Notes under the pieces: generated by a model | What the model was told of the DNA's origin: nothing | Seen by the model: only the letters and a program-made list of their open reading frames with translations | The model's database searches: none | Source: Aureobasidium sp. EXF-3400 | Taxonomy: Eukaryota; Ascomycota; Dothideomycetes; Dothideales; Saccotheciaceae | Direction of reading: 5' to 3' | Assembly (NCBI GenBank): GCA_024195585.1 | Contig: SWBL01000074.1 | Coordinates: forward strand, 62,001-126,000 | Length of the DNA stretch: 64,000 nt | Made by a program: the position numbers and the translations under genes | Shown: positions 1-64,000 of the stretch, in pieces | Position numbering within the stretch: position 1 is the first letter of the stretch | Layout: every line of letters starts with the position of its first letter

Positions 1-912
1 TCGTTGACCGATTCCAAGAACCGAGGTCTCGATTTGTGAAGCCCCCGCTTCGACAGCACAGAAGGCGTTCGCAATTGCACAGCCAGTATCGTCCTGGAAA
101 CCAGCTTGGATGTCACACTGGACAGTCTTTTGCAACAATTCGATCATTTGATAAACCTGCCTTGGATGGCAGCCTCCCGCCTGGTCGCCAATTACTATCT
201 TCTGCACACCTTGCAATCGCAATTCTTGCATTGCTGTCAGAAGTTCCACGAGCTCTCTGGTGAAGACATCTTGGATCGCCACGGAGACTCGCACTTTGTT
301 TGATCTCGCAAAATCGACAATATCGGCGTATGTGGTCTTCCAAGCCACAAGTTGGAGCGCCGAGAGCTCGTTGGGTATCCTTATCTGCCTGAGAGGAGAT
401 CATTACTCGCCACATTCACCGACTGGGCTTAAAGAAAACTTACAAGCCCTGGACACCCAGCCGAACAGCAAATCGTGCCTCATTCACATCGCAATCAATC
501 TCCGAGATGATCTTCGAGAACGATGTCAGTATTGAGCACGATATCTGGATGTATCATGAACCACCTTGGTCCTTTCCAAGTTCAACCGACAGATGCCAGC
601 ACATTTGATGGTCAATTCGTTCGAGATGGATGGATTTTGCAACAGTATCTAACATGATTCAACGAATCTGTCAGTAACGTTGACACGGTTGATGTTGAAG
701 GCATCCCTTACATAGTCTACGCCCAGCCTGTCAAGGGCTTGCACAATTTGATGATCGAACTTGGTTCCTGTTATCGTCTTGGCAAACACATGACTATTGT
801 AGAGCGTCACATCAACAATCTCCGGGCCCCGCGTGAGGGTGTCATTGCGATTCGCAGTCATTGTGCAGCTGTCAGTATCCGCGGTGGTCTGTTCCGAATT
901 CATAGCTTTCAC
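1..912 (-). CDS. Homocitrate-synthase-like pseudoenzyme (DRE-TIM/HMGL family), 3' end outside window
   Basis: Four exons read leftward from an ATG at 912; introns at 649-711, 500-564 and 389-443 (the middle one has a TACTGAC branch site). The spliced frame stays open to the window edge, so the C-terminus is missing. It aligns without gaps to fungal homocitrate synthases: GVDY after the first strand, DDTGCAIANAF, and TSVLGIG near the edge. The active site is gone: the family motif TLREGEQF reads TLYNSHVF (catalytic Arg and metal-ligand Glu lost), and the metal-binding HxH before DDTG reads GFQ. The frame is otherwise intact and correctly spliced, so it looks like an expressed non-catalytic paralogue, not ordinary decay. 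It diverges from the peptide transporter at 1452. Splice sites are inferred by eye. Confidence 0.75.
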
Positions 913-1451
913 TCAAAGCGAGGAGGTGCTGCGCACATGAGATTTCAGCCATCGCAGCAAAAACAGGTACTCATCCATATATACAACGACGAGCACTCTG
1001 TGAACATACAGCTGAAGGTGTCATCCTTCTCGCATCCGCACGAACTCCGCAGCAGTTAACGGCTCCGAAAAGCAACGCAGACTAGGTATGTCCTCCACGA
1101 TAAAGCCGAAGCCTTCAGCCTCATCACCGTGCGTCTGTAACGATTCGCATGTGGTAACTCCGATTGGATCGATTTTCGGAGATAGCAACACCGAAGCTCT
1201 GATATCTCGGAGTTGTAAAGAGTGTTCGGCTTTACATTCACAGACAGCTACACCCTCAAAAGTATCGTTCTGCTGGACCTGCAGCATCGTTTGTCCTACC
1301 TTTTTGTCAACCACAAGACACTCTCGCTCTCAGACAATCCCAACGTCAAATTCGCGTTGGGCTTTTCTTACATCGCCTTGCTCTCGCATCGGCGTTTAGT
1401 CTTAGGCTATCCACGTTGACCAGCCTTCGAATTTTCGCAGGGGTCACAAAC
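913..1451. promoter_or_regulatory. Intergenic region between divergent HCS-like and PTR2 genes
   Basis: About 540 bases that should hold both promoters. It also contains a minus-strand open frame (about 1440 to 1021) with a coding-like look but one in-frame TGA and no recognisable family. No CGG-N8-CCG site was found here. Confidence 0.4.
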
Positions 1452-3499
1452 ATGACACAAATGTATTTGGGGTTCAATCTAATCTCTTTGATTCCGCTTC
1501 TGACCAAACGTCGTACACAGTACACCATCTGTAGACCAATCAACCAAGGAAGAAGTTGACCTGTCCCAATTGGAATGCCCGGATGGCAAATCGGACGAGG
1601 TGTCCAATCAAGTCTCAGACGATGAGGACAACTCGAAACTTCGCCGAGTCGCTGGAAAGATGCCCATGGCTGTATGGCTTTTGTCCGTCGCGTCGATGTG
1701 TGAACGGTTTGCATACTATGCATTCCTCGGACCTCTGCGTATGAACGTCCCATGAACGTATGCGGCAACTGCAAATACTGACGCGCTCGCTCCCAGAAAA
1801 TTATGTGCAGAATCCTCCAAAAGATTCATTGAGACCGGGTGCCCTGGGACTAGGCGAATCTCGGGCATCCTTGTTTGTCACACTGTTCCTGCTCATCAGC
1901 TATTTGACACCCACTCTCGCCGCCGTGGTGTCTGACAACTACCTTGGCAAGTTCAGAACGATAACCATCTCATTAGTGTATGTATATTGTTTGAACCAGC
2001 CATCGTCAACAAGCTGTAGTAACAGAACAACAGGCTGTATGCGATTGGCCTCGTGATTATGACCGTCACCTCAATCCCTACTCTACTAGAACAAGGCTCT
2101 GGCCTACCAGGGTTGATCATCGCTATCATCATTATCAGTCTGGGTACCTCCGGTGTCAAATCATCTCTGCCGCCTTTCTTGGGTGAGTAGTATACCTTTT
2201 AGCCTCTCTACACTCTGATGACTGATTCATCACCAGCTGAGCAGTGTGGCGCCTCCGAAAATCACATCGAGGAGACCAAGACTGGTGAGAAAGTCATTGT
2301 GGATGCTGACGCCACACGCGAGTACGCTTTCAACATATATTACTGGTATGCCGTTGATCACGACACGTCATGCTAAGTCTTGAGCTGACTCCGACTGCGC
2401 AGGTGTGTAAACATTGGAGCTCAATCCCGTATTCCCGCGACCTTCATTGAAAAAAGCGCGGGATTTTGGCTGGCGTACCTTATGTCTACGATATCGCTGT
2501 GTGTCTCTTTGTCAATCTTTGTTGCTTGCAAGAAGCTTTTCAGTAAGGCGCTACTGCCGAGATTTCTTTTGACAAGGTGCTAAAAATTCTCAGTTCAGGA
2601 AGAGAGGCAAGCCAGCGTATTACCGAATGCGCGCCGCGCTTTCAGCATTGCTTCCAAGCACGGCTTCAAGATGAATGCCGCATTACCCGATGCTGTACTG
2701 GAGCGGGACAACGAAGTAGTACCTTGGACCGATTCTTTCATCGGGGAGTTGAAGACGGGTCTTGTAGCTTGCCGTGTCTTGTGAGTCTCATCTGGACGGC
2801 CATCGTTCTGTCGCCCTTCACTCACGTCACATCAGCATCCCATTTATGATATTTATACTATGTCAGAATCAGATGTCCACGAATACCGTCTCTCAATCAG
2901 GAGAGATGGAGACTCACGGCGTACCCAACGATCTTTTGCCCAACGTCAACTCCATAGCTGTCATCTTGTTGATGCCAGTCTTGACCCACCTGCTGTATCC
3001 TTCACTTCGACGATGGAACATCGCTTTCCCTCCCATCACCCGTATGGCCGTAGGGTTTGGGTTCGAAGCCTTAGGCATGGGGTATGCGGCCGGCATCCAA
3101 GGCTGGATCTACAGCTCCGGTCCATGTTATGATCATCCGCTCAAATGTCCCGACTCGAACAATGGCATGATTCCAAATAATGTCAATGTCGCAACGCAGA
3201 TCCCTGTTTACATTCTTCAGGGCTTGAGCGAGTCCTTCGCCTTTCCAGCATGCTACGAGTACGCATACACAAAAGCACCGAAAAGTATGAAGTCAATCGT
3301 ACAATCGATCCTTTCGCTGTCTTTCGCTGGCGCTGCCATCATTGGTTTGGCTCTGAGTCCAACCTATCACGACCCGCATCTCCTCGTCATGTACGCGAGT
3401 CTCGCTGGAGTCATGCTTCTTACAACGGTCATATTTGCTCTGGTATTCTGGAAGTATAATAGGACGGAGAAAGAGATGAACGCCAAACTCAGAGCTTAA
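1452..3499 (+). CDS. Proton-coupled oligopeptide transporter, PTR2/POT family
   Basis: Plasma-membrane importer of di- and tripeptides. Eight exons with introns 1463-1520, 1739-1796, 1978-2033, 2183-2236, 2346-2402, 2543-2593, 2781-2835; the spliced frame is 553 codons (552 aa), normal for the family. Family hallmarks: the first helix with CERFAYYAFLGPLQNYVQN, the conserved stretch AEQCGASENHIEE followed by FNIYYWCVNIGA, QNQMSTNTVSQSG, and the C-terminal helices PNDLLPNVNSIAVIL to FWKYNR. The tiny first exon (11 nt) was chosen because its ATG and donor restore the frame; the next exon has no upstream ATG of its own. It is convergent with the Zn2Cys6 gene at 3787. The family is certain and the substrate range is not. 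Confidence 0.9.
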
Positions 3500-3786
3500 A
3501 TTACTGACTTCTACTATGTCTGATCTATGAACCGTTGTATTTTCCGTGGCAACACTTGCATGAAGGTGACTCAATGTCTTTCACCAAGACATCATCTTTC
3601 CCTGGGCAGCGTTTTGTGTTTGGAGGAATGGCGAATTCAAAGATCCAACAAGCCCGAGACATCCCAATCGTCCATCTGTAATTTTGTCCAATCTAGATTA
3701 TCCATCTGCCCTGGTATTTGCTCTATTCCGTCCAAAGATGAGATGTTCTGCTTGGTGCGTTTATGGTCAGCCAAAACCGCATCTGG

Positions 3787-5977
3787 TCATCCAATGGAGC
3801 AAGGATTTGGACGAACACTCATGATCAAGCTATCTCTGTTTCTCATTCTCGCTGTCGTATCCGGACCTGGTACGATCGTCTCGCACGTCTTCTGAATCTG
3901 TCGGACGTACTGTGTGAGATGGTTGTCTGGAGAGTCAGAGCCTGTGCTGTTTCGCTCTTGCGTTCGACACATCTTATTCAACAAAGCAACCATGTGGTCG
4001 GCTATTCGCTTTTGCCACTCTGAAGACGAGCCAGGATCTTTCTTCACTTGTATGAAGTAGCTAGCGGCAGAAAGCAGCATAAGACTTTGGAGATCGGTGC
4101 CCAGTGCTAGGACTCGTTGCTCAACCATGTCAAGGGAAGCCTCGATGATTCTGCTACGCGGTGTCAAAGTGGTGACCAAGGAGTCACAACCTGCGTGGTT
4201 CACGTTAGCGGTGATCTTCCAAAAGTTGGATCATATCATGTTGGGGTCTACCGTAGTGCGGAGCGTTCGTTCCTATCAGACACAAACACAGACTAGCTCG
4301 TAGCAGTGTAGACTGAGGCAACGCCATCTGACTAAAACCTTTCTCTGCAATCTGCTCGTAAATGTTGATAATGGTACTCGCAGACTTGACACAGAGGAAT
4401 CTCTGATAGTCCATATCTATCTGATGAGTCTCATCTTTGGTGAAGGCATACGGGAGATGCAGTAATAGCAAGAGTTCATGTAAGTATACTTGCATCACTG
4501 CTCGGAACATGGAGACCCGACAGCGTTCGGTACTGGCGCCAGTGGGTTCAGAGAAGTGCGGTAGATCCGCCAATGAATTATCTATCCGCTGCCACAACAT
4601 TGTGAGTTTGGCTCGACTCATCGTCTTGTACTTTTGAGGATGATTGACAACATTGATCGTGAAGTAACGGAGTGGACGGATTGAGTCGACGAAACGAGCA
4701 AATGTATTGTCCGTCAAGCATGCATCAGGTTGATTTTGAGGTTCTTCTACGGTGCTCTCTTCCAAGTCGCAGTCATCGAAGTTGGAAGGTCGCCCAACGT
4801 CAACAAAAAGGTTGGAAGCCATGGACGGGACGCCACGCTCGATGCAGGAGGCTATGTCCAGTTCAACGATAGTGAACCAGACCTTCCGGCGTAACTCTCG
4901 CTGGAATATAGTCTCGCTGATACCGTGCGACTTCCAGTCTTGGTGAAGACCACTTGAGATCGCATCGGCAAGCAGTGTTTGTGATGCAGCGTGATGTCGC
5001 TGTCTGTTGATGTCGTTTTGATTTTTGGACAACAATACCAAGCATCTGATTTGAAAAGCCTCGATTGTAGTCTGCTCGGTCGTATGGTGGAGCTGCCAGC
5101 ATTCGACCATGTGCAACCATTGCAATGCTTCATTCCTTGCAACGGAACTTTCTCCAATGAAAGACAACGAATCGGCTGCAAAGAGGCACCTTGAGCACGA
5201 TATCATGGCAAGTAATAGGGCGTTGAATTGGATCGGATGAACATGTACCCCTGCCCGAAAAGCCGCGTATTCTTTCCAGAAGGAAGGTATGTGGAATAGA
5301 CAATGTACGCCTCCAAAATGATCAAAGTAACAGCGCAGAAGGTGCTGACATTGTTGCTCCATAGGAAGGTAAGCTTTCAACATGGACTCGACTTGATCTG
5401 TGGAATAAGAGAGCACAGGCTGGATCGGGGTCACCGGCTGAGTGGGTGTTTGTTGTGCCCCGAGGACGTGGTGCTCCTCGATTGTCTTTCTCACAAAGTC
5501 AAGAAGACCTGCGAATGAATTGACGATATTGGTTGGATGGCTTGGTCCCCTGAAAAGGTCGTTCAAACTTTGAGTACGGTTGTGGTTTCGGTGTTGGTTT
5601 TGGAGAGCCTCCGGCAGATGAACGATCGCGGATGGGACGCATTGATCGTTGAAACTCGCGTTGTCGAAGCCAGGAGGGAATTGGAACGATGGCGAAAGCG
5701 TGAATTGACAATCCTCACTTAGAGGCACTCCGAAGTTGACATCGTCGATTCTAGGCACGGCCCTGTTTTGGGAGCAAGTCTGCTCACTGCCGCCTGTCTC
5801 TGCAAGATCCGGTTCCATTCCCATGGTGAAGCGGGGATCATACTCGCAACGCTCGGGATGACCAACGTCGGCGCATCTAGAACAGATTGGGAGCTGGCGA
5901 CCACATTTCAGTTTCTTGCGTTTACACTCGGAGCAAGAATATACAAGGCGTCTTCGCTTTATTCCCGACTCTGACAT
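3787..5977 (-). CDS. Zn2Cys6 transcription factor with fungal-specific middle homology region
   Basis: Two exons with intron 4191-4251; the spliced protein is 709 aa. The N-terminus has a binuclear zinc cluster CxxCx6Cx6CxxCx8C starting YSCSECKRKKLKC, about residue 15 onward. A fungal-transcription-factor domain follows in the middle (LRCYFDHFGGVHCLFHIPSF, then RRKVWFTIVELDI). Start chosen at 5977 (MSESGIKRRR), directly before the zinc cluster; an in-frame ATG at 6112 would add 45 Ser-rich residues. Splicing out the intron turns a stop into the reading APHYGCDSLVTTLTPRSR. It lies between the PTR2 gene (convergent) and a long gene-poor stretch, so its target is not obvious. Confidence 0.9.
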
Positions 5978-8929
5978 GGCAACGCTTCGCCGTGGTCTGT
6001 GGTGGAAGAGTAAAGATATTTGGTTTTCGAGAGATCGTGTCCGGTATGGCAATGATGGAAGGCTAGCGGAATGAGAGCTTGAGGTAGTACTTGAGCATCC
6101 GCGGACTGACAAGACAAGACCTCATTCTATCGTGCCATCACGTTCTTTTTCGTTCGCCAGCGAGATTCCTTCCTTCATCAGTTTCTTCATCAATTGGGTC
6201 TAGTGAGGAATCCTTCATGACCGCCGGCTTGCTGCGCCGCGAGATCAAGAAACGTATCGGACCACGCTCCTGAACGAGAAGGAAACAAGTTGATGTTGCG
6301 TCATCGGTAGATAGCATTGCAACACGAGGCAGGAGCAAGCTCTCCGACTGCTCAAAGGCAATATCCCCATGGGCTCAGGGGGCAGCATTGAGGAGTGGGG
6401 CTGGCGTAATCACTGCTCCGCCCAATCTGCCGATGACATGCATATCTCCATCACGGCTTGGAATTGCTGCAGATACTGTCGTGTCAAAAACCGAGCCGAT
6501 GAACAATTCATGATCTAGTTGGTGGATGGACATGGGCCTTGCACTCTGAGAAGCGAGTGTTTTGATCTCCGAGCAGTTGATGTCTGTTGACTGGGTGGGA
6601 CTAGTTGCCTATTGCGGATGTGACAACACGCTTTGCATGTCAGCGACATGAAGCTTGATTATCACTTTGGAATAGTTGGAATCATCTCCATCAAGACTCA
6701 TTAATCTTCACCAGGACCGTTCACCATATGTGGGAACTACGGGCCGCTGTTAGTGGTCGATCATTGGTACGAGTTGCAAGTCAAAAGTGCCGAGTTGACC
6801 ATCAGACTGTAAGCACATCCGACGTTGGACGTAGGCTTTGAACAACGCTTATAACCAACTTTGCAAGCATCATCAATCGTCTAACGACCTTGTTATGCAA
6901 GAAAGTGAACTCCAGCGCTTTACCATGCTACGAACATCGAGGGAGTCTGTACATTGCTTCGATATCATATTGTAACAACTTCTGCTGAACGATGATGTCA
7001 ACAGTAGTCTGGTTGGTATGCAAAAACCAATTACGGAACATAATATGAGTAGGATCAAACACTCTAACATGTCTGCACTGTATAATCACTACGGAAGGTG
7101 CGTGCGTGCGTAAAGTTAAGACTGGGTGCGGCAACAGAGTGTAAGTGAAACAGCGTCTATCTCAAAGGAGTATCATTCCACGCGATAGACCGATTGCTGT
7201 ATTCGGCATGTCAAGCATTTAAGCATTAGTCCGGATGTTTTGTGTCTACTATGTAATTGTTGGAGAGTCTCGCTTCCTTCCTCCAAATCCACTGCAGTGA
7301 CGTAGCCCGCGGCTCGCAGGAAGACGAGCAAGGTAAGGAAGGCCAGATGGTCACATAAGAAAGCGGCGTGTGGAGTCGACGATGTTAAATCAAGCGAAGC
7401 GCTAAGTCAGTGCAAAGCTGTTCCTTTGACCTCCGTCTGCCACTGCCATAGATCAATCAATCCACTTGGGCGCAGTCGCTGTAGCACGCTATCGTGGGAA
7501 GCTCATCTTGAGTATCAGATTGTGCTGGTGACTCTCCGCTCGCGTTGTATGTATACTGATTTTGCGACAATGAAGCAATGTGTTGAGCGAAGCCTCGAAG
7601 GTCCTGACCTCCTTCCTTTCTTGCTTTGAATGAGGTAGATCATCACGCAATGCCTGACCGACGAGAATTATGAGTGCGGAAATTGATCCATTGGCCAGTT
7701 CAAGAGTTTAGCGGACAGATCAGCGCTTCTTCCACATGCGCTGCAGCAGGTTGAGTGTAAAGGATAGTTCCACATCCGATGGATAGCGCGCACATCTGCG
7801 CGTCTGCATATTCGGGGATTGCAGCCAATGGATGGTGTTACCAAGCTCTAAACAAGCATCTTGCAAGCCTCAGACTATCCATCGGATGCGTCAGCACCCT
7901 GTATGTTCACCTTACTCACCGGTCTGAAGGCAACCAATCGAATACATTTCTTGTTATGCCTGAACAGGGCCCAAGCGGGACGCGCCGCACGGGCTGGCCC
8001 TTAGATTGAGGAACGCGCACGGAGCAGTGAAATATGAGAGGGGCGCAGGATCCTTCCACCACCTAGCCTAAGCTGCATATACAGCCTATAGTGCGAGACG
8101 CATCAGCGCTTTCGTGCGCATCGGGTGAACTGAGAGTGAGAAATGTTGCCATCTGCCGATTGGACTGCCCGAAAGTCGACTGGCAGCAGTATGCGAACAC
8201 GTGTGACGAAATCTCGATCTGCGACGCCAAGCTATACCCGTACGGAGTACCGTACGAAGCCTGCATAGATGTGCAGTTGATGAGGCACAAGCGACTGCAG
8301 TCAAACCAGCCGCAAGCTTGACCGGTAGGCTGAGGTACAAGGGTCTTGTGAAGTTGACACGACTCAGGTGAGTCTGATTCTGGACCACTGCCGGTCTGCA
8401 TAGTATGTAAGTGATGGAGATTGATCAACTTCCGCCGCCTTTCGGAGACTGGCTCCAACTCGATACAGTACTATAGCCGTCAGGCTTGAGTACAAAGAGA
8501 GAACCTTCAGTGTTCGCGACGCGGAAGAAAGAGTTCGAGTCATGTGATTAGTCAGCCACTCCTATTTCTGTTATTGCGCTAGCTGCACCAAACATAAAAG
8601 TCGACAAAAGATCGAATATTGAAATGCTGTGCATTTCGCTTATTGTGCAGTTAATATACGTTGGGAAGGAAACTTTCCGTGATCCATGCCGCTTGGCCGA
8701 CCCTGTCTCACTTGGTATACTCAAATGTTCATACATCCAGACACAAGTAGATTCTATCATTATCTTTCTGTAGCCTCGTTGGAACAACTTACATGGTATT
8801 GGAGAACTCTCAGCTGTAATGAGACGAGAACATCGATCATATCGACCATATCTAAGAACACGTATTGGTATGAGCATTCGGAATGGCGCAGAAGTGTTGG
8901 TGACGAGCAGGGCTATCATTCCGATTCCC
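5978..8929. other. Gene-poor stretch of about 2.9 kb
   Basis: I see no recognisable gene, tRNA or transposon. Open frames are short, overlap on both strands and resemble no family. The right end is the 3' flank of the ATP-grasp gene and the left end holds the promoter of the Zn2Cys6 gene. It contains a 14-base perfect inverted repeat (7773-7786 and 7875-7888). Confidence 0.6.
7773..7888. repeat. 14-bp perfect inverted repeat with 88-nt loop
   Basis: CATCCGATGGATAG at 7773-7786 is the exact reverse complement of CTATCCATCGGATG at 7875-7888. No target duplication or transposase is visible. Confidence 0.6.
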
Positions 8930-10906
8930 TTAGTCAATCAGAACCTTGAACCCCTTTCTCAGATCCTGCGCCAATCTCAAGACCTTCTGTCTCGTCTCGC
9001 CAGTGACTAGAAACATGCCCAGCTTTACCGGATTTTCTGGAACCTGCCATCCCTCTTCAAAGAACCAACAATGGTAATCAACAAACGAGTCCACATCTTT
9101 GTTCAGTCTTCTCAATTCTCCTATCACATCGCTAGTCTTCAGAACTCCCGGCTTGTGAGAATTGATGTAAACCATGACACAATGACGCTGCGAGCCTGTG
9201 GGGAATTGTTGAGCGAGAGACGAGAAACGAGTGGGTTCTGGTAGACTGGCGAGCATATGCAGAGCAGTGTAGTCTACACCATAATTCAGCGCGGTGACCC
9301 ACGTGGCACCAGATCCTGGAGCACGTTGATTGACTTCCAACAAGAATGCCGAGGGGGGACTAGGGGCACTTGAAGGATTGACAAGAGTTCGTAGGTCCAA
9401 GAATCCATCCTCAACACGATAATGAACGCGAGAATCGCGGATACGGCCTTCAACATGGAACACACCGGTTGAGAAGCCCATGCGCAAGAGGGTCTGGTGG
9501 AAGGCTGCTTTGACCATGTCGGCTTCGTCTGAGGGATGAGCTGATGGCCAAACCATATCCGTCTCGAGAAAGTCTTTCGAGTCGTCTGGATCACCGCTTA
9601 TGTTCAGCTCAGCAGTACAGGGGAAACCGTCCACGAGCTCGAAGAAAAGGATCTTGCCGTCTTGGAGAACGTAATTTGCGTCGATCTCAGGTCCTTGTTC
9701 ATAAGATTCGACCATGATATCGATGTTCGGATATGTCTTTTCAATGCTCAGAATCGCTTTGGTGAGATCCTCGTGGTCACGAACTAGGAAGACACCGTTG
9801 GAACCCCAGCCAAAGCATGGCTTGGTGATGATAGGGAAGTGCAAGGGCATGTTACTAGCTTGCAGCTGTGTCTCCAGGTCGGATACATTCTTGACTCGCA
9901 TGGATGAGGTGTTACCACTGTTCTTCGCTTGCGTGAGATTCTTGTCGATACTGGTCTTGACTGTTTGCAACGGTGCAGTCCTGAGACCGAGTGCTCCCGC
10001 TATCTGAGCCGTGGCGACAAAGCACGCGTCCGTGAATGTGAAGATGCCATCGAAGATCAGACCGTTTGTTGTCAAGGCTTGCAAGATCCGGTCAGAGAGT
10101 TTTGAATCTGGATTCATGTTGACGGGAATATATCGTTCCACAACCGGATGGGCGTCAGGCCGTTGCAGCCACTGATCTGGAGCTCCAACAACAGTGAGTC
10201 GAAGACCAAGGTGATAAGCCGAAGCCAACCATCTTTCCATGACGATGGGCGGTCGACTTCCGACTAGGAGAAGACGAGGATGACGCAAAGGAGTTGGCAC
10301 AACCCAGGGATTTTGCAGTCGTTCTAACAGAACACTGTTCATAGCTTCCATCTTGTCGTTGAGAGATCCGAAAGACGGAGACCTAACAACGACAGCACCA
10401 ACGGTATGATCCAGAAGCTTGTATAGGTCGTCTTGATGGTCGGTATTGGGATCATAGGCAAAGACTTGTTGTGCAGGATCAAGAAATGATTCCGTGAAGT
10501 CACACATCTTGCAGAATGTCAACCGCTGCAGCAAGAAATCTGATCGAACTACATATCCAGTATGTAGAGAAACGATAAGCTTGACCCCAATCTCCGTCTC
10601 TGGAGTTTTCTCGTGCCCCATCTTTGCGATGCGAGCGAGAAATGCAGTCGCTCTTTCGGAAGATTTGCTAGAGTCCAATCTTCCATGTTGCATATTCTGG
10701 ACCGATTGATATCCTTGATCATGCAAGTAAAAGGGTTCCTGGCCGCTATAGAATACCAAGTCGATCGACAAGAACGTTGCATCCGGATGAGCCGATTCGC
10801 CTTTTCCGAGTCGCCATGAGTACTGGAAATCACCTGTGAACTGTGTCAGCGAGACCAATCCATGTTATATCATTCAAGACTCGCCTGCCGAGTGTGTCAC
10901 CTCCAT
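8930..10906 (-). CDS. ATP-grasp ligase (carnosine-synthase-like amino-acid ligase fold)
   Basis: Predicted ATP-dependent carboxylate-amine ligase, about 632 aa. A long N-terminal Rossmann-like part is followed by an ATP-grasp domain: nucleotide-binding Lys in FPIITKPCFGWGSNGV, then MVESYEQGPEIDANYVL and the metal/phosphate motif FLLEVNQRAPGSG. The long frame (to 10858) starts with TTG, so an upstream exon is needed; the best candidate is ATG-GAG at 10906-10901 with an intron about 10823-10900, but this is uncertain. It is a paralogue of the head-to-head gene at 11774. Bacterial relatives make dipeptides or carnosine-like compounds; the substrates here are unknown. Confidence 0.85.
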
Positions 10907-11773
10907 TGTCCTGGACGTGAGAATCGATCTACTGGATCAAGATGCGCGACAAAAAAAATCGGAGGCTTCGTCGGAGTTATCTTTTTGGAGAGATGAGGGC
11001 TTGATGAACGAATGCCAAAGAACGTGGAAGACCTCAAGTATACTCCCGAAATCCGACACGAGATGAAACATCCACCAGGTCGGCGAAGATATTTGGCAGT
11101 GTGTGCGGACATGAGTCGAAACTGTACACAAATCCGATGGCACATCTCCGAAACGCCGAATCCTCTATCGCTTCGGATTTATCTTATCTCTAGTGCGAGG
11201 ATTCAAGGATCGAGGAAGAATCTGGTCACACCACGATAGGCGCAACGTTGTCCGGTCAGACCGTACCTTCCCACTCACCACCTGGAATATGCTGAACTGA
11301 GCGGCATAGAGCCGTGAGATACGACCCGAAAGCACAACGCGTCGCAAGGCGTGCTCGGCTTTTGCTAGATCATCTAGCAGCCTTGGCAAAACAGGATGAT
11401 TGGCTACTCCTCGATACTCCGTAACTCCCCCATGTGTACATGAGTACCATGATATAACGATTGATTGTGAAAGACGTCCATAGAGTCGGGCTCCAATGTG
11501 GCATGCATTCGGCTTGGACAACATGTCTTCATTCACCACGACGCCGACCCAGATCGGCAGCGACGGAGTTTCTTCGGCAACGATCCTACCCACCTACTGT
11601 CACGCCATATTAATGTATTGATGCTGCTCTGCGGCGACGTGGCACAAACAGCATCGCCCACCTAGTCAGATTGGAGTAGTCGACTCCATCCCGTCAAGCA
11701 TTCAGATACCATTCACATCAACTAAGACGTTATTGCACGATCTTGGCTCATCCGCACAACGCACCTAGACGAC
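10907..11773. promoter_or_regulatory. Shared promoter region of the two divergent ATP-grasp genes
   Basis: About 870 bases. Checking each CGG triplet by eye found no CGG-N8-CCG site, in contrast to the promoters of the neighbouring hydroxyproline-type block. No gene was recognised. Confidence 0.5.
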
Positions 11774-13804
11774 ATGTCAGACTACAATAGGATTGAGGTC
11801 CGAGCCAAAACAAACGGAGGTCAGTGGTATTCCATTGCAAATCGTGCGGAGTGCTGAACGTTCATAGCACTCTTGTGGGCATCTACATGGCGTCTAGGAA
11901 AGCTGAATTCCGCCGCGAACTTGTGGCAGTCAGTGGATCTAGTTTTGCACTGTGTATATTCTCTTGAGACCGGTCAAACAACCAATGATCCCGACGACGT
12001 AAATATTATCTGTGTCGATGCGAGTGGTCAGACCCAAACCACGCGGTTTTCAGCCAAGGAATCTCAATTCCTCTGGGAGTGTCTTCGTACTACTGCCGTG
12101 TCTGGTGCGGGTGTCGACCGTACCGTGAGACTGATTGTACCTCTACAAGCCGGATATATTGTGCGCTCCGATATCATTCCTCTCCGTCTTCAGGGTTCCG
12201 AACACATAGAAGCAGCGATATCCTTTGCGGACCCCTTACAGACCTTCACAGGTCACGCAGTTATTGCTTCCGATCATGGAGATCTCGCATCATTATTCTC
12301 GGCAGCTACAGCTGGGATTCTCTTTACTGCCTCGAGCACTGAGGACGGGATCCCGTCTTTGGCTGTTGATCTTGACCTTGAAGATAGGCTGTCATTTCCC
12401 TGGATCATTCACGGACCTGCAGAAGACAAGACTTTAGTGCTGGTAGATGCGAATGGTGCACATCCCGAAAAGGGAGGCAGTGTGCCTAGTGTCTATCTTG
12501 CAGCTCAGGCACTTGGCATCAAACTCGTTGTGTTCGACAACGGCGATCATTGGCTTCAAGAGCCTGAGTATGCTCATTGGTGTGAAGCCTTTATCCCTAC
12601 TCGATTGACCAATCCGCCCGAGGACGACTTGACAAACACGCTCCTCCAATCCATCAAGCAGTATGGCAAGCCAATAGATGGCATCATCACCTTTGCAGAT
12701 TCATACTGGACCTATATTGCCGACGCTGCGAAGCAAGAAGGCATACCAACTGCTCCATCGGAGGCACTCAAGACTGCTACCAACAAGTATCTTACGAGCA
12801 AGTTTGTCGGCCACGAAGCTTATCGTGCATCCGGCCCGGCCGAATCTATCGATATCGCGAAGAAGATCGAACTACCATACCCGCTCATTGTCAAGCCTTG
12901 CGATGGCTGGAGCTCAGAGGGAGTCTCCCGCGTTGACTCCTTCGACAAGCTCACTGTAGCCATAGACGCCATTGACAAGTCGCGCCACGGATCAGAATTC
13001 GTTATGGAGAAGTACTGTGCAGGTCCCGAAGTAGATGCCAATTTCGTTCTACTGGACGGAGAAGTGTTGTTCTTTGAGGTCTGTGACGACCTTCCCAAAT
13101 CGGCTGATACGAATGGCCCTACCCTGGGCTCCCTCAATAACTTTCACGAGCTCAACAGCGTATATCCGTCAGCTCTTCCAACAGAAGAGATCGAACTGCT
13201 TCGCAACAGTTTCCTCGATACGTTACTGAAGATGGGCTTTAGAGACGGCATCATGCATCTTGAAGGGCGTGTCGATCACTCCACCGTCGACTATGAGATG
13301 CAGGATGGTATCTCCGACCTACGTTCTCGCTCTCTTGCTCCCACTCAACCGGCGTCAGCTTGGTTGATTGAGATTAATCCCCGCCCCCTTGGTATGACCG
13401 GTTCTCAGATTATCGAGTCCACCTACGGTATCGACTATTGGGGACTGGCATTACTCATCGCTGTCCGAGACAAATCTCGTGTACGTGCTCTATCCCAGCC
13501 CTTCAAGAACGGGGCACAGTATCATTGCGTCATGGTCTTTATTCCGGCCGACTATCCATCATCTTGCGAGGGCATATTCGACTCTGATGACATCTGCGTT
13601 GATCTCATAACTCGAAGAAAGGATCTCGCCCGCAACATCAGTCGATTCGGTTGTCTAGTGAAGCGAGGTCAAAAGGTTCCCCATCCAAATTCAGGCGTGC
13701 ACAGCTTTTTGGCATACTTCAACGTCTTTTCGCGCAAGAGTAGAGAAGAAGCTCTAAGATTGGCGAGAGAGGTTAGAGAGGAAGTTCATTACTGTTTCAA
13801 GTAG
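11774..13804 (+). CDS. ATP-grasp ligase, paralogue of the 8930-10906 gene
   Basis: Two exons: ATG at 11774, intron 11820-11867, spliced length 660 aa. The long second-exon frame begins with TTG, and the small first exon restores a Met start (MSDYNRIEVRAKTNG then ALLWASTWRLGK). ATP-grasp motifs: PLIVKPCDGWSSEGV, FVMEKYCAGPEVDANFVL and WLIEINPRPLGMTG, matching the divergent neighbour block for block. It probably makes an amide or peptide bond between amino acids using ATP. A decayed fragment matching its N-terminal region (11906 onward) occurs at 30532. No CGG-N8-CCG site lies upstream, so it is probably outside the adjacent regulon. Confidence 0.88.
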
Positions 13805-14072
13805 ATTAGTCGAGCCAATCGGATCGGCGCGAACAATCATCAGGTATTACAGCTACTTGTATCTATTGAGGATACCCATTGCTTGTAGTCTACACTGATC
13901 TCAACACAAAACCGATCAGCTGGCGTGGTAAAACGATATCTTTGCCGATACTGAGGTCTGTATGTTGATAAGTCCCAAAGAATGGCCTATGTATCTCGAA
14001 GGGTGGTTCCGTCCGACTTCACAATTTCGAACTCTGCACGCTGGCCTTATATAGAATCGCCTCATTCAGTAA

Positions 14073-15445
14073 TCACAAACGAGCTTGTTCTTGCCTTTTC
14101 TTGTCGGTGACGAGGTCTTTGAGCTCCCGTGTCTCACCAATGCGCCAACTAACAGCCTTTGCCCAATCCAAAGATCTCGTGTCAACGTCTTTCCAACGCC
14201 ATCGGGTTTCCGTCTGTATTCCTGCTGTCAGGAGTTGCAGAACCCATTTACCGAATGTAGGCATCATCTTGAACCCGTGGCCAGAATCTCCTGTCAACAC
14301 TACAAGAGACTTGTTGTATCCGGGTACGAAGTCGATGCAAAAGTCTGAGTCGATAGTATCGGCAAACCAGCATAGCCTTTGTTCTACCAAAGGCCTATCG
14401 GCCATCCATGGGAAGACTTCCTGAAGAAGTTTGCGCAGTTTACGCTCGTCAGCTGCTGGGATGAAATCTTGTGGTTGTGGCAGGCGGTCGCTTGGCGGAA
14501 GGGATAGGCCAGACTCCTGTGGGTTAGTGTAACCGGCACCGAGGGGACATAACTTGAACAGTCGAGTCACCGGGTCGGGCTCGAAGAAAAACCCTAGATC
14601 TCGTACGTTGGTGGTAGGTAAACCACGAAGAAGATCGACCTCAGATGCTGTCAACTGGATGTGCGCGACAGACCAGCATCGAGCCATGACGAAGCGACCC
14701 AAACTGGGTATCAGGGAGGCCGCGTGTGCACCGAGGGCACAGATCGTGGTGTCAGCATGATGAGACTGGCCGTCCGCGGTCTTCACACCGATGCATTTGC
14801 GGCCCGTCGGAGAGGCGTCATCATACAAAAGTGCCTCAGCTTTTCCTGCACGTTCGCCAAGAACAAATTTGACACCTCTAGCAGCAAGATGTAACCAGAT
14901 ACCGTGAAGAGCATTAGAGGAATGAGCGTACCCAGCCAGCCGGTTGTGATAACCTCGGAAGCCATTCAAGGGGCCTGAGAACTGCCACGCAAAGTCTCGA
15001 AACTCTTTCGCACCACTGAGCGGAGTGATCTTGGACTTGAACACAGGATTTGCTTGGATGGTCTCAAGAGCAGCTTGTAGATGGTGAATGGCTTTCGGGG
15101 GAGCTGCACCTGTGGTAGCAACGATATAGCCAGTCTCATGGAAGTAAGGACCAAAAAGCGGCGTTTTCCAAGCCTCGATTGCTTCCTTTATGGTCTTGGT
15201 CAGTGTTAACCGTCTCAGATCTGAGCGCGAAAACTGACCAGTGCAAGGTCAGTGTAGAAGGAATCCTCATATTCAGGTCTGACGATCTTATTCAGATCAA
15301 ACGCAGCTGAGTATGGTGAAGGAATTGTTTCCGCTCGATCAAACACAGTAATATTGGTGTAACCCGATCGTTCAAGGTGTAGTGCTGTCGACAAGCCCCA
15401 AGCACCTCCACCGAGAATGAGGACTGGGGACTGTTTGTTCGGCAT
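14073..15445 (-). CDS. FAD-dependent amino-acid oxidase (sarcosine oxidase / fructosyl-amino-acid oxidase / saccharopine oxidase family)
   Basis: Two exons with intron 15186-15238; 439 aa. The N-terminal dinucleotide-binding motif is LILGGGAWGLSTALHLERSG. The C-terminal GDSGHGFKMMPTFG motif is typical of the monomeric sarcosine oxidase group. The Cys in QRLCWFADT (about residue 341) matches the residue that holds FAD covalently in that family. Members oxidise secondary amines or N-substituted amino acids (sarcosine, pipecolate, saccharopine, Amadori compounds). It diverges from the Zn2Cys6 gene at 15815 and their promoter has a CGG-N8-CCG site, so it probably belongs to the cluster. A cyclic or N-modified imino acid is a fair guess for its substrate, but nothing in the sequence proves it. 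Confidence 0.85.
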
Positions 15446-15758
15446 GACTTGAGAGTCAGATGAGATGAACGCACAGCATTAGAAGCTGTCACACGGGGTA
15501 CATATACATTGATGCTGAGCACGCTATGAGAACATCTCGGAAGCTTTGCCGGCGGTATCGCCACACCAATCAGCATGCTGCTCGGCCTGTGAGAAAGCAT
15601 GTCAGCTCTTCGGGGTGTGGGATCGAACGACAGACAGCCCGCAGCATGGTTGCGATAGGAGATGCGTGTGGAGAATATTTTGACATCAGGTGATTTCGCT
15701 CATCAAAAGGAGTGCGGGGTAGCCGCCGAGTCCGGCTGGAGTGTAGGACAAAAAGGGT

Positions 15759-15772
15759 CGGATGCCTTGCCG
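15759..15772. promoter_or_regulatory. CGG-N8-CCG site, oxidase/regulator divergent promoter
   Basis: tCGG-ATGCCTTG-CCGa. It sits about 45 bases upstream of the regulator ATG (15815) and about 315 upstream of the oxidase ATG (15445). Inverted CGG/CCG pairs at fixed spacing are the usual target of Zn2Cys6 dimers. Confidence 0.6.
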
Positions 15773-15814
15773 AGAGTGTGTGCGGTCTCTCCTCGCCATC
15801 TCCATGGCGCAAAG

Positions 15815-18302
15815 ATGCAAACAGAGAAGACGAATACCCAAACACGGAAGCGAGCACCAAACGCGTCAGTCTGACATTTTTAGTTGGACCAATTCTGTTT
15901 TGACATGTGAATAGTTGCACACGATGCCGTCAACAAAAGATTCGATGTCGCGGAGGATTTCCTTGCGATCAGTGTAACAAGAAGCGTCTCGAATGCGTTG
16001 TTGACGATAGACTACGCAAGATCCTGGTGACCAAGAGGCAAGTCAACTTCTCTTCGTTCGACAATATTCTAGATCGCTCGCTAAATACCTCTAGTCGTCT
16101 ATCTGAATTAGAGGCGAAAGTCGCTCTCTACGAAGGAGGAACGAGCATAGATCAGCCATCTCGAATCGAGGCTGGCGCTTCTGAGCCTCGCGAAATTCCA
16201 GTCCCTACTGCCCAGCTTGGAAATATCGACTCACCTCCAGGACAAGTTTCTGCGCCCAACTATACCGATCACGACGTAACTGAGATCAACTTTGACGTAG
16301 ACACGCCAGAGCAATTGTCTGTCAACGACCAAACAGCACAGGATTTTTCGCTTTCTCAAGTGCCGGCTGCGACTGCGGAAGACATCGATGTATCTCCTGA
16401 GAGGCAATCATCTCCAGAGTCCGAGCTCATGAACCCACTCGCACTAGGCATTTCAGCCTATACACCCAATGCCAAAAGCATACCGAGTCAGTATTGAGTA
16501 GCCGAAATGCCTGGGAGGTGCTGCTGACTCTGTGCTGTAGTATATCTCGGAACCTCATCGAACTGGTCGTTTGGTCGACGTGTGCTTGCAATGTCACACG
16601 AGCGGATTCTAGGCTCGCCATTGTCACCCGATAATCTGCTTTTCCAAGGTGAAGCATACGATCTTGGATGGGATGGATCGAGGGGGGATGCCCCCAGCTT
16701 AAAAACAGACAATGCGACCCTTCCCTCGGCTGATCACGCGATGTATCTCATCAACGCCACCAAATTCCACGTCGGTCAGATGTTCCACCTCTTCGACGAA
16801 GAAAGTTTTATGCAATCTTTCTCGCGATTTCACAACGCCAATGCAGACAAATCCGGACTCATCCCGCTGTGGTATGCGCATTATCTTCTCATCCTCGCAT
16901 TCGGGAAAGCTTTCCTTGCTCGGACCGTCAAGGGAAGAAAGCCGCCAGGAGCAGACTTGTTTGTGCAGGCCATGGCGATTCTTCCCGATGTGACTTACCT
17001 GTGTTTGCATCCCATTGAGACGATTGAGATTTTGTGCTGTGCGACCCTCTATCTTCATTCGCTCGACTTCCGAAGTCCAGCGTATCAACTGGTCAGTATG
17101 CTTGGAGATTATACCTTACAGGCGCTAATACTGCCTCATCAGATCGGTCAGGCCCTCAGGATAGCTCTTGAGCACGGCATGCACACCAACATGCAGAGTC
17201 AACACGTCTCGGAAGCTCTAGCCCAAAGATGCCGTAAGATCTGGTGGACAATTTATGTGCTCGATCGAAACCTTTCTTCCCTCATGGGCGTGCCATCATC
17301 TATTCGTGATGAGGATATCAGCGCAAGCTTACCACTGTACCCCGAATCACCTTGCAGAGCTACGGCACTGGAAATACAGGTGAAACTGTCCAGAGTGATC
17401 GCCAGAATCTCGAATGGTAAGTATACGTGCAGCTTATCGAAATGCCTCTCTCGATGCTGACCATGGTTATAAGATCTGTACGGTCCTGGAGGCAATCTCG
17501 ACATACGCTATGTGTCGCACACGAGGGAAGCGCTTTTGGACATCGCACGCATAACCGATCAGTTGCATCGATGTTTTGAGATTACGCCTGAGAAGTCTGA
17601 CTTCGGCATATCAAGACTCTCCGCCTACCTGCACATTTTACATCACCAATGTGTCATTCTTGCGACTCGTCCCTTGCTCTACACTTTCTTAGAAACGCGT
17701 CTGCATTCTCGATATCTTGGGCAGCGCCGCTACAACGGCGTAAAGGCGTTGTTAATCATGTGTATCGAGTCTGCATTCCAGAACATACGAATACTGTCCC
17801 AACTACAGGATGAAGGTCTTCTAGGTAAGATTGAAATCACAAGTATTTGTGGTCCCGGGCTGATCGTGGGCTAGAATGTTTCCTTTCGTTTGACCTTGAC
17901 GCTGCATTCAGCTCAGCCCTTGTCCTACTCATAGCAACGACGATCGATCCCTCTCTCCTGGAGAACGACAATCGGCCGGCGGAGAAGGCTTACCAGATCC
18001 TGGAAGAAATGAAGATCCGAGGTAATCAAGTCGCTGGCTTCATGTTAGCTGAGTTGCGTCAACTGGAGACAATCCTCGAACAAGTACCACCACTCGATGA
18101 TCGCAGAGGCAGTAAGACAGACTCTTGCCAGTCCGTACAGAGGCACCATGTACCATCTTTGAGCTCTGACAGTCTCACGACTCCATTCATGGACTGCGCT
18201 ATTGGTGATGCTGATTGGCAATATACCATGACAACGGAACAGATGATACAGGTCGCAGACTCTCTAGACTTTGAGGGTTTCGATTGGGCAGGACTCCAGT
18301 AG
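15815..18302 (+). CDS. Zn2Cys6 transcription factor, probable cluster regulator
   Basis: Six exons with introns 15865-15914, 16487-16540, 17092-17142, 17417-17473 and 17825-17874; 741 aa spliced. The first exon ATG (15815) gives a basic lead-in, RKRAPN, running into the zinc cluster CTRCRQQKIRCRGGFPCDQC. The apparent start at 15907 is GTG and is rejected. A short Leu-rich coiled coil (SRLSELEAKVALYEGG) follows the zinc cluster, then a fungal-transcription-factor domain (YLGTSSNWSFGRRVL; CRKIWWTIYVLDRNLSSLMG). The 51-nt intron 17092-17142 is a multiple of three without a stop. Position inside the cluster and a site in its own promoter suggest it activates the block, by analogy with PrnA and Put3. 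This is inference. Confidence 0.88.
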
Positions 18303-18977
18303 TCGCAGGTTCTCTTGTACATTTGATATGTAGTGTATGTACAACTTATGGTGTTATCAATTCCTTTGCTTCTTCCCTTCTCAAAAGTGTATGCCCTGAA
18401 TTCAGCGAGGTCAACTTTGGCATCACAGGAGGACATTGGTAGGATACATCGCTTCTACGTTGAGAGACACCAATGCATTGGAATGGAATCATCAATCAGA
18501 CTGACCCTGTTCCTCGCGCCTTACAGCCGGCTTGACCAGAGTACATCGGCACGGCAACCCTTGTGGCGATTGCTCGCGCCGCCACATCGGACACATTGAG
18601 AGGTACTATGAGGGCTGATAAGAACGGGTATGTTTCCCTTCTGTTTTGCCGCTTGATCGTTGATCCGCTCAATGTGACTTAAACTGGTCATGATATCCTT
18701 CAGCCGATAGAGCTTGTTGACTGTTGGGTTGATCCCATGCCTCGAGCCGTCGAATTGATGTCCCAGTAGTCACTCCGAGCTTCGTGACTTGTTTCTCAAT
18801 CTTATCAAGGTATCAGCGGGGTAATGCGGCATATGATTCCTGCTGCTTGCATACAAGATGATCTTTACCGGATCGCTTTCCGATCAGCATCACCACATCT
18901 TGGTTCAATACTAAACAGATCTTGAGTTTGATGACTTCTATCAACAACCATATTCACACAAACCACAACTCCACCAA
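18303..18977. promoter_or_regulatory. Intergenic region, promoter of the proline-dehydrogenase-family gene
   Basis: 675 bases with no recognisable gene. It includes the 3' flank of the regulator and one CGG-N8-CCG site at 18869, about 96 bases before the ATG. Confidence 0.5.
18869..18882. promoter_or_regulatory. CGG-N8-CCG site upstream of the dehydrogenase gene
   Basis: cCGG-ATCGCTTT-CCGa, about 96 bases before the ATG at 18978. Confidence 0.6.
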
Positions 18978-20476
18978 ATGTCTCTTTCCGCAAGAAGCAG
19001 ATTCCTATCGCACAAAGCATTTCCATGTAACGTTTCCAGGAAACCCGTGTTGTCATCCTCGAACAGAGCGCTGCACCATGGGGTCAGCCCAAGCAATCAG
19101 AAAGAGGGACTGTATTCTATTACCGGAACAGACGGCACAGACTTGTCAAAGAACGGTCTATCTGCTCTACCGCTGCGGATGCTATTGAGATCACTTCTCA
19201 TTGCTACCATATCCTCACGAAGATACTTACTCGTTCCATCCCTGTCGATCCTGTCCTTCCTCTCAAAGCCTGGTAGAGGCCTCTTGCTGAACGTCGATAA
19301 GAACCCCTTCATCCACGCACTGGTGAAGCGAACGTTTTATGACCAGTTTTGCGCCGGAGAATCCGAAAGAGAAGCAAAAGCTACTTGTCGACACATCAAA
19401 GACCTTGGCTTCCGGGGTATCCTTCTCACCTTTGCAAAGGAGACTGTCTTTGACCACCGCACCTTGACCGAGCATCGCGTTGGAGAGTCGGCTCTGGAGT
19501 CGAAGGAGACTGGAGCCCCACTCGATCCAAAAGTGGCGCAGAATGCCGATATCGAGATTTGGCGACAAGGCACGCTCCAAACCATCGACTTACTGGGCGA
19601 AACCGATTATCTTGCTGTCAAGTAAGTGTGAGATGGCTGACTTGATTACAACAACTACTAATCTGTTCTCCCAGATTGACTGGCGCCGGCCCAGCTGTCA
19701 CAAAGGCTTTTGCTGACATGACTCCACTGCCCAAACAGATGCTGGACGCTCTGGATGAGATCGCCCTCAAGTGTCAGGGCAGAAATGTTCGCATACTCGT
19801 GGATGCAGAATCGCAACGCTTCCAATGGGGCATTATGGACACTACAATCGACCTTATGAGGAGGTTCAATCAAGGAGATCAAGCTCTCATATACAATACA
19901 TATCAGGCCTACCTCAAAAGTACATCGGCAACGCTCGAGAAACACTTTTCACTGGCCAGTGATGAAGGTTTCACTCTAGGGCTCAAGCTTGTCCGCGGTG
20001 CTTATATCAACTCGGACGAAAGATCGCTGATACACGACACCAAGCAAAACACGGACGATGCGTATGACATGATAGCCCGAGGTGTCTTGAAGCAGCAGTT
20101 GGGATCCTTCGGATCCGGCGGTGGCCGTCCGTTCCCCTCCGTCAACTTGTTCCTAGCAAGTCACAACAAAGCCAGCGTTGTGTCGGCCCATGAGCTACAT
20201 CGGAACCGCTCGCAGGCAAGCCTTCCAACCGTCCCTGTGGGATATGCACAGCTCCAGGGAATGTCCGACGATGTCAGTTTTAGTCTCTTGAGATGCAAAG
20301 ATGCTAGCGGCTCACCTCCCGAAGTCTTCAAATGCTCGACTTGGGGCACGATGAGTGATTGTCTAGCCTATCTACTCCGCAGGGCTGTGGAAAACCGCGA
20401 CGCAGTCGCTCGGACAGGAGATGAACTAGCCGCTTTGAGAGCCGAGCTTTGGAGGAGGGTCAAGTCCGGCGTCTGA
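18978..20476 (+). CDS. Proline dehydrogenase family, probably hydroxyproline dehydrogenase (mitochondrial)
   Basis: Two exons with intron 19622-19674; 481 aa. FAD enzyme of the PRODH TIM-barrel family. It should oxidise L-proline or trans-4-hydroxy-L-proline to the pyrroline carboxylate. The N-terminus (MSLSARSRFLSHKAFPCNV) is Arg/Ser-rich like a mitochondrial presequence. Family motifs: LKLVRGAYI, LASHNKAS, and the substrate-carboxylate Arg pair in YLLRRAVENRD (about R450/R451). Fifteen residues before that pair, where proline dehydrogenases have Tyr in KYxPYG (E. coli PutA Tyr540), this protein has Cys435 (KCSTWG). That Tyr enforces preference for proline over hydroxyproline, and animal hydroxyproline dehydrogenase has Ser there. 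Hydroxyproline is therefore the likelier substrate. Family certain, specificity inferred. Confidence 0.9.
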
Positions 20477-20642
20477 TCGTCAAGAGCAAATTATCTACAC
20501 AGTCAGAGCCAGAATGGGAATGGGATCAAATGCAATGATCGAATCGTGACTCTTGTAATTTCTATGGATAGTCAGAGTACGTGGAGATTGTCGACGACCC
20601 CAGATGTGAGCAAAACTACCCCTCCCGAGCTTGATAACGGGT

Positions 20643-20656
20643 CGGCAACGCTTCCG
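20643..20656. promoter_or_regulatory. CGG-N8-CCG site upstream of the P5C reductase gene
   Basis: tCGG-CAACGCTT-CCGa, about 113 bases before the ATG at 20770. Its half-sites and spacer nearly match the site at 26148 (CAGCGCTT spacer). Confidence 0.6.
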
Positions 20657-20769
20657 ATGTACATGTAATAAGCATCGACACTCATTGCCTCTTGTCCGGC
20701 TCCATTCCATTTCCATATCTGTCTTGCTCCCTAGTCTGTTGCAGACTGTGATAACGCCAAACTGTGACG

Positions 20770-21725
20770 ATGAGAGATGTTGCACTATGTTTGTTAGGCT
20801 GCGGTACAGTGTTCTCATCCCATGATGTTTCAATGCCTAATCAACAATAATCGCAGGCAATCTCGGCACGCCAATCCTCAGTAGTCTTATGGAAGCAGAC
20901 CCTGTTGACAATGGAGACATCAAGATCACTCGATACATCGCCTGTACACGTTCCGAGGCTTCTGAAGCACGACTTCGAAGGACACTCGATCACACATGCA
21001 ACAACTTGAAGATTACGAGAGGAAGCAACATCGAGGCCATTACAGAGTCGGATGTGATCATCCTAGCTGTAGATCCCTCGATGGTCGAGGCAGTCCTGAC
21101 TCAAAAAGGCATTCGCAAGGCTTTGCAGTCTAAACTCCTGATCAGCATTGTGGCCGGATGGACGCGAGAAAAGCTGGAGACAACTATATACGGTTCCAAG
21201 AGCACATCCGAAAACAGACAAGATCGTGCTTGGGTAGTTCGTACTCTGCCCAACATCGCAGCACAAGTCGCACAGTCACTTACCGCTATCGAAGTCTCGG
21301 ATCCTCCTCTTCCATCCGCGTATATGCAGATCATAGAAGGATTATTCGAGCGAGTCGGCAAGACTGTTCAGATCGAGCCAAGACTCATGGACGCAACAAC
21401 TGCTCTTGGGGGCTCCACTCCGGCATTCTTCGCTGTTATCTGCGATGCTCTGATTGATGCTGCAGTTGCAGTCGGGGTACCCAGGGCTATGGCTCATGTC
21501 ATGACTTTCCAGGCTATGCAAGGTACTGCTTCGTTGCTCCAGAGTGGCATCCATCCAGCGCTTCTGAAAGATCAAGGTACATCTCCAGAGGGTTGCACTA
21601 TCGGGGGTTTGATGGTTATGGAGGAAGCTGGTGTGCGGGGTCATATTGGGCGAGCTCTTCGTGAAGCAGTCACAATTGCTCGACGCATGGACAGTGATCC
21701 GCACGTCAACGATACAAGGCATTAG
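20770..21725 (+). CDS. Pyrroline-5-carboxylate reductase family (ProC)
   Basis: Two exons. A 34-nt first exon (MRDVALCLLGCG) was recovered because it completes the Rossmann motif GCGNLGTPIL across intron 20804-20856. Spliced length 300 aa, normal for ProC. The NADPH fold is followed by VRTLPNIAAQVAQS and the C-terminal signature ALGGSTPAFFAVICDALIDA. ProC reduces P5C to proline, and animal enzymes can also reduce 3-hydroxy-P5C to hydroxyproline. In a catabolic cluster it may recycle the pyrroline intermediate, reduce a pyrroline made by the neighbouring FAD oxidase, or serve another imino acid. Its promoter carries a CGG-N8-CCG site. It is convergent with the aminotransferase. Confidence 0.88.
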
Positions 21726-22504
21726 AGACTTTGGTCTGTAGATATCGATTCTTCTAATTAACTCAAGAATGACAGCTTCTTGTGTGTCTCTTGCAAACTT
21801 CAATGTTCAACAAAAAGCTCGACTGAGTCGTGTCTCATAGTCAATAACCCGTAGCTGTGTCGTTGGAATGACGAATCGACTCCTCAAACTTCCTGCCAGG
21901 GTTGTCACAGCCAACACTTGTAGGGCCCTCGCCGCGACGAACTTGCCTGGCGCCATGGGGTACATTAAAACACCACATAAAGATGTCCTGGCCTGTCGCT
22001 ATACCTCTTGTTTGTACGAAATATTTGTAACATTGACCAGGCCGTCAAATGATGATTGATGATGGGAACACCCTGTTTCTCTAAGCAGTGCTCAAATGTG
22101 GCTTCCCAAGCTACGCCAACCCCGCTATCAGCAGATCTGTTTGGTCGTCGTTGAACATGAGTCCAAGGCCGCCAATAGAAGGCTTTGCTAGCAGGTTGGC
22201 AGTACATACGCCCTTGAAAACGACCGTAGAGAAGACTCAGCTCAAACATTGGCAGGCGCCATCCGGTGAGTAAAGCACGCGGTTGGAAAGCAATAGGAAA
22301 ATGCTCTAGTAGGAATGGAGACCAACATTACAAGGAGAATACATCGCAAGTGAAACTAGAGCCCAAGAAACCGACTTTCGGCCAGTCGTCATACTCCCTG
22401 GGGTCAGGTGTTATGAAAGTGGTGTTCCGTTCCTGCCTGACATCTATCGCAAAACCAGACTATCTCCTGACACTTATGCTTCCCAATCCTCGCCTTGCCG
22501 CCCA
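21726..22504. other. Region between the convergent P5C reductase and aminotransferase genes
   Basis: About 780 bases. Short frames exist on both strands (for example plus 21868-22059 with a basic, presequence-like start) but none matches a family, and each is interrupted. It may hold a gene remnant; I call nothing. Confidence 0.4.
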
Positions 22505-24156
22505 TCATGCATCGTGTACTAAACATGCCTTGATAGAGTGGGCAACATACTCTACATTGCTCATGTTCAGGCCTGCAATCGATATTCGGGAGTTGCTCGC
22601 CATGTAGATGTGAAACTCTTCTGCCTATTTGTCAATATGTTTTCTCATAGCTACTAGATCAACTTACCTCGTAATCTAACCACAACTTCTGGTGTCAAGC
22701 CGAGGAATCCAAACATACCGGTCTGCTCCTTGAGGTGCTTCCAAGAGCCGTGAGCTCCTGTCATACGATCAGTCATGCTTAGCGCAAGGGAAATAGGCGC
22801 GATGTACCGCAGTTGACCAATTCATCAAAGAGCTGTGTTCGCATCTTCCGGATGCGACCGCTCATCGTATTGAGGTCGTCATACCAAGCTCTTCTGAGAT
22901 CTTCGGATCCAAGGATTGCACTTGCTATCTTTGCGCCGAATGCAGGAGGATTTGAGACCTTATGCGAGGATTTTCGTCAGCACGTAATGACAGCAAGGAT
23001 AGTTTTACGTCTGAGCGAATTGCTTGTGGGTACGAGAAGATGTATCGACTAACCTCGGACCTCTGGATCATCTCAAGTGTCGACTGCGTCTTTACCGCAA
23101 CCGCTGGACTATCTGAGACTATCACAACGCAGCCCACCCTCTCACCTATGATCGTGTAAGCGTCTTGAATTGGCTCTCAAAGCCACTTGCAAACTCACCA
23201 TACAGACCCATGTTTTTGGCGAAGGACACGCACACTGCCACTTCCAGCTCTAGTTCGTCAACGAAGGTTCGGATTGCAAAAGCATCGCTATCAATACTTC
23301 CTGAGTTGAACCCCAAGTATGCCGCATCGAACAGTGGGAACAAGTGCCGCTCCTTCATAATCTTTCCTAGATTTCGCCACTGCTCCTTAGTAGGATCACA
23401 ACCTGTGGGATTGTGGGCGCAAGCATGAAGGATTACGATTGATCCTGGCTCGGCCTCCTGCAAAGTAGACAAATAAGAGTCGATATCCAAGGCTTTCTTC
23501 CTGTAGTCGTAGTATGGAAAAGTTATACATTGGAACCCGAGAGTCTCAAAGACTTGCTGATGATTGGACCAAGTCGGGTCAGGGATGTAAACCTTAGTAG
23601 ACGGACCGCGGCATGTTTTGAGAAGTAGACCTGTGAGGTGTAGACCACCCGTACCAGAAAGACTTTGACATATTGCGAGCTGTTATCACGTCAGTCGATG
23701 AACTGTGTTATGTCTCCAGAAGATAGGGTGCGTTACGCGTTCCCAGAATTTGGCGTAGCAAGGACCAAGAACGACCTGAGCGGCTCTTTGGCGAAATGCC
23801 TTCAGACCGAGTATAGGGAGATACTCATGATTGAGATCGCCATCGAACAGCATCTTGCGTGCTCTTTGAACGACTGGAAGAACCCATGGTTTTCCTGCGT
23901 CGTCACGATAGGTTCCCTGGCCTAGATTGACCTTCAATGTGCTTGGGTCCTCATCGTAGTGTGCAGTCAGGGCGAAGATTGCATCTGGAGGGTTGAACTT
24001 GGCTTCTGCAAACCAAGATGCACAAACTGAGTAGTCGACCTGATCTCTGCTCGGTGACATCCTTGCGGTCAGAATTGGCGAGTCGTACTCTGCTTGAGTA
24101 GTGCTCCGGCTGCTAAGACTACTTGAAGATAGGCGGTGTGAACCAAATTTGGGCAC
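22505..24156 (-). CDS. Aspartate aminotransferase family (class I PLP), probably mitochondrial
   Basis: Six exons with introns 23680-23736, 23146-23198, 22959-23053, 22758-22807 and 22621-22667; 449 aa spliced. Typical aspartate aminotransferase motifs: NPPDAIFAL, HEYLPILGLKAFR, HACAHNPTGCDPT, and the PLP lysine in VSFAKNMGLYGERVG (about K295), ending with ASNSRISIAGLN. The Ser/Arg-rich start (MPKFGSHRLSSSSLSSRS) suggests mitochondrial import; an alternative start MSPSRDQ lies at 24060. In animal hydroxyproline breakdown an aspartate aminotransferase converts 4-hydroxyglutamate to 4-hydroxy-2-oxoglutarate, the step expected between the P5C dehydrogenase and the aldolase encoded here. It diverges from that aldolase, sharing a promoter with three CGG-N8-CCG sites. 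Confidence 0.9.
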
Positions 24157-24291
24157 AGAGAAGCAGCATCAAGTAGGATCTAGGTAAACTTCGCAGTCCA
24201 GGCCAGGCGTCGTTCGGATCTGTCATGACCAACATAGCTGATCCGATAGACATTCTTCGCACAGAGAACGATCATCTCCGCACACCTCGCC

Positions 24292-24305
24292 GGTCATGTC
24301 ACCGA
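24292..24305. promoter_or_regulatory. CGG-N8-CCG site 1, aminotransferase/aldolase promoter
   Basis: cCGG-TCATGTCA-CCGa, in the 433-base region between the divergent start codons at 24156 and 24590. Confidence 0.6.
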
Positions 24306-24396
24306 CCAGACAGCAAATCTTGATCATGCACTGATAAGTCGGGCCAGAGCCAGAAAATCATCACTAGCGCGCCAGATTGAACAATCTTTTCCCGGT

Positions 24397-24410
24397 CGGA
24401 GCAGCTACCG
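24397..24410. promoter_or_regulatory. CGG-N8-CCG site 2, aminotransferase/aldolase promoter
   Basis: tCGG-AGCAGCTA-CCGa, in the same divergent promoter. Confidence 0.6.
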
Positions 24411-24441
24411 AAAGCACGATTGACCACGCACTGCGGGTTAC

Positions 24442-24455
24442 CGGCAGCGTGCCCG
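24442..24455. promoter_or_regulatory. CGG-N8-CCG site 3, aminotransferase/aldolase promoter
   Basis: cCGG-CAGCGTGC-CCGg, extending to the wider inverted repeat ACCGG-N8-CCGGT. It is the only one of the nine sites without A after CCG. Confidence 0.6.
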
Positions 24456-24589
24456 GTCTCGTCAAACCCATTCCTCTTGGACTATAGCTTGCCAAGATAT
24501 ATCAGAGCTCTTACGTCCATGGCAGCTGTTTTTGCAGATCAAAACCCGTCTTATGCGCGCATCTAATATCGGTAACAAGACATCAAACA

Positions 24590-25576
24590 ATGGGAGCTCA
24601 AGGACCTCAGATCACTCCCAAGCCTCACGTGCCAGCTTCAGGCGTCTGGTGTCCGGCAATCACTTTCTTCGACCATGAAAGTGACACTTTGGACCTCAAG
24701 GCCCAATCTCAATACTTCTCCTATCTTTCAACCACAGGCCTTGCTGGGCTTGTGATTCTGGGCACCAATTCCGAAGCTTTCCTGCTCACTCGCGAAGAGC
24801 GCTTCCAGTTGATCTCTACAGCTCGCGCGGCGGTCGGTCCCGACTTTCCTCTGATGGCTGGAGTGGGAGCCCACTCAACTAAGCAATCGCTGGAATTCGC
24901 GGAGGATGCCGCTGATGCTGGTGCCGACTATGTTCTGGTACTCCCTCCGGCCTACTTTGGCAAAGCCACGAGCATGGACGTTGTCAAGCGATTCTTCGCT
25001 TCATTCGCCGCCAAATCACCTCTTCCCGTGATCATCTACAACTTCCCGGGAGTGACGAATGGCGTTGATCTGGACTCAGAGACTATGACGGCCATCGTCG
25101 AAGAGTCTGCCTCTATCAGCGGAACTTCTAACGTTGTGGGCGTGAAGTTGACTTGTGCCTCTGTTGGCAAGATCACTCGATTATCAGCTACCTTCGACCC
25201 ATCAGAATTTGCCATCTTCGGGGGGCAATCCGACTTTCTTATTGGTGGCCTTGCCGCTGGATCGGCTGGTTGTATTGCTGCGTTTGCTAACGTCTTTCCG
25301 AAGTCGACTGCCAAGATCTACGAACTGTACAGAGCTGGTCAATTTGAGAAGGCAACGAAATTGCAGCAGAAAGCCGCATTAGCAGAAAGTCCTTGTAAGA
25401 GCGGTATCGCTTCTACCAAGTATGCTGTTGCGTGCTATTCGGCTGCTGCTGCAGGCATAGAAGAAGCAGAGGAAAAGTTGGCCCCCAGACATCCCTATGG
25501 AGCGCTCGGCGAGGGTGTCAAGAAGAACGTAGTATCTGTCATGGACGCCATGGCGGAAATTGAGAAAAGCCTGTAA
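24590..25576 (+). CDS. DapA-family aldolase, probably 4-hydroxy-2-oxoglutarate aldolase (HOGA-like)
   Basis: Single exon, 328 aa. A class I Schiff-base aldolase of the dihydrodipicolinate synthase fold: GTNSEAFLLTREER (about 58-71), catalytic Tyr in VIIYNFPGVTNG (Y150), Schiff-base Lys in NVVGVKLTC (K186), and an FGGQSDFLIGGLAAGSAG loop. Fungi make lysine through alpha-aminoadipate and do not need DapA, so a catabolic aldolase is expected. Given the linked dehydrogenase, P5CDH and aminotransferase, the best fit is cleavage of 4-hydroxy-2-oxoglutarate to pyruvate and glyoxylate, as by animal HOGA1. The main alternative is a sugar-acid aldolase such as GaaC of galacturonate breakdown, but none of that pathway's other genes is here. 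Confidence 0.82.
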   Translation: MGAQGPQITPKPHVPASGVWCPAITFFDHESDTLDLKAQSQYFSYLSTTGLAGLVILGTNSEAFLLTREERFQLISTARAAVGPDFPLMAGVGAHSTKQSLEFAEDAADAGADYVLVLPPAYFGKATSMDVVKRFFASFAAKSPLPVIIYNFPGVTNGVDLDSETMTAIVEESASISGTSNVVGVKLTCASVGKITRLSATFDPSEFAIFGGQSDFLIGGLAAGSAGCIAAFANVFPKSTAKIYELYRAGQFEKATKLQQKAALAESPCKSGIASTKYAVACYSAAAAGIEEAEEKLAPRHPYGALGEGVKKNVVSVMDAMAEIEKSL

Positions 25577-25750
25577 TCTAGATTGTCGTCCATAGGTGCA
25601 TACTCGAGTGTTATCAATAAGACTTGTAGATCTGGAGTTCGCTGCACGGATTTGATGATCGATGTGATGTTGATTGATGAAGTCGCAAGGGTGTGCGATG
25701 TCGTGATACACTGATTGGTGGACCAATGTTTTTCACATCGTGAAGCCTTG

Positions 25751-25798
25751 GTCAAAAGTCTTGGCTTAGGCTGCCAGTCAAAAGTCTTGACTTTGGCT
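25751..25798 (+). repeat. Two-copy direct repeat, 26-bp period
   Basis: GTCAAAAGTCTTGGCTTAGGCT (25751-25772) recurs as a 20/22 match at 25777-25798, separated by GCCA. No known element was recognised. Confidence 0.6.
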
Positions 25799-26147
25799 CT
25801 GCAGGCCTCTATTGTACAAGCTACGCACTTGCTTCCATGCTTTTACATCGTGAACACCGCATTATTATTGGAACCATACTTGCGTGTTGGTCGATACTCT
25901 AGTCTTGCACCAGTCCGGCTCACTTCAGCTCACGGTCGGATCTAATGGCCACTCCAACGCTCAGATCGGCTGTACGGGCCTCATACTGTATCCTCTTTCG
26001 AGCGATTACTGCGACCGTCACATGGCGTTCGATACCGGAAAATCCGTCCAAATCGAGTATCGCGTTGGAGACTATATGCAGCTGCTTCTTTCTCAAGATA
26101 TACCGGCGATCAGCGATTCCTGGGCTGATAGAGCTTGAACCACGCTA

Positions 26148-26161
26148 CGGCAGCGCTTCCG
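26148..26161. promoter_or_regulatory. CGG-N8-CCG site 1, P5C dehydrogenase promoter
   Basis: aCGG-CAGCGCTT-CCGa, about 190 bases before the ATG; its spacer differs by one base from the site upstream of P5C reductase. Confidence 0.6.
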
Positions 26162-26243
26162 ATGTTTCGTGGCAGCACATCCCGCAAGCCGGAGTCTCCT
26201 CGATAGCCGCTTGATGAGATACGATACTGGTCTGCCGACATTA

Positions 26244-26257
26244 CGGTCGCCAGTCCG
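26244..26257. promoter_or_regulatory. CGG-N8-CCG site 2, P5C dehydrogenase promoter
   Basis: aCGG-TCGCCAGT-CCGa, about 95 bases before the ATG at 26352. Confidence 0.6.
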
Positions 26258-26351
26258 AGACCAGAATGGGATTATATTCAAGATGCTGTATTGCCTTGTA
26301 AGTACTTGATCTTCTAAGTATCATTTCAACAACAGAATCATTGCAACTGCA

Positions 26352-28121
26352 ATGCCATCCCTATTCACACAGAGATTTTCAGCGCGTCATCTGGTCGGCG
26401 GGAAGCGAGGAAGTCTCGCCTCTATCAGATCAGTTTCGACGGCGTTCAAGATTCCCAAGCCATACAATGAGCCAAATGTTCGTACCATCATCCTAAAACC
26501 GCTCGATAGGGGTACTAACTGTTCGCAGCTTCACTACGACAAAGCGTCACCTGAGAGGGAGAAGTTACTAGCAGCGCTTGCGAAGTTGCGCAAAGAACTG
26601 CCTGTTTCTGTTCCAGCTGTCAGGAATGGCATCGAGATCGCAAGTAAGGACGAAGTCAAGACAGTCATGCCGTCCGAGACGGCCTCGGTCTTTGCGCAAT
26701 ACTCTCCTTCTTCCAAGGAAGATGTCGCACAAGCGATCAAAGCAGCTCTTGAGGCCAAAAAGACATGGCAGGAAACTTCTTTCCACGACCGAGCTGCTAT
26801 CTTCCTTCGTGCAGCTGAGTTGGTCTCCACGACTTACCGATTCGAACTCGTAGCAGCTACTATGCTTGGTCAGGGCAAGAATGCCTGGCAGGCTGAGATC
26901 GATGCTGCAGCTGAGTTGGCCGACTTCTACAGATTCAATGTCGGATTTGCGGAAGAAATCTACTCGCGCCAACCTACGCTGAATGCATCTGGTCAGGCTG
27001 GTCATACAGATTGGCGCCCCTTGGAGGGCTTTGTGTATGCTGTCTCGCCATTCAACTTTACTGCGATTGGAGGAAACCTCATCTCAGGTCCTGCGTTGAT
27101 GGGTAATGTGGTATTGTGGAAGCCATCGCCCGGCAACGTTTATGCCAGTTATCTTGTTCACAAGATTCTCCTCGAGGCAGGCCTACCTCCGAATGTGATC
27201 CAGCTCGTGAACGGAGACGCCGAGCTTGTTACAGATGTCGTCTACGATCATCCTGAATTTGCTGCCCTCAACTTCACTGGCTCCTCGGATGTGTTCCGCG
27301 AGTTGTATGCTAGAGCCGCCGACGGAGTCCGCACCAAGAAATACCGCGATTACCCTCGTATGGTTGCCGAGACGTCTGGCAAAAATTTCCACCTGATTCA
27401 CAACACTGCGGATATCCCGAATGCTGTGAAGCATACCATCAGAGCCACTTTCGAATATGCCGGCCAGAAGTGCTCTGCATGCTCGCGCATTTACATTCCC
27501 GAAAGTCGTGCTGCAGAGTTCTGGTCGGAGATGAAAGCAAATTTGAGCCTCGTCAAGGTCGGCGCTCCTGAGGACTTTAGCAGTTTCACCGGCCCAGTCA
27601 TCAATGATGCCGCTTTTAAGAAGATTACAGGTATCATGGACGCTGCGAACAAGGACGACCGTCTCGAGACTATTCACGGCGGCACTTATGACGGTAGCAA
27701 AGGTCTTTACATCGAGCCTACAATCTACGCCTCCAAAACACTTGATCATGAGCTCTTCAACAAGGAAATCTTTGGACCGGTGCTCACAGCTTACGTGTAC
27801 CCGGATGCCGAGTATGACTCTCTGCTCACTAGTATCGATCAACAGGGTGGTGGTTTTGCTCTGACCGGTGCTATCTTTGCCTCTGACCAAGCGGTAATTC
27901 GCAAGACAGTGGACCGCCTGCGCTATGCTGCTGGAAACTTCTATACCAACTGCAAAACTACTGGAGCAGTCATCGGACAACAATCTTTTGGTGGTGCGCG
28001 TGGTAGTGGAACCAATGACAAGGCTGGAAGCGCAGGAATGCTTGTTCGTTTCACAGCTCCTCGAACGCTGAAGGAAGAGTATCACAAGTTGGGAGACGTT
28101 TTGTACCCGAGCAACTACTAG
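26352..28121 (+). CDS. Delta-1-pyrroline-5-carboxylate dehydrogenase (ALDH4 family), mitochondrial
   Basis: Oxidises glutamate semialdehyde (from P5C) or 4-hydroxyglutamate semialdehyde (from 3-hydroxy-P5C) with NAD. The frame is open for 589 codons, but 26478-26528 is almost certainly a 51-nt intron (GTTCGT donor, TACTAAC branch, CAG). It is a multiple of three without a stop; its removal joins KPYNEPN to LHYDKASPER as in other fungal P5CDHs, giving 572 aa. The N-terminus MPSLFTQRFSARHL is a likely mitochondrial presequence. ALDH motifs: SPFNFTAIGGNL, NFTGSSDVFRELY, ETSGKNFHLI, and the catalytic Cys in FEYAGQKCSACSR (about residue 357 spliced). Two CGG-N8-CCG sites lie upstream. Confidence 0.93.
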   Translation: MPSLFTQRFSARHLVGGKRGSLASIRSVSTAFKIPKPYNEPNVRTIILKPLDRGTNCSQLHYDKASPEREKLLAALAKLRKELPVSVPAVRNGIEIASKDEVKTVMPSETASVFAQYSPSSKEDVAQAIKAALEAKKTWQETSFHDRAAIFLRAAELVSTTYRFELVAATMLGQGKNAWQAEIDAAAELADFYRFNVGFAEEIYSRQPTLNASGQAGHTDWRPLEGFVYAVSPFNFTAIGGNLISGPALMGNVVLWKPSPGNVYASYLVHKILLEAGLPPNVIQLVNGDAELVTDVVYDHPEFAALNFTGSSDVFRELYARAADGVRTKKYRDYPRMVAETSGKNFHLIHNTADIPNAVKHTIRATFEYAGQKCSACSRIYIPESRAAEFWSEMKANLSLVKVGAPEDFSSFTGPVINDAAFKKITGIMDAANKDDRLETIHGGTYDGSKGLYIEPTIYASKTLDHELFNKEIFGPVLTAYVYPDAEYDSLLTSIDQQGGGFALTGAIFASDQAVIRKTVDRLRYAAGNFYTNCKTTGAVIGQQSFGGARGSGTNDKAGSAGMLVRFTAPRTLKEEYHKLGDVLYPSNY

Positions 28122-28844
28122 TTCGTCTTGTTTCCGATTCCAAATCGACTACCAGTTCATCTTCTTTCTGATTTCACAATATCTTTAGTGAGAATACAAG
28201 ATTCGTTCAGCCCAAAGCATTTGCAACCAGTGAAGTCATCGCTGGGACGACTGCCGAAAGCCCGTGTTGTGTACATGACCTGTCTCGTTGTTCGTGCTGA
28301 AATTGGATGGTACGTCGAAGGGTTGTGCTTCTAGCCCCCCTCATCTCGCTCGGATAACATCTGATATTCAAAGTACTGGAGGATCAAACTCGCCGGCTCG
28401 GAATTGTCTTCCGAATTACACTAGATGTACCTGCTGATGATACATTTGACTTCAAAGCTCTATGAATCTTTGCAGCGTATTTATCGACACCTGTAGCCGA
28501 GTCATTCCGGCTGCCTAGCCGAAGGCTGGACTCCTCGCAGGACAGCGCAGCCACTTGCAAAGATACCGCATATCTTGTCCGAAAGCGAGAGATAGGACAA
28601 CAGCCACACCTGACTCCACGCTATCAGTATCAGTCTGGCTGCAATAATCGTCAGAGCGTCTGTCATCGTCACTAGCAAATGCGGAGAAGCAGACCATGGC
28701 GCATAGTGTGTAAGCCAGACTTTGGTAGTTCCCAGACGGCTTGATGATCGGTATATATTCCCGGCTGGAATCCTAGGCAAGTCATCTGGTTTTACATTCT
28801 ACTTTCTCGTCCACTTCCAAATATCCAGTACGCATTCTACTAAA
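28122..28844. promoter_or_regulatory. Intergenic region, promoter of the amino-acid permease gene
   Basis: 723 bases without a recognisable gene; it carries the CGG-N8-CCG site at 28508. Confidence 0.5.
28508..28521. promoter_or_regulatory. CGG-N8-CCG site upstream of the amino-acid permease gene
   Basis: cCGG-CTGCCTAG-CCGa, about 325 bases before the ATG at 28845. Confidence 0.55.
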
Positions 28845-30465
28845 ATGGCTTATCATACATCGAAGGTCGATGATAAGACGGACACAACTCTTGAACAGAC
28901 AGTCTCCAATCGCGTGGGTGAAATCAGAGACTTTGATTCACGCCACGATGCTGTCTTTGGTGATCTAGGCGATGATGGACCGAACTACCGCGCGGTATGA
29001 GGACAAACTCTGACCTTATTCAACCATCGATAGACTAATGATGGACAGGTCGGGTGGCTGGGCAGTGTGGCTCTCATGATGAAAACGCAGATTGGCCTGG
29101 GAGTACTTTCAATTCCAGCGGTCTTCAACAGCCTCGGAATGATACCCGGTATCATTTGTCTTCTCGCCATTGCTATCATAACCACTTGGTCTGACTACAT
29201 GGTCGGTGCCTTCAAATTGAGGCATCCGGAAATCTACGGCATCGATGATGTTGGTCAAATGCTGTTTGGTCGCATCGGCAAGGAGGTAATGGGTGTGGCC
29301 TATGTTCTCTGTGAGTACAATTTTCTCCCATACGTTCCACCCGGCAGAGCTGATATAGAGACAAGATTGGATCTTCGTCGCTGGTTCGGGGATGCTCAGC
29401 ATCTCCATCGCCCTTAACGCGCTTTCGCTCCATGGCGCCTGTACCGCCATCTTCGTCGCCATCGCTGCTGTCATTGGCTTCGTCTTCTGTAGCATACAGA
29501 CTTTGGGGAGAATCACCTGGCTTGCGTGGGTAGGAGTCATCTGTATCATCTCTGCCAGTGAGTTGATTTATCGGCCTACATAGAGGCTCAATTTAGGCTA
29601 ATACATCATAGTTCTGACCCTGACGGTCGCGGTCGGTGTGGGTGGTCGTCCTGCAGCAGCACCACAGACGGGCCCTTGGGAGTCTGACTTCAAACTCATT
29701 GGCAATCCGACCTTTGTGGAGGCTATATCCGCCGTCTCGGCACTCGTCTTCTCCTTCGCGGGCACACCAGGCTTCTTCCCGATCGCTTCCGAGATGAAGG
29801 ATCCACGCATGTTTACTCGTGCACTCATCATCTGCCAGTCTATCGTCACGTCTATATATATCTCGATCGGAGTTGTCGTCTACTACTTCGCTGGATCATA
29901 TGTTGCTTCTCCTGCCCTTGGATCAGCGGGCCCTCTCTTGAAGAGAATCTGCTATGGGCTTGCGCTCCCTGGTCTCTGCGTAAGCACCATTTTGTTGTCA
30001 CACGTAAGTAGCAAATGTTTCCCGCCGCGAATTATCACTGACTGTTGATAGTTGCCAGCCAAGTATGTCTTTCTCCGTATCCTTCGCGGCACCAAACACG
30101 TCTCACAGAACACGTTCATACACTACGTGACGTGGTTTAGCTGTACAGCCGGGACCATCATCATCTCCTATGTCATTGCAAGCGCCATTCCAGTGTTCGG
30201 TGGCTTAGTGTCGCTCATTGGCGCTCTGTTGGGAACTTTTCTTTCTTTCCAGCCTTATGGCTGTATGTGGCTTTATGACCACTGGCATGGTCAGCGAAAT
30301 ACTAAGTGGGCTCTAATGGTCGGCTGGTGTGCTTTTGTCATTATCATTGGAACATTCATGATGATCGCGGGTACCTATGGCTCGATCGTGGAGATTGCCG
30401 ATAGTTATAGGGCAGACGGAGGATCATCAGCATGGTCATGTGCAGATAATTCCGGCAGTGTATAG
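28845..30465 (+). CDS. Amino-acid permease, AAAP (Aa_trans) family
   Basis: Five exons with introns 28995-29048, 29311-29365, 29558-29611 and 30004-30051; 469 aa spliced. A hydrophilic N-terminus (about 50 residues) precedes roughly 11 membrane helices. The opening KTQIGLGVLSIPAVFNSLG and FSFAGTPGFFPIASEMKDP are typical of fungal neutral amino-acid permeases such as N. crassa Mtr. The prn cluster of A. nidulans uses a permease of another superfamily (PrnB), so this is not a simple prn orthologue. Position at the cluster end and an upstream CGG-N8-CCG site suggest uptake of hydroxyproline or proline, which is inference. Confidence 0.88.
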
Positions 30466-30531
30466 TTCGATCAGATGCGATCTAGGGATTCTGAGCTTAA
30501 GATGCGAGCATAGAAGCTGTATCATAGAATC

Positions 30532-30615
30532 AATTCCACCACGAACTTGTGGCAGTCTCTGGACCATGTTTTGCACCGTGCCCATTCTCTTAAAACCAAT
30601 CGAACGGCTGATCCA
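30532..30615 (+). pseudogene. Relic of an ATP-grasp ligase gene (N-terminal fragment)
   Basis: AATTCC to GATCC here aligns with 11906 onward inside the intact ATP-grasp gene: 59 of the first 77 bases match without gaps. In the same frame NSTTNLWQSLDHVLHRAHSL mirrors NSAANLWQSVDLVLHCVYSL. There is no start, and the flanking sequence does not continue the gene. It lies just 3' of the permease and beside the stop of the minus-strand membrane-protein gene. Confidence 0.7.
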
Positions 30616-30631
30616 TACTGGAGTGTCGGAG

Positions 30632-31308
30632 TCAGACCTGGGAGGTCGCATATGCAGAAGATTCGGCGGCTTTGTTCGAAACAGACTGCGTCTGGGCCTC
30701 GTGACTCGGGAGATCAGCTTCTCCGGCGTATCTAGCTTCTCTTCGCAGCTTTCTTGTAGCAACTGCTGTCCATAGCGCGAAAGTCCTGTTGGTAGGCATG
30801 GCGTGAGTAAACGTTTTGACCCATCATCTCCACCCCAATCTTGTACCGAATGTGTTACGTATTGGACGCAGCAAAGGAAGAATACTTACGTCAATGTCAA
30901 CGCGATCAAGAGCATCACAACGCTCAATCCGCAGTAGGCCCCTTGACAGTATCTGGACATGCCCATTCCTGTGATGACGACCACCACAAACCAAAATTGA
31001 ATCTCCATGCTGTTGAGCACCAGATAAACCATCAAATTTCTCCAACGACGCAGATTGGATACATGGGTGGTGAGAAGCTGATACCCAATTACCACAATGG
31101 TCTTGATACCCATTACAGTTGCTAGGGTATCTGATCTGGTTACTGGCATAGTGGAGGGCTTGATAGAGATGCGGACGCCAGTGAGAATGACGATTGTGAC
31201 GACCAGAGTGAGTTGGATCCAGTGCATCTTGTTCTTGAATGACGTGGAAAAGAAAGACCCGTTGAGAAACGCGGATACGTTGTCTATAGTGTCTTGTATA
31301 CGACCCAT
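30632..31308 (-). CDS. Small four-TM membrane protein (MARVEL-like), function unknown
   Basis: Two exons with intron 30786-30889 (104 nt); 190 aa. About four membrane segments: QLTLVVTIVILTGVRI, GIKTIVVIGYQLL, MVYLVLNSMEIQFWFVVVVI, and LSVVMLLIALTLTTFALW. A charged cytoplasmic tail (KLRREARYAGEADLPSHE) is contributed by exon 2. The layout matches the many small MARVEL-like proteins of ascomycetes, whose roles are mostly unknown. Exon 2 was chosen because acceptor CCAACAG keeps the helix and frame open; nearer acceptors give an immediate stop. No CGG-N8-CCG site was seen upstream, so it is probably not part of the cluster. Confidence 0.65.
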
Positions 31309-31967
31309 GATGATTGGGAGAAATTCTGGGTCTTCGGATTATGTTTCGTGGAGTTGTCTGCGTTGTTCTAGCGACGATATTGAGAAAGTGTGGTATGAGC
31401 AAGAATAAATCTGTGATGAACTTCCAATACAGTCTCACAGAGAGTAGGAGTTGAGTGTCTATATATATTTATTCTGGCAAGGACATGTTTGTGGTATTGT
31501 ATCCCACTCGTATTCGCTCCGTATCTGCCGTATCCGTCCCGTATTCGCCGCATTCGCCGTATCTGCTGTATCCGCCTTTCACGCGGAGTGACTGGCGATC
31601 GCAAGCATTCGTGCTTTGATATCCTGGAGCCTGGATATGCCCAGACTTCATTAAGAAGCGACGCGTGTTTGTGGTGCGTGGTCTTGAACCTTTCCTCAGG
31701 ATAACGACCAGGGTGTTCTGAGAGACGATTAAGACGCTCAAGGTCATTACTTGGCGAGGAGCTGTGTCTGATAAACTTAGATCATAGAGTACTTTTGGGT
31801 CACTCCCAGAGCTACTAAACTGGACATAGATCGAAAGACAAAGCATACAGAGTCTTGAAAAGAATGTTTAGTAGTAATTGCGACAGACTCAAAGGTACTG
31901 TTTCTCAACTTATCCAGGCAAATACATGTGTACTGCAGATATGCTGCATTCTGTTTTAAGGAATTCC
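31309..31967. other. Intergenic region with a 9/11-bp minisatellite
   Basis: About 660 bases: promoter of the four-TM gene, then a short tandem array at 31509-31574, then the 3' flank of the MFS gene. No gene was recognised. Confidence 0.5.
31509..31574. repeat. Short minisatellite, seven CGTATYYG-type units
   Basis: Units start at 31509, 31520, 31529, 31540, 31549, 31558 and 31567, with spacing 11, 9, 11, 9, 9, 9. The core is CGTATTCG, CGTATCTG or CGTATCCG with single-base variants. Confidence 0.75.
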
Positions 31968-33917
31968 TTAAAGTACTACACCCTTGGTCTGCTTCATCTT
32001 CGAGAGGTTTAAGTTTTTGATGAAGCAGATCCAGATCAAAGAGAGACCCATCAATCCAACACCTGCTGCTAACATCCTTGTCTGGGCATATCCATATGCC
32101 TTCTGAATGCCAATGCGCTCAGGGCTGTCCACCGGGTACGCAAGTTGTGCTGGGAGACTTGCGTAGATCGTCGTCAGATTCGCCTGCGCTGACTGTGGAA
32201 GATAGCGCAGGAGTCCTTTCTCGAACGTGTTTGTCCAGATCGTGCCAGAGACAGTATTGCCGATCGCTCCTCCAATGCCACCACTGATGTACAGTAGAGA
32301 TAGCACGGCAGCGACGTGTTGATGATCGACAGATGCGAGGACCGCCAATTGCACGATCAAAGTGATGATGGAACCGCCGATGGAGATGAAGATTTCACAC
32401 ATGACGATGTAGCCGATGTATTGGTTCGGTTGACGGAAATGTATCATCAGTCCAAGAGCGAAGATGTAGAGAGGGACAGCGATGAACAATAGCCACTTGA
32501 AGTGGTTGGTATAGCGGACCAAGTAGCCGACACAGAACAAGAGAAAGCCCGAGACAACTGAGAAGGTATTGTTGACATATCCAGCTTCGGCGACCTTCAG
32601 GTTGCTCACTACCTGTAAGAACGATGTGAAGTAGGAGGCCCAGCAGTAGTAAGACATCTGGTAAGTCGCGTCCAAGAGACAGGTGAAGACGACCGTGCGA
32701 TTAACGAGATGCTCTCGCTTGAGAAATGGCACAGGAGCAAGGTAAATCTCATGCAATGTGAACAGAGCCAGAACGACAAAACCAGTGACGATCATAGCGA
32801 TAATGTAGTCAGTCTTCCATCCGTCGGAGGCAGATGCTGCTAGATTGAATGGAAGCAAGAACACAGTTAAGCCACCTGCAAAAAGAATGACACCGAGTAC
32901 TGGTACATATCATCAGTACAGGCAGTGCGACAAGAAGGAAGATGTACTTACGATCAAAGTCAACGATGCCTCTCCAGATCTTATTGATTGTCACGGGACC
33001 ACTCTTTTCTCTGACAAGGAGTCCTTGTTTTCTGGCTTTGTGTTCGTTGTACTTCAGCAGTGAGAACAAAGGAGCACACACGCAAGGAAAGATGATTGCA
33101 AATGCTCCAAAGCCCCAGCGCCAGTTGACATGGAGCAAGAATCCCTCTGCAGCCTTTGAGCCAGCAAATGCGGTGATCATGTAAGGTGACGAGGTAAAGG
33201 CAAATGCCAGACCACGGTTCCTCAGGTCAGTGACATCAGCCGCGAGGACGCAGTAGGTATAGATCAGACCATTGGTTCCCACGGAGTAAAAAACCTAATC
33301 CGGCGTCAGTCACGGTCTACCTCTAGAATAAGCAGATCGAAGTCGCTCACTTGGGCAGCACAAAACGTCTCAAGATTTCGTGAGACAGCCATCAAGACCA
33401 TACCGAGAGTGGTGAAGGCGACCATCAAAGCAAAACCTTCAGCTCTACCCCACACGTCTAAGAGCTTTGCCATCGGAATATAGACCGCAGATACCATTGC
33501 TCCGGCAACAATCTCAATGACGGTCAGTAGCGAGTGCGAGGACAAATCACTGGTGACATAAGGGACCAAGGACGCCAGAATCGAGCCGCGAAAGCCATTG
33601 GTGAGAGCAAGAACCCATATGCTGGAGATGTCAGTCAGCTACTCGTCCAGCCGAGATCTTCTGAGCACATACAGGATCAGGAGGGTTGCAAGCGATGTCT
33701 TGGTCCATGCCATAGTGGTGGCCTGGATGTTCTGTACACCACGTTGTGCGTTGTCGATGCCGTCCCTCTTTTCGTTGGTGTGACTTGCTGCGTATTCTCC
33801 ACCAGTCTCATCAGTCTTCGGTCTTTCAGTATTGGTCACGATATGTGTATCGGAAACTTCATGGTTCTCAGAGGGATCGCCCATGACAAAGTCCCGCAAT
33901 TTTGTAGTGACAGCCAT
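31968..33917 (-). CDS. MFS transporter, siderophore-iron type (ARN/Sit-like, 14 TM)
   Basis: Four exons with introns 33622-33672, 33295-33350 and 32900-32951; 596 aa spliced. Start chosen at 33917 (MAVTTKLRDF); an upstream in-frame ATG at 33965 adds hydrophobic residues and is less likely. Features of siderophore-iron transporters: WVLALTNGFRGSILASLVPYVTS, YIPMAKLLDVWGRAEGF, FAFTSSPYMITAFAGSKAAE, and the loop WRWGFGAFAIIFP ahead of the KYNEHKARK linker. It should import ferric siderophores by proton symport. No siderophore-synthesis gene or GATA-type regulator is visible nearby. Confidence 0.88.
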
Positions 33918-34935
33918 TGCTGGATACCGCAGGAGAGTGAACAAAGATAAGATGATCAAGGGCACAAAAGAAACACAGCAGGGTTGAATGGTTCATATAG
34001 TCCAGATACAAAGATTTGGGGTAGGGCTTGGGCTTGGTCGGTTTCCAGACCTTTTGCATGCAGCAAAAGAATTTGACTGAGATAAGCCGGGTAGCATTGC
34101 CTGGAAATTGATAGCAAAACTTGGAGTGAGGCCTCTACACCGTGGTATCAGGCCAGAAAGGCGAGGCTCGGGTAAAGAATCCCAACGCAAAGAACGGCGC
34201 AGATCCTATTCGCATCTAATCTGATCTGCTGATGGGTAGTGATCCACTCATTCTCTCCAGATGCGGAGCAGGGCGCGGGTTGAGGCACTAGAGAGGTTGC
34301 AAAGTCTGCTCGATGTTCCACCCTATGTTGATCCTTCGAGGATGAGCGCGTACACTAACCAGCGCTCTACTTGGCGTAGGAAACCAAGACACCGAGAGAC
34401 GGCAAGAGCACCTTGGTGCGAAACTTTTGAGCCCGAGCATGATCCGGTTGATCGATAAGATGGCGGCCAATAGACAGAGCTTGGGCTCACAGATGATCCG
34501 GATGATTGATTAGATGTTCTTGTAGCGGCGATTTCACCCGAGAAGGAGCGGGGGATCAGCATGGGTGAGCCTTGGGAAGCGCACTAGTGGAGCGGCATCT
34601 TGGCAAAGATCCTTCTATCGTGATCGATTTTCTGGTCTTCGTCCTGACCGTCTCCGATTCTAGACACCATCCAGAAGTCATGAAGACAGCCCAAGCACAT
34701 GGCTTAACACCCTCGAATCTAAGCGGCTGGTATTGATCGTCCCGTTTGGATTCGACTTGAGAGCGATCGCTTTCCATGTTTCCCATCGAGTGAGTTTCAA
34801 GCAGTCTCAAGTGATTAAAGACGCCTTTGTGGAATGACTTGTGGGGCTCTGACTTGCGACCGACCTACTGTCAAACGTGCTTCGATATCAGCTCCATGGT
34901 ATGACAACGAGCACCCGAGTTCAACATGTTCCGAG
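33918..34935. other. Intergenic region without recognised features
   Basis: About 1.0 kb between the MFS start and the 3' end of the AflR-like gene. Only short overlapping frames are present. Confidence 0.5.
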
Positions 34936-36449
34936 CTACATGTTAAGCGATTGCCGAAGACGTGTAAGTCGCTGTTCCACGTCCTGCTCTAACTGTTTCG
35001 TGGCTGCCTGGTCGGATGAACTCAGAGAGTTGGTATTGTGCAGCATCGATTCGTCGCTCAACTGTGTTGAGCCTGGGGGAGCGAGGTAGGCCTGCACAGC
35101 CTGTGATTGACGCTGGATGAGGTAGCCGCAGAGTTGCACTATCATGACTGTGCGCACCTCGCCGAGTGGGAGTGCCTCTGCGTTTGAGGCACCTTGAGAT
35201 AGTTTTTGCTTATCGGTTGCATGCTGAAGTGCCATAGTGACGGCGAGGTAGGTATTGAGCAGAAGCATGTGACATGCCATGACCATATGGCGCACGATGC
35301 TGTTCGACCAATGACCTGAGCTAGGAAGATCTTTAGGGTGTAAATCCGCAGTATTGGAAGTCGTCGATACAGACTGCGGAGTCATCGGTCCTGCGGTGGC
35401 TAATGGTGGTGGATCATCATGTGGAACTGGATAAGGACTGAGCTTCGAAGATTCAGTATTCAACGAGTGAAGAGTATTTAGCAGATCCCGAGAGGCCGAG
35501 AAGACATCGTTGAGCAGGGTACACCCATCCCGCTCAGCTGTCTGTGTCGGGCTTTGCTGGTCGCTAGCTTGTATAGGAGGATCCATTGTGCTGGACGAAG
35601 CGCGCACAATCCATCCAGTCACCTTTTGGAAAGCAAAGTCATCGGCAAACGGACCTGTCTGGAGGGTTGTGGTGTCCGCTTGGTTTAATTCACCTGACGA
35701 ATTGACCATCTCCAAGACTGCGCTATATAAAGAGTAGAGGCGGTGACTCAAACGAGACAGGCAAGCCACCGCTGTCTCAGGCTCCTCCTTCTGAGAGGCG
35801 CCGGTCTGATATGAATCTACCTGAACTGGATTCTCTTGCACATGCTCTTTGAATGCATTGTCGATAGGTCCTGCTGCAGATGATAGGTCCATTGCAATGT
35901 GGCCGAAGTCGGCACGCCCGAAGTCATCCCATCCAGCTTGGTCCTTGGTCTCATCAGCAACAATACATTGTGCGCACGATTCCGCGAAAGATTACGAACA
36001 GTTTGGGCTTCCGGGTGCCATTGCGAGGACTCGGACTCTGAAAAAGTGTTATTGATGTATCCCATCCAGTCCATATCGTGCGGATTGCTCCATATGGCTG
36101 TCGCTGTCTGGTTGAGATGCTGCTCTTCGACTGCGTTCATGTCCGTGACAATGTCAGAATTACTACGGTTTTCTACACCAAAGTTGATACCTCCGCTGGT
36201 GGCCATGTCACCTCCTGAAGACGACTCGACACTGCATTTGTTGGCTTTTAGTCGATTTTGACGGTTTGAGCTGGGTCGGCCTTTAGGCAGACTTGAACTG
36301 TATACGCATTGTGCTTTCGAGCGTGTACAGCGCTCGCATGGACCACTGTCACCGTTGGACGGGCGCGGACATCGCAGCTTCTGCCTGTGACATCGATCGC
36401 AGGATTGACGTCTTGGTGTGCTGGCTGGACCGCTGGAGAGGGTCGGCAT
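34936..36449 (-). CDS. Zn2Cys6 transcription factor with AflR-like C-terminal region
   Basis: Two exons, intron most likely 35944-35999 (GTTCGT donor as in the P5CDH intron; phase 0); 485 aa. The zinc cluster is at the N-terminus: QSCDRCHRQKLRCPRP, then CERCTRSKAQC. The C-terminal part (CLSRLSHRLYSLYSAVLEM; HMLLLNTYLAVTMALQHA) resembles the AflR family, whose members control secondary-metabolite clusters. No polyketide synthase, NRPS or terpene gene lies nearby; the divergent neighbour is a Gfo/Idh/MocA dehydrogenase. A longer alternative intron ending at CTGCAG is possible. Confidence 0.85.
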
Positions 36450-37188
36450 TGGTACGATGCCGATAGCTTGATGAAAAACGTGCTCAAAAAGGACAAATGC
36501 GACAGGTGTTGCGTTGGTTTCAAGAAGTGAGCCTGATCCGCTCCCTGATTATTGAGCCGTGTCCACGCTCTAATTACATCTGCCGAAGGATGTCAACATC
36601 AGTACAAATAGTCAGGATTTGCCTAATTTAGGACTGCTCCAGCAGCGGTTGACGCCGCAGAAACAGGTTGAGGGGCAGCTTGTCCGTGCCCCCCAGCCTG
36701 AGTTTGAGTGCCGCATCGCAAGAAAAGACACTTGTCATGGACGACGAACCCGAGATAATTGTCACCAGGCATGGATTATATAATCTGATGCCGCCCACAA
36801 GAGCGGAAAACAGTGTACGGTTGCGATTGGAGAAGATGCAGTCAGCATCCTGGTGTTGTTTCCGAAGATTGCACATTCGGCGATTTAATTTCGGCGATTT
36901 TCCTTTCACGTGATTCGCTGCTCCCGATAACACTGATACCGATCGAGACATACTTACCTCTTGCTGTACTCCTCCACGCAAACCAAGATTGCTTCGGTCG
37001 GTGATTTTCTTTGTCGTACACAATGATGCCAACGACCGACGGAGTTCGACTGCGCCTTCGGTCAGTCATTAAAAAGCCTGACCGCTCTTCAAAGATAACC
37101 TATACACCTACGTCCTGAGTTCTCTTGTCCTCAACATACAGCCAGTCCATTGTCCAACAAGAAGCCTCCCATCAATACAAGCAAAAAA
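36450..37188. promoter_or_regulatory. Divergent promoter region between the AflR-like and dehydrogenase genes
   Basis: About 740 bases. It contains a two-copy 14-bp direct repeat (TTCGGCGATTT at 36876 and 36890) and CACGTG at 36907. The frames at 36628-37032 look like chance. Confidence 0.4.
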
Positions 37189-38525
37189 ATGGCAGCTTTG
37201 ATCAGTCGTGTGTGGTCGGCATTCAGTCCTCCCCAAGTCGCAAAGAAAGAAGGTGCTCTCAAATTTGGTGTCTTGGGTGCCGCAAGCATCGCGTAGGTCA
37301 TCTTCCTGATGTTGTAAACTGGCCGGGCTTCTTCTAACCAAAATGGATAGTCCTTTGTCATTGATAATCCCTGCCAAGTCACATTCCGATGTGATTGTTC
37401 AAGCTGTCGCGGCCCGCGATCGATCGAAAGCAGAGGCCTTCGCAAAGTCCCACGGTATACCAGAGGTCAAGGACTCATATCAAGGTCAGTGTTGCGTTCC
37501 ACATGGCATCGCCTTCCAGCTGTTCACAAAAGGCAGACATTCTTGATGACCCTAAAATCGATTGCGTCTTTATTCCACTACCTAATGGTCTTCATTACGA
37601 ATGGGCTGCCCGTGCAATTCGTGCTGGCAAGCATGTTCTCCTCGAGAAGCCTTCGACTTCGAACTCGATCGAAGCCAAGGCTTTGTTCAACTTGCCGGAA
37701 CTTTCTCAGCCCAATGCTCCAGTCATTCTGGAAGCTTTCCACAATCGCTTTCATCCATCTTGGAATTTATTCAAGTCTATGATCAATCCCGCGGATGTGG
37801 TTCACGTCACCTCGACCTCCATGATCCCTTGGTGGGCGTCTTCCAAAGATGACATTCACTTCGACTATAACATATCCGGCGGCACCATGATGGCCATGGG
37901 CACATACAACTACGCCGCACTTCGTCTGCTGTTTGGCGCCGATCCTGTGGAATGTACAGGTTGCGAGACACAGGCCTACACGGATGGTGTCCACGACAAA
38001 TGCGACTACGAATTCCAAGCCAGGTTCCGTTTTCCCAATGGCGGCATTGGTGAGGCAAGCAGTACCCTCCAAGGTGGTACCATTCTCAAGCCTTCCTTTG
38101 TCACTGTGACGACCAGAGAAATCGCTATCCTTGACAAGACACTGCCCGAGGACCAGGAAAAATTCTGCTCACAGGTGTTCACTCTGAATGGCATGATCCA
38201 TGGCATCTTCTGGCACCGCATCGACATCACAAGCAATTTCGAGATTCGCAACAGAGACACAGGCAAAGTAGTCTGGAGATGGGAAGAGCACGAGTCCCGC
38301 AAGGCTTACACGTTCAAGGAAGCAGGTGGTGAGTTTGCCGACGTTCCTGGCGAGACTTTCTGGATGTCGTACAGATATCAGCTGGAGGCATTCGTGAACA
38401 AGGTCCGTGGTCGCGAAACTCAGCACTGGGTCACTGGACAGGATTCGATTGCACAGATGAGGATGATTGACATGGCTTATGAGAAGAGTGGTTTAGGACC
38501 TCGACCGACCAGTTCGTTCGCTTGA
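37189..38525 (+). CDS. Gfo/Idh/MocA-family dehydrogenase (dimeric dihydrodiol dehydrogenase-like)
   Basis: Three exons with introns 37293-37350 and 37485-37536; 408 aa spliced. The N-terminal NAD(P) fold starts LKFGVLGAASIA, followed by VAARDRSKAEAFAKSHG, the family signature GKHVLLEKPSTSN, and a C-terminal alpha/beta domain (GTYNYAALRLLFG). Fungal members oxidise pyranoses or trans-dihydrodiols. The substrate is not shown by sequence. The start at 37189 is the first ATG and places the Rossmann motif at about residue 25. It is divergent from the AflR-like regulator. Confidence 0.87.
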
Positions 38526-38654
38526 TCAACTGCTTAGGTCTTGTTGTTTCTTGTTTTTGAGGCACCTACAATGTACTTAATAGAGTTGTAGCTGAATGCT
38601 AAACCACTCCCAAACATCTATATGACCTGATCATCAACTGAATGATCTCGAGAC

Positions 38655-39389
38655 CTAGAGCCCTGCGAGTCGTCTGATGGCCGTGTTCCTCAAAGTCCAT
38701 CCTTCTGCTTCGACCCCTTTGCCCTCTGTTAAAAAAAGACCATCTCCAACAGCCAGTCGGATAGAAACTTCGGCCAAACTCTTCGTAGGCGTATGCATAG
38801 AGGGATACACAAGCCTGAGTACAGGTCCCAAAATCCAGACAGGCAGATCAGCCATAATGCTAAACGGCTTGTCCCGAGGATCAGCACCCAGTGGATCAAT
38901 AACACCAGGTCTGAGGTTATAAACACTCAATGCAGGTTTCGTGGCCGCCAAAGCGAGTAGGTTCTTTTCGGCGCGACCTTTGATTCTTCCAAACATCTGA
39001 GCCGATTTCTCAGTGGGATCAGCGCCTTCTCCACTGATGTAGACAAACTTGAATTTATCCCCATGTTCTGGCAAGTTGGCCATTGCTCCAGCGGCAGCGA
39101 GTGGCCAGTCGTGTGTCAAAGTGGCGTATTCGTCGTCTTGCATGCCAATGGAGCTTTTGCCTTGTGCCCAGATACAACCCGTTGCACCACGGATCTGTTC
39201 AAGAGTAGAGGAAGGGTAAGACGAGTAGTCGGAATGGATGATAACGTGAGCTTTTGGATTTCCTTCTGCAAAGCTGACGGGGCGGCGTGACAAGATGCTC
39301 ACTTTGGCGATTGCGGGAGATGCAAGACACTCCGCAAGTATTGCAGAGCCAGCTAGGCCCGTTGCGCCTGTGACGATGATGTGGGCCAT
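38655..39389 (-). CDS. FMP52/NmrA-like NAD(P)-binding protein
   Basis: Single exon, 244 aa from MAHIIVTGATGLAGSAI at 39389. The frame runs 40 codons further upstream, but the Rossmann motif makes this Met the natural start. Short atypical SDR with TGATGLAG, ILSRRPV, FVYISGEGAD and SVYNLRPGVIDP. The yeast relative Fmp52 is a mitochondrial outer-membrane protein of unclear function. No catalytic substrate can be predicted. Confidence 0.82.
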   Translation of the reverse strand: MAHIIVTGATGLAGSAILAECLASPAIAKVSILSRRPVSFAEGNPKAHVIIHSDYSSYPSSTLEQIRGATGCIWAQGKSSIGMQDDEYATLTHDWPLAAAGAMANLPEHGDKFKFVYISGEGADPTEKSAQMFGRIKGRAEKNLLALAATKPALSVYNLRPGVIDPLGADPRDKPFSIMADLPVWILGPVLRLVYPSMHTPTKSLAEVSIRLAVGDGLFLTEGKGVEAEGWTLRNTAIRRLAGL

Positions 39390-39777
39390 GTTTGCTGATT
39401 TCAGTGATGAAGGACTTGATTTGCGACGTATAAAGACGAAATGAAAGGTAGTAAGTATGCACGCTGTATAACTATCGTTCGGTGTTTCTCGTTCGTCGGA
39501 AGATGACAAGCTTATAGTTTAGATCAGTTGACCTTGACCGGATATAACTAAATCCGGAGGCCGTTGGAGCATCTTGGACTTTCACAGCCTCATTTGACGT
39601 GGCCTAGCCCGGATTTAGTCAAAACACACACAACGTTCTTGCGATGATAGACGACAATTCCCATATGAACGCGACGAGTATATACATTCGCGAAGTACAA
39701 CTTAACTACAGTTTCGAAAAGGATCCTTCACATAGCAGCCTTGACAACTTATTTCCCACAGCCCCCGTACTCAGACT
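39390..39777. promoter_or_regulatory. Promoter of the FMP52-like gene with CCGGAT inverted repeats
   Basis: CCGGAT-N8-ATCCGG at 39538-39557, and an 11-bp inverted partner CCGGATTTAGT at 39609-39619 matching ACTAAATCCGG at 39547-39557. The minus-strand sugar transporter ends at the right edge. Confidence 0.5.
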
Positions 39778-41600
39778 TCATTTGACATACTCGATGTTGG
39801 CAGTAAACTCCTTGTCTTCGGAGACCTTCTCATCAGGGAATGGAACAGATTGAAAGTCTCTGTGTGCATCTGCTCCATCAAATACCACAGCGATCTCTTC
39901 CAAAGTTCGTCCCTTCGTTTCAGGGAACACGAACCAGATAGTCGGTATCATAGCTGCAAGTGTAGCGATGTAGACAAAGTAGAACTTCCATTGGATGGCT
40001 TCCAGAGCAATAGGATTGACATATTGGTTGAAGAAACCAGCAGCGAAGACAGTGGTGAGGTTGGCAGACAACCCCTTGGAGCGGAGATGGAAAGGCAGGA
40101 TCTCGACGGGATAAGCGATTGAAAGAGGCGTGAATGCGATGTCGTAGAAGCCGAAGAAGATGAAGAGGAAAGCAACTGTTGCCCCTCCAGCGGCTTGGAT
40201 ACCGTGTTCAGCGAAGGTGGCGCTGAGGGCGGTGACGACGATAAAGGATGCCAGCATGCCACTAGCTGAGAGAAGCCACAGAGGACGACGTCCGAAGCGT
40301 TCAGCGGCGAGCGCACCGGCGAACGAAAGTATGGCGTTCCAAAACTGAAGTGCCAGATTGATACCCGCTTGAGTTACGGAGCTGGTAATGCCAACACTCT
40401 TCAAGATAGGCGCCAGATAGTACGAGACTATACCATTTCCAGCCCATCTAAGACATTGTATTAGCATGGTTCGATCTAAAATGAGTGTCAAGTGATCACG
40501 AAACCGTAACGGCACCAAAAATCAACCTTTTCGCGATTTTTCGAATATCTCTCAGACTGAAGTGTTGCCTGTCGAGCGTGCTAGTTACAGACTCTCGACA
40601 GACACATTCAATTGGCTGTTAAATACTCTGTAGCGCGATAGGTGGAGTTTGATGTCGATATGATTTCTGCTGGTTGTTGACTCCGGCTAGGTTTTGGCAC
40701 TTACTGGATCATGAAGCCGACGAGAATACAGATGAGGAAGCGATGGCGATTGCCCTTGGTAGCAAAGAAACTTGACCAGCCAGTTGTCTTCGCGGCCTGA
40801 CGTTCTAATTCGATGGCCTGGCAAATCTCCTGAAATTCGTACTGGACAAGTTCGTCGTCTTTATCACCGTTGGCATGGTATCTTGCTAAAATATCGAGCG
40901 CTTCCTGGTCACGGCCTTTGGAGATCAACCATCTAGGTGATTCGGGAACGATGAGAAGACCAAGGCACTGAATGGCAGGAAACAGACCTTGAAGGAGACA
41001 AGGGATGCGCCAGCTCCAGCTGTTGTCCAGGAACAAGGTACCAAGAGCAATGCTGGCAGACAAGATAGCGCCCCAGTACCAGGTTGCTTGGAACAAGTTG
41101 GTGACGTTGGCTCTGTGTCTGGGATGAGCGATCTCGGTGGTGAGAGGTGGTGCAGCTGTCTGAGAGAACCCCAGCCCAACGCCGAGCATGATGCGAGTAC
41201 CGAGGAAAGCATAGATGCCGGAGGTTGCACACTGGATGACAGACGCAGCCAGCATAATGAAGGAGCCAATGAAGACAGTGAAACGGCGTCCCATATAGTC
41301 ACTGACATACGATGCCGGAATGAAAGAGGGAAGACCACCGAGACTGATACCGGCAAGAGTGAGACCGAGAAGGCTTGAGCTAGGATCACCGAGATTGTGG
41401 TTGAAGTAAGGGATAGCAAGCAGTCCATTGATCAAAGAGCCATCATATCCGTTGGCGGCGGCAGATGCGAACATGGTAGCAACACCGAAGTTGAGTCTGC
41501 GGAGTCCGGGATCCTTCATCCATTTGGAGTTGACATTGTTGCGGAGAGTCTTGTAGACCTCGCTACCACTGGCTGCGACGACTCCTGCGGGACCACCCAT
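39778..41600 (-). CDS. MFS sugar/disaccharide permease
   Basis: Two exons separated by an unusually long intron, 40448-40704 (257 nt); 521 aa spliced. Sugar-porter hallmarks: NGYDGSLINGLLAIPYF, YVSDYMGRRFTVFIGS, VPESPRWLISKGR, the linker LAAERFGRRPLWLL, and the C-terminal FPETKGRTLEEI. It diverges from an alpha-glucosidase gene across a promoter with 12-bp GCGA arrays. Such permease-glucosidase pairs usually serve maltose or another alpha-glucoside, the likely substrate here. Confidence 0.9.
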
Positions 41601-42366
41601 TGTTCAAGTTATGAGAGAGAGATGTAGAGGGGACTTGGTGATGGATATCCTGTTATGATCGGGAGACGATTGAACTGCTGGTGGTTGATTCTGGGGTACT
41701 CTGGGGTTGGCGATCCATCTTCTTATACTCATATGAAGCGATACATGTATACTGGAGCCATTTCGGTGGCGCGAAGACAATACCGGCGAGACCGGTCGGC
41801 AAGTCACAAGATGGTATCGGGTTCGATGAGGAAAGAAGGTGGAGTCCCCACGGGATGAGGTGCCGCCCGGGAGTGGCGGGGAAGAAACGCGACAAACTTT
41901 GCGAAAATCCTTGCGAAATTCAATGAGAGAAATAGCACGAACCCAAACGTTTGCCGCCATATACTGAGGGCAGTAGGTTTTGCCTTCAACAATCGAGCAT
42001 AAGTGCGAAAATCGTTGCGAAAATTGCCGCGAACGATATCGCGAGAGTCGTCGCTGGCGCCACTTGAAAACTCTCTGCTCGTGGCTGATGTTTGTGTCTT
42101 GTGACGCTCAGTGGTTGCGACAATCTTTGCGAAAGTCTTTGCGATGAATTCCACGGGCACACAGTACGAGAGTCGGATATGCTCCGCCTATGAGTTCCCG
42201 TGGAGTAGAGATGGACCCACAGAGGAACATTGATGGTTTGTATGCGCGGTGCCGATCCTGTTTTTCTCGCTATGTTACTTAGCCAGCTGAAGGACGTCCT
42301 TGTTTCTTTTCCTCCCTCATCCTACAATCACTCTCGACTTTCCATCCATTTGGAACAGTCACATCT
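41601..42366. promoter_or_regulatory. Divergent permease/alpha-glucosidase promoter with GCGA arrays
   Basis: 766 bases. GCGA occurs at exact 12-base spacing in three arrays: 41889, 41901, 41913; 42005, 42017, 42029, 42041; and 42117, 42129, 42141. The fullest units read TTGCGAAAATCN. Confidence 0.6.
41889..42144. repeat. Three 12-bp-phased arrays of GCGA units
   Basis: Ten GCGA units (3 + 4 + 3), exactly 12 bases apart within each array; the arrays are not in phase with one another. Units are degenerate outside GCGA, with best copies TTGCGAAAATCC and TTGCGAAAATTG. Confidence 0.8.
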
Positions 42367-44139
42367 ATGGCACTTTCCTCGCGCGCTTCCGACGCCGACC
42401 AGGTGCAACGCGCATGGTGGAAAGAAGCCAGCGTTTACCAGATCTATCCATCTTCTTTCAAAGATTCGAACGGAGATGGTTTCGGTGATCTGGGCGGCAT
42501 CATCGAGAAGCTCGACTACATCAAAGCTTTGGGAGTTGATGTCGTCTGGTGTTGCCCTATCTACAAAAGCCCTCAAATCGACATGGGCTACGACATCTCA
42601 GACTACAAAGATGTCGATGCAAGATACGGAACAATGGAGGATGTCGACCACTTGATCGATGGGTTACATCAGAGAGGTCTCAAGTTCCTGATGGACTTGG
42701 TTGTCAACCACACTTCTGACCAACATGAGTGGTTCAAACAATCCCGATCATCCAAGCAAAACACATACCGCGATTGGTACATCTGGCGCGACCCTAATCA
42801 CGACAGCGAGGGTAATCGCCAGCCTCCAAACAATTGGAGTTCGTACTTTGGCGGTAGCGCTTGGGAGTACGACGAACCGTCAGGCCAATACTACTTGCAT
42901 CTCTTCGACAAGACACAACCGGATCTCAATTGGGAATGCGACGAGATGCGCTCCGCCGTCTATGAGACTGTCCGTTGGTGGCTTGACAAAGGCGTCGACG
43001 GCTTCCGTCTAGACGTGATCAATCTTATCAGCAAAGACCAATCTTTCCCCGATGCTACAGTCTCTGATCCCAATCAAACATATCATCATGGCTGTGAACA
43101 CTTCGCCAATGGACCTCGCATCCATGAGTTTCTACAAGAGTTGGGTGGTATACTTGACGAATACAATGCCTTCTCCGTTGGTGAGATGCCGTGGGTCAGC
43201 GATCCTGAGGAGATCCTCAAATGCGTTGGCTACGACAGGAAAGAACTGAACATGATCTTCAACTTCGACATCGTCGACATGGATCACGGATCAGGCGGAA
43301 AGTTCAGCCCAAAGGAATGGCAGATGACGGATCTCAAGGACATAGTCTTGAAATGGCAGAGCTTCATGTACGGCAATGGCGGCTGGAACGCTCTATACCT
43401 CGAGAACCACGATCAACCCAGAACAGTATCTCGATGGGCATCCGATAGCCCCGAGTACCGTACACTAGCAGCCAAGATGTTTGCCACATTCCTGGGACTA
43501 CAGAGTGGCACTGTTTTCCTCTACCAGGGCCAAGAGCTAGGCATGTCCAATATCCCCGAGCACTGGGATATGGATGAGTTCAGGGACTTGGAAACACTGA
43601 ATCACTGGAACGAGCTGTGCGAGATCCGTCCGCACGACAAAGATTTGCAATCCACCACAAAACAGCAATACCACATCAAGTCACGCGACAATGCACGTAC
43701 GCCGATGCAGTGGACAGCAGATCGTCATGCAGGCTTCACCACAGGCGAGCCTTGGTTCCGCGTCAATGATACATACAGCGTTTGCAACGCCGAGGCACAA
43801 GTCGGCGTGCCAGGAAGTTCGTTCGAGTACTGGAGAAGCATACTCAGCCTTCGCAAACAGATGCTGGACATCTTTGTGTACGGCGACTTCCAGATGGTTG
43901 ATACAGAACATGAAGATATCTTTGCATACGAACGTTCGTTCAAAGGACAAAGTGTGTTGGTGGTTTGCAATTTTAGACCATATGAAGTCGATTGGATATT
44001 ACCGGCAGGCTTCAACACAAGAAACCTGCTGATCTCCAACTACAATGGTGTCGACGCTCATGTGAGTGTTGTGAAGTTGAGGCCTTTCGAAGCCTTTGCC
44101 ATTGCTCAAGGCAAAATCGTTTCCTTGCCTCGTCTCTGA
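42367..44139 (+). CDS. Alpha-glucosidase (maltase), GH13
   Basis: Single exon, 590 aa, no signal peptide, so probably intracellular. Opening WWKEASVYQIYPSSFKDSNGDG is typical of GH13 maltases and oligo-1,6-glucosidases. Catalytic residues are visible: nucleophile in GFRLDVINLI (about D216), acid/base in VGEMPW (about E273), and the transition-state Asp in LENHDQPR (about D349). It hydrolyses terminal alpha-glucosidic bonds of maltose or isomaltose. Together with the divergent permease it forms a small uptake-and-hydrolysis unit resembling yeast MAL loci, although no MAL-type activator lies beside it. Confidence 0.94.
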   Translation: MALSSRASDADQVQRAWWKEASVYQIYPSSFKDSNGDGFGDLGGIIEKLDYIKALGVDVVWCCPIYKSPQIDMGYDISDYKDVDARYGTMEDVDHLIDGLHQRGLKFLMDLVVNHTSDQHEWFKQSRSSKQNTYRDWYIWRDPNHDSEGNRQPPNNWSSYFGGSAWEYDEPSGQYYLHLFDKTQPDLNWECDEMRSAVYETVRWWLDKGVDGFRLDVINLISKDQSFPDATVSDPNQTYHHGCEHFANGPRIHEFLQELGGILDEYNAFSVGEMPWVSDPEEILKCVGYDRKELNMIFNFDIVDMDHGSGGKFSPKEWQMTDLKDIVLKWQSFMYGNGGWNALYLENHDQPRTVSRWASDSPEYRTLAAKMFATFLGLQSGTVFLYQGQELGMSNIPEHWDMDEFRDLETLNHWNELCEIRPHDKDLQSTTKQQYHIKSRDNARTPMQWTADRHAGFTTGEPWFRVNDTYSVCNAEAQVGVPGSSFEYWRSILSLRKQMLDIFVYGDFQMVDTEHEDIFAYERSFKGQSVLVVCNFRPYEVDWILPAGFNTRNLLISNYNGVDAHVSVVKLRPFEAFAIAQGKIVSLPRL

Positions 44140-44351
44140 AGGCATATAATCACTTATGTAGTTTATAATGTCGTCAAATCCAAATCTACACGTGCCCACG
44201 TGTGACTGCAGTGTATATTGTCTATTTCATATAATGCATGCCGCCGCACACTCTCACCAATGAGACAATCTCACAGCGAAATCTTTGAGAACAGTCTACC
44301 ACTTCCGACGTACCAGACGCCTCTCTCCCTCCCGAAAGACGCCAATGTTAC

Positions 44352-46182
44352 CTAATGCTTTGCAGGATGGAGATTGACCCAAAGCTTTTGCTTTTCCCAG
44401 ATCGTGTAGATCAGTTGGTCTGCCCAGTCTTGGGAGCGGCTGTCAAGTTCCAGATCAAATTCATAGAGAACCTCAGCTAGAAAGATACGAGCTTCGTGTA
44501 GAGCGAGACTGCGGCCGATGCAGTTGCGGGGTCCGGTCGAAAAAGGCTGGAAGGCATCTTTGTTATCATCCTTGAAACGTGAATCTTGGCCTAGCCAGCG
44601 CTCAGGAATGAAGTTGTCGGGCATGAAGAAGTTGGATGGCGAGCGGTAGGCCGCCCATTGTGTTACCGATACGCAAGTCTGCGTACTTTTTAGCTACAGG
44701 TCAAAGATTTGCAAGAGCGGAGTAGATTTTCAGAGTCGAGCACAAGGAATCGGAAATGACTCTTACCCCTTGAGGGACCCAGGAGCCGCAGATTGCAGCG
44801 CCACCCTCAGGCACAGTCCGAGGAAGACCAGTTGGTACAGGTGGATACATTCGCAGCCCTTCGTTGATGCAAGCACTGAGATATGGCATCTCTGACTGAA
44901 GCTTCTCGACGGTGAAGGCGCTTGAAGGGAGCCGATTGGCACGAATCTCCTGTACAAGCGTTCCCATGATCGAAGGGTTCTTGAGCAAGTGGTACGTCAA
45001 GCCGCTGGATGTAGCATGTCAGCCATGCAGTAAGTATCTCGAGGTCGTGGACGCAAAATTACCTGAGTAAGGTCGCGGTCGTTTCAGTGCCCGCAAGCAT
45101 GAAAATGGCTGCATTACTGTGCATCTCAGGCACAGAGAGCCTTTCGTCGCCTTGACGTTCCAAAACCAGTTTCCAGAAATCGGGTCGCTCAGGTGTTGTT
45201 TCCAGCCGTTTGTCGACTCGGTCACGAGAAAAGTTGAAATGTCCGAGCTGTTGCCAATGTCAGCCAGTTCTCGTTACAATGTAGAAAAGGTGGTATCGAC
45301 CCTTGCACTGTTGATCTTCCGGCCTGCAATCACGGTTATAAGCCATTTTAGCAGGGGTGCGATTCCCATCAGACGCAATCTAGCACCCTGTTTGACACTG
45401 TCAAATGTTGCCGCTACCCATGGGTGATATTCGCCGGCGTCAAGAAGATGTAAGGGCTCCCCAAATGTCAACTCGCTCATGACGTCGAACTACAGCATAC
45501 TCCCGTCAGCACGGACTACACTTGAGCCATCGGCATACTTACAGTTGTGCAGTTCCAAAACTTAACCAGATCGACGGTAGTCCGAGATGCGGCAGCTTCT
45601 GAAAGCTTACTCACGAGCAATCTTGCATATCCTTCCAGTAGGTCCTGCTGTTCTTTTAATGCTCGGTCCGAGAAAGCATGCGAGAGAGTTTTCCTGATCC
45701 GCGAATGATCCGCATCATTGGCGGTGATGATGTTGTCAGTCCCGTTCACTGGTTTCAAGCCGGCATAGAAGTCCTCGTTCTTCACAAAACTCTTCTTGCC
45801 GGCGCGCCTGTGGCCGTAGATATCTTTCCAGGCTTGAGCACTATCGAAGATCAATTCGGTAGGTCCAATACGCACCACGGGACCGTATACGACATGCAAG
45901 GCTCGCTTCATGAGAGCATCATCTCCGTACCACTTTCTGTACGTCTGCGGGACGTTACTGATCGCCCATAGCTTCGGTCCGGGAAAGGAGGCCAAGGGGC
46001 TCAGATATAGCTCATAGAGTATCTTGTAAAGAAGAGACACGAGCAGGGCCTGTCCAGGCACTCGAAGTAAGCAAGTTGATTTGTCGACGTAAATTGGATA
46101 GAAGTCTTACTGTGCCCAAAATATACCCCAGGTCGCCCCAGGTAGGCTGAATGTCGCGGTTCAGAAAAGCAGAACCGATCAT
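44352..46182 (-). CDS. Cytochrome P450 monooxygenase
   Basis: Six exons with introns 46050-46110, 45490-45542, 45248-45300, 45005-45062 and 44679-44766; 505 aa spliced. N-terminal anchor (ALLVSLLYKILYELYLSPL) and the Pro-rich hinge FPGPKLW; I-helix MLAGTETTA; ExxR in INEGLRMYPP; and the heme loop FSTGPRNCIGRSLA with its Cys ligand. It resembles fungal secondary-metabolism P450s of the isotrichodermin C-15 hydroxylase type, but family assignment needs a comparison I cannot run. No core biosynthetic gene lies next to it, so the substrate is unknown. Confidence 0.88.
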
Positions 46183-47235
46183 CTTTGTTCCTTCTGAAAT
46201 TGATGTAGTGCCAGTTTTGAAAGAAGGATATCTTGCCGGAAAGATAGATCCATGGTCACGCAGTCTCTCTCATTCTTATATGAGGCAGCTCAGGTATGCA
46301 AGCGGATGAGTCGCATCCGAAGCAAGTCCCAGCCTTGCATCAGTCTTTGCATAGACGTCAGGTCATTGCCAACATGGTCTGACGAAGGAGAAAAATGAGT
46401 GCCTTCACACTCCAAGTGTTTTGTTGCCAGTCAAAATACCGGTATGAACCTGGCAGAGATCTTGATACGTGCACGATCCACAAAGACAATATGCCCTACT
46501 TATATGAGGTCGCAGTGCTGTAGCGCATGCTCGGGAATCGGATGATCATGCTTCCGTGCTCGAAATTTGCATGCGAAGACAGGCAGCTGCGACAAACGAC
46601 GACCTGAAGCATATGTCATCAGAGATGCTCACATTTTCCTCAGCATGGAGCATAAGTTACCAAGTGTAATTCTCCGACACAACGGTGGTCGAGGTTGCAT
46701 AAACTTTCGGAAGTGGCGGCTGCCCTTTCTGTTAGTAACACAACAACACGGTCGACCCTGTCTTTCGGCGGATAAAGGGACGCCGTCACGAAGAATTGTC
46801 CTTTTTTGACTCATCATCTTCTTCTCGCCGGCGATCACTATTAGGCAATGAACATAGTGCCACGGGTCCAACCATACATTCAACGGATAAGTGTTTGGCG
46901 GGCAGGTATCGTGGCTTGCCATTGGAGTCGTGGGACCATAAATCTATGCATTCCTCATCCCATAATCATGCTCGCTGTGCACACAACCCTGGCACGAAAA
47001 ATCTAGCGGGATACTCGAGGTTCATACAGTCGGCGAACTCAACGTCTTCTCAATCGGAAGCAAAGGAGAAGCTTCGATGATGGCGGGAAGGGCGATACAA
47101 GAAACACAATGTGCAATCCGGAAATACTCTTCAGTTTGGACAGGTGGCTTCTCAGCATTTATTTACAATACATTCCCATACCCATAAATTGGTACCGTTT
47201 GTGCCACTTTGGACAGAACGTCTGTTCCGTCATAT
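46183..47235. other. Intergenic region without recognised features
   Basis: About 1.05 kb between the P450 start and the 3' end of the inositol-type transporter; only short chance-like frames. Confidence 0.5.
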
Positions 47236-48932
47236 CTAGGCTAAGTTGTCTGCTTCACTTGCATATTTGTGAGCTTGCTTCTGTGCCTTCTGTAACTCTC
47301 GCGCCTTCTGAACGCCGAATCCATGAGAAAAGATCTCTCTGATATCTTCAAGAGTCATGCCCTTAACCTCCGGGTAACAGAAGTAAACGCACGGGAAACA
47401 ACCCAGAATGCAGATCGCGGCGTAGAATCCGAATGCACCAGAAGGTGTGGTATTCTCCATCTGAGTGAGGAACGTACTGGCCACAATGACGTTAGAGCCC
47501 CAGCAAGTCATGGTCAACATCATTGTTCCCATGGCCCGGATCTCCATCGGGAAGAACTCGGAACTGAGCCATGCGGTATTACCCATTCCTGAGGAATAAA
47601 AGCCGACATAGATGACCATACAGACGAGAACCAACTTCGCCGGGACGCCGACACTGACGCCGGCCTTGAGGGTCAAGTCGTGATTGACTGGAATCCAGTG
47701 GAAAGCAACGGCCGCAAGAATCAAAGCCAGACCCATGAACGGCATAGTGATGAGTAGGATTCGGCGACGTCCAATGCGGTCGACAAGCATAAGATTGACC
47801 CAAGTGAAAAAGAAGTTGGTTCCAGCGATGACAGTACCCACGGCCACTGGGTTGGAGAAGCCGACAAGTGCGAAAAGCGTCGAAGAGTAGTACATCAATG
47901 AATTGAATCCACCAAGCTGAGAGATGGCCATGAGACCACATGCCGAGACCAGAGCGCGGAAGTTTGCCGGGACAACGTAAAGTTGCTTGAATACCCACCA
48001 TTGGCTCTTGCCCTCGGTCATCTGCTTGGAGATCTCGATGTGTATCCTGATATGTTCGCATTTCTGGTTGACCTGTTCTTCGGTACCATTGGGGTATATC
48101 TTGCGGATAACATCCTTTGCCTCATCTTCTTTGCCATGATAGATGAGCTGGCGAGGTGACTCGGGACAGAAAGGAAGAAGGACACAAAGTACGATCGCAG
48201 GGATCGCACCGCCTCCGACCATGTATCGCCAACCTCCATGCGTGCTAGCGAACGCGGCGCCGATACCATACGAGATGAGCTGGCCACCAGTAATCGACAT
48301 GTTGTCTAGTCCAATCATGCGGCCTCTGTACTTGGCTGGTGATACCTCGGCGATGTACATGGGTACTGTTCTACCATCAGATCATACGATTCTAGATAAG
48401 GGGGACCTGACGTACCGATCATAGCTGCACTGCCAACACCGAATCCTACAACAAGGCGACCGACTGTCATTTGCGCAAGACCAAACGACGCAGCTTGCAG
48501 GATTGCTCCAATGATGAACAAAACGCAACCAACGTAGATAGCTGGCTTGCGACCATACTTGTCAGCCGTGAGGCCGGCGAATATGGCACCAAAGAAAGCT
48601 GCACCCGATGTGATGGATGTGATAAGCTCCTTTTCGCCTGAACTCAGGACTTTGTGATCAAGGGACGTTCCGATGTATACTAGGACGGCGCTATGGATGC
48701 GTAAGTTGAGAACAGGGAAACCCTTCGTCATGTCTCTGACTGACCTGATGATACCCGTGTCATAACCAAAAAGCATGCCACCAATGGCTGCTGTGATGGA
48801 GACGAGCCATGCAAATTTGCCAGTCTTAGTGTTTTCGATAGAGTCGAGATCGTTAAGCGAACTATGCTGCGAGTCGACATGTTCGACATGGTCGGTGCCA
48901 GTCTTCTCGTCAAGTTTGCTAGCGATGCCCAT
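47236..48932 (-). CDS. MFS transporter, myo-inositol (ITR) type
   Basis: Three exons with introns 48691-48744 and 48366-48415; 530 aa spliced, starting MGIASKLDEKTG. Sugar-porter family with ITR-like sequence: GGMLFGYDTGII, MYIAEVSPAKYRGRMIGLDN, GGFNSLMYYSSTLF, and FCYPEVKGMTLEDI at the end. It probably imports myo-inositol by proton symport. An inositol-2-dehydrogenase-like gene lies 3.5 kb away with a Zn2Cys6 gene between, which supports inositol use but does not prove it. Confidence 0.87.
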
Positions 48933-49587
48933 GTTGACTGTCAAGAAGGATGATTGTCGAATGGAGATGGACTGCGAAGATAGTCGAGAATGTGAGTGTA
49001 GATCTACAACTTTGATCAAGATGATGGTCACAAAGGGAACGATTCAGGTCTTATACCTCAACGTCGACTGCGTTACTGTATGCACGGACTTCTCATGAAA
49101 ACGACTCGCCGTTAAACCAGATGGCATGCGCATGCGACCCCGCATGGGGTACCCCAGACCATGTGTCTCGTTGTGGTAAAAACCGGCGGGCGTCCACAAC
49201 TGCCGGCACATCCGCCGCCCGGTTTCCTTCGGCGATATATCTAGGAAAGGGCGCAACAGTACTCCTACGCATGAGACCAAACCATATAGTCTGGCATGAT
49301 CAGGCGGATATACCTGGATGGTGAGAAAAGGGCAAGCCAACCCCGCTTTTACCATCATGAACGAGTACGTACATGATCAGCAGACGAAGCTCGAATGTGG
49401 GTCTCGGTACAGGCGGCGCCGGTCCCTTCCTCATAGTGTCTAAAAAGGCATCGTTGCCGTCCGCACGCTCTTGCCTTGTTCCTCTTTCCACTCCACCACA
49501 TCAATTGATCTCTGTCGACCACAGCAAGGTTGCGAGTTATTCTATTCAGGTGTGGATCTGGAGCAGACATGACATACGCGGCTTGCC
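48933..49587. promoter_or_regulatory. Divergent promoter region, inositol-type transporter / Zn2Cys6 gene
   Basis: 655 bases between divergent start codons; no gene was recognised. Confidence 0.4.
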
Positions 49588-51913
49588 ATGTCTCCTCCCG
49601 GCGCACCGACCCGAGCGAAAACTGGTTGCCAGGTGAGTCAATGTCATGCCGTAACCGATATCCCGATCCCTCCTAATCGTGTGTTAGAATTGCAAACTCC
49701 GTCACGTCAAATGTACGTTGGCGCAAAATATGTCACAAGAAGCATTGCGGCAGTCACTCAGGACAGCAGACTGGTGTACTCGCGATATCCAAGATCAGTA
49801 CACGTAGACCTTCCAGTTTTGCATCCACGGCAATCACTCTAAGAAGGGCTGGAGGACGCAAAGACTTGATTGCCACTTGATGATTATTTATCGGTTGCTT
49901 GCTTGCTAGACGGCAGAGACACGACTCTGGTATCTTTACTTACTTGTTTTGTTCTAGGTGACGACGAGCGACCGAGTTGTGTGAGGTGCAACCAGTCAGG
50001 AGTGGAATGTGTTCGGCTTCTGAATATTCGATTCTGTCATAATCTCAATCCAACGTACGTCTGCACAATTACTCCAATATCAACACAGAAGGAGTACTGA
50101 GCTTCCAAGTGTCCCTGCGGCGAAAGGGTCAGAGGAGACTTTCACGGATAGCCAGCCATGGGTATCCACGAAAGGAGCCTTGAGCTTCGTTGACGAGACA
50201 CGGGACACAATAGCGATATACGGCACACACGTCGACGATAAGGTGTCTAGCAACGTACACCCGACCCAGATCTCAGTCCAGCCGGATAGCGACACTGCTG
50301 CTGCAGAACCACCTCAATCGCAATGGCACCTCGCACCGAACGCTCTCGATGATGGGATACAACAGTCAGTGAACATTGATGACAACTTACATGCACAGAG
50401 CTCGGAGCAAGACCACGCAGATGAGGGCGTGGAAGCCCGACATGGCACTGAAATTGAAGGCAATTCTCATTTGGACATAGATGATCATTCCACACACCTG
50501 TCTATTGAGATTGATACTTCTGACAGGCCATACGAAGTCGGGTTAGAAAGAACTAGACGCATGACCAATGATGTCTCGTCGCATTTCGATCTTGCGCCGT
50601 CATCTTGCAGCCTGATTTCTCCTTCATCTTTCGCTGGATTGAGCGACCACGAATCGCCATCACAGTTTCTATTATCGAGACCGAGAACCAGTGTCGGAAT
50701 CACAGCTGCTGGAAGCGTAAGCATACAACACGGGACGGAAACATCCAGGAGTGCCTACTCCTTTGCTACGTCCATTCAGTGTTTCCATGCCGAAGCAGGC
50801 CTACTTGATGATTTCCAGGAAGCTGAATTGTTACGCCATTTTGTCAATCACCTGGCTGTTTCGTTCGACCTCACCGATTCCTCGTGCCACTTCCGCAATA
50901 TCGTGCCTCAGCGGGCCATGAATGATCCCATCTTGATGAACGCGATCCTTGCCGCCTCCGCCCGTCATCTCAGCCGCGTGAGTGGTGGAGATCCTTACAT
51001 TGCAGATAAATACCACCAAAAGTGTATTCAACATCTCATCCCGATGCTCAGCGATGAGGCCGCAGTATTGGACGAGAATCTCCTGGCTAGCATTGTCATC
51101 CTGCGGTTCCTCGAAGAGATTGACGTGCCACTCTCAGGCAAACTTCACTTAGACGGCGCAGGCCATTTGATCGGAGCTCATGCCTTCATAAGCGCCCAAG
51201 AGATCTCCGCGGTTTCTGGAGGCCTGCGACTTGCTGCCTTCTGGGTTGGGCTCCGACAGGAGATCTACGTCGCTTTCGTCAACCAGCGATCGATCATGTT
51301 TCCTCTGCAGCATTGCAACGTCGACCGATCGTTTGGAGCTACGGACGAAGGCACGTGGGCTAATCGCATCATTATACATTGTGCAGAGACCATACAGTGG
51401 TGCTTTGGACTTCGTGAGCATGAACGATCGACCGCCCGATTCGAAGAGCTCCTGAGTTACGCTGGAGACTGGCTAAAATCCATACCCCCCTGCTACACCC
51501 CTATCTACCATCGCAATGCTGATGCCGACTCCGACGCTGTATTTCCAGTGGTCATGTATCTCTCCGATGCTGCTGTCACAGGCATACAACATTATCATCT
51601 CACTCTCATTTTGTTGAGAGCATATGACCCAACGATACCTAAACTTGGGTCCCGACGCACGACAGCATTGAGAGAGATGGATAACGAAATCAAGTATCAC
51701 ACTAAGATGCTTTGCGGACTCGCGTTGAGCAATAGTAGCACGCCGCCGAACTTTGTGACCGCTTCGATGGCGGTGACAATGGCCGGCGATAAATTCACGG
51801 AGGCAAAAGAGCAGGAAGCGTGCCTTCAGATACTGGAAACGTGCGAAGTTGAACATGGATGGTCAACTTTGATTGCTCGGGACGATCTCAAAGAAGCATG
51901 GGGTTGGAAGTGA
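49588..51913 (+). CDS. Zn2Cys6 transcription factor (Fungal_trans_2 / ARCA-like type)
   Basis: Four exons with introns 49633-49687, 49713-49957 (245 nt, unusually long) and about 50055-50109; 656 aa spliced. The zinc cluster is assembled across three exons: TGCQ, NCKLRHVKC, then DERPSCVRCNQSGVEC. This explains why no single frame shows it. A long acidic Ser/Asp-rich linker follows, then a C-terminal domain (AELLRHFVNHLAVSFDL; LMNAILAASARHLSR; VILRFLEEIDVPLSG) of the Fungal_trans_2 type. It lies between the inositol-type transporter (divergent) and the dehydrogenase, and may control them. Confidence 0.87.
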
Positions 51914-52382
51914 AGTCTACTGGGTGTTGTCATGTGCCATCAGGATTGATCTGAGCGATTTGGTGTCTATTTGAAGCTCAAGTGTATGAAATATCGAGTG
52001 TTTAGTGCCAGGAACATGACTCTCACTCCAACAATAGGGAAACCCCGATCGATAGCCCCAAAGAGTCTTATGGCTGCTCTCTTCGATGAAGGTTCTGCTT
52101 GTAATCTGCTATTATGGCTCCTAAGCGTCCGTGGCGGCGATGTCACACTCAACAGATCTACCATACTCTTCCTGTCATTGGAACTGGTGTAGTCACAATA
52201 GCCTCAAACAGGATTGCCAGGCGCTCTTCCTTGATGCTGTACTCCTCCCCCATCCCTGAGATAGGCTTAGTGACCTCATCAGTCAGCACTTGTGACAAAG
52301 GATCAGAAGGTCAGGATCCGAGCAAGAACGCTAGTGGCTTAAACATCTATATCCTGCACAGGAGTCTATCTGTCTAATTCGA
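51914..52382. other. Intergenic region, convergent 3' ends
   Basis: About 470 bases between the Zn2Cys6 gene and the dehydrogenase; no gene was recognised. Confidence 0.5.
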
Positions 52383-53569
52383 TCACAGAGCAGCCTTCTC
52401 AATGCGTCTTCCAGTCTCGTCAAACTCGATCTTCTTGCCACTGTTCAAGCTTTCTTGCAGAGCACAGCCGATCTTGACTGCTTGAACAGCTCCGGTAAGC
52501 TTGAATGGTAGCTTGTTGTTGTCCAAGCAAGCGGCAGTAAACTCATTGGCCTCCGTAACGAAAGCTTCAGCGAAACGGCCATAGTAGTGTGGTGGAATCT
52601 CCCTCCTAACACCAGTCGGCTCCGAAATCTCGACCAAAGTTCCCAGTGGGTTGGCATTGACTGTTAGCTTTCCTTCTGTACCAATGATCTCGGTCATGTC
52701 GTGCTGACCAGCTGCCATGATCCTACTGCTGTAAAAGTAGGCAATCTTACCTCCCCAGAATTCGACGACGCCAACACCATTGTCCACGTCCTTGTATTTG
52801 CGAAGATCAGGCTGGACAGCAGTGATGCCTACTGCGTATGTGCTCTTGACAATACTGTCCTGGCCAAAGTACCATAATGCGAGATCGATGTCGTGGATGT
52901 TGCAGTCGACAAAGATGCCGCCGGAGAACTGTGCATACTCGACGAAGAATCCGGAAGGGTCGAGCTTATCACAGGTTTGGGATCGGAGAACAGAGGCTCG
53001 GCCTATGGATCCATTGTCCATTCTGTTCCATGCATCGCGGTAGGAGGCGTCGAATCGGCGAGAAAAACCACACATGACTTTAAGATGAGGCTTCTTGTTT
53101 GCGGCGTCTACTACAGACTGCGACTGGGTTGAGAGTAAGTATCGTTAATCTCCTAATGGAATAATGCAGCTCGTCCAACATACGATTTCTACGCTTGTGC
53201 TCAAAGGCTTCTCGCAAAGCACATGCTTGTCTGCCTCGATTGCCTTGATAGCTTGCTCTGCATGAACAGTCGTCACAGTTGCTACGACAACAGCCTGGAG
53301 CTTAGGATGCTTGAGCATCTCATCGTAATCATTGTAAAGTTTCACACCGAATGGAGCAAGGTATTGATTGAACCATGCGATCTCGGATTCGGCCTCGGCA
53401 GGGCAATAAGCAGCGACCAACTCTGCTCGAGGAGTTTCTTTTGTGGAGGTCAGCTCATATACAGCAGTCAGGGACTTGTATGTGTCTTCTTACTTTCCAG
53501 GAAGTGCAGAGCGTGTCTCGCTCCCATTCGGCCAAGACCTGCACATGCAACATTGAGTCTTTGAACCAT
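52383..53569 (-). CDS. Gfo/Idh/MocA dehydrogenase, myo-inositol 2-dehydrogenase-like
   Basis: Three exons with introns 53438-53493 and 53124-53183; 356 aa spliced. Starts MVQRLNVACAGLGRMGARHA (NAD-binding GxGxxG), then VVVATVTTVHAEQAI, the signature DKHVLCEKPLSTS, VMCGFSRRFDASY, and SGGIFVDCNIHDIDLALWYFG with the conserved His-Asp pair. These match inositol 2-dehydrogenase (IdhA/IolG)-like enzymes, which oxidise inositol or related polyols to 2-keto products with NAD. Proximity to an ITR-like transporter fits; other polyols or sugars remain possible. Confidence 0.85.
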
Positions 53570-54349
53570 TTTTATGGCTGTATGAGCGAACAGTCAATGC
53601 GTTCAAATGGCGGTACTGAGGCGACAGAGGCAATTCGAGAAAAAGTTAGAGACAACTCTTCCATTCCTGCGAGCGAGCTTTGTGTTTATGAGCTCCTCGT
53701 CAGCCCAAAGTGGACCAATGTCAACAAAGAGAAAACTCCCAGATCCACAGCTGCGATATGACATTGCCAAGCGTGTTTTCGATTCGGGAAAGTATCTCCG
53801 TCATTTCCTCGGACACAATAGGCAACTCACCCCGCAGAAGTGGACGCGAATACGGGGTAGTCGCGGGGAGAAGGACGATCGCCGCTTGTCTCAGCCAAGA
53901 TTCTCTACGGGGAGATACTCGCCTATACTAGCCAAAACTACCTCACCGAGACAGAATGACCATCGGTCACAGATGGAACGAGAAAGCTTCACAGGTTGGG
54001 CCAGGACCGAAGTCGCGATGGTCAATACGCCGATCGCATTATGATTGGCAAGCAATTTCCAGCTGGCAACGAGTCTACCGCAATGGAGGTCATCCTCCCC
54101 GATACCAGTCAGCCTCTAGTGATTAATCACCTGTTGACTCAAGATCATCTCTTTGACGAATCGTCAGAATTCGCTGATTAAGCTGTGCCGCCTTGCATAT
54201 CGTGTATGTATGCAAGAGACTGGTGAAGGAAACGGCGCATGTCCTTTGACTATTCAAGTGGGTAGCACGGAATTATGGTAAGGTGAGTCCCTTGCAAAGA
54301 AGACATTTATGCATGCTATCAGCCGATCAGTCTATATACGATTGCGCTT
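53570..54349. other. Intergenic region without a confident gene
   Basis: About 780 bases. A plus-strand frame at 53607-54044 (145 codons) resembles nothing known and partly overlaps another frame; not called. Confidence 0.4.
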
Positions 54350-55933
54350 CTAACCCTTTGCCACATCGAGATCCCTTCTCCAAACCTTCAAAGGCAACGG
54401 GCCTGCCATCAGGTTCGTGGTCTCCCATCTGTCCTGTTCCCACCCGGGAGAAGACAAAGCAAAGCCATACCTGTGAACGACACTGGCAAGGAGCACGGTC
54501 TGTTCGAGATAACTAATGTTACGGCCAATGCAACCCCGAGAGCCAGTACTAAAACTGATAAAATACGGCTGCAAGTTCTTGCCCTGTTCTCCCAACCATC
54601 GGTCCGGATTGAATCTCTCCGGCTCGGGGAAAATGATCGGGTCACGATGTGCGACGTAAGCTGAGATAGATACTGTTGTGTTGCCTTCGATCCACTCGTC
54701 AAGAATTTTCGAGCCCTCAGGAGGTGTGCGCCTGGGCAGACCAAAGGTTGTCGATGGCGTGATACGCAGTGACTCGTCTAGACAGGCGCGAAGGTAAGGA
54801 AGGTGCTTGACCTTATCGTACGGAGCGACGACCTCTTCGGGTTCGAGGACAGCCTCCACTTCTCCACGAAGGCGCGAAAGGCATTCTGGGTTCTTCAACA
54901 ACCAGACCATAACGTTGTTCATGGCAAGGGCGGTGGTGTCGGAACCCGCGTTAAGCATGATGCTGACTTCTGCGACCACTTCACCCCATTCAAGGTTGTT
55001 CGGATTGCCGTTCTTGTCCTCCATCAGGGCCTGGAAGAAATCATCAAGCTTCTCACCAGCACGATAGCGTGCCAGGCGTTTCGTAGCCCTGTGGTAGACC
55101 AGATCGTTCCAACCTTCGTTGAGCTTCCACATCTTACGAAAGCTTGGGAAAATCTTCGAAACGTACTTGCTGTTGAAGTCATACCATTCGGTAGCCCAAG
55201 CGATGAGCGATTGTGCTTTGGCGGTAGCGTGAAGACTTGCACGGTACGAGTCCACTTCGTAGATTGTACCGTCCACCTTCTCGCCTACGACTTTGTCGCT
55301 GCCAGCATCTAGGAAGCCCAACCGTTCTGACAGACCGATGTCGGCGATTGCATCCAGAGTGAAGAAGTTGCTATATGCTCGGTAGTCGAATGTAACGTCC
55401 TGTGGGTCTGGAAGGACATGGCCTTCAGGAAGAGGTGTAGTACAATATGCATCGCAGGCTTTGATGAATCGTTGTGTTTTATCGGCAACTTTGTATTCCC
55501 ACCCTTCCAGGTTCTTCAAAGCATATGCGCTAGACATCATCTTTCTCTTTCGAGCATGCTCGCCCTTATCGACGACATCCGCAAGATGGAAATGCGAGCC
55601 GGAAAGCGCCTTGTAGAAAACATCCTTGGTGCATCTCGAGTTGTGCCCGTATATGTCCTTGATAGCATTCACACTTCCATAAGAGAGCGAATTGGGACCG
55701 ATTCGAATGACTGGATGTGTCTTGTGCATCTCATAGAGTTTCTTCGACCGGATACCAGTGTAGGCTTCCCACATGAAGCCAAGATTTGTGATCCCAGCCA
55801 GAGGATTGATACCAGGGTATTTACGAAGTCCTTTTGGATCACTGAAATAATCCCATAGTGGCCTGACGATGAAATAGGATAAGAGCAGGATGAAAGAGAA
55901 GGTCGACAGCAGTGTGGTATACATGACGAGCAA
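54350..55933 (-). CDS. Cytochrome P450 monooxygenase, divergent from its own reductase
   Basis: Single exon, 527 aa, with an N-terminal membrane anchor (TLLSTFSFILLLSYFIV). P450 landmarks: I-helix LNAGSDTTALAMN, ExxR in LDESLRITPS, PERF-type FPEPERFNPDRW, and heme loop FSTGSRGCIGRNIS. Proteins of this kind are often auto-annotated as benzoate 4-monooxygenase-like, but the heme loop differs from what I remember of CYP53, so I leave the substrate open. Pairing with a divergent NADPH-P450 reductase (56662) and a nearby FAD monooxygenase and exporter suggests oxidation of an aromatic or toxic compound. Confidence 0.9.
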   Translation of the reverse strand: MLVMYTTLLSTFSFILLLSYFIVRPLWDYFSDPKGLRKYPGINPLAGITNLGFMWEAYTGIRSKKLYEMHKTHPVIRIGPNSLSYGSVNAIKDIYGHNSRCTKDVFYKALSGSHFHLADVVDKGEHARKRKMMSSAYALKNLEGWEYKVADKTQRFIKACDAYCTTPLPEGHVLPDPQDVTFDYRAYSNFFTLDAIADIGLSERLGFLDAGSDKVVGEKVDGTIYEVDSYRASLHATAKAQSLIAWATEWYDFNSKYVSKIFPSFRKMWKLNEGWNDLVYHRATKRLARYRAGEKLDDFFQALMEDKNGNPNNLEWGEVVAEVSIMLNAGSDTTALAMNNVMVWLLKNPECLSRLRGEVEAVLEPEEVVAPYDKVKHLPYLRACLDESLRITPSTTFGLPRRTPPEGSKILDEWIEGNTTVSISAYVAHRDPIIFPEPERFNPDRWLGEQGKNLQPYFISFSTGSRGCIGRNISYLEQTVLLASVVHRYGFALSSPGWEQDRWETTNLMAGPLPLKVWRRDLDVAKG

Positions 55934-56661
55934 AACTTAGAAAAATTGGTGAGGGAAAATGAATTTTGACTAAGTCTGATGAATGTTGGCTGGGTCCAGA
56001 CATTGTAGAAGAAGTCGTCTTAAGGATATGAGCATTACAGCCCGCTTATTCAGCCCCCGGGAGCAATTGGGAGGAGAGGACTTGTCCATCTTCAAAGAGT
56101 AACTGCCTATGTAGGTTCCGAATCTTGGATTTTGGATAGACCAAAGCTCCACTCGCGGGATCTCTTGCTATGTTGTCAGCCGGATCGCCGGGAGGCATTG
56201 TTCGCCGGGAAAGCTTACCCTAACATGACTTGAAGGGTGGAAGTGCGGAGAAAATCATTGCTTACCCCGCCACTGTCTCCATATGCCGGGTGGGATGGGG
56301 ATTCGTTTAGGTTCGAAAGTTAAAGCCGTGCGGGCCGCTTCACCAAAAGTAATGAGAAATGTATCCTGAACCCGCCGCTTGATCCCCCTTGCACGACTCC
56401 TCGTTTTCCCTGCATTTCACGGGGCATGAGGAGCTCGAATACAGTACAGAAGTCTGAACGGCGAAACTACACGTGTAGTGTCAATACACTCGGCGATCGG
56501 ACCTTGCTTCCCTTGCGGAAAACCAGACTGAAATAGGCCTTGATCCGACGAACAATCACTTCGGGCTTATCAGGTGGTCTCTACTCAATTCCTGAAGACT
56601 GTGTCCTTAATAAACCAACGAAGTAGCGCCTCGTATCTTCCTTCTCCAAGTCAACTTCACC
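55934..56661. promoter_or_regulatory. Shared promoter of the divergent P450 and P450-reductase genes
   Basis: 728 bases between the two start codons; contains GC-rich stretches such as CCGCCGCTTGATCC, but no gene or known element was recognised. Confidence 0.45.
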
Positions 56662-58796
56662 ATGGCAACTTCGCTGGTTCCGTCTCTCTTCATGCTGAAT
56701 AAGCCTACTGGCTACGCCGATTATGCTGCCATCACAGCCTTCAGCTTTGCCTTAGGCACATATCTTCTCAAAGGGAAGGCCTGGGATAGACCCGACCCCT
56801 ACCATCATGTTTGGTTTGAGAAGCCTCAGATTGCAGATGCTGCAGTCAGCGATAGAGTCAAAGAGACTCGCGATATTTCACAGAAGCTTGAAGAAACAGT
56901 GAGATAATGCTGACAATTTGGAGTGACGTCCAACCTCAACTGACTTGACCGCAGAATAGTAAAATGGTAATCTTCTGGGGCTCTCAATCTGGAACAGCAG
57001 AGGGGTTCGCCAACCGCCTGGGGCGAGAATGTCACTCGCGCTTCCGGCTAGAATCCTTGGTAGCAGACCTGTCCGACTACGACATGGAGACTCTCAAGCA
57101 CATCAAGAAAGAAACATTGGTAGTCTTCATTGCGTCAACCTTTGGCGAGGGTGACCCTAGTGATAATACTGCTGGGCTCTGGCACTATATTCGCTCTGCT
57201 AAAGAATCCCTCGATAACCTGCGCTACTTCGCCTTTGGCCTCGGCAACAGCAATTATAAATACTACAACAAGGTCATTGATGTGATCGCGGAGTCACTTG
57301 ATGCCCAAGGTGCGCAGCGACTCATGCCAATTGGAAAAGCAAATGATGCCAAAGGTACAACTGAGGAAGACTTCATCGCATGGAAGGAAGAGTTCTTTGA
57401 CTATCTCAGGCGGATTCTCGGCCATCAAGAGTACGATGTGGTGTACGAACCATCACTGTCAGTCGAACAGGACACGTCACTCGAGCCTATCGACCTTCAT
57501 CAAGGAGAGCCTGTGGTAGATACCAGAACTTTGGCCGGATCATCAGCCGTCAAACCTTTGCCTGTCAGAGATATGCGAGAGTTGTTCGACACTTCAGCTG
57601 ATCGTAATTGCTTGCATGCCGAATTGGACCTTTCTGGATTTCCCGAGATCAACTACAAGACTGGAGACCACCTCAGTATTTGGCCAAGCAACCCCAATCT
57701 TGAAGTCGAACGAATGCTCAAGCAGCTTGGCCGTCTCCATGAAGCCGATGTGCCCATCTTGGTCAAAGGTCTGAATGGAGCAAAGGTCAAAATCCCTACA
57801 CCAACAACACTATCGGCACTCCTGCGCTACTACTTGGAGATATGTTCACCTGTCTCTCGTGAGGTAGTTGCCCAACTTGCCCAATTTGCACCCACAGAAT
57901 CTTCTCGCCTGTTCTTGGAGGATATATCGCGAGATCGTTCAAGATATTCAGCTTTCCTCGCAGTGACACATATGACTGTCGGCAGGCTACTAGAGATCTC
58001 CACTGGCTCTGAGCCTACTCCTTGGTCATCTCTACCCTTGTCTTTCCTACTGGACGCCTTTCCGGTGATGAGACCAAGATATTACTCAATTTCGTCTTCC
58101 TCCATAGTGTCTCCACGCGCACCTAGCATTACCGCAGTCGTCTCACAAACCGCCCTTCAAGATGCGATGGGAGGTGAGATTACGATCCCTGGCCTGGCGA
58201 CGAACTATTTATTGGCCCATCATGTCGAAGATAGGAGTACATACGCTCTCCAGGGCCCGGGTTCCGCTCTCGAAGGCCGCAAAGTGTACGCGCAAATCCG
58301 AAAGTCCAAGTTCAAGCTTCCGGCTCTTGCAAGCCAACCTATCATCATGATCGCGGCGGGAACCGGTATCGCACCGTTCAGAGGCTTCATACAAGAACGC
58401 GCTCGCATGAAGCAAGTAGGCAAGACTTGTGGAAAGATGCTTCTCTATTTCGGATGCCGAAGTCCCAATGAAGACTACATCTACAGTGAAGAGCTGGCAC
58501 AACTGCAAGCAGTACTGAAAGACGAGCTCCGCATCATAACGGCTTTCTCTCGCTACGAGGGCAAGAAAATATATGTACAAGAACGCATCCTTGAGGACAG
58601 AGAGAGAATATTCGGGATGCTGACGGAAGCGAATGCGAACCTTTATATCTGTGGCTCGGCGTCAATGGCAAGAGAAGTGAACGGCACTGTCAGCAGTATC
58701 ATCAAAGAGGAAAACAGGTGGACAGATGGAGAGATAGAGGCGTGGAGCGAAACAAAGAAGAAGACAAGGAAGTTCCAGGAGGATGTTTGGGGATGA
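56662..58796 (+). CDS. NADPH-cytochrome P450 reductase
   Basis: Two exons with intron 56899-56954; 692 aa spliced. An N-terminal helix (AAITAFSFALGTYLLKG) anchors it in the ER. FMN domain: FWGSQSGTAEGFANRLG, STFGEGDPSDNT, FGLGNSNYKYYN. FAD domain: RYYSISSSS. NADPH domain: AAGTGIAPFRGFIQER, YFGCRSPNEDYIY, YICGSASMAREV, with the usual terminal Trp (DVWG). It passes electrons from NADPH to P450s. Most ascomycetes have a housekeeping copy elsewhere; a copy head-to-head with a P450 suggests a dedicated partner. Confidence 0.93.
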
Positions 58797-58821
58797 AAGG
58801 CTGAATTCGGAAAAATCATCA

Positions 58822-60200
58822 CTATTCCTTCTTGATATTGAAATCATAGTGCCTGAACTTCTGCACTTTCGCTGGTGGCCCTTTGAACCGGCTAAGCAGA
58901 TTAATGATCCCAGACCAATAGATTGCAGCGCAGAAGATCCTGAGCAAACAAGCTCCCCAAGCGGTTTGCGGATGCAGGAGATGCGGCATACCAGGGGCAA
59001 GTTTCTGAGCTTTTGTCACGAGCGGTCGCATGTTCTGTTCGTATTGCTCGAATGCAAGATCGTGACGACTTGGATGACTGATCAGAGAGCCAGCAAGGTG
59101 GTAGGCACCGGCCAAAGCAAGTGTGGTCCCCATGCCTGAGAATGGAGAGGCGCAATATCTGTGTTCATGTCAGTGAGAGCGATGGAAAAGAAAGCAAAAA
59201 CGTACCCTGCATCACCTAAAAGCACAACTCTCTCCTGGCTCCATTTTTCCAGCTTTACTTGCGCTGTAACATCGAAGTAGAAGTCATGTGCAGCCTCCAC
59301 AGCATCCTTCAACCTGTGTTCTTGCCAGGAGATACCACTCAACTTTCTCAACACCAGTTTTTTCTGCATCGCGACATTCCTCTCGAAACCTGATATCTCC
59401 CTGGCAATTGCCATAGTCTTGTTGGCTATGAGAACAAGCACAGTGCTCTTCTCCTTGGTACCCGAGGGACGAAGCATCACGCTCACACCCCCTGGAGCAT
59501 GAAACCAGGATCTCCACTCTCCATCTCCTGCTTGTTTCTTGGTGCTGAAGAAAGCGCCGTACATGTGCAAGGGTTTCAAGCATTCGTCTTGCGCTTGTCT
59601 CCAGGTCAGCTTCCGAGTCTTGCTGTGCAGACCATCCGCACCGACGACCAAGTCGAACGTTCTGTCGCCTGCTTTGCTGAGTCGTACATACACTTTTCCG
59701 CCGTCCTGACTCAGATGCTCGACGCTGTCGTTAAAGATGAACTCGATACCCCGCCCACCCCTTGCTTCGACATCTTTGCTCACCCTTTTCGCTTTTTCTA
59801 AAAGGATCTGCGCAAGTCTGCCGCGTAGTATCTCAACATCTGAAGTTCCAGTCTCGACCCTTCCAGTTTTGTCGGCAGCGTATTGCGCCCAGATCCTGTT
59901 GCCCGCATCGACAATCTTCACACCTTCTTCACCAGTAGTAGCTTTCTTGATCTCATCTGTGAGGCCGAGTATGCTGATGACATGCTTGCCGATGCCACGA
60001 ATGTCGATGTTCTGACCACAGCCGAGGGCGGCGGTATTGCGTTCGAGGATTGTCATCTGAGGAAGGCTGGCGACGGGCTGAGCGGAGGAAAGTAAGAGAG
60101 TTGCAAGAACTGGTCCAGCAATCCCACAGCCAACGATGAGAATGTTTTGGCGTCTTGATGAGTCCGTCGAGGTATCGTGGATGGTGGATGCAGTCGACAT
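58822..60200 (-). CDS. FAD-dependent aromatic monooxygenase (salicylate/para-hydroxybenzoate hydroxylase family)
   Basis: Two exons with intron 59159-59205 (47 nt); 443 aa spliced. The FAD motif is ILIVGCGIAGPVLATLL, the middle motif DLVVGADGLHSKTRKLT, and the third motif RVVLLGDAGYCASPFSGMGT completes only after splicing. A C-terminal helix (FCAAIYWSGIINLL) could lie against a membrane. Group A flavin monooxygenases use NAD(P)H and O2 to hydroxylate aromatic or polyketide rings. It is convergent with the P450 reductase, with 25 bases between stop codons. The substrate is not evident. Confidence 0.88.
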
Positions 60201-61226
60201 ATCAGAATATTTCTACGTGTTTGAGTACGGGTGGCTTTGGGCTAATTGATCAAGTGGTGATGAAAGGAAAAAACTGTTGTCGGATACTCGTTTTGCAGAG
60301 GAGGAAATTGCCTCGCTTTATGAACAGTGAAGTGGGTGTTGTTGATTGTCATCTCGGGACCGAAGGTATGAAGCTCGGGACCGAGAGGGGTCGTCGGGTC
60401 CCAGGCACCAGCTTGCGAAATCCTTCGGTGATGTCTTCATTAATCTCTACACTGTCGTACAAGCGGTCGGTGTTGCGTGTCTATCGTCGTTTGCTCCGTA
60501 GGGGCAAATAGCGATACGTCGTTCTCGCATGATTTGTGTGCTTATGTGGACCTAAAAGCGTTCTGGAAGGTCGCTTCGCAAGGTAAGGTCTGACACGCCG
60601 CAGCTCTACACAACTATTTTGTACCAGACCGAGTCGTTCACAAAATGAGCGCAAATATCGCGCGGGTTTCTCGTGAAACGCATTACCTTCCGAAGCATGG
60701 TTGACTGATCGTAGTAACATGTATCATATCAATTGAGTTCGAAAGAGTTGTCGCTGGCCGGAGAGAATCAGGATTGCGCCCCATTAGCTCGGAGACACCT
60801 CATTCGGCAGATAATTATTCTTGGAACCAACACCTTCATGTCTATATATATCCAACTGCAGTTTGGTCTAGGCTGAACATTTTGGACATCATTCCCAAGG
60901 ACAAATATCAGTCTTGACTCCATTGCCGTCGTTGTACTGGACTCAATGCCTTGTTGCAGGATTCGTGTTCACCTCAAAGCGACTGGGCCCGAAGCGTTCA
61001 TCTCTCAGTCGTTGCGGAACCGGTTTCTAGAACCTTGTCGTTACTTCCATGTGTATCGGGAAACTTGTCAATGAAATGCTGATCTCAGGATCGTTTCTGG
61101 AGGCAACCTGGCTCTGGTCTCGGGAGACCTGAGGCCATCAATCAAGGGAAAGAGCGTGATTGTTAATGAAAGTGGAGAAAGAAGCACTGCTGTGGTAATG
61201 TGCTAGTCTCGGCAATTCAACCCCTT
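60201..61226. other. Intergenic region without recognised features
   Basis: About 1.0 kb between the FAD monooxygenase start and the 3' end of the MFS exporter gene; only short frames. Confidence 0.5.
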
Positions 61227-62921
61227 TCAACCATTGATGAACTCTGACTTCTCTCTCAGCGTTTTGCCATAGCGGTAGATCAGCCATGGTACCGGCAGAC
61301 ATACGACTCCTAGACAGCCTAGAAAGGTCAACGACCAATGCACTCCGATACCTTGGTACATCGGTCTAGCCGCCACGACCATACCAGCAGCCACAAGGTA
61401 TCTCGCCATAGTAACACTGCCCAAAGCGCTTGAGCTCCACGTTCCGTAGATATTGATGATGTAACTATAGCTACTGACAAAGATGGCCGTCAAGGAGTAG
61501 CCGAACAAAATCGTAGATGCGTAAGCTGACCAGTAGGAGATGGATTTGTAGCTCGTCCAGGCGAGCCAAAAGATGGAGATGGCAAAGAAAGGCGACGCTA
61601 CCATGGCGGGGAGAAGCAGAGTCTCTGGTGTGTCTTCTTGGGTCTTACGCGTCCTACGGTGAATCATGTGTATCAGCGGCATGAGAGATACAGAGATCAA
61701 AGCCCCGAGGCATATGCCCAAGAAGGCAAGAGCAGTGTCGCCGTCAGACAGACCCCAAGTATCTGTAAAGATGAACTCAAATCCGTTGAGAAAAGTGAAA
61801 ATGACCACGTAAATGACCACCAAGTAAAACCCTAGAGAGATGATAATGGGCTCTGTGGTGAAAAACTTGACAGGTCGTGATAGATTGTGTCTCAGCCTTT
61901 GACCGAGCGATTCCTTTCCTTCTAGCTCACAAGTGTACTTGTCCGAACCTGATACTACCCTCATATGGTGAGTCCTCCACTGCACAAGCATGGGAGAAAA
62001 GGTTTCGGGTAGGAGAAAGAGGGCCAACAGATAGATGACGCCACTCAGAATGAGTCCAATCCAGTATACCCATCGCCAGGAGATGTGTCCAGTGATCCAG
62101 CCGCCAGCCACAGGCGAGAGGATGGGAGAGAGCAGTGGACTGAGAGCAAAAACCGGCCATAGCATATTCCTCTCGTCGTTGTCCCACATATCAGCCAGAC
62201 TCCCGCCATATATCGAAAGCGTGGAACTGGCGCAGATACCAGCAAGGAAGCGAAAAACGAGTTGAGCGGCAAAATTGGGCGACAAAGCATCTCCAAGTGT
62301 GAAGCACAGATACAGAAAGGACGGAACGAGATAAACAGGATTGCGACCAAGCTCTTCTGAAAGCGGGCCAACGATCAAACTTCCAGCTGAGATACCAAGG
62401 ATGAACAAAGCGGTGGCCAAAGTCTCTGCTGTCTGACTGACGTGAAACTCTCTGCTGGATGGCTTTGTGACGTTCGAGTCACACGCAGAGACCCAACCTT
62501 GAGAGAAAACCATGAGGAAGAGAAGCGATGTTGTCCATAGTCGTTTCGAACGAGACCAATTATGTGGATCAGCCTGATCTTTGCCATCGTCCTCGCACTC
62601 TACGGTGATCTTATCGTTGCCGTTGTCAAGACCTGACTTCTCAGGACCAGCGTCACTGACTGGCGACGGTAGGGGCCTTTGCTGTTCGAGATCCAGGAGA
62701 TAAGCTGAGGAGTGTTCTCTGCCAGTTAACTCCAGTCGTGAACTACTGTCTTGCAGTCCATCATGCGCTAATGAAGGCAGCGGCTTCTCGAGAGGACCAC
62801 CTCGTGCGTGTACCCGGGTCGCATATTCCTTTTGTTGCCTGTACTGTAGGAGTGTCTGCATCGTACCAGTGATATTGGTTGGTGGGTAGGAAGTCGATGA
62901 ACTACAAGTGTGATCCCGCAC
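61227..62921 (-). CDS. MFS drug:H+ antiporter, DHA1 (12 TM) family
   Basis: Single exon, 564 aa, with a hydrophilic N-terminus of about 140 residues. Family motifs: DPHNWSRSKRLW before the first helix, GPLSEELGRNPVYLV (motif A), LSPLLSPILSPVAGGW (antiporter motif C region), and LPETFSPMLVQW. DHA1 carriers export fungicides, polyamines or metabolites. An alternative start MQTLLQYRQQ lies at 62861. Placement next to two oxygenases and a P450 reductase suggests export of the parent compound or products. Confidence 0.9.
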   Translation of the reverse strand: MRDHTCSSSTSYPPTNITGTMQTLLQYRQQKEYATRVHARGGPLEKPLPSLAHDGLQDSSSRLELTGREHSSAYLLDLEQQRPLPSPVSDAGPEKSGLDNGNDKITVECEDDGKDQADPHNWSRSKRLWTTSLLFLMVFSQGWVSACDSNVTKPSSREFHVSQTAETLATALFILGISAGSLIVGPLSEELGRNPVYLVPSFLYLCFTLGDALSPNFAAQLVFRFLAGICASSTLSIYGGSLADMWDNDERNMLWPVFALSPLLSPILSPVAGGWITGHISWRWVYWIGLILSGVIYLLALFLLPETFSPMLVQWRTHHMRVVSGSDKYTCELEGKESLGQRLRHNLSRPVKFFTTEPIIISLGFYLVVIYVVIFTFLNGFEFIFTDTWGLSDGDTALAFLGICLGALISVSLMPLIHMIHRRTRKTQEDTPETLLLPAMVASPFFAISIFWLAWTSYKSISYWSAYASTILFGYSLTAIFVSSYSYIINIYGTWSSSALGSVTMARYLVAAGMVVAARPMYQGIGVHWSLTFLGCLGVVCLPVPWLIYRYGKTLREKSEFING

Positions 62922-64000
62922 AGGGGAAGGCCATGGTCATATGCTTGCGGGAGGTCAGAGCATGTATACGTTGCTCGGCCGGAGAAAGGGAGGAGAAAGA
63001 CTTGGAAAGCCCAGGCCAAAGATATTTGAGAGTCTTTTTGGTGTCGCGTTCGAGCTGGGCTAACGATCGTCAGGGTGCCAAGGTGACGTCGCTGAAGCTT
63101 GTTTCTTAACCACTGTCCAAATCAGGAAGGTAGCCACACGAGCAACGATCTGGGATCTAAACAAGCTTCTGCTATTCTGGGCATGCGTATGGCATCGCGT
63201 CCTTGCCCCTAGCACAGCACCTTGGTGTTAGCATCCGAATCTCACAATTTGAGTCCTTAGTATCGCAAATATTCAGATGGCCTTGGAGCTGGCCAGATGC
63301 TGCGTTACAGCGACGCTGAGACAGAAATGACCGAGGGTACGTCATGAGGCTACGCTTTCGCAACGGCGCGAATGTCACCAACACTCAAAAGCTGACCTTT
63401 CGGAATCGGCAACACCGCTGACATTCCAGTGGTAGATCTCAAATGACATCCCTCGTTGTTTTTCCATCGCTTGAGCCTCACTTGCCTTGGTCCCAAAACC
63501 TTGGTACCTTGCGGGTAGTCGTTTGTCGTATACAGGTAAAACTATATCTTGATCTCAGCGAGCATCCCATAGAAACGCGAGATAGACTTTCGGGGACCCT
63601 TGCTTACCATTGGAATACGTCCATTGCCATTGGCCACAAACGACTTCTTTTCTCCGACGTATGCTTTCGCGTTTGTTGCGGTATCACCGGGCAGCACATG
63701 CCACAGACAGATCCTCGGAGACATTCTCCTTACTATCGATACCTCTCCATCCTCATTGGTAGCACATCTCACTCAGTTCTTCTCTTCCCAGCGATATCCT
63801 TCGCTTTCGTTTGTGAAAATGGATGATGACCTTCGAGAGGTGATCTCTGACTTACCATCAATATTTCCCAGTCCCCATTGGTTGTGCATGTCATCTCCTC
63901 CCCGGTATGAGATCTCACGTTTCTCGTCCACGTGCATCGTCAGAAGTTGGCATGGTTATACATGCGAATCCATCAGTCGAATGCAAAAGCAGATCGTGAA
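62922..64000. other. Right-end region; weak minus-strand coding hints
   Basis: About 1.08 kb. The first part is the promoter of the exporter gene. On the minus strand 63772-63542 reads as a 76-codon frame (LPGDTATNAKAYVGEKK) with a GTAAGC donor-like signal after PM, and TGATGGTAAGTCAG near 63850 looks like an exon end. These could be exons of a small gene but resemble no family I know, so no gene is called. Confidence 0.3.

What the first reader, a model, noticed from the sequence alone, without database searches (positions are those of the whole stretch)
14073..30465. A complete animal-type hydroxyproline breakdown pathway packed into one fungal gene cluster
Sequence: eight adjacent genes encode a PRODH-family enzyme, P5C dehydrogenase, aspartate-type aminotransferase, DapA/HOGA-type aldolase, amino-acid permease, Zn2Cys6 regulator, P5C reductase and an FAD amino-acid oxidase. 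Known biochemistry: animal mitochondria degrade trans-4-hydroxy-L-proline by hydroxyproline dehydrogenase, ALDH4A1, aspartate aminotransferase and HOGA1 to pyruvate and glyoxylate. The known fungal prn/PUT systems handle proline and need neither a transaminase nor an aldolase. Inference: this cluster uses hydroxyproline (from collagen, extensins or hydroxyproline-containing peptides). I know of no described fungal cluster with this set.
Basis: partly seen in the sequence, partly recalled or inferred. Interest (0 to 1): 0.9.

Follow-up and report, generated by a model that had tools for sequence, protein, structure and literature searches.

The report
Fungal gene cluster for eating hydroxyproline
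A fungus carries, in two copies, a block of eight neighbouring genes that is predicted to break down hydroxyproline, an amino acid abundant in collagen and plant cell-wall proteins, by the route animals use, and a shared DNA signal in the block's promoters suggests that one switch likely controls them all.

Summary
Window 14073-30465 holds eight genes: FAD oxidase, Zn2Cys6 regulator, PRODH-like enzyme, P5C reductase, aspartate-type aminotransferase, DapA-type aldolase, P5C dehydrogenase, permease. The same eight lie on contig C151 in the same order, and similarity stops at the block's edges. The PRODH-like enzyme is not the proline enzyme: the genome's proline locus has Tyr at the position matching PutA Tyr540, the cluster enzyme Cys, and the 120 best relatives listed have Cys (117) or Ser (2; 1 unread). 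PutA Y540S was crystallised with hydroxyproline. The proline contigs show no aminotransferase or aldolase match. All 12 promoter stretches carry CGG-N8-CCG, against 0.75 expected. PRODH and aminotransferase share a contig length in 12 of 33 species; seven gene models fuse PRODH to the cluster-type P5C reductase. Best reading: a trans-4-hydroxy-L-proline catabolic regulon yielding pyruvate and glyoxylate. No activity has been tested. Aldolase residues fit but do not discriminate; aldolase and PRODH shared a contig in 0 of 18 species; the FAD oxidase and P5C reductase roles remain open.

The parts
14073..15445 (-). FAD-dependent oxidase (PF01266), amadoriase/sarcosine-oxidase type, C-terminal ARL (PTS1-like); intron 15186-15238
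   Evidence: best solved relatives are fructosyl amine oxidases, 214 bits; paralogues at 63-66% in the proline loci C67/C510
15907..18302 (+). Zn2Cys6 regulator (zinc cluster read by eye; Fungal_trans domain); first exon upstream of 15907 not resolved
   Evidence: C151 copy; fused to PRODH in 4 Aureobasidium melanogenum gene models
18978..20476 (+). PRODH-family dehydrogenase, predicted hydroxyproline dehydrogenase (Cys at the PutA Tyr540 position); intron 19622-19674; presequence-like N-terminus
20770..21725 (+). P5C reductase, cluster-specific clade; intron 20804-20856
   Evidence: 29-44% to the other copies in the genome; fused to PRODH in 7 of 120 relatives
22505..24060 (-). aspartate-type aminotransferase, cluster-specific clade, several introns, no evident mitochondrial presequence
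   Evidence: best other full copies in the genome about 40-45%; N-terminus compared with C151
24590..25576 (+). DapA-family aldolase, predicted 4-hydroxy-2-oxoglutarate aldolase
   Evidence: below the dapA equivalog cut-off, 114.7 against 206.15
26352..28121 (+). P5C dehydrogenase (ALDH4 type), presequence-like N-terminus; 51-nt in-frame intron 26478-26528
28845..30465 (+). amino-acid permease of the Aa_trans family (PF01490), several introns, not fully modelled
   Evidence: PF01490 matches within C74:91049-92387; C151 copy
15538..15772 (.). three CGG-N8-CCG sites (15538, 15715, 15759), stretch between FAD oxidase and regulator
18869..18882 (.). CGG-N8-CCG site upstream of PRODH
20643..20656 (.). 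CGG-N8-CCG site upstream of P5C reductase
24291..24455 (.). three CGG-N8-CCG sites (24291, 24397, 24442), divergent aminotransferase/aldolase promoter
26148..26257 (.). two CGG-N8-CCG sites (26148, 26244) upstream of P5C dehydrogenase
28508..28521 (.). CGG-N8-CCG site upstream of the permease

Best explanation
The eight adjacent genes, present in two copies in this genome and sharing one promoter motif, likely form a regulon that breaks down trans-4-hydroxy-L-proline to pyruvate and glyoxylate. Predicted steps: the permease brings hydroxyproline in; the PRODH-like enzyme (presequence-like N-terminus, mitochondrion) oxidises it to 3-hydroxy-pyrroline-5-carboxylate; P5C dehydrogenase (likewise) gives 4-hydroxyglutamate; the aminotransferase gives 4-hydroxy-2-oxoglutarate; the DapA-type aldolase splits this into pyruvate and glyoxylate. 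The Zn2Cys6 regulator would bind CGG-N8-CCG in every promoter of the block. The P5C reductase would reduce hydroxy-P5C back to hydroxyproline or serve a side route. The FAD oxidase (C-terminal ARL, probably peroxisomal) would feed in related forms, such as N-substituted or D-hydroxyproline. Shown: gene content, order, boundaries, duplication, motif, the residue at the specificity position, and linkage of some of the genes in other fungi. Inferred: every substrate, every compartment and the identity of the motif-binding protein.
For: (1) Eight genes and an eight-gene copy on C151 with nothing shared beyond the edges in the stretch compared; five genes compared codon by codon have dN 0.08-0.21, saturated or nearly saturated dS and no stop codons. 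(2) Subtraction: the prn-type loci C67/C510 have FAD oxidase, P5C dehydrogenase and a Tyr-type PRODH (25-32% identical to the cluster PRODH), and no listed aminotransferase, aldolase or P5C reductase match lies on those contigs. (3) Specificity position: Tyr in the proline enzyme; Cys in both cluster copies; Cys 117, Ser 2, unread 1 of the 120 best relatives listed, of 1588 found. The best-scoring profile alignment places this Cys on the Tyr of Geobacter PutA; PDB 3e2q is PutA Y540S with trans-4-hydroxy-L-proline. Other PutA active-site residues compared (Lys329, Asp370, Tyr437, Tyr552, Arg555, Arg556; numbers recalled) are kept. (4) A retro-aldol split to pyruvate needs a 4-hydroxyl, which sets 4-hydroxyproline apart from proline and 3-hydroxyproline (chemistry). 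(5) The aldolase keeps Lys, Tyr and Asn of HOGA1, with Thr for Ser77 and Ser198 (PMC3188589, passages). (6) CGG-N8-CCG in 12 of 12 promoter stretches; 500 first-order random sets have mean 0.75, largest 4; 2 of 17 other gaps in the window have it. (7) PRODH and aminotransferase lie on contigs of the same length in 12 of 33 species (9 of the 12 under 1 Mb), aldolase and aminotransferase in 5 of 14 (1 under 1 Mb); PRODH-P5C reductase fusions in 7 of 120. (8) Aspergillus fumigatus grows, slowly, on hydroxyproline as nitrogen source (PMC2526178, passages).
Against: No enzyme or growth data. Human HYPDH has Ser at the key position (recalled); this clade has mostly Cys, and an unlinked PRODH pair (C169/C103) also has Cys. 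Pairwise HMMER and MAFFT alignments to E. coli PutA put a gap in this loop. Aldolase residues do not discriminate: the unlinked paralogues C273/C255 have the same set and C21/C80 a set with Ser-Asn, closer to HOGA1. Aldolase and PRODH share a contig length in 0 of 18 species; in Aspergillus mulundensis, A. undulatus and A. terricola PRODH and aminotransferase do, and the aldolase hit does not. S77T lowers kcat and S198T raises KM in human HOGA1. The motif was the best of 63 tried. The roles of FAD oxidase and P5C reductase are unexplained.
Confidence: 0.78

Rival explanations
1. A second, proline-directed cluster: a paralogous prn locus that oxidises proline, the extra genes serving glutamate and redox balance.
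For: PRODH, P5C dehydrogenase and FAD oxidase families are shared with the prn-type loci; P5C dehydrogenase is 70-73% identical to the prn copies over its last two thirds.
Against: PRODH only 25-32% identical to the prn PRODH, with Cys for Tyr. Aminotransferase and aldolase have no evident use in proline breakdown.
Confidence: 0.1
2. A catabolic cluster for another ring amino acid, such as 4-hydroxypipecolate or a hydroxylated or methylated proline from a secondary metabolite; the aldolase acts on the matching 2-oxo acid.
For: P5C reductases can act on piperideine-6-carboxylate (PMC12899673, passages); the FAD oxidase belongs to a family with several amine substrates.
Against: P5C dehydrogenase scores above the equivalog cut-off of its family. 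The retro-aldol step needs a hydroxyl at C4 of the 2-oxo acid, as in 4-hydroxy-2-oxoglutarate.
Confidence: 0.07
3. The aldolase is a sugar-acid enzyme (2-keto-3-deoxy-L-rhamnonate or -galactonate aldolase type) that is a bystander; the rest is an amino-acid cluster.
For: Some automatic names say 2-keto-3-deoxy-L-rhamnonate aldolase; active-site residues are shared with unlinked paralogues; aldolase and PRODH co-contig in 0 of 18 species.
Against: The aldolase shares a divergent promoter with the aminotransferase, carries the motif in both copies, is kept in both blocks, and is on a contig of the same length as the aminotransferase in 5 of 14 species, four of these contigs over 1 Mb.
Confidence: 0.07
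4. A biosynthetic cluster run in reverse: pyruvate and glyoxylate condensed and aminated toward 4-hydroxyglutamate or hydroxyproline by way of the P5C reductase.
For: The P5C reductase is a biosynthetic enzyme type, and aldolases and aminotransferases are reversible (established knowledge).
Against: P5C dehydrogenase works in the oxidative direction (established knowledge), and none of the eight genes is a glutamate kinase or glutamyl phosphate reductase; a permease and a pathway regulator fit uptake.
Confidence: 0.03

Closest known systems
Mammalian trans-4-hydroxy-L-proline degradation (HYPDH/PRODH2, ALDH4A1, aspartate aminotransferase, HOGA1)
   Same: Same four enzyme types in the same chemical order; small residue in place of Tyr in the dehydrogenase; Schiff-base Lys, Tyr and Asn of HOGA1 kept in the aldolase
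   Different: Clustered with its own regulator and permease; adds P5C reductase and FAD oxidase; Cys rather than Ser (Ser recalled); Thr for Ser77 and Ser198; aminotransferase and aldolase lack evident presequences
Fungal prn/PUT proline utilisation (here: loci C67/C510)
   Same: PRODH family, P5C dehydrogenase and an FAD oxidase paralogue
   Different: the prn-type loci have a Tyr-type PRODH and no aminotransferase, aldolase or P5C reductase match on their contigs; the cluster permease is Aa_trans, whereas PrnB belongs to the yeast amino-acid transporter family (recalled)
Bacterial hydroxyproline (Lhp/Hyp) clusters: epimerase, D-amino-acid oxidase, DapA-type deaminase, 2-oxoglutarate semialdehyde dehydrogenase (make-up recalled)
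   Same: Substrate class; a DapA-family and an FAD-oxidase gene in the cluster
   Different: No epimerase in the block (PF05544 matches only on C83 and C13); the dehydrogenase is of the P5C type; an aminotransferase is present

Membership tests
Mammalian-type 4-hydroxyproline pathway | PRODH-family dehydrogenase with a small residue at the Tyr540 position | tested here: met
   Cys in both copies; Cys or Ser in 119 of 120 relatives listed, 1 unread
Mammalian-type 4-hydroxyproline pathway | ALDH4-type P5C dehydrogenase | tested here: met
   TIGR01236 686.6 bits against cut-off 613.6; the eight best solved relatives are all P5C dehydrogenases, 447-535 bits
Mammalian-type 4-hydroxyproline pathway | Aspartate-type aminotransferase | tested here: met
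   Solved aspartate aminotransferases up to 384 bits, PLP-Lys region aligned
Mammalian-type 4-hydroxyproline pathway | HOGA1 residues Lys196, Tyr168, Ser77, Asn78, Ser198 | tested here: inconclusive
   Lys, Tyr, Asn kept, Thr at both Ser positions; the same or closer sets in unlinked paralogues; in HOGA1, S198T keeps kcat but raises KM 7-fold and S77T lowers kcat
Mammalian-type 4-hydroxyproline pathway | All four enzymes in mitochondria | tested here: inconclusive
   Presequence-like N-termini on PRODH and P5C dehydrogenase in both copies, none evident on aminotransferase and aldolase (read by eye; no predictor run)
Mammalian-type 4-hydroxyproline pathway | Activity on trans-4-hydroxy-L-proline and 4-hydroxy-2-oxoglutarate | not testable with these tools
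   needs enzyme assays
Fungal prn/PUT proline cluster | Tyr-type proline dehydrogenase | tested here: not met
   Cys; the Tyr-type enzyme sits at C67/C510
Fungal prn/PUT proline cluster | P5C dehydrogenase adjacent to PRODH | tested here: inconclusive
   present in the cluster but separated from PRODH by three genes
Fungal prn/PUT proline cluster | PrnB-type permease | tested here: not met
   permease matches PF01490 Aa_trans; PrnB family recalled
Bacterial Lhp/Hyp cluster | Hydroxyproline 2-epimerase (PF05544) in the cluster | tested here: not met
   2 matches in the genome, C83 and C13, neither in the block
Bacterial Lhp/Hyp cluster | 2-oxoglutarate semialdehyde dehydrogenase | tested here: not met
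   dehydrogenase scores 686.6 for P5C dehydrogenase and 170.9 against cut-off 770 for the 2-oxoglutarate semialdehyde model listed
4-hydroxy-tetrahydrodipicolinate synthase (DapA) | TIGR00674 equivalog score | tested here: not met
   114.7 bits against cut-off 206.15

The most novel reading that the evidence does not exclude
A hydroxyproline-utilisation regulon of filamentous fungi, the counterpart of the prn proline cluster. A dedicated PRODH clade lost its Tyr filter and a dedicated Zn2Cys6 regulator reads CGG-N8-CCG. The animal pathway is packed into one locus and split between mitochondrion and cytosol. A peroxisomal FAD oxidase and a cluster-specific P5C reductase act as a built-in feeder and recovery module for N-substituted or D-hydroxyproline. 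Parts of it are widespread in Pezizomycotina.
Probability: 0.4. Interest if true: 0.75.

Novelty: new variant of a known kind. Interest (0 to 1): 0.62.

Why it matters
Hydroxyproline is abundant in collagen and in plant cell-wall extensins, and fungi live on both, yet none of ten full-text searches of open papers listed, by title or abstract opening, a described fungal gene set for it (the longer lists were capped at 20 or 25 rows). If right, this names the genes, the regulator and its binding site. It gives a one-residue rule (Tyr against Cys or Ser) for telling candidate hydroxyproline from proline dehydrogenases in fungal genomes, where such genes are often named 'proline oxidase' or 'proline dehydrogenase'. 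It also predicts glyoxylate release when fungi digest collagen or plant cell-wall protein.

Tried and rejected
Considered and set aside. (a) The ATP-grasp genes 8930-10858 and 11873-13804 as cluster members: no match in the 40 kb of C151 compared. (b) Cys at the Tyr540 position as unique to the cluster: an unlinked PRODH pair (C169/C103) also has Cys and another (C8/C150) has Leu. (c) Aldolase residues as proof of substrate: Lys, Tyr and Thr are kept in 120 of the 120 relatives listed and Asn in 119 with 1 unread, but unlinked paralogues share them. (d) Alignment of E. coli PutA at Tyr540: pairwise HMMER and MAFFT runs put a gap in the loop, so I rely on the profile alignment to Geobacter PutA, the fungal Tyr-type enzyme and the constant spacing to the RR motif. 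(e) AlphaFold model of the A. melanogenum relative P0121, mean pLDDT 83.1: it matches PutA folds and puts the Cys on the strand before the helix with the two Arg, but no coordinates are given, so no distances were measured. (f) dS is saturated or nearly so, so dN/dS ratios are not quoted. (g) Synteny in other fungal genomes could not be read directly; contig-length matching stands in for it. Lengths are those of the longest contig of a 90% cluster, so a mismatch does not show that genes are unlinked, and a match on a multi-megabase contig is weak evidence of closeness. Rows without a species name were dropped: 64 of 120 aldolase and 9 of 120 PRODH rows; no aminotransferase row was dropped. (h) Papers on the Tyr-to-Ser rule: the one I knew is not held and a search listed none that I could use; the rule is recalled from Ostrander et al. 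2009, with the PDB title of 3e2q as the only tool result. (i) The 17 control gaps are simply stretches between long ORFs, not verified promoters; the C151 promoter bounds were set by eye from the matches.


Full report
What is there. The window is G000:C74:62001-126000 of a 53.4-Mb genome in 717 contigs. Reading 14073-30465 gives eight genes with short fungal introns. From left to right they are: an FAD oxidase (-), a Zn2Cys6 regulator (+), a PRODH-family enzyme (+), a P5C reductase (+), an aspartate-type aminotransferase (-), a DapA-family aldolase (+), a P5C dehydrogenase (+) and an Aa_trans permease (+). Family scans agree with these names (the regulator's zinc cluster was read by eye), and solved-structure searches agree for the five other enzymes; PRODH itself gave only weak matches to PutA by single sequence and clear ones by profile and fold. 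The P5C dehydrogenase has a 51-nt in-frame intron (26478-26528); at that place the C151 copy changes frame between two matching pieces.

The block is real and bounded. Contig C151 carries the same eight genes in the same order and relative orientation. Blastn of the whole 64-kb window against 40 kb of C151 (E 1e-10) gives eight matches, from 14075 to 30455, at 65-78% identity, and no other match. The two ATP-grasp genes to the left are therefore not shared. In five genes compared codon by codon there are no stops; dN is 0.08-0.21 and dS is saturated or close to it, so both copies have been kept under constraint. The best A. melanogenum matches to the C151 copy are 96% (PRODH piece), 94% (aldolase) and 85% (aminotransferase piece); the window copy is 97% identical to an aminotransferase of Aureobasidium sp. 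EXF-3400, and 95% and 93% to unnamed PRODH and aldolase rows. Other gene pairs of the genome are about 70-87% identical in nucleotides. I infer a hybrid of two Aureobasidium lineages; a mixed culture is not excluded.

Why hydroxyproline. First, by subtraction. The genome has a prn-type proline locus, also in two copies (C67, C510). It holds a P5C dehydrogenase next to a PRODH with Tyr at the PutA Tyr540 position, and an FAD oxidase. No listed aldolase, aminotransferase or P5C reductase match lies on those contigs. Second, the key residue. The cluster PRODH has Cys at that position in both copies. Of the 120 best relatives listed (of 1588 found), 117 have Cys, 2 have Ser and 1 could not be read. 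The best-scoring profile alignment puts this Cys on the Tyr of the Geobacter PutA motif. PDB 3e2q, the E. coli PutA Y540S mutant, was crystallised with trans-4-hydroxy-L-proline (title). That human hydroxyproline dehydrogenase has Ser here is recalled (Ostrander 2009), not read. An unlinked PRODH pair (C169/C103) also has Cys, so the residue alone does not mark the cluster. Third, chemistry. Only a 4-hydroxylated ring gives, after ring opening and transamination, a 4-hydroxy-2-oxo acid that a pyruvate aldolase can split.

The aldolase. It is of the DapA family but not DapA itself (114.7 bits against a cut-off of 206.15). Human HOGA1 scores 99.7 bits and 3qfe, a 'putative dihydrodipicolinate synthase family protein' (from Coccidioides, recalled), 461. 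The residues shown to matter in HOGA1 (PMC3188589, passages) are Lys196, Tyr168, Ser77, Asn78 and Ser198; here they are Lys, Tyr, Thr, Asn and Thr. Of 120 relatives listed (of 1731 found), 120 keep Lys, Tyr and Thr and 119 keep Asn, with 1 unread. This fits but does not decide: unlinked paralogues C273/C255 have the same set, C21/C80 have Ser-Asn, and some automatic names say rhamnonate aldolase.

One switch. I scanned the six intergenic promoter stretches of each copy for 63 arrangements of CGG half-sites. The inverted repeat CGG-N8-CCG is in 12 of 12, 21 sites in all. In 500 first-order random sets the mean is 0.75 promoters and the largest 4. In 17 other gaps of the window, 2 have a site. 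In the window, 11 of 21 sites lie in the 3.27 kb of cluster promoters. The sites persist although blastn finds no match between the copies in most of these stretches. That the cluster's own Zn2Cys6 protein binds them is inferred.

Other fungi. Close relatives of PRODH, aldolase and aminotransferase occur in many Pezizomycotina (each a list of the best 120). Genomes could not be read, so I matched contig lengths within species. PRODH and aminotransferase are on a contig of the same length in 12 of 33 species, 9 of these contigs under 1 Mb, among them 28,111 bases in A. melanogenum and 75,309 in Aspergillus similis; in A. nanangensis the gene tags differ by six. Aldolase and aminotransferase match in 5 of 14 species, only one contig being under 1 Mb (297,316, Penicillium brasilianum). 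Aldolase and PRODH match in 0 of 18, and in A. mulundensis, A. undulatus and A. terricola the aldolase hit is on a contig of another length than the linked PRODH and aminotransferase. No coincidence occurred between different species. Seven of 120 PRODH relatives are gene models fused to a P5C reductase, which is 57-67% identical to the window's cluster type and 36-44% to the two housekeeping copies compared. Four A. melanogenum models fuse the regulator to PRODH. So a regulator-PRODH-reductase core looks old, and the aldolase may join it only in some lineages.

Extra genes. The FAD oxidase is nearest to fructosyl amine oxidases, ends in ARL in both copies and in the C67 prn paralogue, and its paralogue in the proline locus argues for a reaction common to proline and hydroxyproline. 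E. coli P5C reductase oxidises both 4-hydroxy-L-proline isomers, though 150- to 300-fold less efficiently than proline (PMC12899673, passages), so a link to hydroxy-P5C is plausible. Neither role is settled.

Compartments. PRODH and P5C dehydrogenase have Arg-rich N-termini poor in acidic residues in both copies; aminotransferase and aldolase do not (read by eye; no predictor run). If this is right, the pathway is split between mitochondrion and cytosol, unlike the animal one.

Literature. Aspergillus fumigatus grows slowly on hydroxyproline as nitrogen source (PMC2526178, passages); the paper's clustered genes under this condition are in supplements that I could not read. Candida albicans Put2 is not induced by hydroxyproline compounds (PMC10621835, passages). 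Ten searches listed no paper on a fungal hydroxyproline gene cluster, judged from titles and abstract openings of lists capped at 20 or 25 rows. The library lacks most subscription journals, so an older description may exist.

Verdict. The finding stands: confirmed observation, well-supported but biochemically untested interpretation, known chemistry in a new fungal arrangement.

Noticed in passing
window 8930-10858 (-) and 11873-13804 (+): Two ATP-grasp proteins of the same domain make-up (ATPgrasp_N plus ATP-grasp_4) just left of the cluster; no match in the C151 stretch compared.
   Followed up: partly
G000 contigs C67/C510 (L031, L032): The proline (prn-type) locus also holds an FAD oxidase 63-66% identical to the cluster one, the C67 copy ending in ARL too.
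   Followed up: partly
G000 contigs C8/C150 and C169/C103 (L033-L036): Two further PRODH-family pairs outside the cluster, with Leu and Cys respectively at the Tyr540 position; the Leu type aligns Ser at the PutA Asp370 position. Function unknown.
   Followed up: no
whole genome: The gene pairs compared are about 70-87% identical in nucleotides, and the two cluster copies are closest to different Aureobasidium rows, suggesting a hybrid genome.
   Followed up: partly
G000 contigs C83:117496-118488 and C13:133270-134262: Two proline racemase / hydroxyproline epimerase family (PF05544) genes outside the cluster.
   Followed up: no
protein P0338 (Pseudogymnoascus): A relative of the aminotransferase is in one gene model with a PF03446/PF14833 hydroxyacid dehydrogenase, a family that includes glyoxylate reductases (family content recalled).
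   Followed up: no
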